Shown here: one piece after another, positions 1 to 64,000 of the stretch
Position numbering within the stretch: position 1 is the first letter of the stretch
Layout of the letters: the number at the start of each line of letters is the position of its first letter
Assembly: GCA_948567375.1 (NCBI GenBank)
Contig: OX419755.1
Span: forward strand, 76,282,931-76,346,930
Source: Lunularia cruciata
Taxonomy: Eukaryota > Streptophyta > Marchantiopsida > Lunulariales > Lunulariaceae
Length of the DNA stretch: 64,000 nt
Reading direction: 5' to 3'
Program-made: the position numbers and the translations under genes
Notes under the pieces: model-generated
Databases searched by the model: none
Told to the model about the DNA's origin: nothing
The model's input: only the letters and a program-made list of their open reading frames with translations

Positions 1-2025
1 GAAGCCAAAAAAAGGTTTTGGTGCTATTAGCTCAAGGATTCTCTTAATGTGGCTTGAGCTTAGAAATAATGTTGGGTTACAAGAGCTCAAGTTTTGTTTT
101 TTGTTTTATGTTATTGGAGTGAAGAATATTTTCCTTAGTGGAGGAGAAAAAATGAGTTTAGTTGAAAATACTTTGGAAGGCCTTTTGAGGGGGAGGGGGT
201 GGTCTTTGACAATTGGGAGTTTTTGGCAGGAAGGGAGAAAAATCACGAGAGGAGTGGCTTCAGCCTTGAAGAGGAAGGTTTAGGAGGAGAGAGCAATAAT
301 ATGACAAGGATTGGACGAGGAGTTTGGCAGAAAAAGGGTTTTTGACCAAAAGGGTGTGGCAAGACCAGGAAAGAAAGATCGGGAGGGTTTGCCTTGAACT
401 GAACTAGAGGAAGTGAGGAGAGAGGAATTTTTTTTGAAGGATAAGGTCCTGGACTATGACACGAAGGGAAAGGAAGAAAGGAATTCGAGTTGGCTAGGGT
501 TAAGCTTGGACAAGAGGAAGTGAGTGGGGAGAATTTTCAAAGGCTTGGTCATGGCCTGTGATAGGACAAGGAGATGTGAAGAAACTCTTGAGGGTTTGTT
601 GGGCTTGAACTGGGGCAGGAGCAGGAGAGAAAGATCTGGAGGGTTTGCCTTGAACTGGACTAGAGGAAGTGAGTGGGGAGAATTTTTGAAGGCTTGGTCA
701 TGGCCTGTGACAAGATAGGGAGATGTGAAGAAACTCTCAAGGGGTTTGTTGGGCTTGATCTGAGGCAAGAGCAGGAGAGAAATATCAAGAGGGTTTGCCT
801 TGAATTGAACTGGAGGAATTGAGAAGCGAGGAATTTTTTTTGAAGGATTAGGTCCTGGATTGTGACACAAAAGGAAAAGGAGGAAGGGAATTTGAGTTGG
901 CTAGGGTTAAGCTTGGACAAGAGGAAGTGAGTGGGGAGAATTTTCAAAGGCTTGGTCATGGCCTAAGACAAGACAAGGAGATGTGAAGAAAATCTCAAAG
1001 GGTTTGTTGGGCTTGAACTATGGCAAGAGCAAGAGAGAAAAATTGGGAGGGTTTGTTTTGAACTAGACTAGAAGAAGTGAGTGGGGAGAATTTTTGAAGG
1101 CTTGGTCATGGCCTGTGACATGACAAGGAGATGTGAAGAAACTCTCAAAGGGTTTGTTGGGCTTGAACTATGGCAGGAGCAGAAGAGAAAGATCGGCAAG
1201 GTTTGCCTTAAACTAGACTGGAGGAAGTGAGGGGAGAGGAATTTTTTTCGAAGGATTAAATCCTGGACTGTGACACAAAAGGAAAAGGAGGAAGGGAATT
1301 TGAGTTGGCTAGGGTTAAGCCTGGACAAGAGGAAGTGAGTGGGGAGATTTTTTGAAGGCTTGGTCATGGCCTATGACAAGACAAGGAGATGTGAAGAAAC
1401 TCCCAAGGGGTTTGTTGGGCTTGAACTGTGGTAGAAGCAGGAGAGAAAGATCGGGAGGGTTTGCCTTGAACTGGACTGGGAGAAGTGAGGGGAGAGGAAT
1501 TTTTTTTGAAGAATTAGATCCTAGATTGTGACATGAAGGGAAAGGAGTAAGGGAATTTGAGTTGGCTAGGGTTAAGCTTGGACAAGAGGAAGTGAGTGGA
1601 GAGAATTTTCAAATGCTTGGTCATGGTTGGTGACAGGACATGAAGATGTGAAATTTTATTGAGGGTTTTGGCTTGGGCTGTGGCAAGAGTAGGAGATGAA
1701 ACTCTCAAGTTTTGTTTGAGCTTGGATTGAGATAGAACTGGATTGAAGGAAAGGTGTGGGGAATGTTCACAAGAATGAGAACTTTAAATTGAATGTAGAG
1801 CAGAAGTCTGAATTGTGAGAGTAATGATGTGCAAGAGACATAGGAAAATTTTCCAATGAGCAAGAGTGAAGGAGGTTTTGAGTTTGCTTCAGCTTCATGA
1901 GTGATAGGAAAAGAGAGAGAAGACTTTTGAGGTAGGGTTTTGCTTGATTGAGACAGAAGAGACAGAAGTCAAGGAGGAGGAAGATTGTTTTCTCTAGAGG
2001 GTAAGTTTTCTGCTTTGGTTTGGAC
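1..2025. repeat. Tandem repeat array, 258/150-bp units
   Basis: No credible gene. From about 190 to 1700 the sequence repeats a G/A-rich unit. The landmark GGCTTGGTCATGG recurs near 541, 691, 949, 1099, 1357 and 1615, spacings of 150, 258, 150, 258 and 258 bp. A second landmark (GAGATGTGAAG) gives the same spacings. The 150-bp unit looks like the 258-bp unit lacking about 108 bp that contains GAATTTTTTTTGAAGG. The stretch 1700-2025 is similar in composition but not clearly periodic. Short ORFs on either strand recur only because the DNA repeats. The array is cut on its right by family A element A1. Confidence 0.8.
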
Positions 2026-2912
2026 TGTGAGCCGGCCTGTCTCTCACTTAGGATAAACCTCTGATGGCTATTATGGAAGCATACCATGGACTAAGAAGGC
2101 AAGGAACCCCAACTCCATCACTGTGACAACTCGGCAAATATCACTTTTGTGGTAATTGGGTAAGTAAAGTTTGTTCCCGTAGAGATACAAGTCAAAAATT
2201 TCCAAATACAAAGTCAAAAAATAACAATGTAGTTCTTCTTGATTGCATCTTTAATCTCTCAGGTAGAAACCACACCCAGAAGAGAGTAACAAGCACTGAT
2301 TTGCAGTCTTGTCACAAATTAACACTCCTTAATCACAACTCCATCAAATCTTTCCAAACAATCTTGATTGTGATGATTCAGGCTCTCCTAAAAATAGCAC
2401 TTCACTACAAAACAACTTTGCCTCAGAATTGTATTCCATCCCTCCACTAAAGGCACAACTTCCTCGATCGAAATTGCTTCACATCAACTTCACACTACAC
2501 TCACAAATGCAAAATACTACCAACACTACAATTCCTCTCAGATCTGTCAAGGCATTGCTCCGATTGCACTTCACTCAGGATCAAACACATAGAATGAAGA
2601 TCAAGGCTGTGGAATCCAACATCCAACAAGCACTTTGACTTGCACTTTGAATTTCTTCACACACTCACAAACACAAACACAAACACAAAGCTGATACTCG
2701 GAATCAAGCTTAAGCAACAAGCATTGCTTCACAACACTTTGCTTTATCTATTCTCAAAAATTATGAGCATTGAACAACATTTGACTATGAATGCCACTCT
2801 TAAATAGTGAAGCAATGGATAGTTATCTTCCTACTGCACCTCTTCCTAACAACTCTACAAACCTGCAGATTTGAAATGACAATGCACCTCTTCATATTTG
2901 CCTATTCAAATC

Positions 2913-5493
2913 TCAAATTGATTTCCAATCCGATCCGATGTCTACTTCTTCCTCGGCTTTCAAACCCAAACCCAAAGTAATTTTCCTTCCTATTACTTTT
3001 TCCTCGGGTTTCATAACTCCTACATCCTTTGCCAGATCTAACAGTTCTCTTTTTTGATATGAAATTTCACTAGTGGGTAATCTATCTAACTCCTTATCTT
3101 CTGACCCATTCTTCTCTAATGTCTCCATCACTAACTCTGAAGTCATCTGTACTCCTACTTTGTCTACTTTGGGTTTGGCTCTGACATCCTTCCAAAGTTT
3201 CTCTATCTCTAATTTCACTAAGTCTAATCTAATCGTGATATTATCTTCCACTTCTAATATCTTCCTATCTACTCAAGTTCTTAGACTGATCAACAAGGCA
3301 TTCAAATCCGTGTCTTTTGCCTGTCTTCTCCTTGTCTCCTAAACCAACAACTTCAACTCGTGCAGCCTCGTCTCTTCAATCTGAATGCTGGCCTCTGTAC
3401 TTAGCATCACATTCATTCTGAGGACAATCTCCTTCAGTGGCTCCAATTGCATCTTCCTTTCTTGTTCCCAATCTGCAAGCCAATTCTCCCTGTACATTGC
3501 TAACTCCGCTTTCAACTTGGCTTTCACTGTTTCTTTCTCCTTCTCCTTCTCCTTCTGCTCAATCTTCTCCTCCTGATTACGAAGTAACTCTTGTAATCTC
3601 TCCTCTTCTCTATATCACACTGCCAACTCCCTTTGCCAGAGTTGCTTCTTCTCCTCTACACTCTCCATCACTCTATCAAGCTCTTGTTCCTTCGCTGCTA
3701 CCCTCGCCATAGCATGGATAATTTCTATTCTTGAATCAGCAAACTGCTGCTTCAAGATCTCATACTCTGCTACTTGTCCTTCCCTCGCAATGTCACTCTT
3801 CTTAACAAGATCCTCTCGATACATTACCTCTCTCTTCAAGTCTTCAATTTCTTGATTCTTCACTATTGACTCCCCTCGTAGTACTTCCCTTTCCTCCTCA
3901 CATCGGGTTATAATTGCCTTCAACTCCGAGTTCTCTTCTTCTAATCTTGACAACACCTGCAGAACAATCTTCACCTCTAGACATGTTGACTGCATCTCCT
4001 TCTTCCTGTGCTCCAACTTCACCAGCAATGGACACACAATCTCCCGCAAGTACTCCACTCCATTACTTGCAACTACTTCCTCATGCGTAGCAATCTACCT
4101 TCTCACTTCTTGTTCTCCCAATACTCACCTTTGTCTCTGCAGTCTTTGTATCGGAATCAACGCCTCACTTCCCAAGCTAGCATTCACTTCTTCCTTCACC
4201 TTACTCGGACCCACTTCACACTTCACATTGCATTGTGAACGAACTCCCCTCTGAAGTGCGATCTTCTTCTCTTTGGGCTCAGGTATCTTGTCCTCCAACT
4301 TTGTATTGTCTTTTGGCTCGAGCTCCACCTAAACTTCTTCTTCTTCCTCCACAGCAGCTGGTACCGACGTCATTTCTTCACCTTCATCGCTATTGCTACT
4401 CGTATCCCCACTTTGTAGCGTTAGCTCTGGTTCCTCCTCGCGTTTCGAGTCTTTGGACTTGCACTCGGCTTCACATTTTGAGTCTTTGTCTTCTGATGCG
4501 ATGACCACCATGCCTCTCTTTGGGTTTTCTCTCCTGGTCTTCCAAGGTCTTGTCTTGTCTTTGGCTTCACCCTGCCGACTTTGCTTCTTCATCTTCGGAG
4601 TACTCACTTCTATTTCCACGCTCTTCCCCGTCTTTGCATAGTACTTGTCTATGCTCTGGATTTGAAGGATATACTGCTGCTCCTCTATGTCGACTTCTCT
4701 CTTAAGTCAGGATGGAAGTGCGATACCATTCAATTTTGCTCTGCCAAGTTGAGCAAATTCAACTTGAGGTAAAAATGTGCTACAAATGGCACGATGTAAT
4801 GTAGAGGTGATTTATCTCGTAGATTCCACACCATTTGTCGCGTCCTCCCATGGAAGCACCTCGCCCAGTTGATTGGTTCTCCTGCAAACAACTTATGGAA
4901 TAACACTGCTTGGTGTTTCATCACATAAGTTGTTCTCTCCGGCTTCAGGACTGCCATGAGAGCACTCATGATCCCTCTCTTCACTGGATCCTTGTAACTC
5001 TCAACCTTGTATATGTTCTTTGTTCTCTTCAAAGAGAACGAGTCTCTCACTTCTTGAGTTGCTTTTGCTACTTCTCCCTTACCCAAGAAGGTGGCACTCT
5101 GCTCCGTGTCTGCTTCTCTCTCAAGCACTAATCTCCAATCAACTCTGTCCAGCGAGCCGGATTTCCTCTCTTCCCCTCTTCATTGGGGCCATTGAGACAC
5201 TTGCTCTTGATAATCTTGGTCATGAAACCTGGAAAATTGACATTCCAGTTCCATGCCAAGAACGTGATCCAAAGTCGGCTCAAGACTTTGATTCTTGCAA
5301 TCACGTCTAACCTCCGAATGGCATGATTCCTCATTGTGAATTTGGAGTTCTTCTTTCCTCCTCCTATCTCTCCTGCTTTCTCATTGTCTCTTGGTTTCAC
5401 TCTCTTAACTTCTCCCTTACACACTAGCGCATTTCCCTTCCCACAATCACCTGCAAGATGACTTCTCAATGGCAAAGGAAAATTGCTCGACAT
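2913..5493 (-). pseudogene. LTR-encoded coiled-coil protein remnant (C-LTR1)
   Basis: About 860 codons with several frame breaks. The presumed start is the ATG at 5493, about 25 bp below a TATAAAAAT box. Order: a conserved N-terminal domain containing FLAWNWNV, a tract GKRGNPARW, then GYKVESYKDPVKRGI and RQMVWNLRDK. Next is a Lys/Ser/acid-rich linker (SEDKDS, LQSGDTSS), then a long coiled coil (HRKKEMQST, LEEENSELK, AAKEQELDRVMES, DRKILEVED). It ends near EVDIGSD-type sequence. Fragments in the same sense are readable at 5493-5128, 5128-4730, 4619-4329, 4328-4125, 4058-3615, 3527-3339 and 3251-2913. Function is unknown. The coiled coil suggests self-assembly (inference). Confidence 0.75.
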
Positions 5494-5770
5494 TGCTTCG
5501 TTGTTAGCCCCATTTTTATAGAGTCGTGCTTTCTTTATCTCTCTTCAATTTGAGTTTCTACCGAGAAATCACACCTCTTGCATGCACCTGTCACTATCAA
5601 TCATACTTCACGCGTATGGGCCGCCAGTTTTGAACGGTCCCTTCTTAAATTTCTCGCCCCGACAGAAGGTTGTTAGATTGTCTTCACCTCAAGTTGAGCT
5701 CCCTCCAATACAAAGACTTCTTACTTTGGGTTGTATGCTGACAAGGCATTTCCAAGTACTTTGCCTTATG

Positions 5771-5794
5771 ACCCAAAGTCACTTTACTTTGGGT
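5771..5794. promoter_or_regulatory. Palindrome in the C-LTR upstream region
   Basis: Perfect 9-bp inverted repeat, arms ACCCAAAGT and ACTTTGGGT, separated by 6 bp. It lies in the first 140 bp of the LTR, upstream of the TATA box that precedes the LTR ORF. The same site is found in other C LTRs at 35897-35920, 40444-40467, 51547-51570 (one mismatch) and 60959-60982 (changed in both arms). A regulatory role is inference. Confidence 0.5.
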
Positions 5795-6508
5795 TTCATC
5801 CCAAAGACTCTTTTCTTTGCCTTCTTTGGCCATACATGCACAATTTGACTTCTTTATACTCTTCTTCTCCTTTATTTTGAACAAAAACAAAAAATGTGGG
5901 CACCACAATCACACTCCTTCAAGGCTAACACTCCAAGACTCAAGACATTGCTCACTACAGAACTCAATGAGAGAGAGATAGTTGCAAATGAAAGGATGAT
6001 GAGTACCTCCTCATCCCTTGTTTATATACTTGTGAAATAGTTATGCACCAAAGTTACTAATTACCATAGTAACTCAAGTTACCAGACTTAAAGTCAAGTA
6101 AAGTCAAAAAGTAGAAAGGAATATCCATTCACATGGGCATATTCCCCTAAGCATGTGGTCTTATCTTGACCCAACCACTAAGTCAAGGATTCCTTCACAT
6201 GGGCTATCCTTGGACTAAAGAAGAATCCAAAACAAAAAGGCTTGCGGGCCCAAGAGTTCTCAACTCTTTCCTCAAAGCCAAACACCTAGGAATAATACAA
6301 AGTCAACACACTAAAATCCAAAATAGTGGTGCTCATCTTTTCTACTTCCTCTAAAGTAAGGTCCCATCTATCTTAGCTATGACTAACTTTAGCTAATCAT
6401 GACTAATGTAGAATCATCCTTTATCTCTATATAAATAATATCTCTTAAGTACTTGAAATACCAAGCTCAATATCACAATACCACACACATATATAAATGG
6501 GTGTTACA

Positions 6509-6531
6509 TTTACTCCCTAACTAAGTTTTCA
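6509..6531 (-). other. Polypurine tract region of A1
   Basis: Purine-rich minus-strand sequence (AGTTAGGGAGTAAA) directly precedes the 3' LTR start TGTAACACCC, as expected for the plus-strand primer of an LTR retroelement. A2 has CCGGGGGTAAA in the same place. Confidence 0.65.
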
Positions 6532-6556
6532 CTTTGTCCTCAAAGTGAAGGTCTCT

Positions 6557-9500
6557 CTACCTTCTATGATACATCTTCAACTTATCATGGTTAATCCTAT
6601 CAAAGTGTCTTCCTCCCAACTCCTTGAGATCATAGGTGTAATTGCCCCACACCTTCTCCACTATAAAAGGTCCAAAGTGCTTAGGCAAAAACTTCTTTTG
6701 CACTCTCTTGAATTGAATGGAATCAAACAACATTACCCAATCACCTTCTTTGAAAGGCTCCACCTTCTTCTTGCCTTGCCTCTTGTCATAGCTCTCCTTT
6801 TGCTTCCTTTGGGCTTGCTCCACTCGTACCATAGCAACTGCTCTTGCCTCTTCCAACTCCATGAGTTGATCCTTCCTTGACTTCTTTGCATCACCCCCTT
6901 GTGCTTTCTTCAATCTCATATGAATGCTTTGGAAGGTAGGAAGATCAAAGTGAATAGGTAAGGTAGACTCAATACCATATACCAATTGAAATGGAGAATA
7001 TCCAGTGGAAGTCTTCATAGTTGTCCTCTACTCCCACAAAACTGCATGAATCCTCTTGTCCCAATGATGTTTAGCCCCCTCCATTTCTGCATCTTTGGCC
7101 AACATCATGCACAAGGTCTGATTGGTTCTCTCTGCCAAGCCATTGGAATTTGGCTTATAGGATGTAGTTACTCTATGTGTGATAAAGAAATGTTGTAGCA
7201 TAGCTGTAGTGATGCTTCTTGTAAACTCTCCTCCTCTATCATAAACCAACTCCAAAGGGCACCCAAACCTAGTGATAATGCGTTCATAAAGAAATCTCCC
7301 AACTTCATCTTCATTCTTGTCCCTCAATGGTCTAGCCTCAACCCACTTAGTAAGGTAACCAATAACTACCACAATGTACCATTTGTTCCTTGGGGTTCTA
7401 TTGAGAGGACCTACAAAATCAATTCCCCACTTCTCAAAAGGTACTAGCAGTGGAATTGATCTAAGTGGTGGAGTGGAAGTAGATTTTCTAGCAAAAGCTT
7501 GACAAACATGACAAGTTTTGCAATAATCAAGACAATCCTTGAAAATTCCTCTCCAATAGTAACCTGCATCTAGAATCTTGAAAGCAATCACCTTTCTTGC
7601 AAAGTGTCCTCCACACACTAAACCTTCATGAAAATCCTTTATGAATAAGATAGACTCTTCCTTACCCACTGCTCTTCGAAGTAGACCATCTGCTCCTTGG
7701 TGAAAAAGAATATCCTCCACCATTGTGTAAGGTCTAGATCTTGTTGTTAGGGCCTTGCTCTCCCTAGCATGCATCCCTTCTAGATAGTAACCTCTTGTTA
7801 CAAAATCCACAATCTCCTTGTACTCCATTGGAACCTCTTGAGTGATTGAGACTGTCATGAGCTCCTCATCCGGGAAGGAATCATCCATTGGCTCATCTCC
7901 ATCATGATCATAGGCCCTAGATAACAAATCAACATTTGCATGTTTCTTTCCTGGCCTATCCTCAATGGTGTAGTCATCTCAGACAAGAGTATCATCCACC
8001 TTGCTAGTCTCCCTTCAACATTTGGCTTGTTGAAGATGTACTTCAAAGCCTTGTGATCTGTGACAATGGTGGCTTTCCCTCCAATCAAGTAGTGTCAAAA
8101 CTTCTTGAGACCAAAGATCACTACCAACCCTTCTCTATTTGTGACAGAGTAGTTCTTCTCTGCTGAAACCATCTGCCTACTAGCATAAGCTATTGGATGA
8201 TCATGCCCATCTTGGTCTTATTGACTAAGAGTGCATCCTATAGCTACATTAGAAGCATCATTGTAGAGGATGAAAGGCTTACTCCAATCAAGTTTAGCAA
8301 GAATTGGAGCTACAACAAGGGATTGCTTGAGCTCCTCAAAAGCTTTGAGAGCCTTCTTGTCTTCCAAAATCACCATGTAATCTACACCCTTCTTCATGTA
8401 GATGGTCAATGCATAAGCCTTGTTAGAAAATGAGAAGATGAACCTTCTATAGTACCCAACCATCCCCAAGAATTGGCGTAACTTTGTCAAGCTTGAAGGG
8501 AATGGAAGGTCTGAGATTTTCCTCACCTTCTTAGGATCAACTGCTATTCCATCCTTGGAGATAATGTGCTCCAAAAGTAGACCTTCTTCACATCCAAAAA
8601 TGCACTTCTTTGGGTTGAGTGATGCATTTGCTTCATCCTAGCATTGCAAGACTTTCATTAGGTGTTCAAAGTGCTCCTCCTTGCTCCCATAGACACAAAA
8701 GTCATCAATGAAGTCTCTCACAAATTTCCCAATGAAAGGTTCAAATACCTTGTTCATGAACCATTGGAATGTGGCTGGAGCATTGCAAAGCCCAAAAGGC
8801 ATGACCTTGAAAGCGTAAGTTCCCCAAAGTGTGGTGAATGTGGTGAGTTGTTGATGCTTTGGTGCAATCTTGATTTGGTTATATCCACTATAACCATATC
8901 CAAAACTGTACCTCTCATGACCTGCAACCTCCTCCAAGATCTCATCAATGAATGGCAATGGGTAGTAGTCCTTCTTGGTAATAGCATTGAGCTTCTTGTA
9001 ATCCACACATACTTGAAGCTTGCCATTCTTCTTCTTCACAATGACAATTGGAGACACCCATTTTGGATTCTCTACCTCAAAGATAAATCCAGCCTCCTTG
9101 AGCTTATCAATCTCCTCCTTCACAACCAAAGATATTGGTGGGCTAATGCAACGTTGTTTTTGGCGGATTGGTCTTGCATGTGACTCCACCTCTATCTTGT
9201 GCTCCTCCAAGGTGACTTCCTTCAAATCCTTGTAATTGAAAGGAAAAACATGGATGAACTTGCAGAAAATATCCTCAAATCTCACCTTCTTCTCCTTGGT
9301 AACATTTGGGCCATACTTGAGGGTAGATAACCTTCTCTCTACCTCCTCAAGTGTCAATGGTGATTTATCTGGGTCTTTCCAAACCTTTGGCTTAGGTGCA
9401 GAATCCATAGCACACAAGGGATACACATCTGAATCAGATTCAGATTCATCCTCCTCCGTGGAAGTCTCCTCTTCCATGCGTGTGTCCACACCTGAAGCTC

Positions 9501-9612
9501 CTTCTTCAGAATCTGATTCCCAATAATCAAAAGATGGTGTATCCAAATGTGAAGTGTTGGTGGTGGTAGTCACATGAACTATGACTCTATGGTTTAATGG
9601 CCCAATCCTCAA
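6557..9612 (-). pseudogene. Family A pol remnant: RT, RNase H, integrase (A1)
   Basis: Gypsy pol read from 9612 down to 6557. RT (9612-8218) shows CVDYKKLN, YSGYNQIKIAP, MPFGLCNAPATF and the catalytic motif FIDD in place of YVDD. RNase H follows with YNDASNVAIG (normally TDAS), then DHKALKYIF. Integrase (7927-7028) has the zinc-binding HFARKVIAF...CKTCHVCQ region and the D-D-E core (WGIDFVGP, VYDRGGEF, NGLAERTNQ). The C terminus ends INHDKLKMYHRR. Disabling changes include TAG for Leu near 8638 (CLDEAN region), TAA for Leu near 8217 (LSQ/DQDG), a stop at about 9625 from CGA to TGA, and frame loss near 7980. In intact copies this would be one frame with gag. Confidence 0.9.
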
Positions 9613-10268
9613 GTACCCTTTGTACCATCAATCAGTTGTGCATGCTGCTCTCAACCATGGCCTCCCAAGAAGTAAGTCATAGCTTGAATCCTTCAAGACT
9701 TGGAAAGTCATGAGATTTTGAACTCCCATAATTGAAACTATCACTTTATCCATCACCCCTATTGGTCGAACTTGTTGCTTGTTTGCCATGCTCACCACAA
9801 ATGTTGAAGGTCTTGAGGGTATCATACCCAACTTCTTCATCAACCTTTCTAACATGGCATTTACTACTGATCCTCCATCAACCAATGCATCCTTGATGTT
9901 GTAACCATTCACTTTCACATCAATCTTGGAGGCATATTCACAAGCCTCCCATGATGCTAGCTTGGCATCCACCACCCCCATTGATACTAGAGCTTTTGCC
10001 TTCTTCCTCCTCTTGCTCCTTGTAGAACTCAAATCACCTCTAAGCTCCTTTCTCAAGGTAGGGTTCAAAGCAATCAATTGGACCACTGTGATGTTAGCCT
10101 TGTGACTATCAACATCCTCCAACACATTGTAGTTCCATTGTTGCTTTGAAATCAAGAAATCCTCCATCTCCAACTTCTTCCTTGGAGTCTTTGTTGTTGA
10201 TGGTGTTGAGGTGCGAGTGCTCCTAGTAGACATAGGAGTATCCTTGCTTGGAGTAAATCCTTGAGAAG
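9613..10268 (-). pseudogene. Family A gag C-terminus and protease (A1)
   Basis: Continues the gag reading frame left of the inserted C LTR. It includes WNYNVLEDV, LIALNPTLRKELRG and the protease active-site region ALVDGGSVVNAM (DGG in place of the classical DSG/DTG), then LLLGRPWLRAA. The segment stops at a TGA (TD* near 9625) where A2 has CGA (Arg), consistent with CpG decay. The insertion point of C-LTR2 is at 10268. Unlike A2 and A3, this copy keeps Leu (TTG) after LMKK. Confidence 0.85.
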
Positions 10269-12596
10269 TGTGGTACCCACATTTTTTGTTTTTCTAGGAT
10301 TGGTAGTGTTTAAGAGACAAAGTAAGCACGGAAAAGTTGAATTGTGGACAAAGAATGGACGGAAGTAACTTTGGAGGAAAGCCAAAGAAGCTGACATCAG
10401 ATCCAATGATAGAGGTACTCGGAAGAGGAGTACACCAAGAATAGTCCAAAGATCACCATCTTCGGGTTGGAAAACATAGGAAAGACGAAGACCATTTAAC
10501 AACCTCTGTATGTGGCAAGAAAGTACATTTCAAGAAATGGCGGGGGCAGAAGAATCATGTCTTGACATTGACCAGGAGTGCACGCAGAAGAGAGAAAATC
10601 AGTGACGAAATCGACTGAAGAATGACTGCGATTTGGGGCAATATAAAATTGCGACTGTGCAAGAGGAATTCAAACACTTTGAGTAAATTCCCAATTCCTT
10701 TGAGTAGTTGTCTTGCAGTAATGGGTGTCCAGAAGCCCATCGAGAGTGAGATTTTCCAAAACCCTGAGAGAGTTAGAGTGTCTCGTCCAGGAGAGGGTCT
10801 TGTTTTCCAACAGCGTAGAACGAGAGAACAAATTATGGCAAAGAAGGTGGCCAACGTCTTGGTGGTGAGAGGTTTTGCAATCCAAAGAGTAGATGTAGTA
10901 GCTAGGATCGAAGTCTTGGTAAGACTTTGTATCACATTTTTAGCATGGAATTGGAATTTCAGTTTCCCGGGAGTAATGGCAGAAATTGCTACCAATAATT
11001 ATGAGGAGGGTCTTGAGGTAGAGGAGAAGAGAGGCAATCCGGCTCGATGGACTGAGTCGGATTGGAAATTAGTATTGGAGAGAGAAGCAAGAGAGCCAAT
11101 AGGGATCACCTTCTATTGGAAGTGTGATGCTGCAAAGGAGACGGCGGAGATACGTAACTCATTTTTTGCTCCGAGAACTACGAATGGTTACAAGGTGGAA
11201 TCCTATCGGGACCCGATCCAAAGAAGTATCATGGGGGCAATGATGGCCATGTTCAAGCAAGAACGCACGACTTATGTAACCATGCAGCAACCAGTCTTCT
11301 TCCATCAGATGTTTGAAGGAGTACCAGTGAATTGGGCGAAGTGCTTCCATCACCGAACAAGGCAGATGGTGGTGAATTGGAGAATAGGCTTGCCACCGCA
11401 TTTTTTTGCACTGTTCACGGCTCATTTCTACTTCAGGCTGAACTTGCTGTCCAAAGATGAGCATCATTGTATGGTCTCGCATATGCACCTTGATTTGAGA
11501 CAAGAAGCAAACAAAGAGGAGCGTTAGTATATGCTGCATCTGCAAGCAAATGACAAATACTTTGCAAGGACGGGACAATGGAAGATCAAAGATGTTACCA
11601 GTCCAAAGACAAAGAAGCAAAGTAAACCCGAAGGAGCCAAGTTGTCGCCCATACAAAGAAAGACTCAGAGGCTGATGTTGAAGACCGCTAAAGTCATAAG
11701 AGAGGCATCAATGGGATCGAAGTTGGATGAAGAAACTGAGTCGCAGGAAGACTTGGAGGAAGAAGAGCTCACATTGAAAAGTGAGGAGTCTGGGAGCAAA
11801 AGTGTGACAACCCGGCAAATATCACTTTTGCAGTAATCGGGTAAGTAAAGTTCGTTCCCGCAAAGATACGAGTCAAAAATGTCCAAATACAAAGCAAAGT
11901 AACAATTTCAGTTCTTCTTGAGTTCTTCTTTAGTCTCTCAGGTAGAAACCACACCCAGAAGAGAGTAACAAGCACTGACTCGCAGTCTTGTCACAAATTC
12001 ATACTCCTTAATCACAACTCCATCAAATCTTTCCAAACAATCTTGATTGTGATGATTCAGGCTCTCTTGAAAATGGCACTTCACTGCAAAACGACTTCAC
12101 CTCAGAATTGTGTTCCACCCCTCCACTGAAGGCACAACTTCCTCGATCAAAATTGCTTCACATCAACTTCGCACTACATTCACAAATGCAGAATACTACC
12201 AACACTAGAATTCCTCTCAGATTTGTTAAGGCATTGCTTCGATTGCACTTCACTCAGGATCAAACACACAAAATGAAGATCAAGGCTGTGGAATCCAACA
12301 TCCAACAAGCACTCTGACTTGCACTTCGAATTTCTCCAAACATTCACAAACACAATTACAAAGTTGATACTCGGAATCAAGCTCAAGCGACGAGCACTGC
12401 TTCACAACACTTCGCTTTATCTATTCTCAGAAATAATGAGCACTGAACAACAATTTCATGCGAATGCCACTCTTAAATAGTGAAGCAATCGACAGTTCTA
12501 ACAACTATACCGTTTCTACCACAACTATTCTAACCTGCAGATCCGAAATGACAATGCACCTCTGCATATCTGCCCCTTCAAATCTCAAATCGGTTA

Positions 12597-12911
12597 CTAA
12601 TCCGATCCGATGTCTACTTCTTCCTCGGCTTTCAAACCCAAACCCGAAGTAATCTTACTTCCTACTATTCTGTCCTCGAGTTTCACAACTCCTACGTCTT
12701 CTACTAGATCCAACAATTCTCTTTCCTGATCTGAAATTCCTATCATAGTTAAGCCTTCTAAATCTCTATCTCCCGACCCACTCTTCTCTAAAGTGTCAAA
12801 TGTCAAATCTGAAGACACTTGCACTCCTATCACTCTTACTTTGGGTCTAACTACTATCAATTCTTTTACTAATTCTACTGTGTCATTGTCAAGAATTGTA
12901 ATTGAAAGCAT
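12597..12911 (-). pseudogene. 3' remnant of the coiled-coil ORF in C-LTR3
   Basis: About 105 codons matching the C-terminal tail of the LTR protein: VQVSSDLTFDTLEKSGSGD, SDQERELLDLVED, SGLGLKAEEEVDIGSD. The upstream coiled-coil and N-terminal parts are missing. A minus-strand ORF at 13331-13633 in the 5' half has no recognised similarity. Confidence 0.7.
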
Positions 12912-13214
12912 GAATACACTATCTACACCTTCAATTTGTAACCTATTTTCCCCTAATCACTCATGTTACTAACCCAAAGACATTTACTGTCTGATCCTGC
13001 ACTTCGGGTTTATTCACTACTGCTACTTCTCCTTCAATTCAGGTTCCATCTTCAATTAGAACTGAAATTGAAGTCATGTGTATCCTAACTATCTTCTTTC
13101 TCTACTCTAACTTCCTCTAATCCCTCTGGCAAAACTCCCCAAGTCACCTTCACTGCACTCCAAGGTCCGGCTACCTCTGATTTAGTCATCTTCATCTTGA
13201 GGCAAAGTCTTACG

Positions 13215-13292
13215 ACCCGAAGTCATGTAAACCCGAAGTCCAAAGTACGAAATCCGAAATCACATTGACCCGAAGACACTTTGACCCGAAGT
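13215..13292. promoter_or_regulatory. Cluster of ACCCGAAG repeats in C-LTR3
   Basis: ACCCGAAGT occurs at 13215, 13231 and 13284, and ACCCGAAGA at 13268. Start-to-start spacings are 16, 37 and 16 bp. Related ATCCGAAAT and CCAAAGT lie between. The word is the CpG form of the arms of the palindrome in the long C LTRs (ACCCAAAGT or ACCTGAAGT). It may be a repeated binding site in the LTR upstream region (inference). Confidence 0.45.
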
Positions 13293-15187
13293 ACACTTAC
13301 TCCAGAAACTTCAAATGCTTGTAACTTCTTCTACGCACGTCTAAACTTTGCAATTTTGGTGGCAATGGAATGCCCTGAACAAGACGCTTCCAACGAGATA
13401 TAACATGCTTGATTTGGAGTTGTGGTCAGTGAGATATGGTCCCCGCAAGAATCCTGACCTACCACTTCTATTTCTCTTTCGAAATCTGATCCGAGTTTTT
13501 CCCTCTTCTGACACGAAGTAAGCTTCTTCGGGTCTGATCCAAACCAAGCCCTTCTTCCTCTTACATGAAATTGACTTCCTCGGGTCTGATCAAAACACAA
13601 TTTTGCACTCATTTCTTCTCCATTTGGTTTCAATTTGGTTTCAGCAAGTCATTTCTTCTTCAAAACTCGTCCAAAATGAAAAATGTGGTTACCATAAAAA
13701 GTGAGGGAGAGCCAAAAGTCCAGCAATCGGTGGTAGTAAGTGAGGCTGGTGAGGCAATGGTAGAGAACAAGCCAAGACCCAAAGCAATGGAGGAGTATCC
13801 CGTGGGGCCGAGTTCAAGAGGCCAAGACAAAGACAATGCCAACACGATGAAGATACAAAGATCACAACTTTGGATGAAGGAGCCAATGACGTAGGAGAAG
13901 ACTCCAGACAAAGGTGGCAATGATGAAGAAGAAAACTTTGGCGGGATAACATATTTGACAAAGGTGGTCATACCCTTGCTTGAGCTGTTGAAAGAACATC
14001 AGAGAGGAATTGCCCAAGATCAAAGGAAAGGGATGAATGAGCTGCAGGTGGTGAAGCATATGTTGAATGAAGTGCAAGAGCTACAGGAGCATCAAGTCCA
14101 AAGAAATAAAGAAATTGAAGATCTTCGGAGGGAGGAAGACTCAAGGAAGAAAACGCTAAGTCTGATACAAGGAAGTTGCGCAGAGAAGGAGAAGGAATTT
14201 CAGAAGCAAGCCGGAGAGTTGAAGAAGCAGGCAATGTGGCTGAGCAAGATGAAGGAGGAAGTGAGTGATGTGCACATCGAGAATGTCCATTTGAAGGCGA
14301 TGACCATCATGATGGAGCAGGAGTTGGACAGCTTGAAGAAGAGTGCCGCAGCAAAAGATCAAGCATGGCAGAGAGAGTTGGCGACCAGACAAGAAGAAGA
14401 AGAGCAATTGCGAGAACTTGTCAAGAGTGCAAAACAACAGAATATGCAGTATGTAGAGGAGAAGAAGATGCTTGCTGCAGAATGCGAAGACGAGTTGAAG
14501 ATGTATCGGGAGGAGTTGAAGGTAGAACGCTCTCGAGGATATGAGTCGGAATCAGTAGGAGAAGTGGCAAGGAAATTAAGAGCAATCTTGAGCACGGAGG
14601 CTGAAGGGAGATTGGAAGAAGCTCGCCTACATGAGTTAAAGTTGCTGGTGCAAGAAACTCGGAAGCGAAGAGCCAAGGACATGGACATGAACACATTGTT
14701 GATCCGGTTGAGAGAGCGTGTAGATAGGAAAATGTTAGAGGTCAAGAATAATGTTAGTCTTAGGTTGGATTTAGTCAATTTGGAGTTAGAGAAAATTCGG
14801 ACTAGTGTGATAGTGGAGAAGAAACCTGATGTGGCAGACATAGGAGTGCAAGTGTCATCGGACTTGAGGATTGACACATTAGAGAAGAGTGGGTTGGAAA
14901 ATAAGAGTGTAGATAGATTACCCGTGAACTCAATTGTAGATTGTAGTGAAGAAGTTGTAGAATTAGTGAAGAAATTAGTAGAATCAGTCGTACCCTGAAG
15001 AATGAGAAATAGTAAGAAGATCATCGGGTTTGGAAGCCGATGATGAGGTAGACATTGGATCGGGCTAAGTGTCGATTTTGAGATAGGAAAAGGCAGATAT
15101 GAACCAATAGACTGTCACTTGGGATCTGTAGGTAGGAAGGGATGTTAGGAAGCGGTGCTAGGTAGGCAAGTTTGCCATTTGCTTTAG

Positions 15188-15195
15188 TATTTAAG
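15188..15195 (+). promoter_or_regulatory. TATA-like box, distal promoter of C-LTR2
   Basis: TATTTAAG about 680 bp before the LTR end and after the ORF. It is conserved as CTTAAATA on the plus strand in minus-strand C LTRs (2809-2816, 37514-37521, 48600-48607). This is the expected place for the genomic-RNA promoter at the U3/R border. Confidence 0.5.
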
Positions 15196-15866
15196 TGGAG
15201 CAATCGCAGTATTATGCTATTCAGTATTCATCTTTCTGAAGATAGATAAAGCGAAGTGCTGTTCTCAATACTCATTGCTTAAGCTTAATTCCGATTGTCA
15301 ATTTTGTGTGTGTGTTTGGGAGTGTGTGGAGAATTTCAAAGAGCAAGTTAGTGTGTCTGTGGATGTTGGAATCTACAGCCTTGATCTTCATTCTGTGTGT
15401 TTGATCCTGAGTGAAGTGCATCAGAGCAATGCCTTGACAGGTCTGAGAGGAATTGTAGTGTTGTTAGTATTCTGCATTGGTGAGTGCAGCATGAAGTTGA
15501 TGTGAAGCAATTTCAATCAAGGAAGTTGTGCCTTCAGTGGAAGGGTGGAACACAATTCTGAGGCAAAATCGGTCTTTGTAGTGAAGTGCCATCTTTGGGA
15601 GAATCTGAATCATCACAATCAAGAGTTGTTTGGATAGAATTTACTATGATGTGATTATATGTGTGTATTCATGACAAGTTGTCAAGATTGTGAGCTTGTT
15701 ACTCTCTTCTGGGTGTAGTTTCTACCTGAGAGATTAAAGAAGAACTCAAGAAGAACTGCAATTGTGACATTTGTCTTCGTATTTGACCAATTTTGGGTAG
15801 CATCTGTGCGGGAACAAACTTTACTGACCCGATTACCGCAAAAGTGATATTTGCCGGGTTGTCACA

Positions 15867-16976
15867 AGAAGAGTGAACATCCTTTGCAAAACAAGCTCCC
15901 TTTTTCTCTTGTACCAAAAGCTCCAAATTAAGACCCTTGGAGTTTGAGCACTCTCTCTTCTCATACTTTCTCTCAACCACATCTATGGATGCTATCCCCT
16001 CACCTTTGTTGGGATTAGGAGCCACTTGGGTTTCACTACCTCCCTCTTTCCCTCTATTGGCTCACCATAACCCCTTCCTCCATGGTAAGTGGAATTTGGG
16101 CAATTCTTTTGGATATAGCCTCTTCTTCCACAACCAAAACAATTTCTATCATTGAAATTGTTGGCTAGTTGACCTCTTCTATATGGATAGTTTCCATAAA
16201 TCCTAGGCCCTCCCCCTACATTCTGATCCACCTCTATCTTCTCCCATAGTTGCACCACATTGATCTTGAGATTTGCAAGTTGTTCTGTGATGGTTTGAAG
16301 TGGATCTTTTGGTGGAGGTGTAAGAACTGGAGCAACTACTACTTGTGGTGCAACCCTTGCCACCAGAGTATCAGAAGTTCCACCATACTTATAGCCTTGA
16401 AGAGGATGCACAATCTCCTTCACCACTAAATCACTCTCATCCCTTCCAAACTCTCCTCCATACGAATTGCAATCTTGATAGCTTCAACCTTGGAAGAAGG
16501 TTTCTCATACCTTGCTTCTAATTTGTGGTCTCAATCCTCCCACAAAATTCTTGGTGAGCATGGACCCTATGCCAATCATAGTAGTCTCCACATCATCTCC
16601 ACCCTTCCTCAACACTATGTGAAATCTGGACTCTAACTTTTCCACTCTTTCCACATAGACTCTCACTTTCTCTCCATCTCCTTGCTTGAGAAATGTAACC
16701 TCATTTATCAATCTATCATAACTCTCATCAGAAAGAAATTTCTCAATGAGTGCTGAAGTCAAAGTCTCCCAAGACTCCTTCCCCATCTCTCCTCTCTCTC
16801 TTTTGGTATTCTGACTCATACCATGTAAGTGCTGCATCCTCAAAGAAATCTGCTAATAATGAGGCCCACTCATTCTTCCTCCTCTCATTGTTTCCTATGC
16901 AAGCTCTCTTGAAGTCTCTCACAAAGGCCTCTACATCTTTTCCATCCTTGCCAAAGAAAACCAAAAGTTTCCCCAT
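15867..16976 (-). pseudogene. Family A gag, N-terminal and zinc-knuckle part (A1)
   Basis: Gag read from ATG 16976 (start GKLLVFFGKDGKDVEAF) downward. The capsid-like region includes FVRDFKRACIGNNERR and ALTWYESEYQKRERRD. A frame change near 16790 follows, then LTSALIEKFL, VRVYVERVEKLESRFH and KNFVGGLRPQIRSK. The CCHC zinc knuckle is CFGCGRRGYIQKNCP (Tyr replaces the usual His, so zinc binding is probably lost). The frame is cut at 15867 by C-LTR2 and resumes at 10268. A2 gives the uninterrupted layout. Confidence 0.87.
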
Positions 16977-17198
16977 CTTAACCCCTCACTATCTTTCTTT
17001 TCTCTCAATTTTTTTTTCTCTCACTCTATTACTAATAGAGGATATATATGACTAACACCATCTGAGAATAATCCACTCTAGGGAACACAAAAGGTTCAGG
17101 TTGCTCCAAGATTTCTATAGCAACATCAAATCCTAAAGTGCATTTTAATCTAACTCTCATGGATAATTTATCCATAAGTTGAAAGATTATCTCCATCA

Positions 17199-18493
17199 CT
17201 AATCTTGAGAACTAGCTAATGAATGTGATAGTATTTCTGTAGCTGTACTAAGACTCTCTCCAAGATCCTTCACCAAAGTCTCCAAAAGTGATTTTACTCC
17301 ACTACACTCATGTCCTTTTGGAAGTCCTTCCACTCCACAAACCTCACACAACTCCTTGGCCTTAGATCTTCTCCCTCCTAATCTTGGTGAAGAAGGTCCA
17401 ACATGCAAACCCAAGTCAAGTAAGCCTCTCCTTTCTCTCAATCTCTTGCTCTCAGAGGTAAATGGCCATGAACTTGCCTTATGTCCCTTCTCTCCACATA
17501 GAAAGCACTTAGACTCACTCTTTCCTCCAAGTGGTGTAGGTTTTTGGATCCTCTCAACACTCTCTTCAAATTCTATTGTAAACTCTCTTTTCCTCAAATC
17601 CACCCCTACAATCACCTCAAACCCTTGGGGAACCTCACATAATCTCAATTTCCACTCTTGATGACCCTCCATGTTCCCAAGATGAATCTAAACACTCAAA
17701 CATGCTTTTTGTTGCTCTCAAACTCCTCATGCATGAGATCTCCACTTTGCAGAATTGACCCTTCCTCACAATGTCACTCAAATCTACCAACCTGTATGTG
17801 AAAATCCTTTGAAATTTTCCACACTTGATCACAACTCCAGGGCGTCCCTCCTTGCAAAATTTCAGATCTTTTGATTGAGCCATTTGGCCTTGACATCTTT
17901 CTATTCAGCACACATATTTCAGATTTGGTCTGAGAACCACCCCCCTCACTTAAAAAACTCATAACTCCTTGCGCAAGAATGGTCTCTCTCTAAATTTTGT
18001 GGCAGTAGGTAGGATAAAATTCACTGAATTTTCTTGGAAATTTTCAGAATAATTCACTAGAAATTGAAGAAATGGCAGACTCTGTACAATTTTCCAACGA
18101 GCATGTTGTTGCGGGAGCACTTTACCCTATCAACTTTCAAAATTTCTAGCACAGTGTGTATAGTAGCTCTGATAATAATTTGAAGTGAGATAACTGAAAG
18201 ATAACCCAAGATATCATGTGTAGAAATTTCAAATCCAGATCTCAAACTTGAGATTTTGCCCAAAATCACCTTAATCCCCAAAATCTGCAATCCACCTCAC
18301 ACAGTCTATCCAATTCCTCTCATGTGTACAATATGTACAAAATAACCTCAAAGACATGATAATGAACTACATGGTATACAAATTGATCATGGTTCTCTAA
18401 CATAAGTTCAACACTCTACTCTCCTAATGTTCTCTCCAAGTGAGCTCTCATAGCCTCCTTTTGCCTAATATAGAATTAAACGCGGAACATTAT
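17199..18493 (-). pseudogene. Extra ORF between PBS and gag (ORF0), A1
   Basis: Broken ORF of about 430 codons upstream of gag. Readable blocks: 18290-18057, 17962-17774, 17883-17635 and 17672-17199. The last holds a zinc knuckle CFLCGEKGHKASSWP (final Cys changed to Trp; intact in A2) and then a second Cys/His cluster CEVCGVEGLPKGHEC. Neither is the gag zinc knuckle, which lies further on. No known function recognised. Tat/Ogre elements also carry an ORF1 before gag, but I see no sequence match that would prove kinship. Confidence 0.6.
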
Positions 18494-18509
18494 CTTGCCT
18501 TCTAGAGAG

Positions 18510-18527
18510 GTCCCGACAATGGAACCA
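18510..18527 (-). other. Primer binding site of A1
   Basis: Minus-strand TGGTTCCATTGTCGGGAC, four bases after the LTR end. It resembles the plant tRNA-Asp PBS (TGGCGCCGTTGCCGGGGA) with several mismatches. A2 reads TGGTTCCGTTACCGGGAC and A4 TGGTTCCATTACCAAGAC, so the CC-to-TT change after TGG is family-wide. Confidence 0.65.
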
Positions 18528-18531
18528 AAAA

Positions 18532-19224
18532 TGTAAGCCAACCTGTCTCTCACTCAGGATAAACCTCTGATGGCTATTATGGTAGCGCACCATGGACTAA
18601 GAAGGCAAGGAACCCCAACTCCATCATACTCCTTCAAGGCTAACACTCCAAGACTCAAGACATTGCTCACTACAGAACTCAATGAGAGAGAGATAGTTGC
18701 AAATGAAAGGATGATGAGTACCTCCTCATCCCTTGTTTATATACTTGTGAAATAGTTATGCACCAAAGTTACTAATTACAATAGTAACTCAAGTTACTAG
18801 ACTTAAAGTCAAGTAAAGTCAAAAAAGTAGAAAGGAATATCCATTCACATGGGCATATTCCCCTAAGCATGTGGTCTTATCTTGACCCAACCACTAAGTC
18901 AAGGATTCCTTCACATGGGCTATCCTTGGACTAAAGAAGAATCCAAAACAAAAAGGCTTGCGGGCCCAAGAGTTCTCAACTCTTTCCTCAAAGCCAAACA
19001 CCTAGGAATGATACAAAGTCAACACACTAAAATCCAAAATAGTGGTGCTCATCTTTTCTACTTCCTCTAAAGTAAGGTCCCATCTATCTTAGCTATGACT
19101 AACTTTAGCTAATCATGACTAATGTAGAATCATCCTTTATCTCTATATAAATAATATCTCTCAAGTACTTGAAATACCAAGCTAAATATCACAATACCAC
19201 ACACATGCATAAATAGGTGTTACA
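18532..19224 (-). repeat. 5' LTR of A1
   Basis: 693 bp, uninterrupted. It carries a plus-strand-visible TTTATATACTTGTG (minus strand TATATAAA, a TATA box) near 18736 and the recurrent small antisense ORF that appears in every family A LTR. It serves as the reference for the empty site of C-LTR1. Confidence 0.93.
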
Positions 19225-21879
19225 AGACAAGAGTGCAAGAGTGAGGAAATTTCAAGGAGACTCTTGTTGATGTAGTGACAAGACAACAAGGGAAATGTTT
19301 CAAGAGAAGACCTGCACCTGAACGTAGGTTTGGACAGGAACTGATAGGGAATTTCCCTAAAGGAGAAAACTTGCTTGGGTATAGAAAAGAAAGTGCAGTG
19401 TGGAGTGAAGAACTGGAATTCCAAGGTGAAGGGCTGATTGTCAAGATATGAGGTTTTGGATGTGAAATATTTACATGAACTGGAGGACCAATGTACAAGA
19501 GAATGAAAAATTGGCAGAAAGGGCTTCAAGAGAATATGCTTGAGAGAGAAACCTTGCTGTTAAGTTGATGACAAGGCAGCAGAAATTGTGAAAGTGGTTC
19601 AAGGAATGATCTTATTGAGAAGATGGCAAGGCTCTACGAGAAGGTGAATGTTTCGAGTGGCTAGGAGTGTGGAGTGGAGATGCTTCACATAAGTTGACAA
19701 GATAAAAATATCATGGAGGTGAGGACAGGAGTGTGAAGATTGTAAGGACACAAAGTGTTTTAGCAGAAGTTGTCCAGACAATGGATGTGGATGTTAGAAA
19801 TTTTTGCAGCTGGACTAGTCTCAATTTGAGATATGTGCAAGAGAGGATGTGGAAGAGACCAAGATTGTGCTGGCTGTATTTTTCCCTTTGTTTGTTTAGT
19901 TGACAGCTATTGGTGCTTAGGGTAAGTCATTGTGTTAATTGGAATTGGCTGTTTCTCTTGAGTTTATAAATATTGAGATAAGGATGTGAAGAGATCGGAG
20001 TGGCTTGTGGATGAATGTATTCATTGTGAACTATGAGTAGTGTCAAGAAGAAGAACTCTGTTCTTGGAGCTTCCAGTCAGGTCAGAATAGTCAAATCAAC
20101 TTGCTGACCAGTGAGCTCAGAGATGAGTATGACCTTGGCTTGCAAACTGGTAGCAAAGCCCACCTGATCCAACTCAAGAGCCCAAGTGTTGTAGGATAGA
20201 AACAAGCCCTAAGAGAACATGAGAATTAAAACCATCTGAATAGTCTCAACACAATGGATCTAGAAAGGCTTCAGGTAGAACAACTACGGGTTGGGTCTTC
20301 CATCAACAGGGAAGCTACTTTTGGATGGAAGATTAGAACCTAAACAACTTATGGAACACCTTACAATCCATCAAAGACTAGGAAAAATTAAGCCCAAGCA
20401 GCCAAGTGCTTGGTGCACTCTCAAGGCCTACAAAACCCCAAAACACTAGTGAGCATCACTTGGATTCTCTTAGCTAGAATGGGTGTGGCTTGACTATAAT
20501 CAGTGCCTAGTTGTTGATAGTTTATAGAGTGACAGATCAAGTATTGATCTAAGTTGAGTTGAGTCTAGAGTTGTAAACAATCTGATTACATCAAAGAAGT
20601 GAAGTCAAGGGGAAATTGGGTGTAGGAATTGAGAGTGTTGGTGGTATCTCCAAGACTTGCTAATCATTGGTAGCTTGATTGGAGCTCAGGTTTTCCCTAA
20701 TGTACAAAAGCTCATTCAATTGATGCAAATTTGGTGGTGAGATAGACGCTATGCGGAAGCGCTGGCCAATTTTTGAACAAAGAAGAAGCAAATTTTTGAG
20801 CAGTGGTTGTGATTTTGAGCTTAGGAGGTGAAGGCAACACCAATTTGTTGCAAGTTGGGCTCAAAAAGTAAAATTGAAGGTGAAGTTGGGAACCTATCCT
20901 TGTGAATTTGTGATTTGGAGAATTTTGTTTTCTCAATTTGGCTAGAGTGAAGAGTTAGCAGAGGATTTGACAGTCAGCCAAATTTAGTTTTTAATGTCAG
21001 AGTTTTGCTAGAGTTTACTCAGATTTTGGCCAGATTAGGAGTTCCGTTGGTTAGCCAGATTTAGAGGATTTTTGCAAGTTTAGAGGAGTTTTGCAAATTT
21101 AGAGGAGTTTTGCCACATTTGGAGAGAGTTCAAACTAGCAAGAAGAAAGGCCTCATTTGAAGCTTGTATTAGGAGTTCCGTTGGTTAGCCAAATTTAGAT
21201 GAGTTTTGCAAGTTTAGAGAAGTTTTGCAAATCTAGAGGAGTTTTGCCAAATTTGGAGAGAGTTCAAACTAGCAAGAAGAAAGGCCTGATTTGGGCATTT
21301 ACAAGCTTCAAGGCATAGGGTTGTGGGCTATGAGAGGCTACAAAGGGCCAAAAGGGCCAACAAGCTGGCGTGAGGCTAGCTAGTTTAGAGTAGATCTTGG
21401 TCATTGTCTGGCAAAATTTGCCCATCCTTGCTAGATTGTGTGCAATAGGGTTTGACCCCTAGATCTCTTGTTCCTAAACTGGTGCTCTAGCCAAGTGGTC
21501 CACCCTCACTTGTCATTCTAGTGACTATGCCACTGTTATCTATACACTTGTAGCTTTGGCTAGGAGAGGCAGTTTGATCTCATTCTTGGTGATCCTGGTC
21601 GCTTAGAACGTAGATACAAACTTCTCTTATGTCAAATGCTAAATGGTGGTAGAGTCAGTCCTGTGTTGCTTAATGAGATGGAGGGTTTTTGTTTAGATTT
21701 CTTGTGATTGGACTATCTTCATTCTTTGCTTCATGTTTGTGCACCACATTTGTGTGAGGTGCCCTAAATTTAGAGCATTGGTGCTCTAGTGTGCTCTTTG
21801 TAGCAAGGTTGGAGTGATGACCAATCAGACTACCTTTGTTTCTCTCTAGTGAGGTAGGAAGTGATGACCTGCAGACCGT
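19225..21879. other. Unassigned noncoding stretch
   Basis: No gene seen. 19225-20040 resembles the flank left of A1 in style and contains a TATAAATATT at about 19965, so it could be the LTR of an old element, possibly family D, but no partner LTR is visible. 20040-21000 has no coding signal. Stops occur in all frames. Confidence 0.4.
21036..21301. repeat. Two tandem copies of a 133-bp unit
   Basis: TTAGGAGTTCCGTTGG begins at 21036 and again at 21169, and the following sequence repeats to about 21301. Inside each unit, TTTAGAGGAGTTTTGC is itself repeated two or three times. Confidence 0.8.
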
Positions 21880-24415
21880 GAGAGTATGTGTTGTGATGGT
21901 AGGTTACAGGTCGCCTTTTCTCCTAGTGTAGTTATCTCAGTTAGAGTTACATTAGTGGGTGGTGTTCCATGGGTATTGGCACTTGCTGGTGCTCAATTGT
22001 TGTTGGCACTTGGTGGAGAACTTGCGGTTCCAATTTGCGGTTGTGGTTTGTGGTTACATTTGGTGGTTCCAATTTATGGTTACTTTATCACAACAGAGTA
22101 CTTTGGGGATTCTAGAGGAGTTAGCCCTATAGTGCGTAGTGGGTTCACTTAGGGTGGCACTCGGTATTAGCCTATATCTCAAGTCCCAATGAGGGAGGAG
22201 ATTGACTTTGAGTTGGAGTTTGACATAGGAGTTGATTCAATTGAGAGTGCACTTGGCTTATCCGCACTATTTTTGTGGGACATGGATGAGATTTATGGGG
22301 CCTCCAAAGGCCCTAGGCATTACTCTATACAGTGGGTACCATTGAGTTGGATGACTTCATCTAAGAGTTTGATAGTTAGTGTGATTTGCAGCAGATGCAG
22401 AACCCAACTTTGTTTACACCCCTCATGCCATGGAAGAAGTTGTTTCAATATTTGGAGGGTCCACCAATAGATGACTACTAGGAGTTTAGGAGAGCTCATT
22501 TGGAGGAGATTGAGTTATAGAGATAGTATTGGTCTCCAAACTATGTCTCTATTACTTCAAGCTTGGTTGCCATGAGTAGATCTACTATACCCATGAGTTC
22601 TAGCTCAAGTAGTGTTGGTGGAGGTACCACTACAAGAAGTGGTGTGGTATTGGGGTTTAACCCCATGGTGGAGTTCTTCTAGTGTTTGAGGCAGAACTAC
22701 CAGAGAGTATGGACTGACAAGCTAAAGAGCTTGCAGGAGTTCCAGCGGAAGGCTAGAGAGAGCCTACGCAAGGCATACACTTGCATGAGGTGGCTGATAA
22801 GCTTCACTCAAGGAGTTACTAAGGCCCAAGCAGTCTAGTTTTGGTATGAGATACTAGAGAGGGAGTTGCAACATAGAGTTCATGATGCTATGTTGTTATA
22901 GGCTACTTTGTCTACTTTGGCAATAGTTTGTGGTTTGGTTGAGCGTATTGAGCTCAACGTGGTGGAGGAGAGGGTAGTGACATCTGGATTTGGTAGTGAG
23001 ACCTCATTTACAACTATTACTTCTTCTAGAGTGCAGCAGAGTGCACCACGCCCAATTGGTTTTTGAGGATAGGGTGGATAGTCCAGATCCTATGGAGCAA
23101 GTGGAGGGCCTAGTATAGCTAGACCCTTACCTTCCTTTTTAGGTCAACAGCAGCCAGTGAGTGGTAGAGTTGCTTGTTGGACTTGTGGTGTACCTTACCA
23201 TATGAGAGAGTGTACTCAAGGCAATGGACTTGATACCTCTGGTGCATTGCAACCAACATAGAGGCAGTGTGAGCATGGCCACAAATTTGGTCACACTAGT
23301 GATTGGTGCTTTGACCTACACTTGGATTTATGGAGTGGTAGGGCTACTATGGTAGGTAGTAGAGGAGCTCTAGTTCATAGAGGACAAGGTGGTAGAGGTG
23401 GTGGTAAGGGATCTACACCTAGTAGAAGTGCAGTACCCACCCTTGCTTATGATATAGCTATGGCTATTCAGTTTGAGTAGTTGGAGCAGAGATAGGCTAG
23501 TATGGCCATTGCTAAGAGGAGATCAGATTCAGGTGCTGAGGCTTCCAACTCATATGTTGGTGATAGAGATGCTTTGGACTTCGTGTGTGGAGCAACACAT
23601 GTGGATGCATCTATAGCAGTGACTAAGAGTGCAGTACGTGCTCCTGAGCCTAGAGGAGCCTAAGTGGAGTTGGACCCATAGAGAGGAGAGATTGGGAGAC
23701 ATGTTAGACTTCCTTAGTCTTTCACGCTATATGAGGCATTGCAGACCACATCCATGGCTCCTAGATGTCCTAGTGCAAGTGTGGTAGGTGGTGATGGGGT
23801 GCATGATAGACTACCTACTAGTCAGCCACCTGCTACCACACAAACTGAGTCGAGCATGATACTGGAGGTGGCTCAACTAATTATGTGGTGCACTTTGTTT
23901 TCGGCCAATGACATGTTTACATTGGGAGTTGACCCAACCCCTGTGTTCTAGTTGGCTGCCATGCTTTGTAAGAGTAGGGATGATGCAATTCCTACTACTA
24001 GAGCAGAGGTGGTTGATAGTGGAGCTAACTTGGTTGAGGAGCATGGGATCCATTCAACAACCAGTCTTTTATGGCAAGTAGTAACGGCTAGACTGGAGGA
24101 CTTGCCAGCTAGATCGGCCTTTGAGAGAGTGCAGTTCACACTTGGTGCTATCTTATTGGATAAACAAAGGGGGATTTTCCATTTGGTGGGACCTTCAAGG
24201 AAGGTCTATACACCATAAAGAGTCTTGTTAGACTCTAATGTATAGCCCTTCATGTTAGAGAGGGTTGTAGTAGTCGGTCTGGAGTTATGGAAGACCAATG
24301 TGGAGAGGTGTCCATTTCAAATCTAGACATCTCTAGGTGGTGGTTTGACACAATACATCACACGTGGAGAGCTTGTTATTTAGGTTCAGCTTGGTCATCC
24401 AACTGATAGCTTGGT
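21880..24415 (+). pseudogene. Decayed gag of gypsy family D
   Basis: Many stops, but retroelement gag features remain in plus orientation. An old capsid-like stretch lies near 22680-22980 (WTDKLKSLQEFQRKARESL, then VERIELNVVEE). A CCHC knuckle, CWTCGVPYHMREC, is near 23170-23215, and a second Cys/His box, CEHGHKFGHTSDWC, near 23268-23310. Protease-region sequence begins at about 24116. It differs from the gag of families A and C. The copy ends at the C-LTR4 insertion at 24415. Confidence 0.7.
24116..24415 (+). repeat. 300-bp direct duplication, left copy
   Basis: Begins GGCCTTTGAGAGAGTGC and ends GATAGCTTGGT, directly against the left end of C-LTR4. A second copy at 36035-36334 directly follows its right end. 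I count about 13 differences in 300 aligned positions. Family D protease-region sequence. Confidence 0.88.
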
Positions 24416-26778
24416 TGTGACAACCCGGCAAATATCACTTTTGCGGTAATTAGGTAAGTAAAGTTCATTCCCATAGAGATACAAGTCAGAAATGTCCAAA
24501 TACAAAGTCAAACAGTAACAATTGTAGTTCTTCTTGGTTGCATCTTTAATCTCTTAGGTAGAAACCACACCCAAAAGAGAGTAACAAGCATTGATTTGCA
24601 GTCTTATCACAAATTCACACTCCTTAATCACAACTCCATCAAATCTTTCCAAACAATCTTGATTGTGATGATTCAGGCTCTCTCGAAAACAACACTTCAC
24701 TGCAAAACGACTTTGCCTCAAAATTGTGTTCCACCCTTCCACTGAAGGCACAACTTCCTCGATTGAAATTGCTTCACATCAACTTCGCACTACATTCCCA
24801 AATGTAGAATACTTCTAACACTACAATTCCTCCGAGATCTATCAAGACATTGCTTCGATTGCACTTCACTCAGGATCAAACACACAAAATGAAGATCAAG
24901 GCCATGGAATCCAACATCCAACAAGCACACTGACTTGCACTTTGAATTTCTCCAAACACTCACAAACACAATTAGAAAGCTGATACTCGGAATCAAGCTT
25001 AAGTGACGAGCACTGCTTCACAACACTTTGCTTTATCTATTCTCAGAATTATGAGCACTGAACAACAATTCTTTGCGAATGCCACTCTTAAGTAGTGAAG
25101 CAATCGACAGTTCTTACAACTATACTGTTCTACAACAACTCTTCTAACCTGCAGATCCAAAATGACAATGCACCTCTTCATATTTGCCTCTTCAAATCTC
25201 AAAACTGTTACTAGTCCGATCCAATGTCTACTTTGTCATTGGCTTTCAAACCTAAACCCGAAGTTATTTTACTTCTTACTGCTCTGTCCTCGGGTTTCAC
25301 AACTTCTAATTCTTCTACCAGATCCAACAATTTTCTTTCCTGATCTGAAACTCCACTAGTGGGTAACTTATCTAACTCCTTATCTCCCGACCCACTATTC
25401 TCTAATGTCTCAGTTGCTAACTCCAAAGTCATCTGCACTCCTACTCTGTCTACGTCGGGTTTGGCTCTAACATCCTTCCAAAGCTTGTCTATCTCCAACT
25501 TTACTAAGTCTAATCTAATCGTAATATTATCTTCTACTTCTAATATCTTCCTATCTACACAAGTCCTGAGACTTATGAACAATGCGTTCAAATCAGTATC
25601 TTTTGCCTGTCTTCACTTCGTCTCCTGCACCAACAATTTCAACTCGTGCAACCTCATTTCTTCAATCCAAACGCTGGCCTCTGTACTTAACATTGCGTTC
25701 ATCCTAAGGACAATCTCCTTCAATGGCTCCAATCGCATTTTTCTTTCTTGCTCCCAATCTGCAAGCCAATCCTTCCTGTACATCACCAACTCTGCTTTGA
25801 ACTCGGCTTTCATTGTTTCTTTCTCCTTCTCCTTCTGTTCAATCTTCTCCTCCTAATTACAAAGTAACTCTCGTAACCTCTCTTCTTCCCTATATCTTAC
25901 TGCCAACTCCCTCTACCAGAGTTGCTTCTTCTCTTCTACGCTCTCCATCACTCTATCGAGCTCTTGTTCCTTTGTTGCTACCCTTGCCATAGCATGGATA
26001 AGTTCTACTCTTGAATCAGCAAATTGCTGCTTCAAAATCTCATACTCTGCTACTTGTCTCTCCCTTGCTATGTCACTCTTCCTAACAAGCTCCTCTCAAT
26101 ATATCACTTCTCTCTTCAAGTATTCAATTACCTGAGTCTTCACTATTGCCTGTGCTCGCAGTACTTCACTTTCCTCCTTACCTTGGGTTATAATTTTCTT
26201 CAACTCCGAGTTCTCCTCTTCTAATCTCGATAAGACCTGCAAAATAGTCTTCACTTCTGGACAAGTTGACTGCATTTCCTTCTTCCAGTGCTCCAATTTC
26301 ACCAACAGTGGACACACGATCTCTCGTAGGTACTCCACTCCATCACTCACAACTACCTCCTCTTGCGTCACAATCTCCCTTCTCATTTCTTGTTTGCCCG
26401 ATACTCGCCTTCGTCTCTACAGTCTTCATATCGGAACTGATGCCTTGCTTCCTGAGCTTTCATTCACTTCTTCTTTTGCCTTACTTGGACCTACCTCACA
26501 CTTTGCCTTGCGTCTTGAACGAACTCCCCTCTGAAGTGTGATCTTCTTCTCTTTGGGCTCAGGTATCTCATCCTCCAACTTTGTGTTGTCCTCGGTCTCA
26601 ATCTCCGCTTGCACTTCTTCTTCCTCCTCTACAGCAGCTGGCACCATCGTCATTTCTCCACCTTCATTGCTGTCGCTACTCGTATCTCCACTTTGTAGCA
26701 TTAGCTCGGGTTCCTCCTCACATTTTGAGTCTTCGGACTTGCACTCGGCTTCACCTTCCGAGTCTCCATCTTCTGACT

Positions 26779-27471
26779 TGTAACACCCATTTGTGCATGT
26801 GTGTGGTATTGTGATATTTAGCTTGGTATTACAAGTACTTAAGAGATATTATTTATATAGAGATAAAGGATGGTTCTATATTAGTCATGGTTAGCTAAAG
26901 TTAGTCATAGCTAAGATAGAGTGGACCTTACTTTAGAGGAAGTAGAAAAGATGAGCACCACTATTTTGGATTTTAGTGTGTTGACTTGGTATTATTCCTA
27001 GGTGTTTGGCTTTGAGGAAAGAGTTGAGAACTCTTGGGCCTGCAAGCCTTTTTGTTTTGGATTCTTCTTTAGTCCAAGGATAGCCCATGTGAAGGAATCC
27101 TTGACTTAGTGGTTGGGTCAAGATAAGACCACATGCTTAGGGGAATATGCCCATGTGAATGGATATTCCTTTCTACTTTTTGACTTTACTTGACTTTTAG
27201 TCTAATAACTTGAGTTACTACGGTAATTAGTAACTTTGGTACGTAACTATTTCACAAGTATATAAACAAGGGGTGAGGAGGTACTCATCATCCTTTCATT
27301 TGCAACTATCTCTCTCTCATTGAGTTCTGTAGTGAGCAATGTCTTGAGTCTTGGAGTCTTGAGCCTTGGAGGAGTATGATGGAGTTGGGGTTCCTTGCCT
27401 TCTTAGTCCATGGTGCGCTACCATAATAGCCATCAGAGGTTCATCCTGAGTGAGAGACATGCCGGCTCACA
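26779..27471 (+). repeat. 5' LTR of A2
   Basis: 693 bp, TGTAACACCC...GCCGGCTCACA. TATA box TATATAAA at 27259-27266, followed by a CT-rich stretch (CTATCTCTCTCTCATTG). A second TATA-like TTTATATAGAG lies near 26849. Confidence 0.93.
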
Positions 27472-27475
27472 TTTT

Positions 27476-27493
27476 TGGTTCCGTTACCGGGAC
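27476..27493 (+). other. Primer binding site of A2
   Basis: TGGTTCCGTTACCGGGAC, four T after the LTR end. It resembles a tRNA-Asp PBS with changes at the CG after TGG and at the centre. Confidence 0.7.
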
Positions 27494-27512
27494 CTCTCTA
27501 TAAGGCAAGATA

Positions 27513-28802
27513 ATGTTCAGTGTTCAATTCTACATTAGGCAGAAGGAGGCTCTGAGAGCTCACTTGGAGAGAACATTAGGAGAGGAGAGGGCTGAACTAC
27601 TGTTAGAGAACCAAGATCCATTTGTATACCCTGTAGTTCATTATGATGTCTTTGAGGTGAATTTTTACATCTTGTACACATGAGAGGAATTGGAGAGATT
27701 GTGTGAGGTGGATTGCAGATTTTGGGGATTAAGGTGATTTTGGGCAAAATCTCAAGTTTGAGATCTGAACTTGAAATTTCTACACATGATAGCTTGGGTT
27801 ATCTTCCAGTTAGCACACTTGAAATTATTATCAGAGCTACTATGCGCACAGAGCTAGAAATTTTGAAAGTTGATAGGGTAAAGTGCTCCTGCAACTGCAT
27901 GCTCTCTGGAAAATTGTACAGAGTCTCCCATTTCTTCAATTTTCAGTGAATTGTACTGAAAATTTCCAAGAAAATTGAGTGCGTTGTATCCTACCTGCTG
28001 CCAGAAAAATTAGAGAGAGATCATTTTTTCACAAGGCGTATGAGTTTTTGAAGTGAGGGAGATGGTTTTCAGACCAAATCTGAAATTTGTGTACTGAATA
28101 GAAAGATGTCTAGGCCAAATGGCTCAATGAAAAGATCTGAAATTTTGCAAGGAAGAACACCCTAGAGTTGTGATCAAGTTTGTCAAATTTCAGAGGACTG
28201 TGATATACTAGTTGGGAGATTTGAGTGACATTGTGAGGAAGTGTCAATTCTGCAGAGTGGAGATCTCATGCATGAGAAGTTTGAGATCAACAAAAAGCAT
28301 GTTTGAGTGTTTAGATTCATCTTGGGAACATGGAGGGTCATCAAGAGTGGAAATTTAGATTATGCAAGGTTCCCCAAGGGTTTGAGGTGATTGTAGGGGT
28401 GGATTTGAGGAAAAGAGAGTTTACAATAGAATTTGAAGAGAGTGTTGAGAGGATCCAAAAACCTACACCACTTGGAGGAAAGAGTGAGTCTAAGTGCTTT
28501 CTATGTAGAGAGAAGGGACATAAGGCAAGTTCATGTCCATTGAACTTTGAGAGCAAGAGATTGAGGGAAAGGAGAGGCTTACTTGGCTTGGGTTTGCATG
28601 TTGGACCTTCTCACCAAGATTAGGAGGGAGAAGATCTAAGACCAAGGAGTTATGTGAGGTTTGTGGAGTGGAAGGACTTCCAAAAGGACATGAGTGTAGT
28701 GGAGTAAAAGCACTTTTTGAGACTTTGGTGAAGGATCTTGGAGAGAGTCTTAGTACAGCTACAGAAATACTACTACCTTCATCAGCTAGTTCTCAAGATT
28801 AG
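27513..28802 (+). pseudogene. Extra ORF between PBS and gag (ORF0), A2
   Basis: ATG at 27513, 20 bp after the PBS, opens FSVQFYIRQKEALRAHLER with a helical, charged N terminus (GEERAELLLENQ). An in-frame TGA follows YILYT; the same TGA stands in A1. Further blocks: 27713-27949, the region 28080-28330 (broken), then 28330-28623 with the zinc knuckle CFLCREKGHKASSCP (C-X2-C-X4-H-X4-C), and CEVCGVEGLPKGHEC near 28650-28700. It ends before gag at 29031. Possibly an RNA-binding accessory protein (inference from the zinc knuckle). Confidence 0.6.
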
Positions 28803-29030
28803 GGATGGAGATCATCTTTCAACTTATGGATAAACTATCCATGAGAGTTAGATTAATATGCACTCTAGGATTTGATGTTGCTAAAGAAATCTTGGAGCAA
28901 CTTGAACCTTTTGTGTTCCCTAGAGTGGATTATTCTCAGATGGTGTTAGTCATGTATATACTTTATTAGTAATAGAGTGAGAGAAAAGAAAAGAAAAAAA
29001 AATTGAGAGAAAGAAAGATAGTGAGAGGTT

Positions 29031-30905
29031 ATGATGGGGAAACTTTCGGTTTTCTTTGGCAAGGATGGAGAAGATGTGGAGGCCTTTGTGAGAGACTTCA
29101 AGAGAGCTTGCATAGGAAACAATGAGAGGAGGAAGAATGAGTGGGCCTCATTATTACCAGATTTCTTTGAGGATGTAGCACTTACATGGTATGAGTCAGA
29201 ATACCAAAAGAGAGAGAGGAGAGATAGGGAAGAAGAGTCTTGGGAGACTTTGACTTCAGCACTCATTGAGAAATTTCTTCCTGATGAGAGTTATGAGAGT
29301 TATGAGAGATTGATGAGTGAGGTTACATTTCTCAAACAAGGAGAAGGAGAGAAAGTGAGAGTCTATGTGGAAAGAGTGGAAAAGTTAGAGTCCAAATTTC
29401 ACACAGTGTTGAGGAAGGGTGGGGATGATGTGGAGACTACAATGATTGGCATAGGGGCCATGCTCACCAAGAATTTTGTGGGAGGGTTGAGATCACAAAT
29501 TAGAAGCAAGGTGAGATATGAGAAACCTTCTTCCAAGGTTGAAGCTATCAAGATCGCAATTCGTATGGAGGAGAGTTTGGAAGGGGATGAGAGTGATTTG
29601 GTGGTGAAGGAGGTTGTGCATCCTCCTCAAGGCTACAAGTATGGTGGAACTTCTGATACTTTGGTGACAAGGGTTGCACCACAAGTAGTAGTTGCTCCAG
29701 TTCTTGCACTTCCACCAAAAGATCCACTCCAAACCATCACAGAACAACTTGTGGATCTCAAGATCAATGTGGTGCAACTATGGGAGAAGAGAGAGGTGGA
29801 TCAGAATGTAGGGAGAGGGCCTAGGAGTTATGGAAACTATCCATATAGAGGAGGCCAACCAGCCAACAATTTCAATGATAGAAATTGTTTTGGTTGTGGA
29901 GGAAGAGGGCATATCCAAAGGAATTGCCCAAATTCCACTTACCATGGAAGAAGGGGTTATGAGGGAGCCAATAGAGGGAAAGAGGGAGGTAGCAAAACCC
30001 AAGTGGCTCCTAATCCCAACAAAGGTAAGGGGATAGCATCCATAGATGTGGTTGAGAGTAAGTATGAGAAGGGAGAGTGCTCAAACTCCAAGGGTCTTAA
30101 TTTGGAGCTTTTGGCACAAGAGAAGAAGAGAGCTCGTTTTGCAGAGGATGTTCACTCTTCTCAAGGATTTACTTCAAGCAAGGATACTCCTATGTCTACT
30201 AGGAGCACTTGCACCTCAACACCATCAACAACAAAGATTCTAAGGAAGAAGTTGGGGATGGAGGACTTCTTGATCTCAAAGCAACAATGGAACTACAATG
30301 TGTTGGAGGATGTTGGTAGTCACAAGGCTAACATCACAATGGGCCAATTAATTGCTTTGAACCCTACCTTGAGAAAGGAGCTTAGAGGTGGTTTGAGTTC
30401 TACAAGGAGCAAGAAGAAGAAGAAGGCAAAAGTTCCAATATCAATGGGGGTGGTGGATGCCAAGCCAGCACCATGGGAGGCTTGTGAATATGCCTCCAAG
30501 ATTGATGTGAGAGTGAATGGTCACAACATCAAGGATGCATTGGTTGATGGAGGATCAGCAGTGAATGCCATGTCAGAAAGGTTGATGAAGAAGTAGGGTA
30601 TGATACCCTCAAGACCTTCAACATTTGTGGTGAGCATGGCAAACAAGCAACAAGTTCGACCAGTAGGGGTGATGGATAAAGTGGTAGTTTCAATTATGGG
30701 AGTTCAAAATCTCATGACTTTCCAAGTCTTGAAGGATTCAAGCTATGACTTACTTCTTGGGAGGCCATGGTTGAGAGCAGCACGCACAACTGATCGATGG
30801 CACAAAGAGTACTTGAGGATTGGGCCATCAAACCATAGAGTCACAGTTCCTGTGACTAACACCACCAACACTTCACATTCAGATACACCATCTTCTGATT
30901 ATTGA
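29031..30905 (+). pseudogene. Family A gag and protease (A2)
   Basis: Frame opens at ATG 29031 (MGKLSVFFGKDGEDVEAF) and stays open for 521 codons. Capsid-like region: FVRDFKRACIGNNERR, ALTWYESEYQ, LTSALIEKFLP, VRVYVERVEKLESKF, FVGGLRSQIRSK. CCHC zinc knuckle CFGCGGRGHIQRNCP from residue 286. Then a Lys/Ser-rich linker and the protease active-site region ALVDGGSAVNAM (Asp at residue 506). A TAG at 30594-30596 follows LMKK, in the middle of the protease; reading continues in the same frame with MIPSRPSTFVV and LLLGRPWLRAA to a TGA at 30903 (TGG in A3). Pol follows in the same frame, so the parent made one gag-pol polyprotein. Confidence 0.9.
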
Positions 30906-31139
30906 GAATCAAATTCTGAAGAAGGAGCTTCAGGTGTGGACACAAGCATGGAAGAGGAGACTTCCACGGAGGAGGATGAATCTGAATCTGATTCAGATGT
31001 GTATCCTTTGTGTGCTATGGATTTTGCACCTAAGCCAGAGGTTTTGAAGGACCCAAATAAATCACCATTGACACTTGAGGAGGTAGAGAGAAGGTAAGCT
31101 ACCCTCAAGTATGGTCCAAATGTTACCAAGGAGGAGAAG

Positions 31140-33867
31140 GTGAGATTTGAGGAGATTTTCCGCAAGTTCATCCATGTGTTTGCTTTTAGTTACAAGGATT
31201 TGAAAGAAGTCACCTTGGAGGAGCACAAGATAGAGGTGGAGTCACATTCAAGACCAATCCGCCAAAAGCAACGTTGCATTAGCCCACCAATATCTTTGGT
31301 TGTGAAGGAGGAGATGGATAAGCTCAAGGAGGCTGGATTTATCTTTGAGGTGGAGAATTCAGAATGGGTGTCTCCAATTGTCATTGTGAAGAAAAAGAAT
31401 GGCAAGCTTTGGGTATGTGTAGATTACAAGAAGCTCAATGTTGTTACCAAGAAGGGCTACTATCCATTTCCGTTCGTTGATGAGATCTTGGAGGAGGTTG
31501 CAAGTCATGAGAGGTACAGTTTTGGAGATGGTTATAGTGGATACAACCAAATCAAGATTGCACCAGAGCATCAACAACTCACCACATTCACCACACCTTG
31601 GGGAACTTACGCTTTCAAGGTCATGCTTTTTGGGCTTTGCAATGCTCCAGCCACATTCCAATGGTTCATGAACAAGGTATTTGAACCTTTTATTGGGAAA
31701 TTTGTGAGAGACTTCATTGATGACTTTTGTGTTTATGGGAGAAAGGAGGAGTACTTTGAGCACCTAATCAAAGTCTTGCAATGCTTGAATGAGGCAAATG
31801 CATCACTCAACCTAGAGAAGTGCATTTTTGGATGTGAAGAAGGTCTAATTTTGGGGCACATCATCTCCAAGGATGGAATAGCAATTGATCCTGAGAAGGT
31901 GAGGAAAATCTCAGACCTTCCATTCCCTTCAAGCTTGACAAAGTTATGCCAATTCTTGGGGATGGTTGGGTACTATAGGAGGTTCATCTTCTCATTTTCC
32001 AACAAAGCTTATGCATTGACCATCTACATGAAGAAGGGTGTAGATTACATGGTGATTTTGGAAGACAAGGAGGCTCTCAAAGCTTTTGAGGAGCTCAAGC
32101 AATCCTTTGTTGTAGCTCCAATTCTTGCTAAACCTGATTGGAGTAAGCCTTTCATCCTCTACACTGATGCTTCTAATGTAGCTATAGGATGCACTCTTAG
32201 TCAATTAGACCAAGATGGGCATGATCATCCATTAGCTTATGCTAGTAGGCATATGGTTTCAGCAGAGAAGAACTACTCTGTCATGGAGAGAGAAGGGTTG
32301 GCAGTGATCTTTGGTCTCAAGAAGTTCAGACACTACTTGATTGGAGGGAAAGCCACCATTGTCACGGATCACAAGGCTTTGAAGTACATCTTCAACAAGC
32401 CTAATGTTGAAGGGAGACTAGCAAGGTGGATGATACTCTTGTCTGAGTATGACTACACCATTGAGGATAGGCCAGGAAAGAAACATGCAAATGCTGATTT
32501 GTTATCTAGAGCCTATGATCATAATGGAGATGAGCCAATGGATGATTCCTTCCTGGATGAGGAGCTCATGACAATCTCAGTCACTCAAGAGGTTCCAATG
32601 GAGTACAAGGAGATTGTGGATTTTGTGACAAGAGGTAACTATCCAGAAGGGATGCATGCTAGGGAGAGGAAGGCCCTTGCAGCAAGATCTAGACCTTACA
32701 CAATGGTGGAGGATATTCTTTTTCACCAAGGAGCAGATGGTCTACTTCGAAGAGTAGTGGGTAAGGAAGAGTCTATCCTACTCATAAAGGAGTTTCATGA
32801 AGGTTTAGTATGTGGAGGACACTTTGCAGGAAAGGTGATTGCTTTCAAGATTCTAGATGCAGGTTACCATTGGAGAGGGATTTTCAAGGATTGTCTTGAT
32901 TATTGCAAAACTTGTCATGTTTGTCAAGCTTTTGCTAGAAAGTCTACATCCACTCCACCACTTAGATCAATTCCATTACTAGGACCTTTTGTGAAGTGGG
33001 GAATTGATTTTGTAGGTCCTCTCAATAGAACCCCAAGGAACAATTGGTACATTGTGGTAGTTACTGATTACCTTACCAAGTGGGTTGACGCTAGACCATT
33101 GAGGGACAAGAATGAAGACAAAGTGGGTAGATTTCTTTATGAATGCATTATCACTAGGTTTGGATGCCCTTTGGAGTTGGTTTCTGATAGAGGAGGAGAG
33201 TTTACAAGAAGCATTACTACAGCCATGCTACAACATTTCTCTATCACACATAGAGTAACTACATCCTATAAGCCAAATTCCAATGGCTTGGCAGAGAGAA
33301 CCAATCAGACCTTGTGCATGATGTTGGCCAAAGATGCAGAAATGGAGGGGGCAAAACATCATTGGGACAAGAGGATTCATGCAGTTTTGTGGAAGTATAA
33401 GACAACCATGAAGACTTCTACGGGATATTCTCCATTTCAATTGGTGTATGGTATTGAGTCTACCTTACCTATTCACTTTGATCTTCCTACCTTCCAAAGC
33501 ATTCATATGAGATTGAAGAAAGCACAAGGAGGTGATGCAGAGAAGTCAAGGAATGATCAACTCATGGAGTTGGAAGAGGCAAGAGCAGTTGCTATGGTTC
33601 GAGTGGAGCAAGCCCAAAGGAAACAAAAGGAGGGCTGACAAGAGGTAAGGCAAGAAGAAGGTGGAGCCTTTCAAAGAAGGTGATTGGGTAATGTTGTTTG
33701 ATTCCATTCGATTCAAGAGAGTGCAAAAGAAGTTTTTGCCTAAGTACTTTGGACCTTTCATAGTAGAGAAGGTGTGGGGCAATTACACCTATGATCTCAA
33801 GGAGTTGGGAGGAAGACACTTTGAGAGGATTAACCATGATAAGTTGAAGATGTACCATAGAAGGTAG
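31140..33867 (+). pseudogene. Family A pol: RT, RNase H, integrase (A2)
   Basis: Open for 832 codons in the same frame as gag; a TAA near 31096 separates them. RT: WVCVDYKKLNV, DGYSGYNQIKIAP, FGLCNAPATFQ, catalytic FIDD near 31713. RNase H: LYTDASNVAIG, AVIFGLKKFRHYL, VTDHKALKYIF, HANADLLSRA. Integrase: zinc-binding HFAGKVIAF...CKTCHVCQ, core WGIDFVGP, VSDRGGEF, NGLAERTNQ (D, D, E all present). A small deletion near 33637 gives a TGA and shifts frame; the last block 33661-33867 (VEPFKEGDWVMLF, INHDKLKMYHRR) is in another frame. No chromodomain is evident. Confidence 0.92.
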
Positions 33868-33902
33868 AGAGGCCTTCACTTTGAGGACAAAGTGAAAACT
33901 TA

Positions 33903-34607
33903 GTCCGGGGGTAAATGTAACACCCATTTGTGCATGTGTGTGGTATTGTGATATTTAGCTTGGTATTACAAGTACTTAAGAGATATTATTTATATAGAGA
34001 TAAAGGATGGTTCTATATTAGTCATGGTTAGCTAAAGTTAGACATAGCTAAGATAGAGGGGACCTTACTTTAGAGGAAGTAGAAAAGATGAGCACCACTA
34101 TTTTGGATTTTAGTATGTTGACTTGGTATTATTCCTAGGTGTTTGGCTTTGAGGAAAGAGTTGAGAACTCTTGGGCCTGCAAGCCTTTTTGTTTTGGATT
34201 CTTCTTTAGTCCAAGGATAACCCATGTGAAGGAATCCTTGACTTAGTGGTTGTGTCAAGATAAGACCACATGCTTAGGGGAATATGCCCATGTGAATGGA
34301 TATTCCTTTCTACTTTTTGACTTTACTTGACTTTTAGTCTAGTAACTTGAGTTACTACGGTAATTAGTAACTTTGGTACGTAACTATTTCACAAGTATAT
34401 AAACAAGGGGTGAGGAGGTACTCATCATCCTTTCATTTGCAACTATCTCTCTCTCATTGAGTTCTCTAGTGAGCAATGTCTTGAGTCTTGGAGTGTTAGC
34501 CTTGGAGGAGTATGATGGAGTTGGGGTTCCTTGCCTTCTTAGTCCATGGTGCGCTACCATAATAGCCATCAGAGGTTCATCCTGAGTGAGAGATAGGCCG
34601 GCTCACA
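33903..34607 (+). repeat. Polypurine tract and 3' LTR of A2
   Basis: PPT-like GTCCGGGGGTAAA at 33903-33915, then the 692-bp LTR 33916-34607. LTR ends GGCCGGCTCACA, followed by the second TSD copy GACT. Confidence 0.9.
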
Positions 34608-36034
34608 GACTCAATCACCACCATGCCTCCCTTGGGTTTCCTTTCTTGGTCTTCCGAGGTTTTGTCTTGTCTTTGGCTTTGGCTTGCCAACTTTGTTTCT
34701 TTGATTTTGGAGTACTCGTTTCTATCTCCACATTCTTCCCCGTCTTCTTGTAGTACTCGTCTGTGCTTTGGATTTGAAGGATGTATTGCTGCTCCTCTAC
34801 ATCGACTTCTCTTCTTAAGTTGGGATGGAAATGCGACACCATTCAAGTTTGCTCTGCCAAGTTGAGCAAATTCAACCCAAGATAAAAGTGTGCTGCAAAT
34901 AGCATGATGTAATGTGGAGGCAACTTATCCCGCAAATTCCACACCATTTTTTGCGTCCTTCCATGGAAGCACCTCAGCCAATTGATTGGTTCTCTTGCAA
35001 ACAATTTGTGAAAGAACACCGCTTGGTGTTTCATCACATACGTCGTTCTCTCCGGCTTCAAGATGGCCATGAGAGCACTCACGATCCCTCTCTTCACTGA
35101 ATCCTTGTAACTCTCAACCTTATATCCATTCTTTGTCCGCTTTGATGAGAATGCATCCCTTACTTCTTGGGTTTCTTTGGCTATCTCTCCCTTCTCCAAG
35201 AACGTGGCACCCTGCTCTGTGCTTGCCTTTTTTTCCAAGTTCTAATCTCCAATCCGACTCTATCCTGCAAGCCGGATGTCCTCTCTTCCCTTCTTCCTCG
35301 GGCCCATCGAGACACTTGCTCTCGATGATCTCAATCATGAAACTTGGAAAACTAACATTCCAATTCCATGCCAAGAATGTAATCTGAAGTTGGCTCAAGA
35401 CTTCAATTCTTGCGATTACGTCTAACCTCCAAATCGCATGATTCCTCACTGTCAATTTGGAGTTCTTCTTTCCTCCTCCCATCTCTCCTGCTTTCTCACT
35501 ATCTCTTGGTTTCACTCTCTTGACTTCTCCCTCACACACTAGCGCATCTTCAACTCTATTTCCCTTCCTACAATCATCTGCAGGATGACTTCTCAACGGC
35601 AAAGGAAAATTGCTCGACATTGCTTCATCGCGAGCTTGATTTTTATAGAGTTGCACTTTCTTTGTCTTTCTTCAATTTGAGGTTCTACCAAGAAATCACA
35701 CCTCTTGCATGCACCTATTATTGTCAATCGTTCTTCACGCATATGGGCCGCCAATTTTGAACAGTCCCTTCTTGAATTTCTCATCTCAACGAAAGGTTGT
35801 TAGACTGTCTTTGCCTTGAGTTGAGCTCCCCCGATGCAAAGACTCCTTACTTTGTATTGTATGCTGACAGGGCATTTCCGAGTACTTTGCCTTATGACCC
35901 AAAGTCACTTTACTTTGGGTTTCATCCCAAAGACTCTTTTCTTTGCCTTCTTTAGCCATACATGCACAATCCGACTTCTCTATACACTTCTTCTTCTCTA
36001 TTTTGAGAAAAACAAAAAATGTGGGCACCATAGG

Positions 36035-36334
36035 GGGCCTTTGAGAGAGTGCAGTTCACACCTGGTGCTATCTTATTGGATAACTAGAGGGGAATTTTCC
36101 ATTTGGTGAGACTTTCAAGGAAGGTCTATACACCATAGAGAGTATGTTAGACTCTAATGTATAGCCCTTCATGTTAGAGAGGGTTGTAGTAGTCGGTCTG
36201 GAGTTATGGAAGACCAATGTGGAGAGGTGACCATTTCAAATCTAGACATCTCTAGGTGGTGGTTTGACACAGTACATCACACGTGGAGAGCTTGTTGTTT
36301 AGGTTCAGCTTGGTCATCCGACTGATAGCTTGGT
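36035..36334 (+). repeat. 300-bp direct duplication, right copy
   Basis: Second copy of 24116-24415. It begins with GGCCTTTGAGAG just after the end of C-LTR4 and runs into unique family D sequence after GATAGCTTGGT. Confidence 0.88.
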
Positions 36335-36607
36335 AGTGAGAGCTCAGGCTATTACAACAATAGTTGAGTCATATGATGTGCTAGTTAGGAGAGCAGTGTT
36401 GTATCCCATGGGTTTCAATATTAACTATTGGGAGGAGACAACCTCCTATAGACCAAGTTGGTAGTCTGGTGAGGGATGAGTATGTCACCTACCAGTACAC
36501 TTTAATAGTGGTAGTCTTGGCTCACTATAGTGCAAGACCATGTAAATATCATTTTCAGCTTTCAATGGTGCAATTACTTGGCCTGGTAAGTTATTGGAGA
36601 GGAACAC
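36335..36607 (+). pseudogene. Decayed family D protease-region fragment
   Basis: Continues the family D frame seen in 24116-24415: LGHPTDSLVVRAQAITTI, VESYDVLVRRAVLYPMG, EETTSYRPSWQSGEG, with several stops. It resembles the segment between protease and RT of gypsy polyproteins. It is cut on the right by an old C-like LTR. Confidence 0.55.
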
Positions 36608-36845
36608 TATAACAACCTAGAAAATATCACTTTTGTGATAATCAGGTAAGTAAATTTTGTTCCTGCAAAGATACAATTCAGAATTGATAAAATACAAAGC
36701 AAAGTAACAATCATAGTTCTTCTTAGTTGCATCTTTAATCTTTCAAGTAGAAACTGCACCCAAAAGAGAGTAACAATCACTCAATTTTGACAACTTATCA
36801 CTAATTCACACTCTCATAATCACAACATAGCAAATTCTATCTAAA
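36608..36845 (-). mobile_element. 3' end of an old C-like LTR (C-LTR5), left part
   Basis: Diverged LTR end (minus strand ...GGTTGTTATA at 36608). It is interrupted at 36845 by the full-length C element and continues at 51694 after the second CTAAA. Its terminal CA is mutated. Confidence 0.8.
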
Positions 36846-37513
36846 TGTGACAAACCGACAAATATCACTTTTGTGGTAATCGGGTAAGTAAAGTTTGTTC
36901 CCGCAGAGATACAAGTCAGAATTGGTCAAATACAAAGCAAAGTAACAATTTCAGTTCTTCTTGAGTTCTTCTTTAGTCTCTCAGGTAGAAACCACACCTA
37001 GAAGAGAGTAACAAGCACTGATTCGCAGTCTTGTCACAAATTAACACTTCTTAACCACAACTCCAACAAATCTTTCCAAACAATCTTGATTGTGATGATT
37101 CAAGCTCTCCCAAAAATGGCACTTCATTGCAAAACGACTTCACCTCAGAATTGTGTTCCACCCCTCCATTGAAGGCACAACTTCCTCAATCAAAATTGCT
37201 TCACATCAACCTTGCATTGCACTCACAAATGTAGAATACTACCAACACTACAATTCCTCTCAGATCTATCAAGGCATTACTTTGATTGCACTTTACTCAG
37301 GATCAAACACATAAAATGAAGATCAAGGCTGCGGAATCCAACCTCCAACAAACACACTGACTTGCACTTTGAATTTCTCCAAACACTCACAAACACAAGT
37401 ACAACATTGATACTCGGAATCAAGCTTAAGCGACGAGCACTGCTTCACAACACTTCGCTTTATTTTTCCTCAAAATTATGAGCACTGAACAACATAACAC
37501 TCCAAATGCCACT

Positions 37514-37521
37514 CTTAAATA
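37514..37521 (-). promoter_or_regulatory. Distal TATA-like box in the C1 3' LTR
   Basis: TATTTAAG on the minus strand, inside the conserved context CACTATTTAAGAGTGGC, downstream of the LTR ORF. Candidate promoter for full-length genomic RNA. The 5' LTR has it at 48600-48607. Confidence 0.5.
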
Positions 37522-37632
37522 GTGAAGCAATCTACAGTTCTAACAACTATACCGTTCTATAACAACTCTTCTAACCTGCAGATCCAAAATGACAATGCAC
37601 CTCTTCATATTCTTCAAATCTCAAAACTGTTA

Positions 37633-40167
37633 CTAATCCGATCCGATGTCTACTTTGTCATCGACTATCAAACCCGAACTCAAAATAAATTTACTTCCTA
37701 CTACTCTGTCTTTGGGTTTCACAAAATCTAATTCTTCTACCAGATCCATCAATTCTCTTTCCTGATTTGAAATTCCACTAGTGGGTAACCTATCTAACTC
37801 CTTATCTCTCGACCCACTCTTCTCTAATGTCTCTATTGCTAACTCCAAAGTCATATGTACTCCTACTTTGTCTACTTTGGGTTTTGCTCTTACATCCTTC
37901 TGAAGTTTGTCTATATCCAACTTTACTAAGTCTAATCTAATTGTGATATTATCTTCTACTTCTAATATCTTCCTATCTACACGAGTTCTTAGACTGATCA
38001 ACAAGGCATTTAAATCTGTGTCTTTCACTTGTGTTTGCCTCATCTGCTGCACCAACTTCAACTCATGCAACCTCGTCTCTTCAATCCAAATGCTGGCCTC
38101 TGTACTTAGCATTGCATTCATTCTGAGGACAATCTCCTTCAATGGCTCCAATCGCATCTTTCTTTCTTGCTCCTGATTTGCAAGCCAATCATCTCTATTC
38201 ATTGCCAACTCCGCTTCAAACTCAGCTTTCACCGTTTCTTTCTCCTTCTCCTTCTGTTCAATCTTCTCCTCTTTATTACAAAGTAACTCTCGTAATCTAT
38301 CTTCTTCCATATATCTTACCACCAACTCCCTTTGCCAGAGTTGCTTCTTCTCTTCTACGCTCTCCATCACTCTATTGAGCTCTTGTTCCTTTGCTGCTAC
38401 CCTCTCCATAGCATGGATAAGTTCTAATCTTGAATCAACAAACTGCTGCTTCAAAATCTTGTTCTCTACTACTTGTCTCTCCCTTGCTATGCCACTCTTC
38501 TTAACAAGTTCCTCTTGATACATCACTTCTCTCTTCAATTCTTCAATTACTTGATTCTTCACTACTGCCTCCCCTTGCAGTACTTGCCTTTCCTCCTCAC
38601 CTTGGGTTATAATCTTCTTCAACTCCAAGTTCTCTTCTTCTAATCTTGATAACACTTGCAAGAAAGTCTTCACCTCTGGACAAGTCGACTGCATCTCCTT
38701 CTTCCTGTGCTCCAATTTCACCAACAATGGACACACGATCTCCCATAGGTACTCCACTCCATCACTCACAACTACCTCCTCCTTTGTAGCAATCTCCCTT
38801 CTCACTTCTTGTTCCCCCAATACTCGCCTTTGTCTCTGCTGTCTTCATATTGGAATCAATGCCTCACTTCCCGAGCTAGCATTCACTTCTTCCTTCACCT
38901 TACTTGGACCCGCTTCATACTTTGCCTTGCGTCTTGAACAAACTCCCCTCTGAAGTGCAATCTTCTTCTCTTCGGGCTCAGGTATCTTGTCCTCCAACTT
39001 TGTGTTGTCCTCTGGCTCAAGCTCCACCTGAATTTCTTCTTCTTCCTCCATAATAGCTAGTACCGACATCATTTCTCCACCTTCATTGCTGTCGCTACTC
39101 ATATCTCCACTTTGCAGCGTTAGCTCTAATTCTTCCCCGCATTTCAAGTCGTCAAACTTGCACTTGGCTTCACCTTCCGAGTCTTTGTCTTATGACATGA
39201 TCACCACCATGCTCCTCCTTAGGTTTCCTCCCCTGGTCTTCTGAGGCCTTGTCTTGTCTTTGGCTTTGCCTTGCCGACTTCACTTCTTCGACTTTGGAGT
39301 ACTCATTTCTATCTCTACATTCTTCCCCGTCTTTGCATAGTAGTCATCCGAGCTCCGGATTTGAAGGATATATTGCTGCTCCTCTATGTCAACTTCTCTT
39401 CTCAAGTTGAGATGGAAGTACAACACCATTTGATTTTGCTCCGCCGAGTTGAGCAAATTTAACCCGAGGTAAAAATGTGCTGCAAATGGCACGATGTAAT
39501 GTGGAGGCAACTTATCTTTTAGATTCCACACCATTTGTCACGTCCTTCCATGGAAGCACGTTGCCCAATTGATTGGTTCTCTTGCAAACAGTTTGTGAAA
39601 GAACACCGCTTGGTGTTTCATGACATACATCATTCTCTTTGGCTTCAGGACTGCCATGAGAGCACTCACAATCCCTCTCTTCACTGGATCCTTGTAACTC
39701 TTGACCTTGTATCCGTTCTTTGTTCTCTTCGAAGAAAAAGCGTCCCTCACTTCTTGAGTTTCTTTTGCTACTTCTCCCTTACCCAAGAATGTGGCTCCTT
39801 GCTCCGTGCCTGCTTCTCTCTTGAGCACTAATCTCCAATCCGACTCTGTCCAGCAAGCCGGACTTCCTCTCTTCCCCTCTTCCTTGGGGCCTAGAAAATT
39901 GACATTCCAGTTCCATGCCAAGAATGTAATCCAAAGTCGACTCAAGACTTTGATTCTTGCGATTACATCTAGCCTCCAAATCATATGATTCCTCACTACA
40001 AATTTGGAGTTCTTCTTTCCTCCTCCTATCTCTCCTGCTTTCTCAATGTCTCTCGGTTTAACTCTCTCAACTTCTCCCTTACACACTAGCGCGTCTTCAA
40101 CTCTATTTCCCTTCCCATGATCACCTACAGGATGACTTCTCAATGGCAAAGGAAAATTGCTCGACAT
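37633..40167 (-). pseudogene. LTR-encoded coiled-coil protein (C1 3' LTR)
   Basis: The clearest copy: blocks 40167-39538, 39534-39280, 39147-38845 and an uninterrupted 395-codon coiled-coil block 38820-37633. N-terminal domain: SSNFPLPLRSHPVGDHG, GGGKKNSKFVVRNHMIWRL, FLAWNWNVNFLG, NGYKVKSYKDPVKRGI, FHKLFAREPINWATCF. Linker rich in Lys, then acidic Ser (LQSGDMSSDSNEGGEM). Coiled coil: HRKKEMQSTCPEVKTF, LSRLEEENLELKKI, EERQVLQGEAVVKNQVIEE, AAKEQELNRVMESVEEKK, KIEQKEKEKETVKAEF, DRKILEVEDNITIRLDLV. No signal peptide or membrane segment seen. One break is CGA to TGA before QMVWNL. No family recognised; a structural, Gag-like or RNA-packaging role is only a guess. Confidence 0.8.
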
Positions 40168-40185
40168 TGCTTTATCATTAGCCCG

Positions 40186-40194
40186 ATTTTTATA
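40186..40194 (-). promoter_or_regulatory. Proximal TATA box before the LTR ORF (C1 3' LTR)
   Basis: TATAAAAAT on the minus strand, conserved in the other long C LTRs (51307-51315 in the 5' LTR). The ATG used for the ORF lies only about 20 bp downstream, closer than a normal start site would allow, so translation may begin at a later ATG or the box may work differently. Confidence 0.45.
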
Positions 40195-40443
40195 GATTTG
40201 TGCCTTCTTTGTCTTTCTTCAATTTGAGGTTCTACCAAGAAATCACACCTCTTGCATGCACCTATCACTGTCAATCGTTCTTCACGCATATGGGCCGCCG
40301 GTTTTGAACAGCTCCTTCTTGAATTTCTCATCCCGATGAAAGGTTGTTAGACTGTCTTTGCCTTGAGTTGAGCTCCCCCAATACAAAGATTCCTTACTTT
40401 GTATTGTATGCTGACAGGGCATTTCCGAGTACTTCGCCTTATG

Positions 40444-40467
40444 ACCCAAAGTCACTTTACTTTGGGT
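40444..40467. promoter_or_regulatory. Palindrome, C1 3' LTR
   Basis: Arms ACCCAAAGT and ACTTTGGGT with a 6-bp spacer, as in C-LTR1; the C1 5' LTR site (51547-51570) has one mismatch. Confidence 0.5.
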
Positions 40468-40580
40468 TTCATCCCGAAGACTCTTTCTTTTGCCTTCTAC
40501 GGCCATACAACCAAAATTTGACTTCTCTTTACACTTCTTCTCCTTTATTTTGAACAAAAACAAAAAATGTGGGCACCACA

Positions 40581-40593
40581 TACCCTTTCCCTC
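40581..40593 (-). other. Polypurine tract of C1
   Basis: Minus strand GAGGGAAAGGGTA, directly before the LTR start TGTGGTGCCC. It overlaps the stop codon of pol at 40592. Its position fixes the LTR boundary independently of the repeats. Confidence 0.9.
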
Positions 40594-41796
40594 AAATGTG
40601 AGCATCCTTGCAAACATAGACCTCGAGTGTCTTAGAGACTTCCAAGTCTATGGTCCAATATCTCCGAACTCTCCACCCGTTTACTCGAGTGGCAAAAGGA
40701 TTACCCTTGAGGTCTACAAGCTGCATGGACCTATTTTCATACAAATGAAGAACTTGATAGGGACTCATCCACCTCAAATGCAACTTGCCTGGAAAAAATA
40801 TTTGGCAATTGTCATATAACAAAACCAAATCTCCTTCACGTACAGCAACAGACTTGATATGCTTATCTTGCCTGACTTTCCTCTGTGGTTGTACTTCCTT
40901 TGTGGTTTGCATTGCATTGTCTCTTTTCTCTTCTAACCACATCAGTTGATGAATCCAACGATCTTGACTTTCTTCCTCCGACAGTCGTTCTTCGCAAAGA
41001 ATACTTGTCAGTACTTCAAATTCAACTAGCAGTATGGGATGCAAGCCATATGTCAAGAAGTATGGAGTTTGTTTGGTTGTAATCTTTTTTGTTGTTTGAT
41101 ATGCCCACAACGTGGCTGGTAATTTTGTATCTCATAGGCATAATTGACAGTCACCTTATTCAAAATTTTACAAAGTAACCCATTTGCCTTTTCCGTTAAG
41201 CCATTTTCTTTTGGGTTATAAGGAGTCGTCTTACAATGTTTACTCTGAAAGTACTTGGTTGACTCCTCCATTACAGAGTTCAAAAAGTGTGTTCCTTGGT
41301 CACTGACCAATTCCAAAGGACACCCGTATTGGGAGATGATGTTTTGAAAGAAAAATTCTGCCACAAATTCAGCATCATCTTTGCAAGTTGCTTTAGCTTC
41401 GACCATCTTAGTAGCATAGTCAGTGAAAACCAAAATGTATCGCTTTCTTGTGACTCGGGTCATTGGTTGAATGGGTTACTGACCCACAAAATCAATCCCC
41501 CATTTCTCAAATGGGGCCAAAGGCAAAATTGGTCTCAAAGGCCATTGAGAAGTAGCCGTCAACTTCCCCGTTCTTTGACAAGCATCACAACTTCAGATAT
41601 GAGCATGCACGTCTTTGTACATTGTAGGCCACCAATACCCTACCAAGAGAATCTTCTTTACAGTATTCTTCTGAGCATAGTGTCCTCCCGATGCTTTGGA
41701 GTGTAAAGATTTAATCACTCCTCCTACTTCGTATGACTCCAAGCATCGCCGAAGTACTTCGTCTTCACCCATCCTAAATAAAATGCTATGTTTGAG
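40592..41796 (-). pseudogene. Integrase of C1
   Basis: Zinc-binding region near 41710-41580 (SLHSKASGGHYAQKN, YWWPTMY, then CDACQRTGK) with a stop before the Cys pair. Catalytic core: WGIDFVGQ, then 41463-41053 with FTDYATKMVEA, VSDQGTHFLNS and NGLTEKANG, so D, D and E are all present. C-terminal block 41110-40592: LTYGLHPILLVEF, REGDLVLLYDN, GWRVRRYW. At least two frame breaks (near 41470 and 41100). No chromodomain seen. Confidence 0.85.
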
Positions 41797-43817
41797 CTAG
41801 TACGGCCCCATTTTCCTAAGAAAGACTACCCTCTGCTCCGGGTCCATCCCTTCAAGACAATGGAGAGTATGTAGATAATGATATTCTAGTGCATACCTCG
41901 TACTTTGCATTGCTGATAATTGATATAACTCTTCATCAAGGAACCGATCTTCAATTTCCCACTCCTGGTCTTGAGTTTCTAACCTGGACAGGAAGTCCGC
42001 ATTCAAATGCAAAGCTCCCTTCCTTACTTGTACAGTATATGTGAATTCTTGTAACAACAAGATCCATCCTGCAATTTGCCCGGAAAAATCTGCCTTCTTG
42101 ACCAAATGTTGCAATGCGTAATGGTCAACATAGAAGACAAACTCGTATCCCAACAGATAGTGGCAAAATTTCTTGCAGGCATACACCATTCCAAGTGCTT
42201 CTCTTTCAATCGCCAAATTATTCTTTTCAGAAACTGAAAGTTGTCGGCTGGCATAATACACCAAGTAGTCCTTCTTCTTTTTGTCCTTCTGACTTAAGAC
42301 AACTCCGATGGTTATGGACAAAGTGTCCACATATACATGAAAAGGGACGTCCCAATTCGGGGCCCTCATAACTCGTGCTTCAACCAGTTTCTTCTTCAAC
42401 ACTTGAAAGCTTCTTCTTGATTTGCTTCCCACAAATAGTCTTCGGATTTCTTTAGAAGCTTTGTAAGGGGTGCAGCAAGCACCACAAAATTTGACACAAA
42501 GTGTCTATAGTATCCGATATGTCCCAAGAAGGCTCTTAGCTCCTGGATGTTCTTTGGGGATTCCAAAGCTGCAATTATCTTAACCTTCTCGACATTGACT
42601 TCAATACCTTGGCTTGACACCCAATGCCCTAGAAGAATTCCCTCCTTCATTGCAAAGAAGCATTTCTCCAAGTGTAATGACAAGCCAACAAAACAACCCC
42701 TTTCAAAAGTTTGGCGAAGGTAATCTAAATGTACATCTCTTCGCCCAAACACACAAAAATCAGCAATGAACACTTCCACAAATTTGTGCAAGAAATCTTT
42801 GAAGATTGAATTCATCATCCTCTGGAAAGTAGCGGGAGCATTACACAACCCCAAGGGCATTTGATTGTAAGTGAAAGTGCCCCAATTGGTCGTGAATGTG
42901 GTTTTATCCTTGTCCTCTTGTTGAATGGGTACTTGATTGTATCGTGAAAATCCATCAAGAAAGCTATAACAAGGATGACCAGCTACTTGGTCCAGAATTG
43001 TATCGGTAAAAGGCAAGGGATGATGATCCTTCCTTGTGACTGCATTCAACTTCCAAAAGTCTTGGCACACTCGGATCTTCCCTATTTTCTTCTTTGGGAC
43101 AATGACAATGGGGAAGACCCATTCACTACTTAAGACAAGGAAGATGATTCCGGCTCCTAAGTACTGGTCAATTTCATCTTTCACCAAAAGCGAGTACTTC
43201 GGGTTCAGGCGGTATCGTCTCTGCCAAACTGGAACCGCACCTTCAACTAGATCAATCCGGTGTTCTCCGAATTCTTGTGGAATACCCGGCATTTGATCAA
43301 TAGACCAAGCAAATACATCCTGGAATTCTATGAACAGGGCAGTGTATCCTGCCAACTCCTCCAAAGTGACTGTCTTCAAAATTTTTAAAAATTTTCCTTC
43401 AGTCAATACAACATCTTGACAGTCATTGGGGTTGATGACTCCTTCAACGTGGCTTACTCGGCTTAACCCGAGGCAAGCTGACATCAAATCCCCTTCCTTC
43501 AAGTCAGGTTCACCCGAGGCGAGGTCATATGGATCTTTGTCTTTGACATCCACCTCGTAGCATTCCAAATAGTTCACTTGGACTTCATCTTTGGATTCAT
43601 CTGAGGACAAAGACGATGAGTCTTCGGATTTGTCCTCCTCTTCCAACGAACTTGTTTCCCCAAGGTGAGGAACTTTCGTCCAACTCACAGTCACCAGCTT
43701 CTGATCTTTGGACGAAATGTCCTTGAATCTTAACTTCTGTTGATGCCAATCCACCACAACTTGGGCATTGTACAACCAAGGTCTTCCGATCAACAGAGTG
43801 TAACTAGTCTTTGTCAC
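41797..43817 (-). pseudogene. Reverse transcriptase and RNase H of C1
   Basis: A 473-codon open block (43817-42396) followed by 42432-41797 in another frame. End of protease domain: LIGRPWLYNAQ. RT: IRVCQDFWKLNAVTRKDHH, LDGFSRYNQVPI, LGLCNAPATFQRMM, and FIADFCVFG where family A has FIDD, so the first Asp of the catalytic pair is replaced by Ala. RNase H: VYVDTLSITIGVVLS (the usual TDAS is altered), YYASRQLSVSEKN, YVDHYALQHLV, HLNADFLSRL. The acidic linker between protease and RT contains EEEDKSEDSSSLSSDES. Confidence 0.88.
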
Positions 43818-43820
43818 TGG

Positions 43821-44060
43821 TCACAACACGATGTAATTCAATTTGAAGGGCACCCCTCCAATGATTGTGGTTATGTTTGACAACATGCCCAAAAGCAGTC
43901 TCTTGGTTTGGTTTGCAAATTTCAAAACTTGGGATGTTGGCTCAAACGTATGATACCCGAGTCGATTTGCAGTATCTTTGGTCATGACATTCACACTGGA
44001 CCTTGAATCAATGGGTATCGATGTGATCATGCACCTTGCAATCTCTGCGTTGTCGTGTTG
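43821..44060 (-). pseudogene. Protease of C1 (partial)
   Basis: Short block with IARCMITSIPIDSRSSVNVM. The active-site region reads DSRSS where active gypsy proteases have DSG, DTG or DGG, so it is probably inactive. Followed by GYHTFEPTSQVLKF and the typical LNYIVL end. Its upstream part is separated from gag by an unexplained segment. Confidence 0.75.
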
Positions 44061-45245
44061 TGGTTTGTGCAGCTTGTAAAAAGTGACTTATCATAGTTTA
44101 TGCTCACGTTAGTGGGGTAGGTTGCATGCTAGATCTGACGGACAAGATGTTGCCATGTGAGCCATCTATGTACATGTATGTGATTGGCCACATGGCTTAC
44201 AATCTTATCATGTTTGAGGGCTCTGATGAATAAAGATGAGGGCGAGTAGAGAGACGGGTGTGTTTTAGTTTGGAGAGTCTTGAGGAGAGAAGGAAGTTGG
44301 GAGAGAGTTGTAGCAGAGAGCAAGTGTTAGAGCATCGGAAGAAGCATTTGAGCATGAGATGTCCCATGCTCCTGATCTGCCACTTCTGAATCCTTTTCTC
44401 ATCAGGCTTTAGATTTTACACCGTGATGACTTACGAGATTAGTTGGTAGCACGTTTTGGAGTGGTGTTTGTGGAGTTGGTGATGGGAAACCCAAATCCTA
44501 TCGTCCTTCCGGTGCTTACTTATGAGAATGTCTGGGACTTGACAATTTATGTCCTTCTATAGTTGGGGAATGCTTAAAATTTTGCTCATAAGCTTCAAGG
44601 TGGAGTTGTGGAGTCCATTTTTCAAAAAGTAAAAAGAGTAGAGGACAAATGTGCAAGAACTTGGGTCTCAAGGGAGAAGTTGGGAGTTTTTGACCATCCG
44701 AGGAGTTCGGTGAGGGCATTCAAGGAATGGAGGACATGGTTGGAAAGAGGAGATAAAAGGCTATAATTTGCAGACAAAAATCACTCAATTTGAGTTGAGT
44801 ATGATGGATATGATCAATTGAGTGAAAAGGAGTTGAATTCATACCCAAGAGCACAAAGTAGTTGATTGAGGGAGCTTCTTGAGACTTTTTCACTATCTGT
44901 CAGTGGGATTGGAGAGTAGACAATGTTATTATAGTATTGAGTGCAATAAATTCCAGTTTTGGGTCAATCTCAAATCAGATCCAATTGATTGAAGTTGAAG
45001 CTTATGGGATGTAAGATATTGGAGAAGAGCTAATGATCAGGTGAGGTTGCCAAGTACTATCCTTCCCGATAGCAAGAATATTAGTCATGAGAAAGGAGGG
45101 TTTCGGCAATAAGGGTCACACGTGTGTTTTGTTGAGTCATTACGGGTTTACCTCTAGCTTCTGATCTGTAGTCTCCACAGCTGGGCACCTTGTGTGTTCC
45201 CAGAGAGAGAAAAGGAAAGTACGACAGCGTCCACCCCGGGAGATC
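44061..45245. other. Unexplained 1.2-kb segment inside C1
   Basis: Lies between the end of gag and the protease, where related gypsy elements usually run continuously. Stops in all frames. On the plus strand a broken reading contains VFVELVMGNPNPIVLP, VKRVEDKCARTWVSREKLG and FKEWRTWLERGDKRL, which could be an old ORF of another element. No terminal repeats or target duplication found. The exact borders are uncertain by about 50 bp. Confidence 0.4.
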
Positions 45246-45255
45246 CTAAATCTTC

Positions 45256-47841
45256 TTATTCAATACAATAGATAGCTGGCAGGTCCTTCTTTGATATCAA
45301 CCTCACCTTCTTGAGGGCCAAATTCAGCTGCTTCTTGTACACCTTGTTATCTTCCCACAATTGCTTAAATGTAACGTTGGCATTTGTGGCTGCCAGATCT
45401 GCTACAATATCGTACTGGGGTACTCCTCCCAATTTGAACGTCTTGGCCTTCCGCTTCAGGTTCAAAGTCTCTCCATGTTCCCTCTTGACTTTGGGATGCT
45501 TCAAAATGGTGACGGGATTGCTAGTGGCCTTAACCCGAGGTTCGTTGGGTTGGTCCACCTCGGCTTGGATCAGAACCTTTACTTCGGATCGGATGTTCAC
45601 CGGAAAAATTGGAGACTTCATCTTTGTCTCCTCTTCCAAACTCAGCTCCTGAGTCCTGAGTAGTGCCTCCTTTAGTTATTTTTGCAAGGCTTTAGCTTTG
45701 GCTTTTGCGAGGATCTTTTTCTCTTTGGCAGAAAGAATTGCCTTTGGGCACAGTCTCTTTGCCTTTCTAGAAGACGATGAGGTCGTACTCAGTTCTTTGG
45801 GATCACGCTTCTTCTTACTGGAGCTTTTCTCAACCTTCAAAATTTCAAGGTCCGGCCATTCTCCTTTCAAGGCCGGACTTCCTTCCTAAGGTCTCTCCTC
45901 CTCAAGCGTGATACTATTTACATTTGTATCCCCCTTTGCCTGAATTGCTGCACGCTTAGCGGGGGTCTGTACATACTTTACAGGCTGCTTCAGGTTCAGT
46001 GGGTGAGGACATTGGTTGCCCGTATGTCTCGATCCTTTACAATTTCTGCACAAGGGAACATACCCGATTTGCCTTCTTGTCTCCGGACAGTTTGGAGACC
46101 AATGTCCCATCGAGCCACAATTGTAACAAGCTCCGGGTGCAACATTTTGAGGGCGATTTTGGTTGCTCATTGGTGGTCTTTGTGAAGGAGCATTGGGGTA
46201 ATACTCCCTTGGTCCAAACCTTGTACCTTGGTACGATGTGCTAGCGTGAGGCTATACTTCTTGCGTTTGGTACACAACCTCTTCATCCTCGTCTTGGCTC
46301 CATCCCGGAACCTAATCAATTTGTTGCACCAGGAATGCATTACGAGTATTGCATTATGTGTTTGCGTGGCCTGATTTGCCACATGCAGTGCACCATACAT
46401 TTGATCTCCCAAATGCTGGGGCCTTCCTTCTATCTTTGGCCCCAATCATCTGGATCTTGAAATCCGAAAACTCCTTGATGAGGGCATCCAGCTTGGTATC
46501 CGCCTTATTTACACTCTTTGTTGGAGGAGTCCTTGGTTTCTTACCCCCACGTCTTCTTACTTGTCTTGGCTTTGATTCTTCTTTGGATTCCAAAGAAGAG
46601 CTAGAAGACGTGGAGGATTCTTCCAAAGAAGGGGATGTACAATGCGAAGCTCTCCTTTTGGGCTTCTTGCCTTTCTTCTCCCGATTTCTCCAGTTGCCAG
46701 CAGAGTAAGAGTGGGCCGCCTCGTAACGAGCAACATGTTTGAGTCCTTTGTCAAGGGAAGTTACATTTCCTCTCCCTTGCAAAGATTTGGATCTTTGGTG
46801 AAAGTCCCCCGAGGAACCAGGTAATGGCTTGGGCATCAGAGTAACCCACCACCCCCGATTGCTTGCGAACTCGGTTCAAGAGAGCCATGAACCGCTTAGA
46901 GTAGTCTCTCAACTTCTCCTTCTTGCCTTGGTCTAAATTGTTGAGTGCCGCAAAGACACTTGTGTCGTAATCAACCTCCCGGAATCATTCCAGGAAGTTG
47001 TTTCTCAAGTCTGCCCAGTCCATCGGTACGAACCCCTTTTGGGTCACATGGGTGTACCAACTCCGAGGTTTCGTTAAGAGCAAACTTGGGAAAATTCTTA
47101 GTTGATCCGCCGAGTCATGCTCCTTGTTAGCAAAGGAGATGACTTTGAATTCTTTGATGAATTCATCGGGGTCTTTGTCTTGTTCTATATCCTTATACTT
47201 CTGATAGGCGTGTCAAGTGACAGGCAACGAAGTCATTGTTTGATGCATTGGAATCGGCTGAGGTAATGTTGAACTTGACGGAACTAAGGGATTGGTTGGT
47301 ATTGACGCCATTTTTTCAGCCCAAGGGTTCCAATTTGTCAAATTCAAGGTGGGGTCTTCTTTGACAATTTCTGCTATGAGGGTGTCAACTTCAACCCGAG
47401 TGGAAGATTCAAGATCAACACCTCCGATTTGCTCTTCAAAATTCCTTCAGGACAACCAAGGAATCGTTTGTAGAAGATGTTGACACCCTTCTTCCGTAAG
47501 TGTTCGTGCTATCTTTTCTCAAACAAAGTTCTTTAAGGACATGACTTCCTTTACAGCTCTAGGGGAAGTTGGTGTACTGGGCCGCAATGCATATGTTTGG
47601 CCACTTGAGTCTTTCTTGTTCTTGGACAAAGAGGGAGATGCAAAGTAGCCTTGCTAACCGCCTTTTCATTTCTTGTGGTCAAGTTCTCGCATGGCTTCTT
47701 GCACTTTGTGAAGAAGTTGAAAGTCCAACGCCTCTTGTTTGGGTTCGTCAACAGTGAATAGGACATTCAGATGTTCATCTTCTTCACGCTGCATTGCTCG
47801 TCTTTGAGCTCTCTCTTCTTGTTGTTCTCTCAATGTAGACA
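45256..47841 (-). pseudogene. Gag of C1
   Basis: ATG at 47841, about 65 bp after the PBS (STLREQQEERAQRRAMQRE). Frame breaks follow. A capsid-like region at 47310-46840 includes MASIPTNPLVPSSS, DEFIKEFKVISFANKE, WADLRNNFLE and YSKRFMALLNRVRKQSG (retrotransposon gag type). Then 46836-46354: Ser-rich SSTSSSSSLESKEES and a partial knuckle CTACGKSGHANT. Block 46170-45886 has two further knuckles, CYNCGSMGHWSPNCP and CRNCKGSRHTGNQCP. A Lys-rich block 45870-45676 follows, and 45639-45256 ends KKDLPAIYCIE. Three zinc knuckles is more than the single one in family A gag. Confidence 0.85.
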
Positions 47842-47904
47842 TTCATATTACGTTGATACCCAGTTTCAAATTTAGCTTTGTATTCTTCCACTTCCAAGAT
47901 TTGT

Positions 47905-47923
47905 ATCCCCGGCAGCGGCGCCA
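47905..47923 (-). other. Primer binding site of C1
   Basis: Minus strand TGGCGCCGCTGCCGGGGAT, 7 bases after the LTR end. It matches the plant tRNA-Asp 3' end almost perfectly, as in many plant gypsy elements. Confidence 0.9.
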
Positions 47924-47930
47924 AAAATCA

Positions 47931-50900
47931 TGTGACAACCTAAAAAATATTACTTTTGCGGTAATCGGGTAAGTAAAGTTTGTTCCCACAAATATACAAG
48001 TCAGAATTGGTCAAATACAAAGCAAAGTAACAATTTCAGTTCTTCTTGAGTTCTTCTTTAGTCTCTCAGGGAGAAACCTCACCCAGAAGAGAGTAACAAG
48101 CACTAATTCACAGTCTTGTCACAAATTAACACTTCTTAATCACAACTCCAACAAATCTTTCCAAACAATCTTTGATTGTGATGATTCAAGCTCTGACAAA
48201 AACGGCACTTCACTACAAAATGACTTTGCCTTAGAATTGTGTTCCACCCCTCCATTGAAGGCACAACTTCCTCCATCTAAGTTGCTTCACATCAACCTCG
48301 CACTGCACTCACAAATGCAGAATACTACCAACACTACAATTCCTCTCAGATATGTCAAGGCATTGCTTTGATTGCACTTCACTCAAGATCAAACACACAA
48401 AATGAAGATCAAGGCTGCGGAATCGAACATCCAACAAACACACTGACTTGCACTTAGAATTTCTCCTTATACTCACAAACACAAGTACAACATTGATACT
48501 CGGAATCAAGCTTAAGCGACAAGCACTCCTTCACAACACTTTGCTTGATCTATTCTCAAAATTATGAGCACTGAACAACATAACACTGTGAATGCCACTC
48601 TTAAATAGTGAAGCAATCAACAGTTCTAACAAGTATACCATTCTATAACAACTCTTCTAACCTGTAGATCCAAAATGACAATGCACCTCTTCATATCTGC
48701 CTCTTCAAATCTCAAAACTGTTACTAATCCAATCTGATGTCTACTTTGTCATCGGCTTTCAAACCCAAACCCGAAGTAAATTAACTTCCTACTACTCTGT
48801 CTTTGGGTTTCACAACTTCTAATTCTTCTACCAGCTCCATCAATTCTCTTTCCTGATCTGAAATTCCACTAGTGGGTAACTTATCTAACTCCTTATCTCC
48901 CGACCTTCTCTTCTCTAATGTCTCTATCGCTAACTCCGAAGTCATATGTACTCCTACTTTGTCTTCTTTGGGTTTTGCTCTTACATCCTTCCGAAGTTTG
49001 TCTATCTCCAACTTTACTAAGTTTAATCTAATCGTGGTATTATCTTCTACTTCTAATATCTTCCTATCTACACGAGTTCTTAGACTGATCAACAAGGCAT
49101 TTAAATCTGCATCTTTTGCCTGTTTGCCTTGTCTGCTGCACCAACAACTTCAACTCATGCAGCCTGATCTCTTCAATCCAAATGTTGGCCTCTATACTTA
49201 TCATTGCGTTCATCCTGAGGAAAATCTCCTTCAATGGCTCCAATTGCATCTTTCTTTCTTGCTCCCGATCTGCAAGCCAATCCTCTCTGTACATCGCCAA
49301 CTCCGCTTTGAACTCGGCTTTCACCGTTTCTTTCTCCTTCTCCTTCTGTTCAATCTTCTCCTCCTGATTACAAAGTAACTCTCATAATCTATCTTCTTCC
49401 CTATATCTTACTACCAACTCCCTCTGCAAGAGTTGCTTCTTCTCTTCTACGCTCTCCATCACTCTATCAAGCTCTTGTTCCTTCGCTGTTACCCTTGCCA
49501 TAGCATGGATAAGTTCTAATCTTGAATCAACAAACTGCTGCTTCAAAATCTCGTACTCTACTACTTGTCTCTCCCTTGCTATGTCACTCTTCCTAACAAG
49601 TTCCTCTCGATACATCACTTCTCTCTTCAAGTCTTTGATTCTTCACTACTGCCTCCCCTTGCAATACTTCCCTTTCCTCCTCACCTCGAGTTATAATCAT
49701 CTTCAACTCCGCGTTCTCTTCTTCTAATCTCGATTACACCTGCAAGACAATCTTCACCTCTGGACAAGTTGACTGCATCTCCTTCTTCCGGTGCTCCAAT
49801 TTCACCAACAATGGACACACGACCTCCCGTAGGTACTCCACTCCATCACTCACAACTACCTCCTCCTTCGTAGCAATCTCCCTTCTCACTTCTTGTTCTC
49901 CCAATACTTGCCTTCATCTCTGCAATCTTAGTATCAAAATCAATGCCTCACTTCCCGAGCTAGCATTCACTTCTTCCTTCAGCTTACTCGGACCCGCTTC
50001 ACACTTTGCCTTGCGTCTTGAACGAACTCCCCTCTGAAGTGCGATCTTCTTCTCTTTGGTCTCAAGTATCTAGTCCTCTAACTTCGTGTTGTCCTCTGGC
50101 TTGAGCTTTGCCTGAACTTCTTGTTCTTCCTCCACAGCAGTTGGTACCAACGTAATTTCTCCACCTTCATCGCTATCGCTACTCATATTCCCACTTTGCA
50201 GCGTTAGCTCTGGTTCCTTCTTGCGTTCCAAGTCGTTGGACTTGCACTCAACTTCACCTTCCGAGCCTTTGTCTTCTAACGTGATCACCACCATGTCTCT
50301 CCTCGGGTTTCCTCTCTTGGTCTTCCGAGGCCTTGTCTTGTCTTCGGCTTTGCCTTGCCAACTTTGCTTCTTCGACTTTGGAGTATTGGCTATTATCTCT
50401 CCGTTCTTCCTTGTCTTTGCGTAGTACTCATCCGTGCTCCGGATTTGAAGGATATACTACTGCTCCTCTACGTTGACTTCTCTTCTCAAGTCGGGATGGA
50501 AGTGCAACACCATTTGATTTTGCTCCACCAAGTTGAGAAAATTTAACTTGAGGTAAAAATGTACTGCAAACGACACGATGTAATGTGGAGGCAACTTATC
50601 CCGCAGATTCCACACCATTTGTTGTATCCTTCCATGGAAGCACCTCGCCTAATTGATTGGTTCTCTTGCAAACAATTTGTGAAAGAACACAACCTGGTGT
50701 TTCATGACATACGTTGTTCTCTCTGGCTTTAGAATTGCCATGAGAGCACTCACAATCCTTCTCTTCACTGGATCCTTGTAACTCTCGACCTTGTATCCGT
50801 TCTTTGTTCTCTTTGAAGAAAAAGCGTCCCTTACTTCTTGAGTTTCTTTTGCTACTTCTCCCTTACCCAAGAATGTGGCTCCTTGCTTCATGCGTGCTTC

Positions 50901-51693
50901 TCTCCCAAGCATTAATCTCCAATCCGACTCTGTCCTGCGAGCCGGATTTCCTCTCTTCCCCTCTTCCTCGGGGCCATCAAGACACTTGCTCTCAATAGTC
51001 TCAGTCATGAAATCTAGAAAACTGACATTCCAGTTCCATGCCAAGAACGTAATCCAAAGTCGACTCAAGACTTTGATTCTTGCAATTACGTCTAGCCTCC
51101 AAATCATATGATTCCTCACTACAAATTCGGAGTTCTTCTTTCCTCCTCCCATCTCTCTTGCTTTCTCAATGTCTCTTGGTTTCACTCTCTCGACTTCTCC
51201 CTTACACACTAGCGCATCTTCAACTCTATTTCCCTTCCCATGATCACCTATAGGACGACTTCTCAACGGCAAAGGAAATGCTTGACATTGCTTCATCGTT
51301 AGCCCAATTTTTATAGAGTTGTGCCTTCTTTGTCTTTCTTCAATTTGAGTTTCTACCAAGAAATCACACCTCTTTTATGCGTGTGTCACTATCAATTGTA
51401 CTTCACGCGTATGGGCTGCCGGTTTTGAACGGCCCCGACGAAAGGTTGTTAGATTGTTTGCGCCTTGAGTTGAGCTCCCCTCGATACAAAGACTCCTTAC
51501 ATTGTATTGTATGCTGATAGGGCATTTCTGAGTACTTTGCCTTATGACCCAAAGTCACTTTACTTTGGATTTCATCCCAAAGACTCTTTTCTTTGCCTTC
51601 TACGGCCATACAAGCGCAATTTGACTTATCTATACACAATTTGACTTATCTTCTCCTTTATTTTGAACAAAAACAAAAAATGTGGGCACCACA
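47931..51693 (-). repeat. 5' LTR of C1 (3763 bp)
   Basis: Same layout as the 3' LTR: palindrome 51547-51570, TATA box 51307-51315, ORF 51288-48724, distal TATA-like box 48600-48607. LTR ends mutated (AACCTAAAAAATATTAC near 47937). Right TSD CTAAA at 51694. Confidence 0.93.
48724..51288 (-). pseudogene. LTR-encoded coiled-coil protein remnant (C1 5' LTR)
   Basis: Same ORF upstream of gag in the full-length element and in the same sense. A small deletion near 51275 shifts the first codons. Blocks: 51288-50649 (FLAWNWNVSFLD, KRGNPARRTESDWRL, NGYKVESYKDPVKRRI), 50294-50070, 49630-49382, 49324-49064 and 49095-48781 (DRKILEVEDNTTIRLNLV). Total length 2.57 kb, again about 855 codons, although the frame is broken several times. 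Confidence 0.75.
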
Positions 51694-52548
51694 CTAAACA
51701 AATCTTGATTGTGATGATTCAGATTCTCTCAAAGACAACACTTCATTGCATAATGACTTCACCTCAGAATTGTGTTCCACTCCTCCATCGAAGGCACAAC
51801 TTCCTCAATCAAAATTGCTTCACATCAACACTACGCTGCACTCATAACTGCAAAATACTACCAACACTACAATATCTCCCAGATCTATCAAGGCATTGCT
51901 CCGATTGCACTTTACTCAAGATCAAACACATAGAAGGAAGATCAAGGCTGTGGAATCCAACATCCAAAATACACATTGACTTGCACTTCAAAATTCTCCA
52001 AACACTCACAAACCCAAACACAATGCTAATACTTGGAATTAAGCTCAAGCGACAAGCATTGAAATCAACACTTTGCTTTATCTATTTTCAGAAATTATGA
52101 CTGCTGAACAACATAACAATGCAAATGCATCCATTAAATAGGTAGAGCACTTCAACAGTTATCTAACAACTATACCATTCTACAACAACTCTACAAACCA
52201 ACAGATCCAAAATGACAATGCACCTCTTCATATTTGCCTCTTCAAATCTCAAAACTATTACTTCTGATCCAATGTCTACTTTGACTTTGGCTTCCAAACT
52301 TGATGTTCCTTCAAGAATTTCTCCATGTTTGGGTCTACTCAATTCTACTCCTAACTCTTCTATTTCTATAATTTCTTCACTACAAACTACAATTGCACAA
52401 GTGGGTAACCTATCTAACTTGTCATCTCCCGACCCACTTCTCTCTAAGTTCTCAGATAACAACTCCGAGGTCACTTGCACTCCTTCTTCTCTTACTTTGA
52501 GTCTTCTAACTACTTGTACTTCACTATGAAGTTTATCCAACTCTGTCT
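51694..52548 (-). mobile_element. Old C-like LTR (C-LTR5), right part
   Basis: Continues 36845 after the C1 insertion. The sequence is clearly C-LTR tail (CAATCTTGATTGTGATGATTC type) but diverged from the others. It includes ORF-tail codons 52540-52163 (VQVTSELLSENLERSGSGD, DRLPTCAIVV, VKVDIGSE). Truncated at 52548, where a family A LTR begins. Confidence 0.8.
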
Positions 52549-53240
52549 TGTAACACCTATTTGTCTATGTGTGTGGTATTGTGATATTTAGCTTGGTATT
52601 ACAAGTACTTGAGAGATATTATTTATATAGAGATAAAGGATGGTTCTACATTAGTCATTATTAGCAAAAGTTAGTCATACCTAAGATAGAGGGGACCTTA
52701 CTTTAGAGAAAGTGGAAAAGATGAGCACCACTATTTTGGATTTTAGTGTGTTAACTTGGTATTATTCCTAGGTGTTTGGCTTTGAGGAAAGATTTGAGAA
52801 CTTTTGGGCCCGCAAGCCTTTTTGTTTTGGATTCTTCTTTAGTCCAAGGATAGCCCATGTGAAGGAATCCTTGACTTAGTGATTGGGTCAAGATAAGATC
52901 ACATGCTTAGGGGAATATGCCCATGTGAATGGATATTCCTTTCTACTTTTTGACTTGACTTGACTTTTAGTCTAGTAACTTGAGTTACTACGGTAATTAG
53001 TAACTTTGGTACGTAACTATTTCACAAGTATATAAACAAGGGGTGCGGAGGTACTCATCATCCTTTCATTTGCAACTATCTCTCTCTCATTGAGTTCTCT
53101 AGTGAGCAATGTCTTGAGTCTTGGAGTGTTAGCCTTGGGGGAGTATGATGGAGTTGCAGTTCCTTGCTTTCTTAGTCCATGGTGCGCTACTATAATAGCC
53201 ATCAGAGGTTCATCTTGAGTGAGAGACAGGTCGGCTCACA
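52549..53240 (+). mobile_element. Solo LTR of family A (A5), no target duplication
   Basis: 692 bp, TGTAACACC...GGCTCACA. Left flank GTCT, right flank GAAC: no 4- or 5-bp duplication. The two sides are different C-LTR fragments in opposite orientation, so this LTR probably arose by recombination between two family A elements at different sites (inference). Confidence 0.85.
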
Positions 53241-54400
53241 GAACAATCTTTTGATTTGTTTGAGAGATTGTAAGATAGGAAAATGTTAGTAGTAGACAAG
53301 GTCTGTCTTAGTTAGATATAGGTAGAAGTGAGTTAGATGAGCTTTGGAGTAGAGTGAAGAAGGGAACTCAATGTGAAGGAAGAGAAGTAGGACTGTAAGT
53401 GTCTTCAAGTGAGTTACTTGAGACATTAGGAGAGATCACATTAGCAAAAAAGATGTAGATAGACTACCCATGACCTCAATTTCAATTTAGACTGAACATA
53501 GGATAGAATTAGAAGAAGAGTTAGTAGTTGTGTATACACCCAGAGTAGAGGATACAAAGGAAGTTACATTGGGTGTAGGAGAAGAAGAAGAGGTAGACAT
53601 CTGATTGGAGTCATAACCAATTTGAGATTTGAATAGATATATGAAGAAATGGGTTGCCAATTTGGATTTGGAAATGGTTAGAGAAAAATATTTTAGTTAA
53701 ACATTTATCAAAGTTCTTTGCCTATTTAAAGGAAATATTTGCAATGTTGTTACTATTTAGTATTCATATTTTTGAAGTTGAGTAAAGCAAAGTGTTGTAA
53801 CTTGGTGTTGGTTGTTTTAGCTTAGTTTTGAGTATCAATCCTAAGCATGTCCTTGTGAGTGTGTGGAGAAATTTGAAGTGCAAGTCAATGAGCTTGTTGG
53901 ATGTTGAATTCCATAGTGTTGATTTCACTTTTTGTATTTGATATTGAGTGGATAGCAATCAAAGCAATGCCTTGATAGATCCGTCAGGAATTGTAGTATT
54001 GGTAGTATTCTGCATTGGTGAGTGCAACATTGGGTTGATACAAAGCAACTTTGATCAAGGAAGTTGTGCTTTTAGTGAAGGGGTGGAACACAATACCGAG
54101 GTGAAGTTGTTTTATGGTGAAGTAGCTTTCTTTGGGAGAATTGAATACCCACAATCAAAGTTGAATTGGAAAAAGATTGATGAATTGTGATTATGGGTGT
54201 GATTTTTTTGTGATCAGTCTATGAATCAATACTTGTCATTCTCTTTTGGGCATAGTTTCTATTTGAGAGACTAAAGAAAAACTCAAGAAGAACTAATTGT
54301 GATATTTTACTTTGTATTTGACCATTTTTTAATCTTATCTCTATGGGAACAAACTATTACTTGCTGATTACCGCAAAAGTGATACTTGTTGGGTTGTGTC
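53241..54400 (+). mobile_element. C-LTR fragment in plus orientation (C-LTR6)
   Basis: Starts inside the coiled-coil ORF (GATAGGAAAATGTTAG, the DRKML codons) and runs to a mutated LTR end near 54400 (TTGTTGGGTTGTG). The ORF is full of stops. The distal TATA-like TATTTAAA is at 53723-53730. The 5' two thirds of the LTR are missing. Confidence 0.8.
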
Positions 54401-54479
54401 TTGCATATATACATTGCTATCAACATCATACACTTTAGAAGCACAACTTACACATAAGTCATATATAAACTCTAAAATG

Positions 54480-56076
54480 CCACAATTAATCAATTCAATT
54501 GAGAACATGCGCTCATCCATACATCTGGATCATCCAAGTCCAAAACTACAATAGCATCTTTACAAATGGCTATAGGTAAATCTAGATCTTGTCCATAGAG
54601 TAGAAAGTAAGGAGAGAAGGATGCTAAGGAGGCTTGCCGGCTGAACCAATAGCCCATGGCCAACCAAGGTAACTAAAGATCCCAATCTCCCAAGTGGCCT
54701 CTCTACAAACCATACTTTTGCAATCCTCTCTTCACCTTCTAAACCACTCTCTTTGCTAAGCCATTTGCCTTAGGGTGATCTCATGAGGTAGTATAATGAT
54801 CAATTAAAGCTTTGTCACACAAGACCTAAAACTCTCCCAAGAACTTTGTACTCAGTCAAAAGCTCAATTCGTGCACCAAAATGATTGAGAACCCGATCCA
54901 AGAACAAGTAAGCCGTCACTTCATTGGACTTGTCAAGAAGTGCCATCAACTCAATCCACTCAAAGAAGTGCTCCACTATCACCAAAACATACAAATGATG
55001 TCTCACAGTCAACAAAGTCCAAACTCCAATAGTAAGCCAATCCATGATAGGTAATGGGTGTAACCATGGTGTAGGAGCATTGAATGATGCTCTAACTTGG
55101 TCATAAACCACACATATGGCAACAAACTACTGTCTACATATAGTGCCACCAGTAATGACTTGGGAGTAAGCTATATGTATGTTTTACTCCAAAATGTCCA
55201 AGCTCCTCATGAGCATGACAAACCAATTGTAGTCTTTGAGATGGAAGTGGTACTACTTGCACTCTACCATCCTCCCATACCCAAAGAAAGTATTTGCCTT
55301 CCAATCTGAACTGCCTATCTTGCTGAAGGACATGGTCTCTCTCCTTGGCCCCAACTGTGTCATCCACAACAATAGTGCAAAGATAGTCCACCATTAAGAC
55401 ATCATCATGAATGTCTCACTAAATTGTACCACAAACTCCACTCTTTGGATTTGTGACCTCAATAACTCCTCATGTATGTGCTGAGAGAGGTACCACCAAA
55501 GCCTCAAAACATATATAGAGAAAGGCAAATGCATGCCAACCTAGCACCATCTCCTCATCTGTCTCACCATGCCAATGTGCTCCAGTCTGATCTTGTTGGC
55601 TGGGCCATGGGTTTCTACTCAACCCATTTGTATCATGGTTCACCACTCCAAGTTGATGAATAATCATGAAATCATACTCTTGTAAAATTAGAGCCCATCA
55701 TGCAAGCTTCCTTGAAAGCTTGTCGGACTCCATCATGTCAACTTTAGTGGCTGATGATTGATGATGAGAGTAAAAGGGTTACCAAATAGGTAACATTGGA
55801 AATGTGCTACTACCCAAATTTCTACCAAGCACTATCCCTCATATGCTCCATTGAATTTCTGGAGTGACTAGCATATGCCACCACAAACTCCTTCTCCCCG
55901 TCATCATGTTAGGTAAGCATTGCTCCAAGCCCCACATACTCAATTCAATATGAACTTGAAATGGTTGTCCTTTGATTGGTCTTCTCAAAATAGGAGCAAA
56001 TGTCAACCTCTCCTTGACCTCTACAAAAGCTCTCTCCTACTCATCTCCCCAACACCACTCTTGTGTAAGCTTGGTC
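54480..56076 (-). pseudogene. Decayed family D pol: RNase H end and integrase
   Basis: Minus strand. Tail of RNase H near 55670-55470 (VVNHDTNGLSRNPW). Zinc-binding region of integrase 55394-55134 (CHAHEELGHFGVKHTYSLL, YWW). Core 55111-54815: WLTIGVWTLL, YVLVIVEHFFEWIEL, DRVLNHFGARIELLTEYK. The first two catalytic Asp positions appear as Gly and Glu. It is unlike the integrases of A and C and runs opposite to the family D gag at 21880-24415. Confidence 0.7.
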
Positions 56077-56983
56077 TATAACACCCATTTGTGCATGTGT
56101 ATGGTATTATGATGTTTAGCTTGGTATTACAAATATTTGATAGATATTATTTATATAGAGATAAAGGGTGGTTCTACATTAGTCATGATTAAGTCAAAGT
56201 TAGTCATAGCTAAGATAGTGGTGATCTAACTTTAGAGGAAGTGGAAAAGATGAACACCATATTTTGGATTCTTGTGTGTCGACTTGATATTATTCCTAGG
56301 TGTTCCTAGGCTTTGAGGAAAGAGTTGAGAACTCTTGGGCCCGCAAGCCTTTTTGTTTTGAATTCTTCTATAGTCCAAGGATAGCCCATGTGAAGGAATC
56401 ATTTACTTAGTGGTTGGATCAAGATAAGATCACATGCTTAGTGAAATATGCCCATGTAGATGGATATTCCTTTCTACTTTTGACTTGACTTGACTTGACT
56501 TGACTTTTAGCCTAGTAACTTGAGTTACTCTAGTAATTAGTAACTTTGGTATGTAACTATTTCACAAGTATATAAACATGGGGTGAGGAGGTACTCAACA
56601 TCCTTTCATTTGCAACTATCTCTCTCTCAATGAGTTCTCTAGTGAGTAATGTCGTGAGTCGAGTGTTAGCCTTGGATGAGTATGATGGAGTTGGGGTTCT
56701 TTGCCTTCTTAGTCCATGGTGCGCTACCACAATAGCTATTAGAGGTTCATCTTGAGTGAGAGACAAGCCGGCTCACATTTTTGGTTCCATTACCAAGACC
56801 TCTTTAGAAGGCAAGATAATGTTCCACATACAATTCTATATTAGACAAAATGAGGCTATGAGAGCTCAGTTGGAGAGAAATTTAGAGGAGGAGAAGGTTG
56901 AACTTAAGTAAGAGAACTTGGACACATTTGTATACCTTGTAGTTCATTATGATGTCTTTGAAATGATTTTGTATATCTTGTAC
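56077..56983 (+). mobile_element. 5' end of a family A element (A4): LTR, PBS, leader
   Basis: LTR 56077-56777 (701 bp, start mutated to TATAACACCC), PBS-like TGGTTCCATTACCAAGAC at 56782-56799, then the beginning of ORF0 (TTCCACATACAATTC type sequence) up to 56983. It is cut by the A3 3' LTR. A decayed copy. Confidence 0.85.
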
Positions 56984-58412
56984 TGTGAGCTGGCTTGTCT
57001 CTCACTCAAGATGAACCTCTGATGGCTATTATGGTAGAAAACCATGGACTAAGAAAGCAAGAAACCCCAACTCCATCATACTCCTCCAAGGCTAACACTC
57101 CAAGACTCAAGACATTGCTCACTAGAGAACTTAATGAAAGAGAGATACTTGCAAATGAAAAGATGATGAGTACTTCCTCACCCCTTGTTTATATACTTGT
57201 GAAATAGTTATGCACCAAAATTACTAATTACTAGAGTAACTCAAGTAACTAAGCTAAAAGATAAGTAAAGTCAAAAAGTATAAAGGAATATCCATCCATA
57301 TGGGCATATTCCACTAAACATGTGATCTTATCTTGACCCAACCACTAACTCAAGGATTCCTTCACAAGGGCTATCCTTGGACTATAAAAGAATCCAAAAC
57401 AAAAAGGCTTGCGGGCCCAAGAGCTCTCAACTCTTTCCTCAAAGCCAAACACCTAGGAATAATACCAAGTCAACACACTAGAATCCAAGATAATAGTGCT
57501 CATCTTTTCCACTTCCTCTAAATTAAGATCCCTTCTATCATAGCTATGACTAACTTTAGCTAATCATGACTAATGTAGAACCATCCTTTATCTCTATATA
57601 AATAATATCTCTCAAGTACTGTGACAACCCGGCAAATATCACTTTTGCAGTAATTGGGTAAGTAAAGTTCGTTCCCGCAGAGATACAAGTCAGAATTGGT
57701 CAAATACAAAGCAAAGTAACAATTTAGTTCTTCTTGAGTTCTTCTTTAGTCTCTCAGGTAGAAACCACACCCAGAAGAGAGTAACAAGCACTGACTTGCA
57801 GTCTTGTCACGAATTTCACACTCCTTAATCACAACTGCATCAAATCTTTCCAAACAATCTTGATTGTGATGGTTCAGGATCTCTCAAAAACGGCACTTCA
57901 TTGCAAAATGACTTCACCTCAGAATTGTGTTCCACCCCTCCACTGAAGACACAACTTCCTTGATCAAAATTGCTTCACATTAACCTCGCACTGCACTCAC
58001 AAATGCAGAATACTACCAACACTACAATTCCTCTCAGATCTGTCAAGGCATTGCTTTGATTGCACTTCACTCAAGATCAAACACATAGAATGAAGATCAA
58101 GGCTACGGAATCCAACATCCAACAAGCACATTGACTTGCACTTTGAATTTCTCCACACACTCACAAACACAATTACAAAGTTGATACTTGGAATCAAGCT
58201 CAAGCGATGAGCACTGCTTCACAGCACTTTGCTTTTTCTATTCTCAGAAATTATGAGCACTGAACAACATTTCTTTGTGAATGCCACTCTTAAGTAGTGA
58301 AGCAATCGACAGTTCTAACAACTATACCATTCTACAACAACTCTTCTAACCTATAGATCCAAAATGACAATGCACCTCTTCATATGTGCCTCTTCAAATC
58401 TCAAATCTGTTA

Positions 58413-60681
58413 CTACTCCGATCCGATGTCTACTTCTTCCTCGGCTTTCAAACCCAAACCCGAAGTAACTTTACTTCCTACTACTCTTTCCTTGGGTCTT
58501 GTATCTTCTTCTTCTTCTACCAGATCCAATAATTCTCTTTCCTGATCTAAAATTCCACTAGTGGGTAATCTATCTAACTCTTCATCTCTCAACCTACTCT
58601 TCTCTAATGTCTCCACTCGTAACTCCAAAGACATTTGTAGTCCTATGTTATCTACTTTGGGTTTTGCCCGAACATTTTTCCGAAGCTTTTCTATCTCTAT
58701 TTTCACTAAATCTAATCTAATCACAATGTTATCTTCTACCTCTAAGATCTTTCTATCTACATGAGTTCTGAGACTAATTAACAAGGCATTCATATCTGTA
58801 TCCTTTGATTGTCTTTGCCTTGTCTCTTGCACCAACAACTTCAACTTGTGCAGCCTCGTCTCTTCAATCCGAATGCTGGCCTTTGTACTTAACATTGCAT
58901 TCATTTGGAGGACTATCTCCTTCAATGGCTCCAATCTTGTCTTTCTCTCATGTTCACAATTTGCGAGCCAATCCTCTCGGTACATCGCCAACTCCGTCTC
59001 AAACTCGGCTTTCACCAACTCCTTCTCCTCTTGATTACAAAGTAACTCTCGTTGCCAGAGTCGCTTCTTCTCCTCAACACTCTCCATCACCCTATCAAGC
59101 TCCTGATCCTTTGCAGCTACTCTTGCCATAGCATGGATTACCTCTACTCTTGAATCAGCAAACTACTACTTCAAGATCTCATACTCAGCTACTTGTCTCT
59201 CCCTTGCTATGTCACTCTTCTTCACAAGATCCTCTCGATAACTAACTTCTCTCTTCAGGTCTTCAATTACCTGACTTCTCACCATTGCCTCTGCTCATAG
59301 CACTTCCCTTTCCTCCTCACCTCGGGTATACTCTTCTTCAACTCCAAGTTTTCTTCTTCTAATCAAGTCAATACCTGCAATACAATCTTTACCTCCGGAC
59401 AAGTTGACTGCATCTCCTTCTTCTTGTACTCCAGCTTTATCAGTAGAGGACAAACCACATCCCGTAGGTACTCCACTCCATCACTCGGGGTTACTTCTTC
59501 TTGCGTAGCCACTTCTCTTTGTACTTCGTGTTCATCCGATACTCGCCTTCTTCTTTGCAATCTTTGTATCAGAATCAATGCCTCACTTCTTGAGCTTTCA
59601 CTTACTTCTTCTTTTGCCTTACTCGGCCCTACTTCACACTTTGCCTTAAGTCTTGAGCAAACTCCTCTCTGCGCTACGATCTTCTTCTCTTCAGGCACAA
59701 TTACTTCATCTTCCAATTGTGTATTATCTTTGGCTTCAATTTCTGCTTGCACTTCTTCTTCTTTGTATTCGGGGTACTCACTGCGACCTCCACGTTCTTT
59801 CCTATCTTTGTGTAGTAGTTTTTGGTGCTCCTGATTTGCAAGATGTATTGCTGTTCCTCGACGTCAACTTCCTTTCACAAATTAGGATGGAAGTGCAACA
59901 CCATCCAAGTCCGCTCCGCCGAGTTCAAAAAATTGAGCCTGAGGTAGAAATGTGCTGCAAACGGCACGATGTAGTGTGGAGGCGACTAATCCCGCAAATT
60001 CCACACCATCTGCCTTGTTCTCACGTGGAAACACCTTGCCTTATTGATCGGTTCTCCTACAAATAGCTTGTGAAAGAACACCGCTTGATGTTTCATCACA
60101 TAAGTGGTTCTCTCCGGCTTCAGGATGGCCATCAGTGCACTCACGATTCCTCTCTTCACCGGGTCTTTGTAGCTCTCAACCTTGTACCCATTCTTTGTCC
60201 GCTTTGACAAGAAGGCATCTCTCACCTCTTGGGTCTCTTGAGCTATCTCTCTCTTTCCCAAGAACATGGCCCCTTGCTCCAAGCCTGCTTCCTTCCCGAG
60301 TACAAGTCTCCAATCCAACTCTGTCCAGCAAGCCGGATTTCCTCTCTTCCCTTCTTCCTCGGGTCCATCAAGACACTTGCACTCGATGATTTCTTTCATG
60401 AAACCTAGAAAGCTCACATTCCAGTTCCATGCCAAAAATGTGATCCAAAGTCGGCTCAAGACTTTGATTCTAGCTATTACATCTAACCTCTGAATTGCAT
60501 GATTTCTCACTGCAAATTCAAAGTTCTTCTGTCCTCCTCCTATCTCTTTTGCCTTCTCACTATCTCTCGATTTCACTCTCACAACTTCTCCTTTACGCAC
60601 TACCACGATTCCAACTCTATTTCTCTTCCCACAATCACCTGCAAGATGACTTCTCAACGGCAAAGGAAAATTACTCGACAT
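58413..60681 (-). pseudogene. LTR-encoded coiled-coil protein remnant (C-LTR7)
   Basis: Blocks 60681-59986 (SSNFPLPLRSHLAGDCG, GGGQKNFEFAVRNHAIQRL, FLAWNWNVSFLG, NGYKVESYKDPVKRGI), 59752-59363 (EEVTPSDGVEYLRDVV) and 59129-58413 (AAKDQELDRVMESVEEKK, DRKILEVEDNIVIRLDLV). The Lys/acidic-Ser linker is mostly deleted, and so are the segments around VRYREEDRL and KIEQKEKEKE, all inside the variable part. About 755 codons remain. The 249-codon N-terminal block is open, the longest intact N-terminal domain in the window. Confidence 0.78.
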
Positions 60682-60958
60682 TTTGTCATTGCAAGTTTGA
60701 TTTTTATAGAGTTGCGCTTCTTTGTCTTTTGTCACTTCAAGTTTCTACCGAGAAATCACACCTCTTGTATGCACCTGTCACTGTCAATCAACCTTTGTGC
60801 GTATGGGCCACCGGTTTTTGAACGGTCCTTTCTTGAATTTCTTGCCCCGACAAAAGGTTGTTAGACTATCTTTGCGTCGAGTTGAGCTCACCCCAATATG
60901 AAGACAATTTACTTTAGGTTGTATGCTGATAGGTCATTTCCGAGTACTTTGCCTTATG

Positions 60959-60982
60959 ACCTGAAGTCACTTTACTTCAGGT
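60959..60982. promoter_or_regulatory. Palindrome in C-LTR7, both arms changed
   Basis: Arms ACCTGAAGT and ACTTCAGGT, again perfectly complementary, although two bases in each arm differ from the ACCCAAAGT/ACTTTGGGT form of the other C LTRs. Confidence 0.5.
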
Positions 60983-61156
60983 TTCATCCCAAAGACTCTT
61001 TTCTTTGCCTTCTTCGGCCATACATGCGCAATCCGACTTCTCTCTACACTTCTTCTCCTTTATTTTGAAAAAAAACAAAAAATGTGGGCACCACAAGTAC
61101 TTCTAATACCAAGTTGAATATCACAATACCACACACATGTGTAAATAGGTGTTACA

Positions 61157-64000
61157 TTTACACCCGGACTAAGTTTTCACTTTGTACTCAAAGGGAAGGT
61201 CTCTCTACCTTCTATGATACATCTTCAACTTATCATGGTTAATCCTATCAAAGTGTCTTCCTCCCAACTCCTTGAGATCATAGGTGTAATTGCCCCAAAC
61301 CTTCTTCACTATGAAAGGTCCAAAGTACTTAGGCAAAAACTTCTTTTGCACTCCCTTGAATCAAATAAAATCAAGCAACATTACCCAATCACCTTCTTTG
61401 AAAGGCTCCACCTTCTTCTTGCCTTGCCTCTTGTCATAGCTCTCCTTTTGTTTCCTTTGGTCTTGCTTCACTTGAACCATAGCAACTGTTCTTACCTCTT
61501 CCAATTCCATGAGTTGTTCCTTGGTTGACTTCTCTGCATCACCTCCTTGTGCTTTCTTCAATCTCATATGAATGATTTGGAAGGTAGGAAGATCAAAGTG
61601 AATAGGTAAGATAGACTCAATACCATATACCAATTGAAATGGAGAATACACGGTGGAATTTTTCATGGTTGTCCCATTGCTATTTGAAGTAGACCATCTG
61701 CTCCTTGGTGTGAAAGAATATCCTCTACCATTGTGTAAGGTCTAGATCTTGCTACAAGGGCTTTCTTCTCCCTAGCATGCATCCCTTTTGGATAGTTACC
61801 TCTTGTCACAAAATCCACAATCTCCTTGTACTCCATTGGAACCTCTTGAGTGACTGAGATTATCATGAGCTCCTCATCCGGGAAGGAATCATCCACTGGC
61901 TCATCTCCATCATGATCATAGGCTCTAGATAACAAATCAGCATCTGCATGTTTCTTTCTTGACCTATCCTCAATGGTGTAGTCATACTCAAACAAGAGTA
62001 TCATCCACCTTGCTAGTCTCCCTTCAACATTAGGCATGTTGAAGATGTACTTCAAAGCCTTGTGATCCCTGACAATGGTGGCTTTCCCTCTGATCAAGTA
62101 GTGTCTAAACTTCTTGAGACCAAAGATCACTGCCAACCCTTCTCTCTCTATGATAGAGTAGTTCTTTTCTACTAAAACAATCTACCTACTAGCATAAGCT
62201 CTTGGATGATCATGCCCATCTTGGTCTAATTGACTAATAGTGCATCCTATAGCTACATTGGAAGCATCAGTGTAGAGGATGAAAGGCTTACTCCAATCAG
62301 GTTTAGCAAGAATTGGAGCTACAACAAGGGATTGCTTGAGCTACTCAAAAGCTTTGAAAGCCTCCTTGTTGTCTAAAATCACCATGTTATCTACACCCTT
62401 CTTCATGTAGATGGTCAATGCATAAGCCTTGTTAGAAAATGAGAAGATGAACCTCCTATAGTACTCAAGAATTGGCGTAACTTTGTCAAGCTTGAAGGGA
62501 ATGGAAGGTTTGAGATTTTCCTCACCTTCTCAAGATCAATTGCTATTCCATCCTTGGAGATGATGTGCCCCAAAAGTAGACCTTCTTCACATCCAAAAAT
62601 GGACTTTTCTAGGTTGAGTGATGCATTTGCCTCATCCAAGCATTGCAAGATCTTGATTAGGTGCTCAAAGTGCTCTTCCTTGCTCCCATAGACAAAAAAG
62701 TCATCAATGAAGTCTCACAAATTTCCCAATGAAAGATTCAAATACCTTGTTCATGAACCATTGAAATGTGGCTAGAGTATTGCAAAGCCCAAAAGGCATG
62801 ACCTTGAAAGCGTAAGTTCCCCAAGGTGTGGTGAATATGGTGAGTTGTTGATGCTCTGGTGCAATCTTGATTTGGCTATATCCACTATAACCATCTCCAA
62901 AACTATACATCTCATGACCTGCAACCTCCTCCAAGATCTTATCAATGGATGGCAATGGGTAGTAGTCCTTCTTGGTAATAACATTGAGCTTCTTGTAATC
63001 CACACATACTCAAAGCTTTCCATTTTTTTTCTTCACAATCACAATTAGAAACACCCATTCTGAATTCTCCACCTCAAAGATAAATCCAACTTCCTTGAGC
63101 TTATCGATCTCCTCCTTCACAACCAAAGATATTGGTGGGCTAATGCGACGATGCTTTTGGCAGATTGGTCTTGCATGTGACTCCACCTCTATCTTGTGCT
63201 CCTCCAAGGTGACTTCCTTCAAATCCTTGTAACTAAAAGCAAACACATGGATGAACTTGTGGAAAATCTCCTCAAATCTCACCTTCTCCTCCTTGGTAAC
63301 ATTTGGGCCATACTTGAGGGTAGCTAACCTTCTCTCTACCTCCTCAAGTGTCAATGGTGATTTGTCTGGGTCCTTCAAAACCTCTGGCTTAGGTGCAAAA
63401 TCCATAGCACACAAAGGATAGACATCTGAATCAGATTTAGATTCATCCTCCTCCGTGGAAGTCTCCTCCTCCATGCTTGTGTCCACACCTGAAGCTCCTT
63501 CTTCAGAATCTGATTCCCAATAATCAGAAGATGGTGTATCTGAATGTGAAGTGTTGGTGGTGTTAGTCACAAGAATTGTGACTCTATGGTTTGAGGGCCC
63601 AATCCTCAAGTACCCTTTGTGCCATCGATCAGTTGTGCGTGCTGCTCTCAACCATGGCCTCCCAAGAAGTAAGTCATAGCTTGAATCCTTCAGGACTTGG
63701 AAAGTCATGAGATTTTGAACTCCCATAACTGAAACTACCACTTTATCCATCACCCCTATTGGTCGAACTTGTTGCTTGTTTGCCATGCTCACCACAAATG
63801 TTGAAGGTCTTGAGGGTATCATACCCTACTTCTTCATCAACCTTTCTGACATGGCATTCATTGCTGATCCTCCATCAACCAATGCATCCTTGATGTTGTG
63901 ACCATTCACTCTCACATCAATCTTGGAGGCATATTCACAAGCTACCCATGGTGCTGGCTTGGCATCCACCACTCCCATTGATACTAGAACTTCTGCCTTC
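61157..64000 (-). pseudogene. Family A gag-pol remnant (A3), continues past the window
   Basis: Minus strand. PPT region CCGGGTGTAAA before the LTR, then the C-terminal pol block 61666-61361. Most of integrase is missing: at about 61670 the frame jumps from DGLLQIAMGQP to MKNSTVYSPFQLVYG, a deletion of about 0.7 kb relative to A1 and A2. RNase H 62136-61680 (VRDHKALKYIF), RT 63003-62415 with a 2-bp deletion near 62715 and a 10-bp deletion near 62467. The block 63822-63010 holds MIPSRPSTFVV, LLLGRPWLRAA and the Glu/Ser-rich linker. The same TAG after LMKK as in A2 stands at about 63825, and gag sequence continues to the window edge. Confidence 0.9.

What the first reader, a model, noticed from the sequence alone, without database searches (positions are those of the whole stretch)
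36846..51693. A gypsy retrotransposon whose 3.7-kb LTRs each encode a coiled-coil protein
C1 has every landmark of a complete element: TSD CTAAA, two LTRs, a tRNA-Asp PBS right inside the 5' LTR, gag-pol, and a PPT directly before the 3' LTR. These fix the LTR borders, and an ORF region of about 850 codons lies wholly inside each LTR in sense orientation. Its product has a conserved N-terminal domain (FLAWNWNV, NGYKVESYKDP, RQMVWNLRDK), a basic/acidic-Ser linker and a long coiled coil. Six further copies show the same gene layout. Protein-coding LTRs are rare (MMTV sag is the classic case). I know of no described plant family with this design and recognise no known domain in the protein. It could be a structural or packaging partner of Gag, or a captured host gene.
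Basis: partly seen in the sequence, partly recalled or inferred. Interest (0 to 1): 0.88.

Follow-up and report, generated by a model that had tools for sequence, protein, structure and literature searches.

The report
Plant retrotransposon with protein-coding terminal repeats
An abundant jumping gene in this plant genome carries an extra gene inside each of its two long end-repeats, which normally hold only control signals, and the pattern of mutations shows that the gene was kept working while the element multiplied.

Summary
C1 is an old minus-strand Ty3/gypsy element: LTRs 36846-40580 and 47931-51693 (89% identical), TSD CTAAA, PBS, PPT, gag, RT, RNase H, integrase. Each LTR carries, in sense, an 844-codon frame (LTR nt 414-2948). 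Neither refuting result was seen: three solo LTRs in the window and nine elsewhere in the 566-Mb genome, with their own target duplications, carry the frame, and it lies inside the LTR at other LTR/internal junctions. It was a working gene: C1's two LTRs differ evenly by codon position (87/75/77), C1 against diverged copy I 120/93/226; among 15 copies private changes are even (147/130/152), shared ones skewed to third positions (93/87/163). A TATA-like box follows the stop codon in 16 of 16 copies, so the gene probably sits in U3, like MMTV sag, in the place of a third gene after pol. Its protein has no match above cut-off in Pfam or the PDB and none among the candidates scored from 5.8 billion proteins; heptads cover only about 90 residues. 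Expression, function and distribution in other plants are untested; none of the 16 aligned LTRs has an intact frame.

The parts
36841..36845 (.). target-site duplication CTAAA, left
   Evidence: sequence
36846..40580 (-). 3' LTR of C1 (copy E), 3735 bp
   Evidence: PPT on its upstream side
37633..40167 (-). LTR ORF, 844 codons, 3' LTR copy (4 in-frame stops)
37515..37521 (-). TATTTAA box, 112 nt past the ORF stop; TA[TC]TTAA in 16 of 16 aligned LTR copies
40581..40593 (-). polypurine tract GAGGGAAAGGGTA, overlapping the last pol stop codon (40592-40594)
40592..41131 (-). C-terminal part of integrase frame, no chromodomain hit
41053..41463 (-). integrase core (rve)
   Evidence: E 1.3e-8
41596..41796 (-). 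integrase zinc-binding domain (H2C2)
   Evidence: E 1.3e-7
41797..42432 (-). RNase H
   Evidence: E 6e-26
42396..43817 (-). reverse transcriptase; close relatives in Marchantia and Riccia
44050..45227 (.). about 1.18 kb of C1's internal region missing from six other copies
45889..46251 (-). gag zinc knuckle (CCHC)
   Evidence: E 3.9e-8
46754..47212 (-). gag capsid pieces (Retrotrans_gag: 9.4e-5, 23.0 bits, just below the cut-off of 24.1, in 46754-46984; 0.035 in 46988-47212)
47906..47923 (-). primer-binding site TGGCGCCGCTGCCGGGGA, tRNA-Asp type
   Evidence: tRNA match recalled
47931..51693 (-). 5' LTR of C1 (copy F), 3763 bp
48724..51288 (-). LTR ORF, 5' LTR copy (7 stops, 3 frameshifting gaps)
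48601..48607 (-). TATTTAA box in the 5' LTR
51694..51698 (.). target-site duplication CTAAA, right
2122..5907 (-). solo LTR A, TSD ATCAC, inserted in another element (Z); ORF 2925-5493
10269..15866 (+). diverged solo LTR C, TSD AGAAG, inserted in Z; ORF pieces 10619-11527 and 13895-14998, split by an insertion that includes B
24416..36030 (-). LTR copy D split by nested Z element (26781-34613)
57620..61095 (-). solo LTR I, TSD AGTAC, inserted in Z; ORF 58413-60681 with a 244-nt gap against E

Best explanation
C1 belongs to an abundant Ty3/gypsy family in which a third gene, in the usual place of an additional or env-like ORF after pol, lies wholly inside U3 because the polypurine tract sits between pol and that gene. 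Shown: the gene is in both LTRs of C1 and in solo LTRs; its start, stop and frame are conserved; it evolved under purifying selection in the multiplying lineage and decays neutrally after insertion. Inferred from a conserved TATA-like box after the stop codon: transcription starts behind the gene, so the full-length RNA reads R-U5-PBS-gag-pol-PPT-U3(gene)-R and holds it once, near its 3' end. Reverse transcription then copies it into both new LTRs. The 3' LTR copy is the one that the element's own transcript can express (by splicing, reinitiation or a separate promoter; not known which). Inferred and weakest: the product, a conserved N-terminal domain plus a linker and a charged, partly coiled-coil helix, oligomerises and works as an intracellular partner of Gag or of the element's RNA rather than as an envelope.
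For: Borders. Twelve solo LTRs with the gene inside and a 5-bp TSD: A, C, I exact (C's gene is split by an insertion, I's has a 244-nt gap); nine in the genome, five exact and four at 4 of 5 bases, read by eye. LTR-to-PBS junctions in L012 and L023 (whole LTR) and L019 and L025 (LTR truncated or in two pieces); internal-to-LTR junctions in L010 (LTR to nt 3672), L011 (LTR in two pieces) and L012 (only LTR nt 1-679 seen). Frame: ATG in 15 of 16, stop codon in 15 of 16, 3-12 in-frame stops against 73-95 and 38-53. Selection: E-F 87/75/77, p 0.60, against E-I 120/93/226, p 2e-15; E-I Ka/Ks 0.19 in frame against 0.81 and 1.05 in the other frames; 15 copies, singletons 147/130/152 (p 0.39), changes shared by at least three 93/87/163 (p 1.7e-7), difference p 0.0009. 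Diverged copy C, 49-50% identical in the N-terminal part, has the same layout and third-position excess. TATA-like box in 16 of 16 copies and in 9 of 9 window copies covering it, including diverged C, G and H. The pol frame runs into the PPT. No strong membrane helix.
Against: No transcript or protein data. None of the 16 aligned LTRs has an intact frame; the longest stop-free run is 580 codons. Two stops are shared between unpaired copies: at nt 1734 in E and D, at nt 1149 in A and D2; recurrent CpG decay or mobilised broken copies could explain them. E against L010, L012, L015, L020, L022 and L027 shows no significant third-position excess (p 0.06-0.53; 6 of E's 12 genome comparisons). NG86 Ka/Ks for the LTR pair E-F is 0.53, not 1, though 0.42-0.62 in every frame, so position counts are used instead. 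Shared changes in the 3' non-coding control lean a little the same way (26/30/42; chi-square about 4.2 by hand, not significant). A second TATA-like motif lies at LTR nt 387, 27 nt before the ATG, in 5 of 5 copies covering it, so U3 is not the only reading. The coiled coil is modest and its partner unknown.
Confidence: 0.66

Rival explanations
1. The gene lies in R/U5, not U3: transcription starts near LTR nt 1-413, so the gene is the first ORF of the genomic RNA, ahead of gag, and each solo LTR could express it.
For: TATA-like motif at nt 387 in 5 of 5 copies covering it; the first 150 nt of the LTR are well conserved (8.7% between I and the others).
Against: That motif is only 27 nt before the ATG, so a transcript would start at or after it. 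The box at nt 3060 is kept in 9 of 9 window copies, although that stretch differs by 34% between E and C.
Confidence: 0.2
2. The LTR gene is a host gene caught by the element and carried as a passenger.
For: No Pfam domain and no relative in any other element found.
Against: A passenger would not be expected to keep a third-position bias through the element's multiplication nor across subfamilies about 50% identical. No host gene relative appeared in the protein searches; the own genome could not be searched by protein.
Confidence: 0.06
3. It is an envelope-like protein for cell-to-cell passage, as proposed for some Athila and SIRE elements.
For: Position after pol, sense orientation. One stretch of copy C reaches hydropathy 1.77, above the customary 1.6 (threshold recalled), though it holds charged residues.
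Against: The highest 19-residue hydropathy in copy E is 1.48. Signal peptides were not tested.
Confidence: 0.04
4. The open frame is a by-product of repeat structure or composition and never made a protein.
For: All 16 aligned copies are broken.
Against: Frame-specific stop depletion and frame-specific purifying selection, with neutral controls in the same LTRs.
Confidence: 0.02
5. The two flanks of C1 are independent insertions and not an LTR pair.
For: Only 89% identity, and the region is full of nested copies. E is nearly as close to L010 and L012 (256 differences each, also even by codon position) as to F (239), and L010-L012 differ by 240.
Against: Shared TSD, PBS and PPT in the right places; E-F has the fewest differences of the pairs printed (pairs led by E, I, L010 or L023 only); junctions of the same kind elsewhere.
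Confidence: 0.02

Closest known systems
MMTV sag (superantigen gene in the LTR)
   Same: A sense protein gene within U3, kept by selection, so the LTR evolves as coding sequence (PMC4667437, passages read).
   Different: There most of the gene is in U3; here the whole 844-codon frame is inside the LTR. Sequence relation to sag was not tested directly; no relative of any kind was found. Host is a plant.
Plant LTR elements with additional sense ORFs between pol and the 3' LTR (aORF-3S / eORF-3'F: Athila, Bagy2, SIRE)
   Same: Third gene after pol, sense, mostly without conserved domains (PMC7264820, first of three parts read; PMC6317226, passages).
   Different: In those the ORF lies in the internal region; here the PPT precedes it, so it is part of the LTR and duplicated. 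[quoted passage not shown]
[not shown]
   Different: No lineage-labelled reference RT was available, so clade membership is unproven; no gene inside the LTR is mentioned in the passages read.
Lentiviral nef, foamy-virus bel genes (recalled, not looked up)
   Same: Accessory reading frames that reach into U3.
   Different: They only overlap U3; different proteins and hosts.

Membership tests
Ty3/gypsy LTR retrotransposon | paired LTRs with TG..CA ends and TSD | tested here: met
Ty3/gypsy LTR retrotransposon | PBS after 5' LTR and PPT before 3' LTR | tested here: met
   PBS recognisable, with a few differences, in five copies
Ty3/gypsy LTR retrotransposon | domain order RT - RNase H - integrase | tested here: met
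Tat clade (OTA) | additional RNase H domain (aRH) | tested here: not met
   no second RNase H in the pol pieces scanned; pieces upstream of gag were not scanned; the Tat Z elements of Marchantia are also without it
Athila clade (OTA) | RT phylogeny with labelled Athila references | not tested
   no labelled references at hand; in a quick tree of 24 rows that I chose, the RT groups with Marchantia, Riccia and one unnamed row (96 SH-aLRT)
Athila clade (OTA) | Athila ORF-1 (pfam03078), found in 16% of Athila elements in the survey | tested here: not met
   no such hit for the LTR ORF pieces or the gag/pol pieces scanned
Chromovirus | chromodomain behind integrase | tested here: not met
   0 families at E up to 0.1 for 40595-41131
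aORF-3S / env-like elements | sense ORF between pol and the 3' LTR | tested here: not met
   the ORF lies inside the LTR, behind the PPT
env-like proteins | transmembrane segment | tested here: inconclusive
   hydropathy peaks 1.48 (E, whole frame) and 1.77 (C, N-terminal piece)
sag-like U3 gene (works like) | coding sequence within U3, upstream of the promoter | tested here: inconclusive
   conserved TATA-like box after the stop codon; no transcript mapped
sag-like U3 gene (works like) | gene kept by selection as protein | tested here: met

The most novel reading that the evidence does not exclude
A lineage of land-plant retrotransposons has moved its third gene wholly into U3 and kept it under selection across subfamilies only about half identical in protein. 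Every full insertion carries two copies, every solo LTR carries a gene next to a promoter, and the LTRs (5702 first-look candidates in this genome, 40 of them scored) form a reservoir of a protein family unknown elsewhere; the coding sequence itself is the upstream part of the promoter region.
Probability: 0.5. Interest if true: 0.82.

Novelty: new variant of a known kind. Interest (0 to 1): 0.72.

Why it matters
LTRs are treated as non-coding control regions in annotation and in dating by LTR divergence. A long selected gene inside both LTRs breaks that habit, gives a plant parallel to MMTV sag, and provides an in-built test of selection (pair differences against lineage differences). It also means that solo LTRs, usually read as inert scars, can carry a whole gene.

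Tried and rejected
Chance frame: rejected by stop counts and frame-specific selection. Independent flanks: rejected by TSD, PBS and PPT. L023/L029 as a second LTR pair: rejected, flanks differ and divergence is 14.5% with third-position excess. Z's LTR as a relative of X's LTR: three of four comparisons fell within their 60 shuffles; one exceeded them (X 5' part against reversed Z, score 44, highest shuffle 33) with a gapped alignment that I did not pursue. Splice acceptors before the ORF: seven weak conserved AG candidates, none convincing. Known domains: only sub-threshold Pfam matches (E 0.065-0.18: DUF447_C, SelB_WH_2nd_bact, CBM_4_9_1) for the helical pieces, none for the N-terminal pieces; none in NCBIfam at E up to 0.1 or among PDB chains. 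Relatives of the LTR ORF: none scored E up to 0.01 among the 7998 candidates (a capped list, rich in helix words) and the 1050; the RT control found 921 among 8000 (capped). None confirmed in IMG/VR, GTDB genomes or plasmids. Literature searches for LTR-borne ORFs, listings only: (20 of 244 listed); the words 'protein-coding LTR' occur in PMC8775202, which I did not open.
Full report
What is there. C1 is a minus-strand LTR element. Its LTRs are 36846-40580 (3', copy E) and 47931-51693 (5', copy F), 88.9% identical over 3.8 kb. Both start TG and end CA and C1 is flanked by CTAAA. A tRNA-Asp-type PBS lies 7 nt inside copy F and a purine tract touches copy E. Pfam finds RT (E 8e-20), RNase H (6e-26), integrase core (1e-8), integrase zinc-binding domain (1e-7), a gag zinc knuckle (4e-8) and a sub-threshold gag capsid match. 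The last pol stop codon, 40592-40594, overlaps the PPT, 11 nt from the LTR. About 1.18 kb of C1's internal region (44050-45227) is missing from six other copies at this place, so C1 probably holds a later insertion there.

The gene in the LTR. In element orientation the frame runs from nt 414 to 2948 of the 3.7-kb LTR: 844 codons. In copy E it keeps one register with four stops; in copy F it has seven stops and three frameshifting gaps; no stop is shared by the two, so they probably arose after insertion (the one at nt 1734 in E is also present in copy D). Sixteen LTR copies were compared: E, F, A and I of the window and 12 of the 20 genome stretches fetched, the other eight being partial or split. 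The ATG is present in 15, the stop codon in 15, and in-frame stops number 3-12 against 73-95 and 38-53 in the other frames. None of the 16 is intact; the longest stop-free run is 580 codons.

It lies inside the LTR as a rule. Copies A, C and I are solo LTRs inserted in another gypsy element, Z, with exact 5-bp duplications (ATCAC, AGAAG, AGTAC); C's gene is split by a later insertion and I's has a 244-nt gap. Nine of the 12 genome LTRs have no internal match of 100 bases or more in their 10-kb stretch: five have exact duplications (L014, L021, L022, L027, L028) and four match at 4 of 5 bases (L015, L020, L024, L026), read by eye. L012 and L023 run from a whole LTR into PBS and gag, L019 and L025 from an incomplete one; L010, L011 and L012 run from pol into an LTR start, of which L010 shows nearly the whole LTR, L011 an LTR in two pieces and L012 its first 679 nt. 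The only genome search that was answered gave 5702 first-look candidates for a 1-kb piece of the ORF, of which 40 were scored and all 40 matched, at 87-100% (one being C1 itself).

It was a working gene. Differences between the two LTRs of C1 arose after insertion and fall evenly on codon positions (87/75/77, p 0.60). E against the diverged copy I gives 120/93/226 (p 2e-15), with Ka/Ks 0.19 in frame against 0.81 and 1.05 in the shifted frames. Among 15 copies (I left out) changes private to one copy are even (147/130/152, p 0.39), and changes shared by three or more are skewed (93/87/163, p 1.7e-7); with I included the counts are 170/138/180 (p 0.05) and 91/88/167 (p 2.8e-8). The non-coding LTR ends behind and before the gene show 26/30/42 and 15/20/19 for shared changes. 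Against this: six of E's 12 comparisons with genome copies show no significant skew (p 0.06-0.53), as expected if most of their differences arose after insertion; the E-F Ka/Ks is 0.53 rather than 1, in every frame alike; and two stops are shared between unpaired copies. The diverged solo LTR C keeps the same order of parts, 49-50% identical in the N-terminal part and 36-49% in the helical part, with third-position excess (80/69/130 and 179/134/217 against E). The first 84 codons, a middle part and the last part are less constrained than codons 85-252 and 505-756.

How it probably works. A TATA-like box, TA[TC]TTAA, lies 112 nt past the stop codon in copy E and at the aligned place in 16 of 16 copies and in 9 of 9 window copies covering it, including the diverged C, G and H. 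If it is the element's promoter, about 3.1 kb of U3 holds the gene and about 0.64 kb is R-U5, directly followed by PBS and gag. The gene is then the third gene of the RNA, after pol, and becomes part of both LTRs because the PPT precedes it. A rival TATA-like motif at nt 387 lies too close to the ATG for an ordinary leader but keeps the R/U5 reading open. How the gene is translated is unknown; no convincing splice acceptor was found.

The protein. No Pfam family at E up to 10 for the N-terminal pieces and only sub-threshold matches (E 0.065-0.18) for the helical ones; none in NCBIfam or the PDB at the limits used. Two searches of the 5.8 billion proteins found no relative, but score only proteins that share short words with the query (7998, capped, and 1050 candidates). 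The RT of the same element found 921, among the best listed Marchantia at up to 70% and Riccia at 67-68% identity over parts of the query, with an unnamed protein first and Rutidosis (47%) second. No strong membrane helix, though one stretch of C reaches hydropathy 1.77. Heptad periodicity is nominally significant over about 90 residues of the C-terminal part in E (p 0.005-0.03, windows not corrected for number) and weaker in C; a Fourier test of the same part gave p 0.09. A role as oligomerising partner of Gag or of the element RNA is a guess from anatomy.

Host and literature. The window is part of a 566-Mb assembly; in a quick tree of 24 chosen rows the RT groups with Marchantia, Riccia and one unnamed row at 96 SH-aLRT, so the plant is probably a liverwort or near one (inference). 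The review of additional ORFs in plant elements (PMC7264820, first of three parts read) and the survey of plant elements (PMC6317226, passages) describe extra ORFs beside, not inside, the LTRs in what I read. [quoted passage not shown] Searches for LTR-borne ORFs showed no plant case in the listings; MMTV sag is the nearest that I saw in print (PMC4667437, passages).

Noticed in passing
36846-40580 against 57620-61095: Synonymous divergence of the LTR ORF between E and I is about 0.74, but the non-coding LTR part behind it differs by only about 5-14% per 150-nt window. This suggests exchange of gene versions by recombination, or strong constraint on the flank.
   Followed up: partly
44050-45227: C1's internal region holds about 1.18 kb between the gag zinc knuckle and RT that is absent from L009, L011, L018, L019, L023 and L025; probably a later insertion.
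   Followed up: partly
26781-34613: Another gypsy element (Z), about 7.8 kb, 693-bp LTRs 98.4% identical, with long open frames (521 and 832 aa); a repeated target of the LTR insertions here. Behind its first LTR it reads TGGTTCCGTTACCGGGA, a different PBS type.
   Followed up: partly
24116-24415 and 36036-36339: LTR copy D lies between two copies (95% identical, about 305 bp) of another sequence, and its outer ends show no matching 5-bp duplication.
   Followed up: no
355-1701: Overlapping direct repeats of several hundred bases at offsets such as 149, 256, 406 and 814, probably a decayed tandem array.
   Followed up: no
L020:8749-9991, L021:7718-9991, L030:6-9359: Further LTR relatives, most at 63-78% identity, beside the sampled copies, pointing to several diverged subfamilies.
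   Followed up: no
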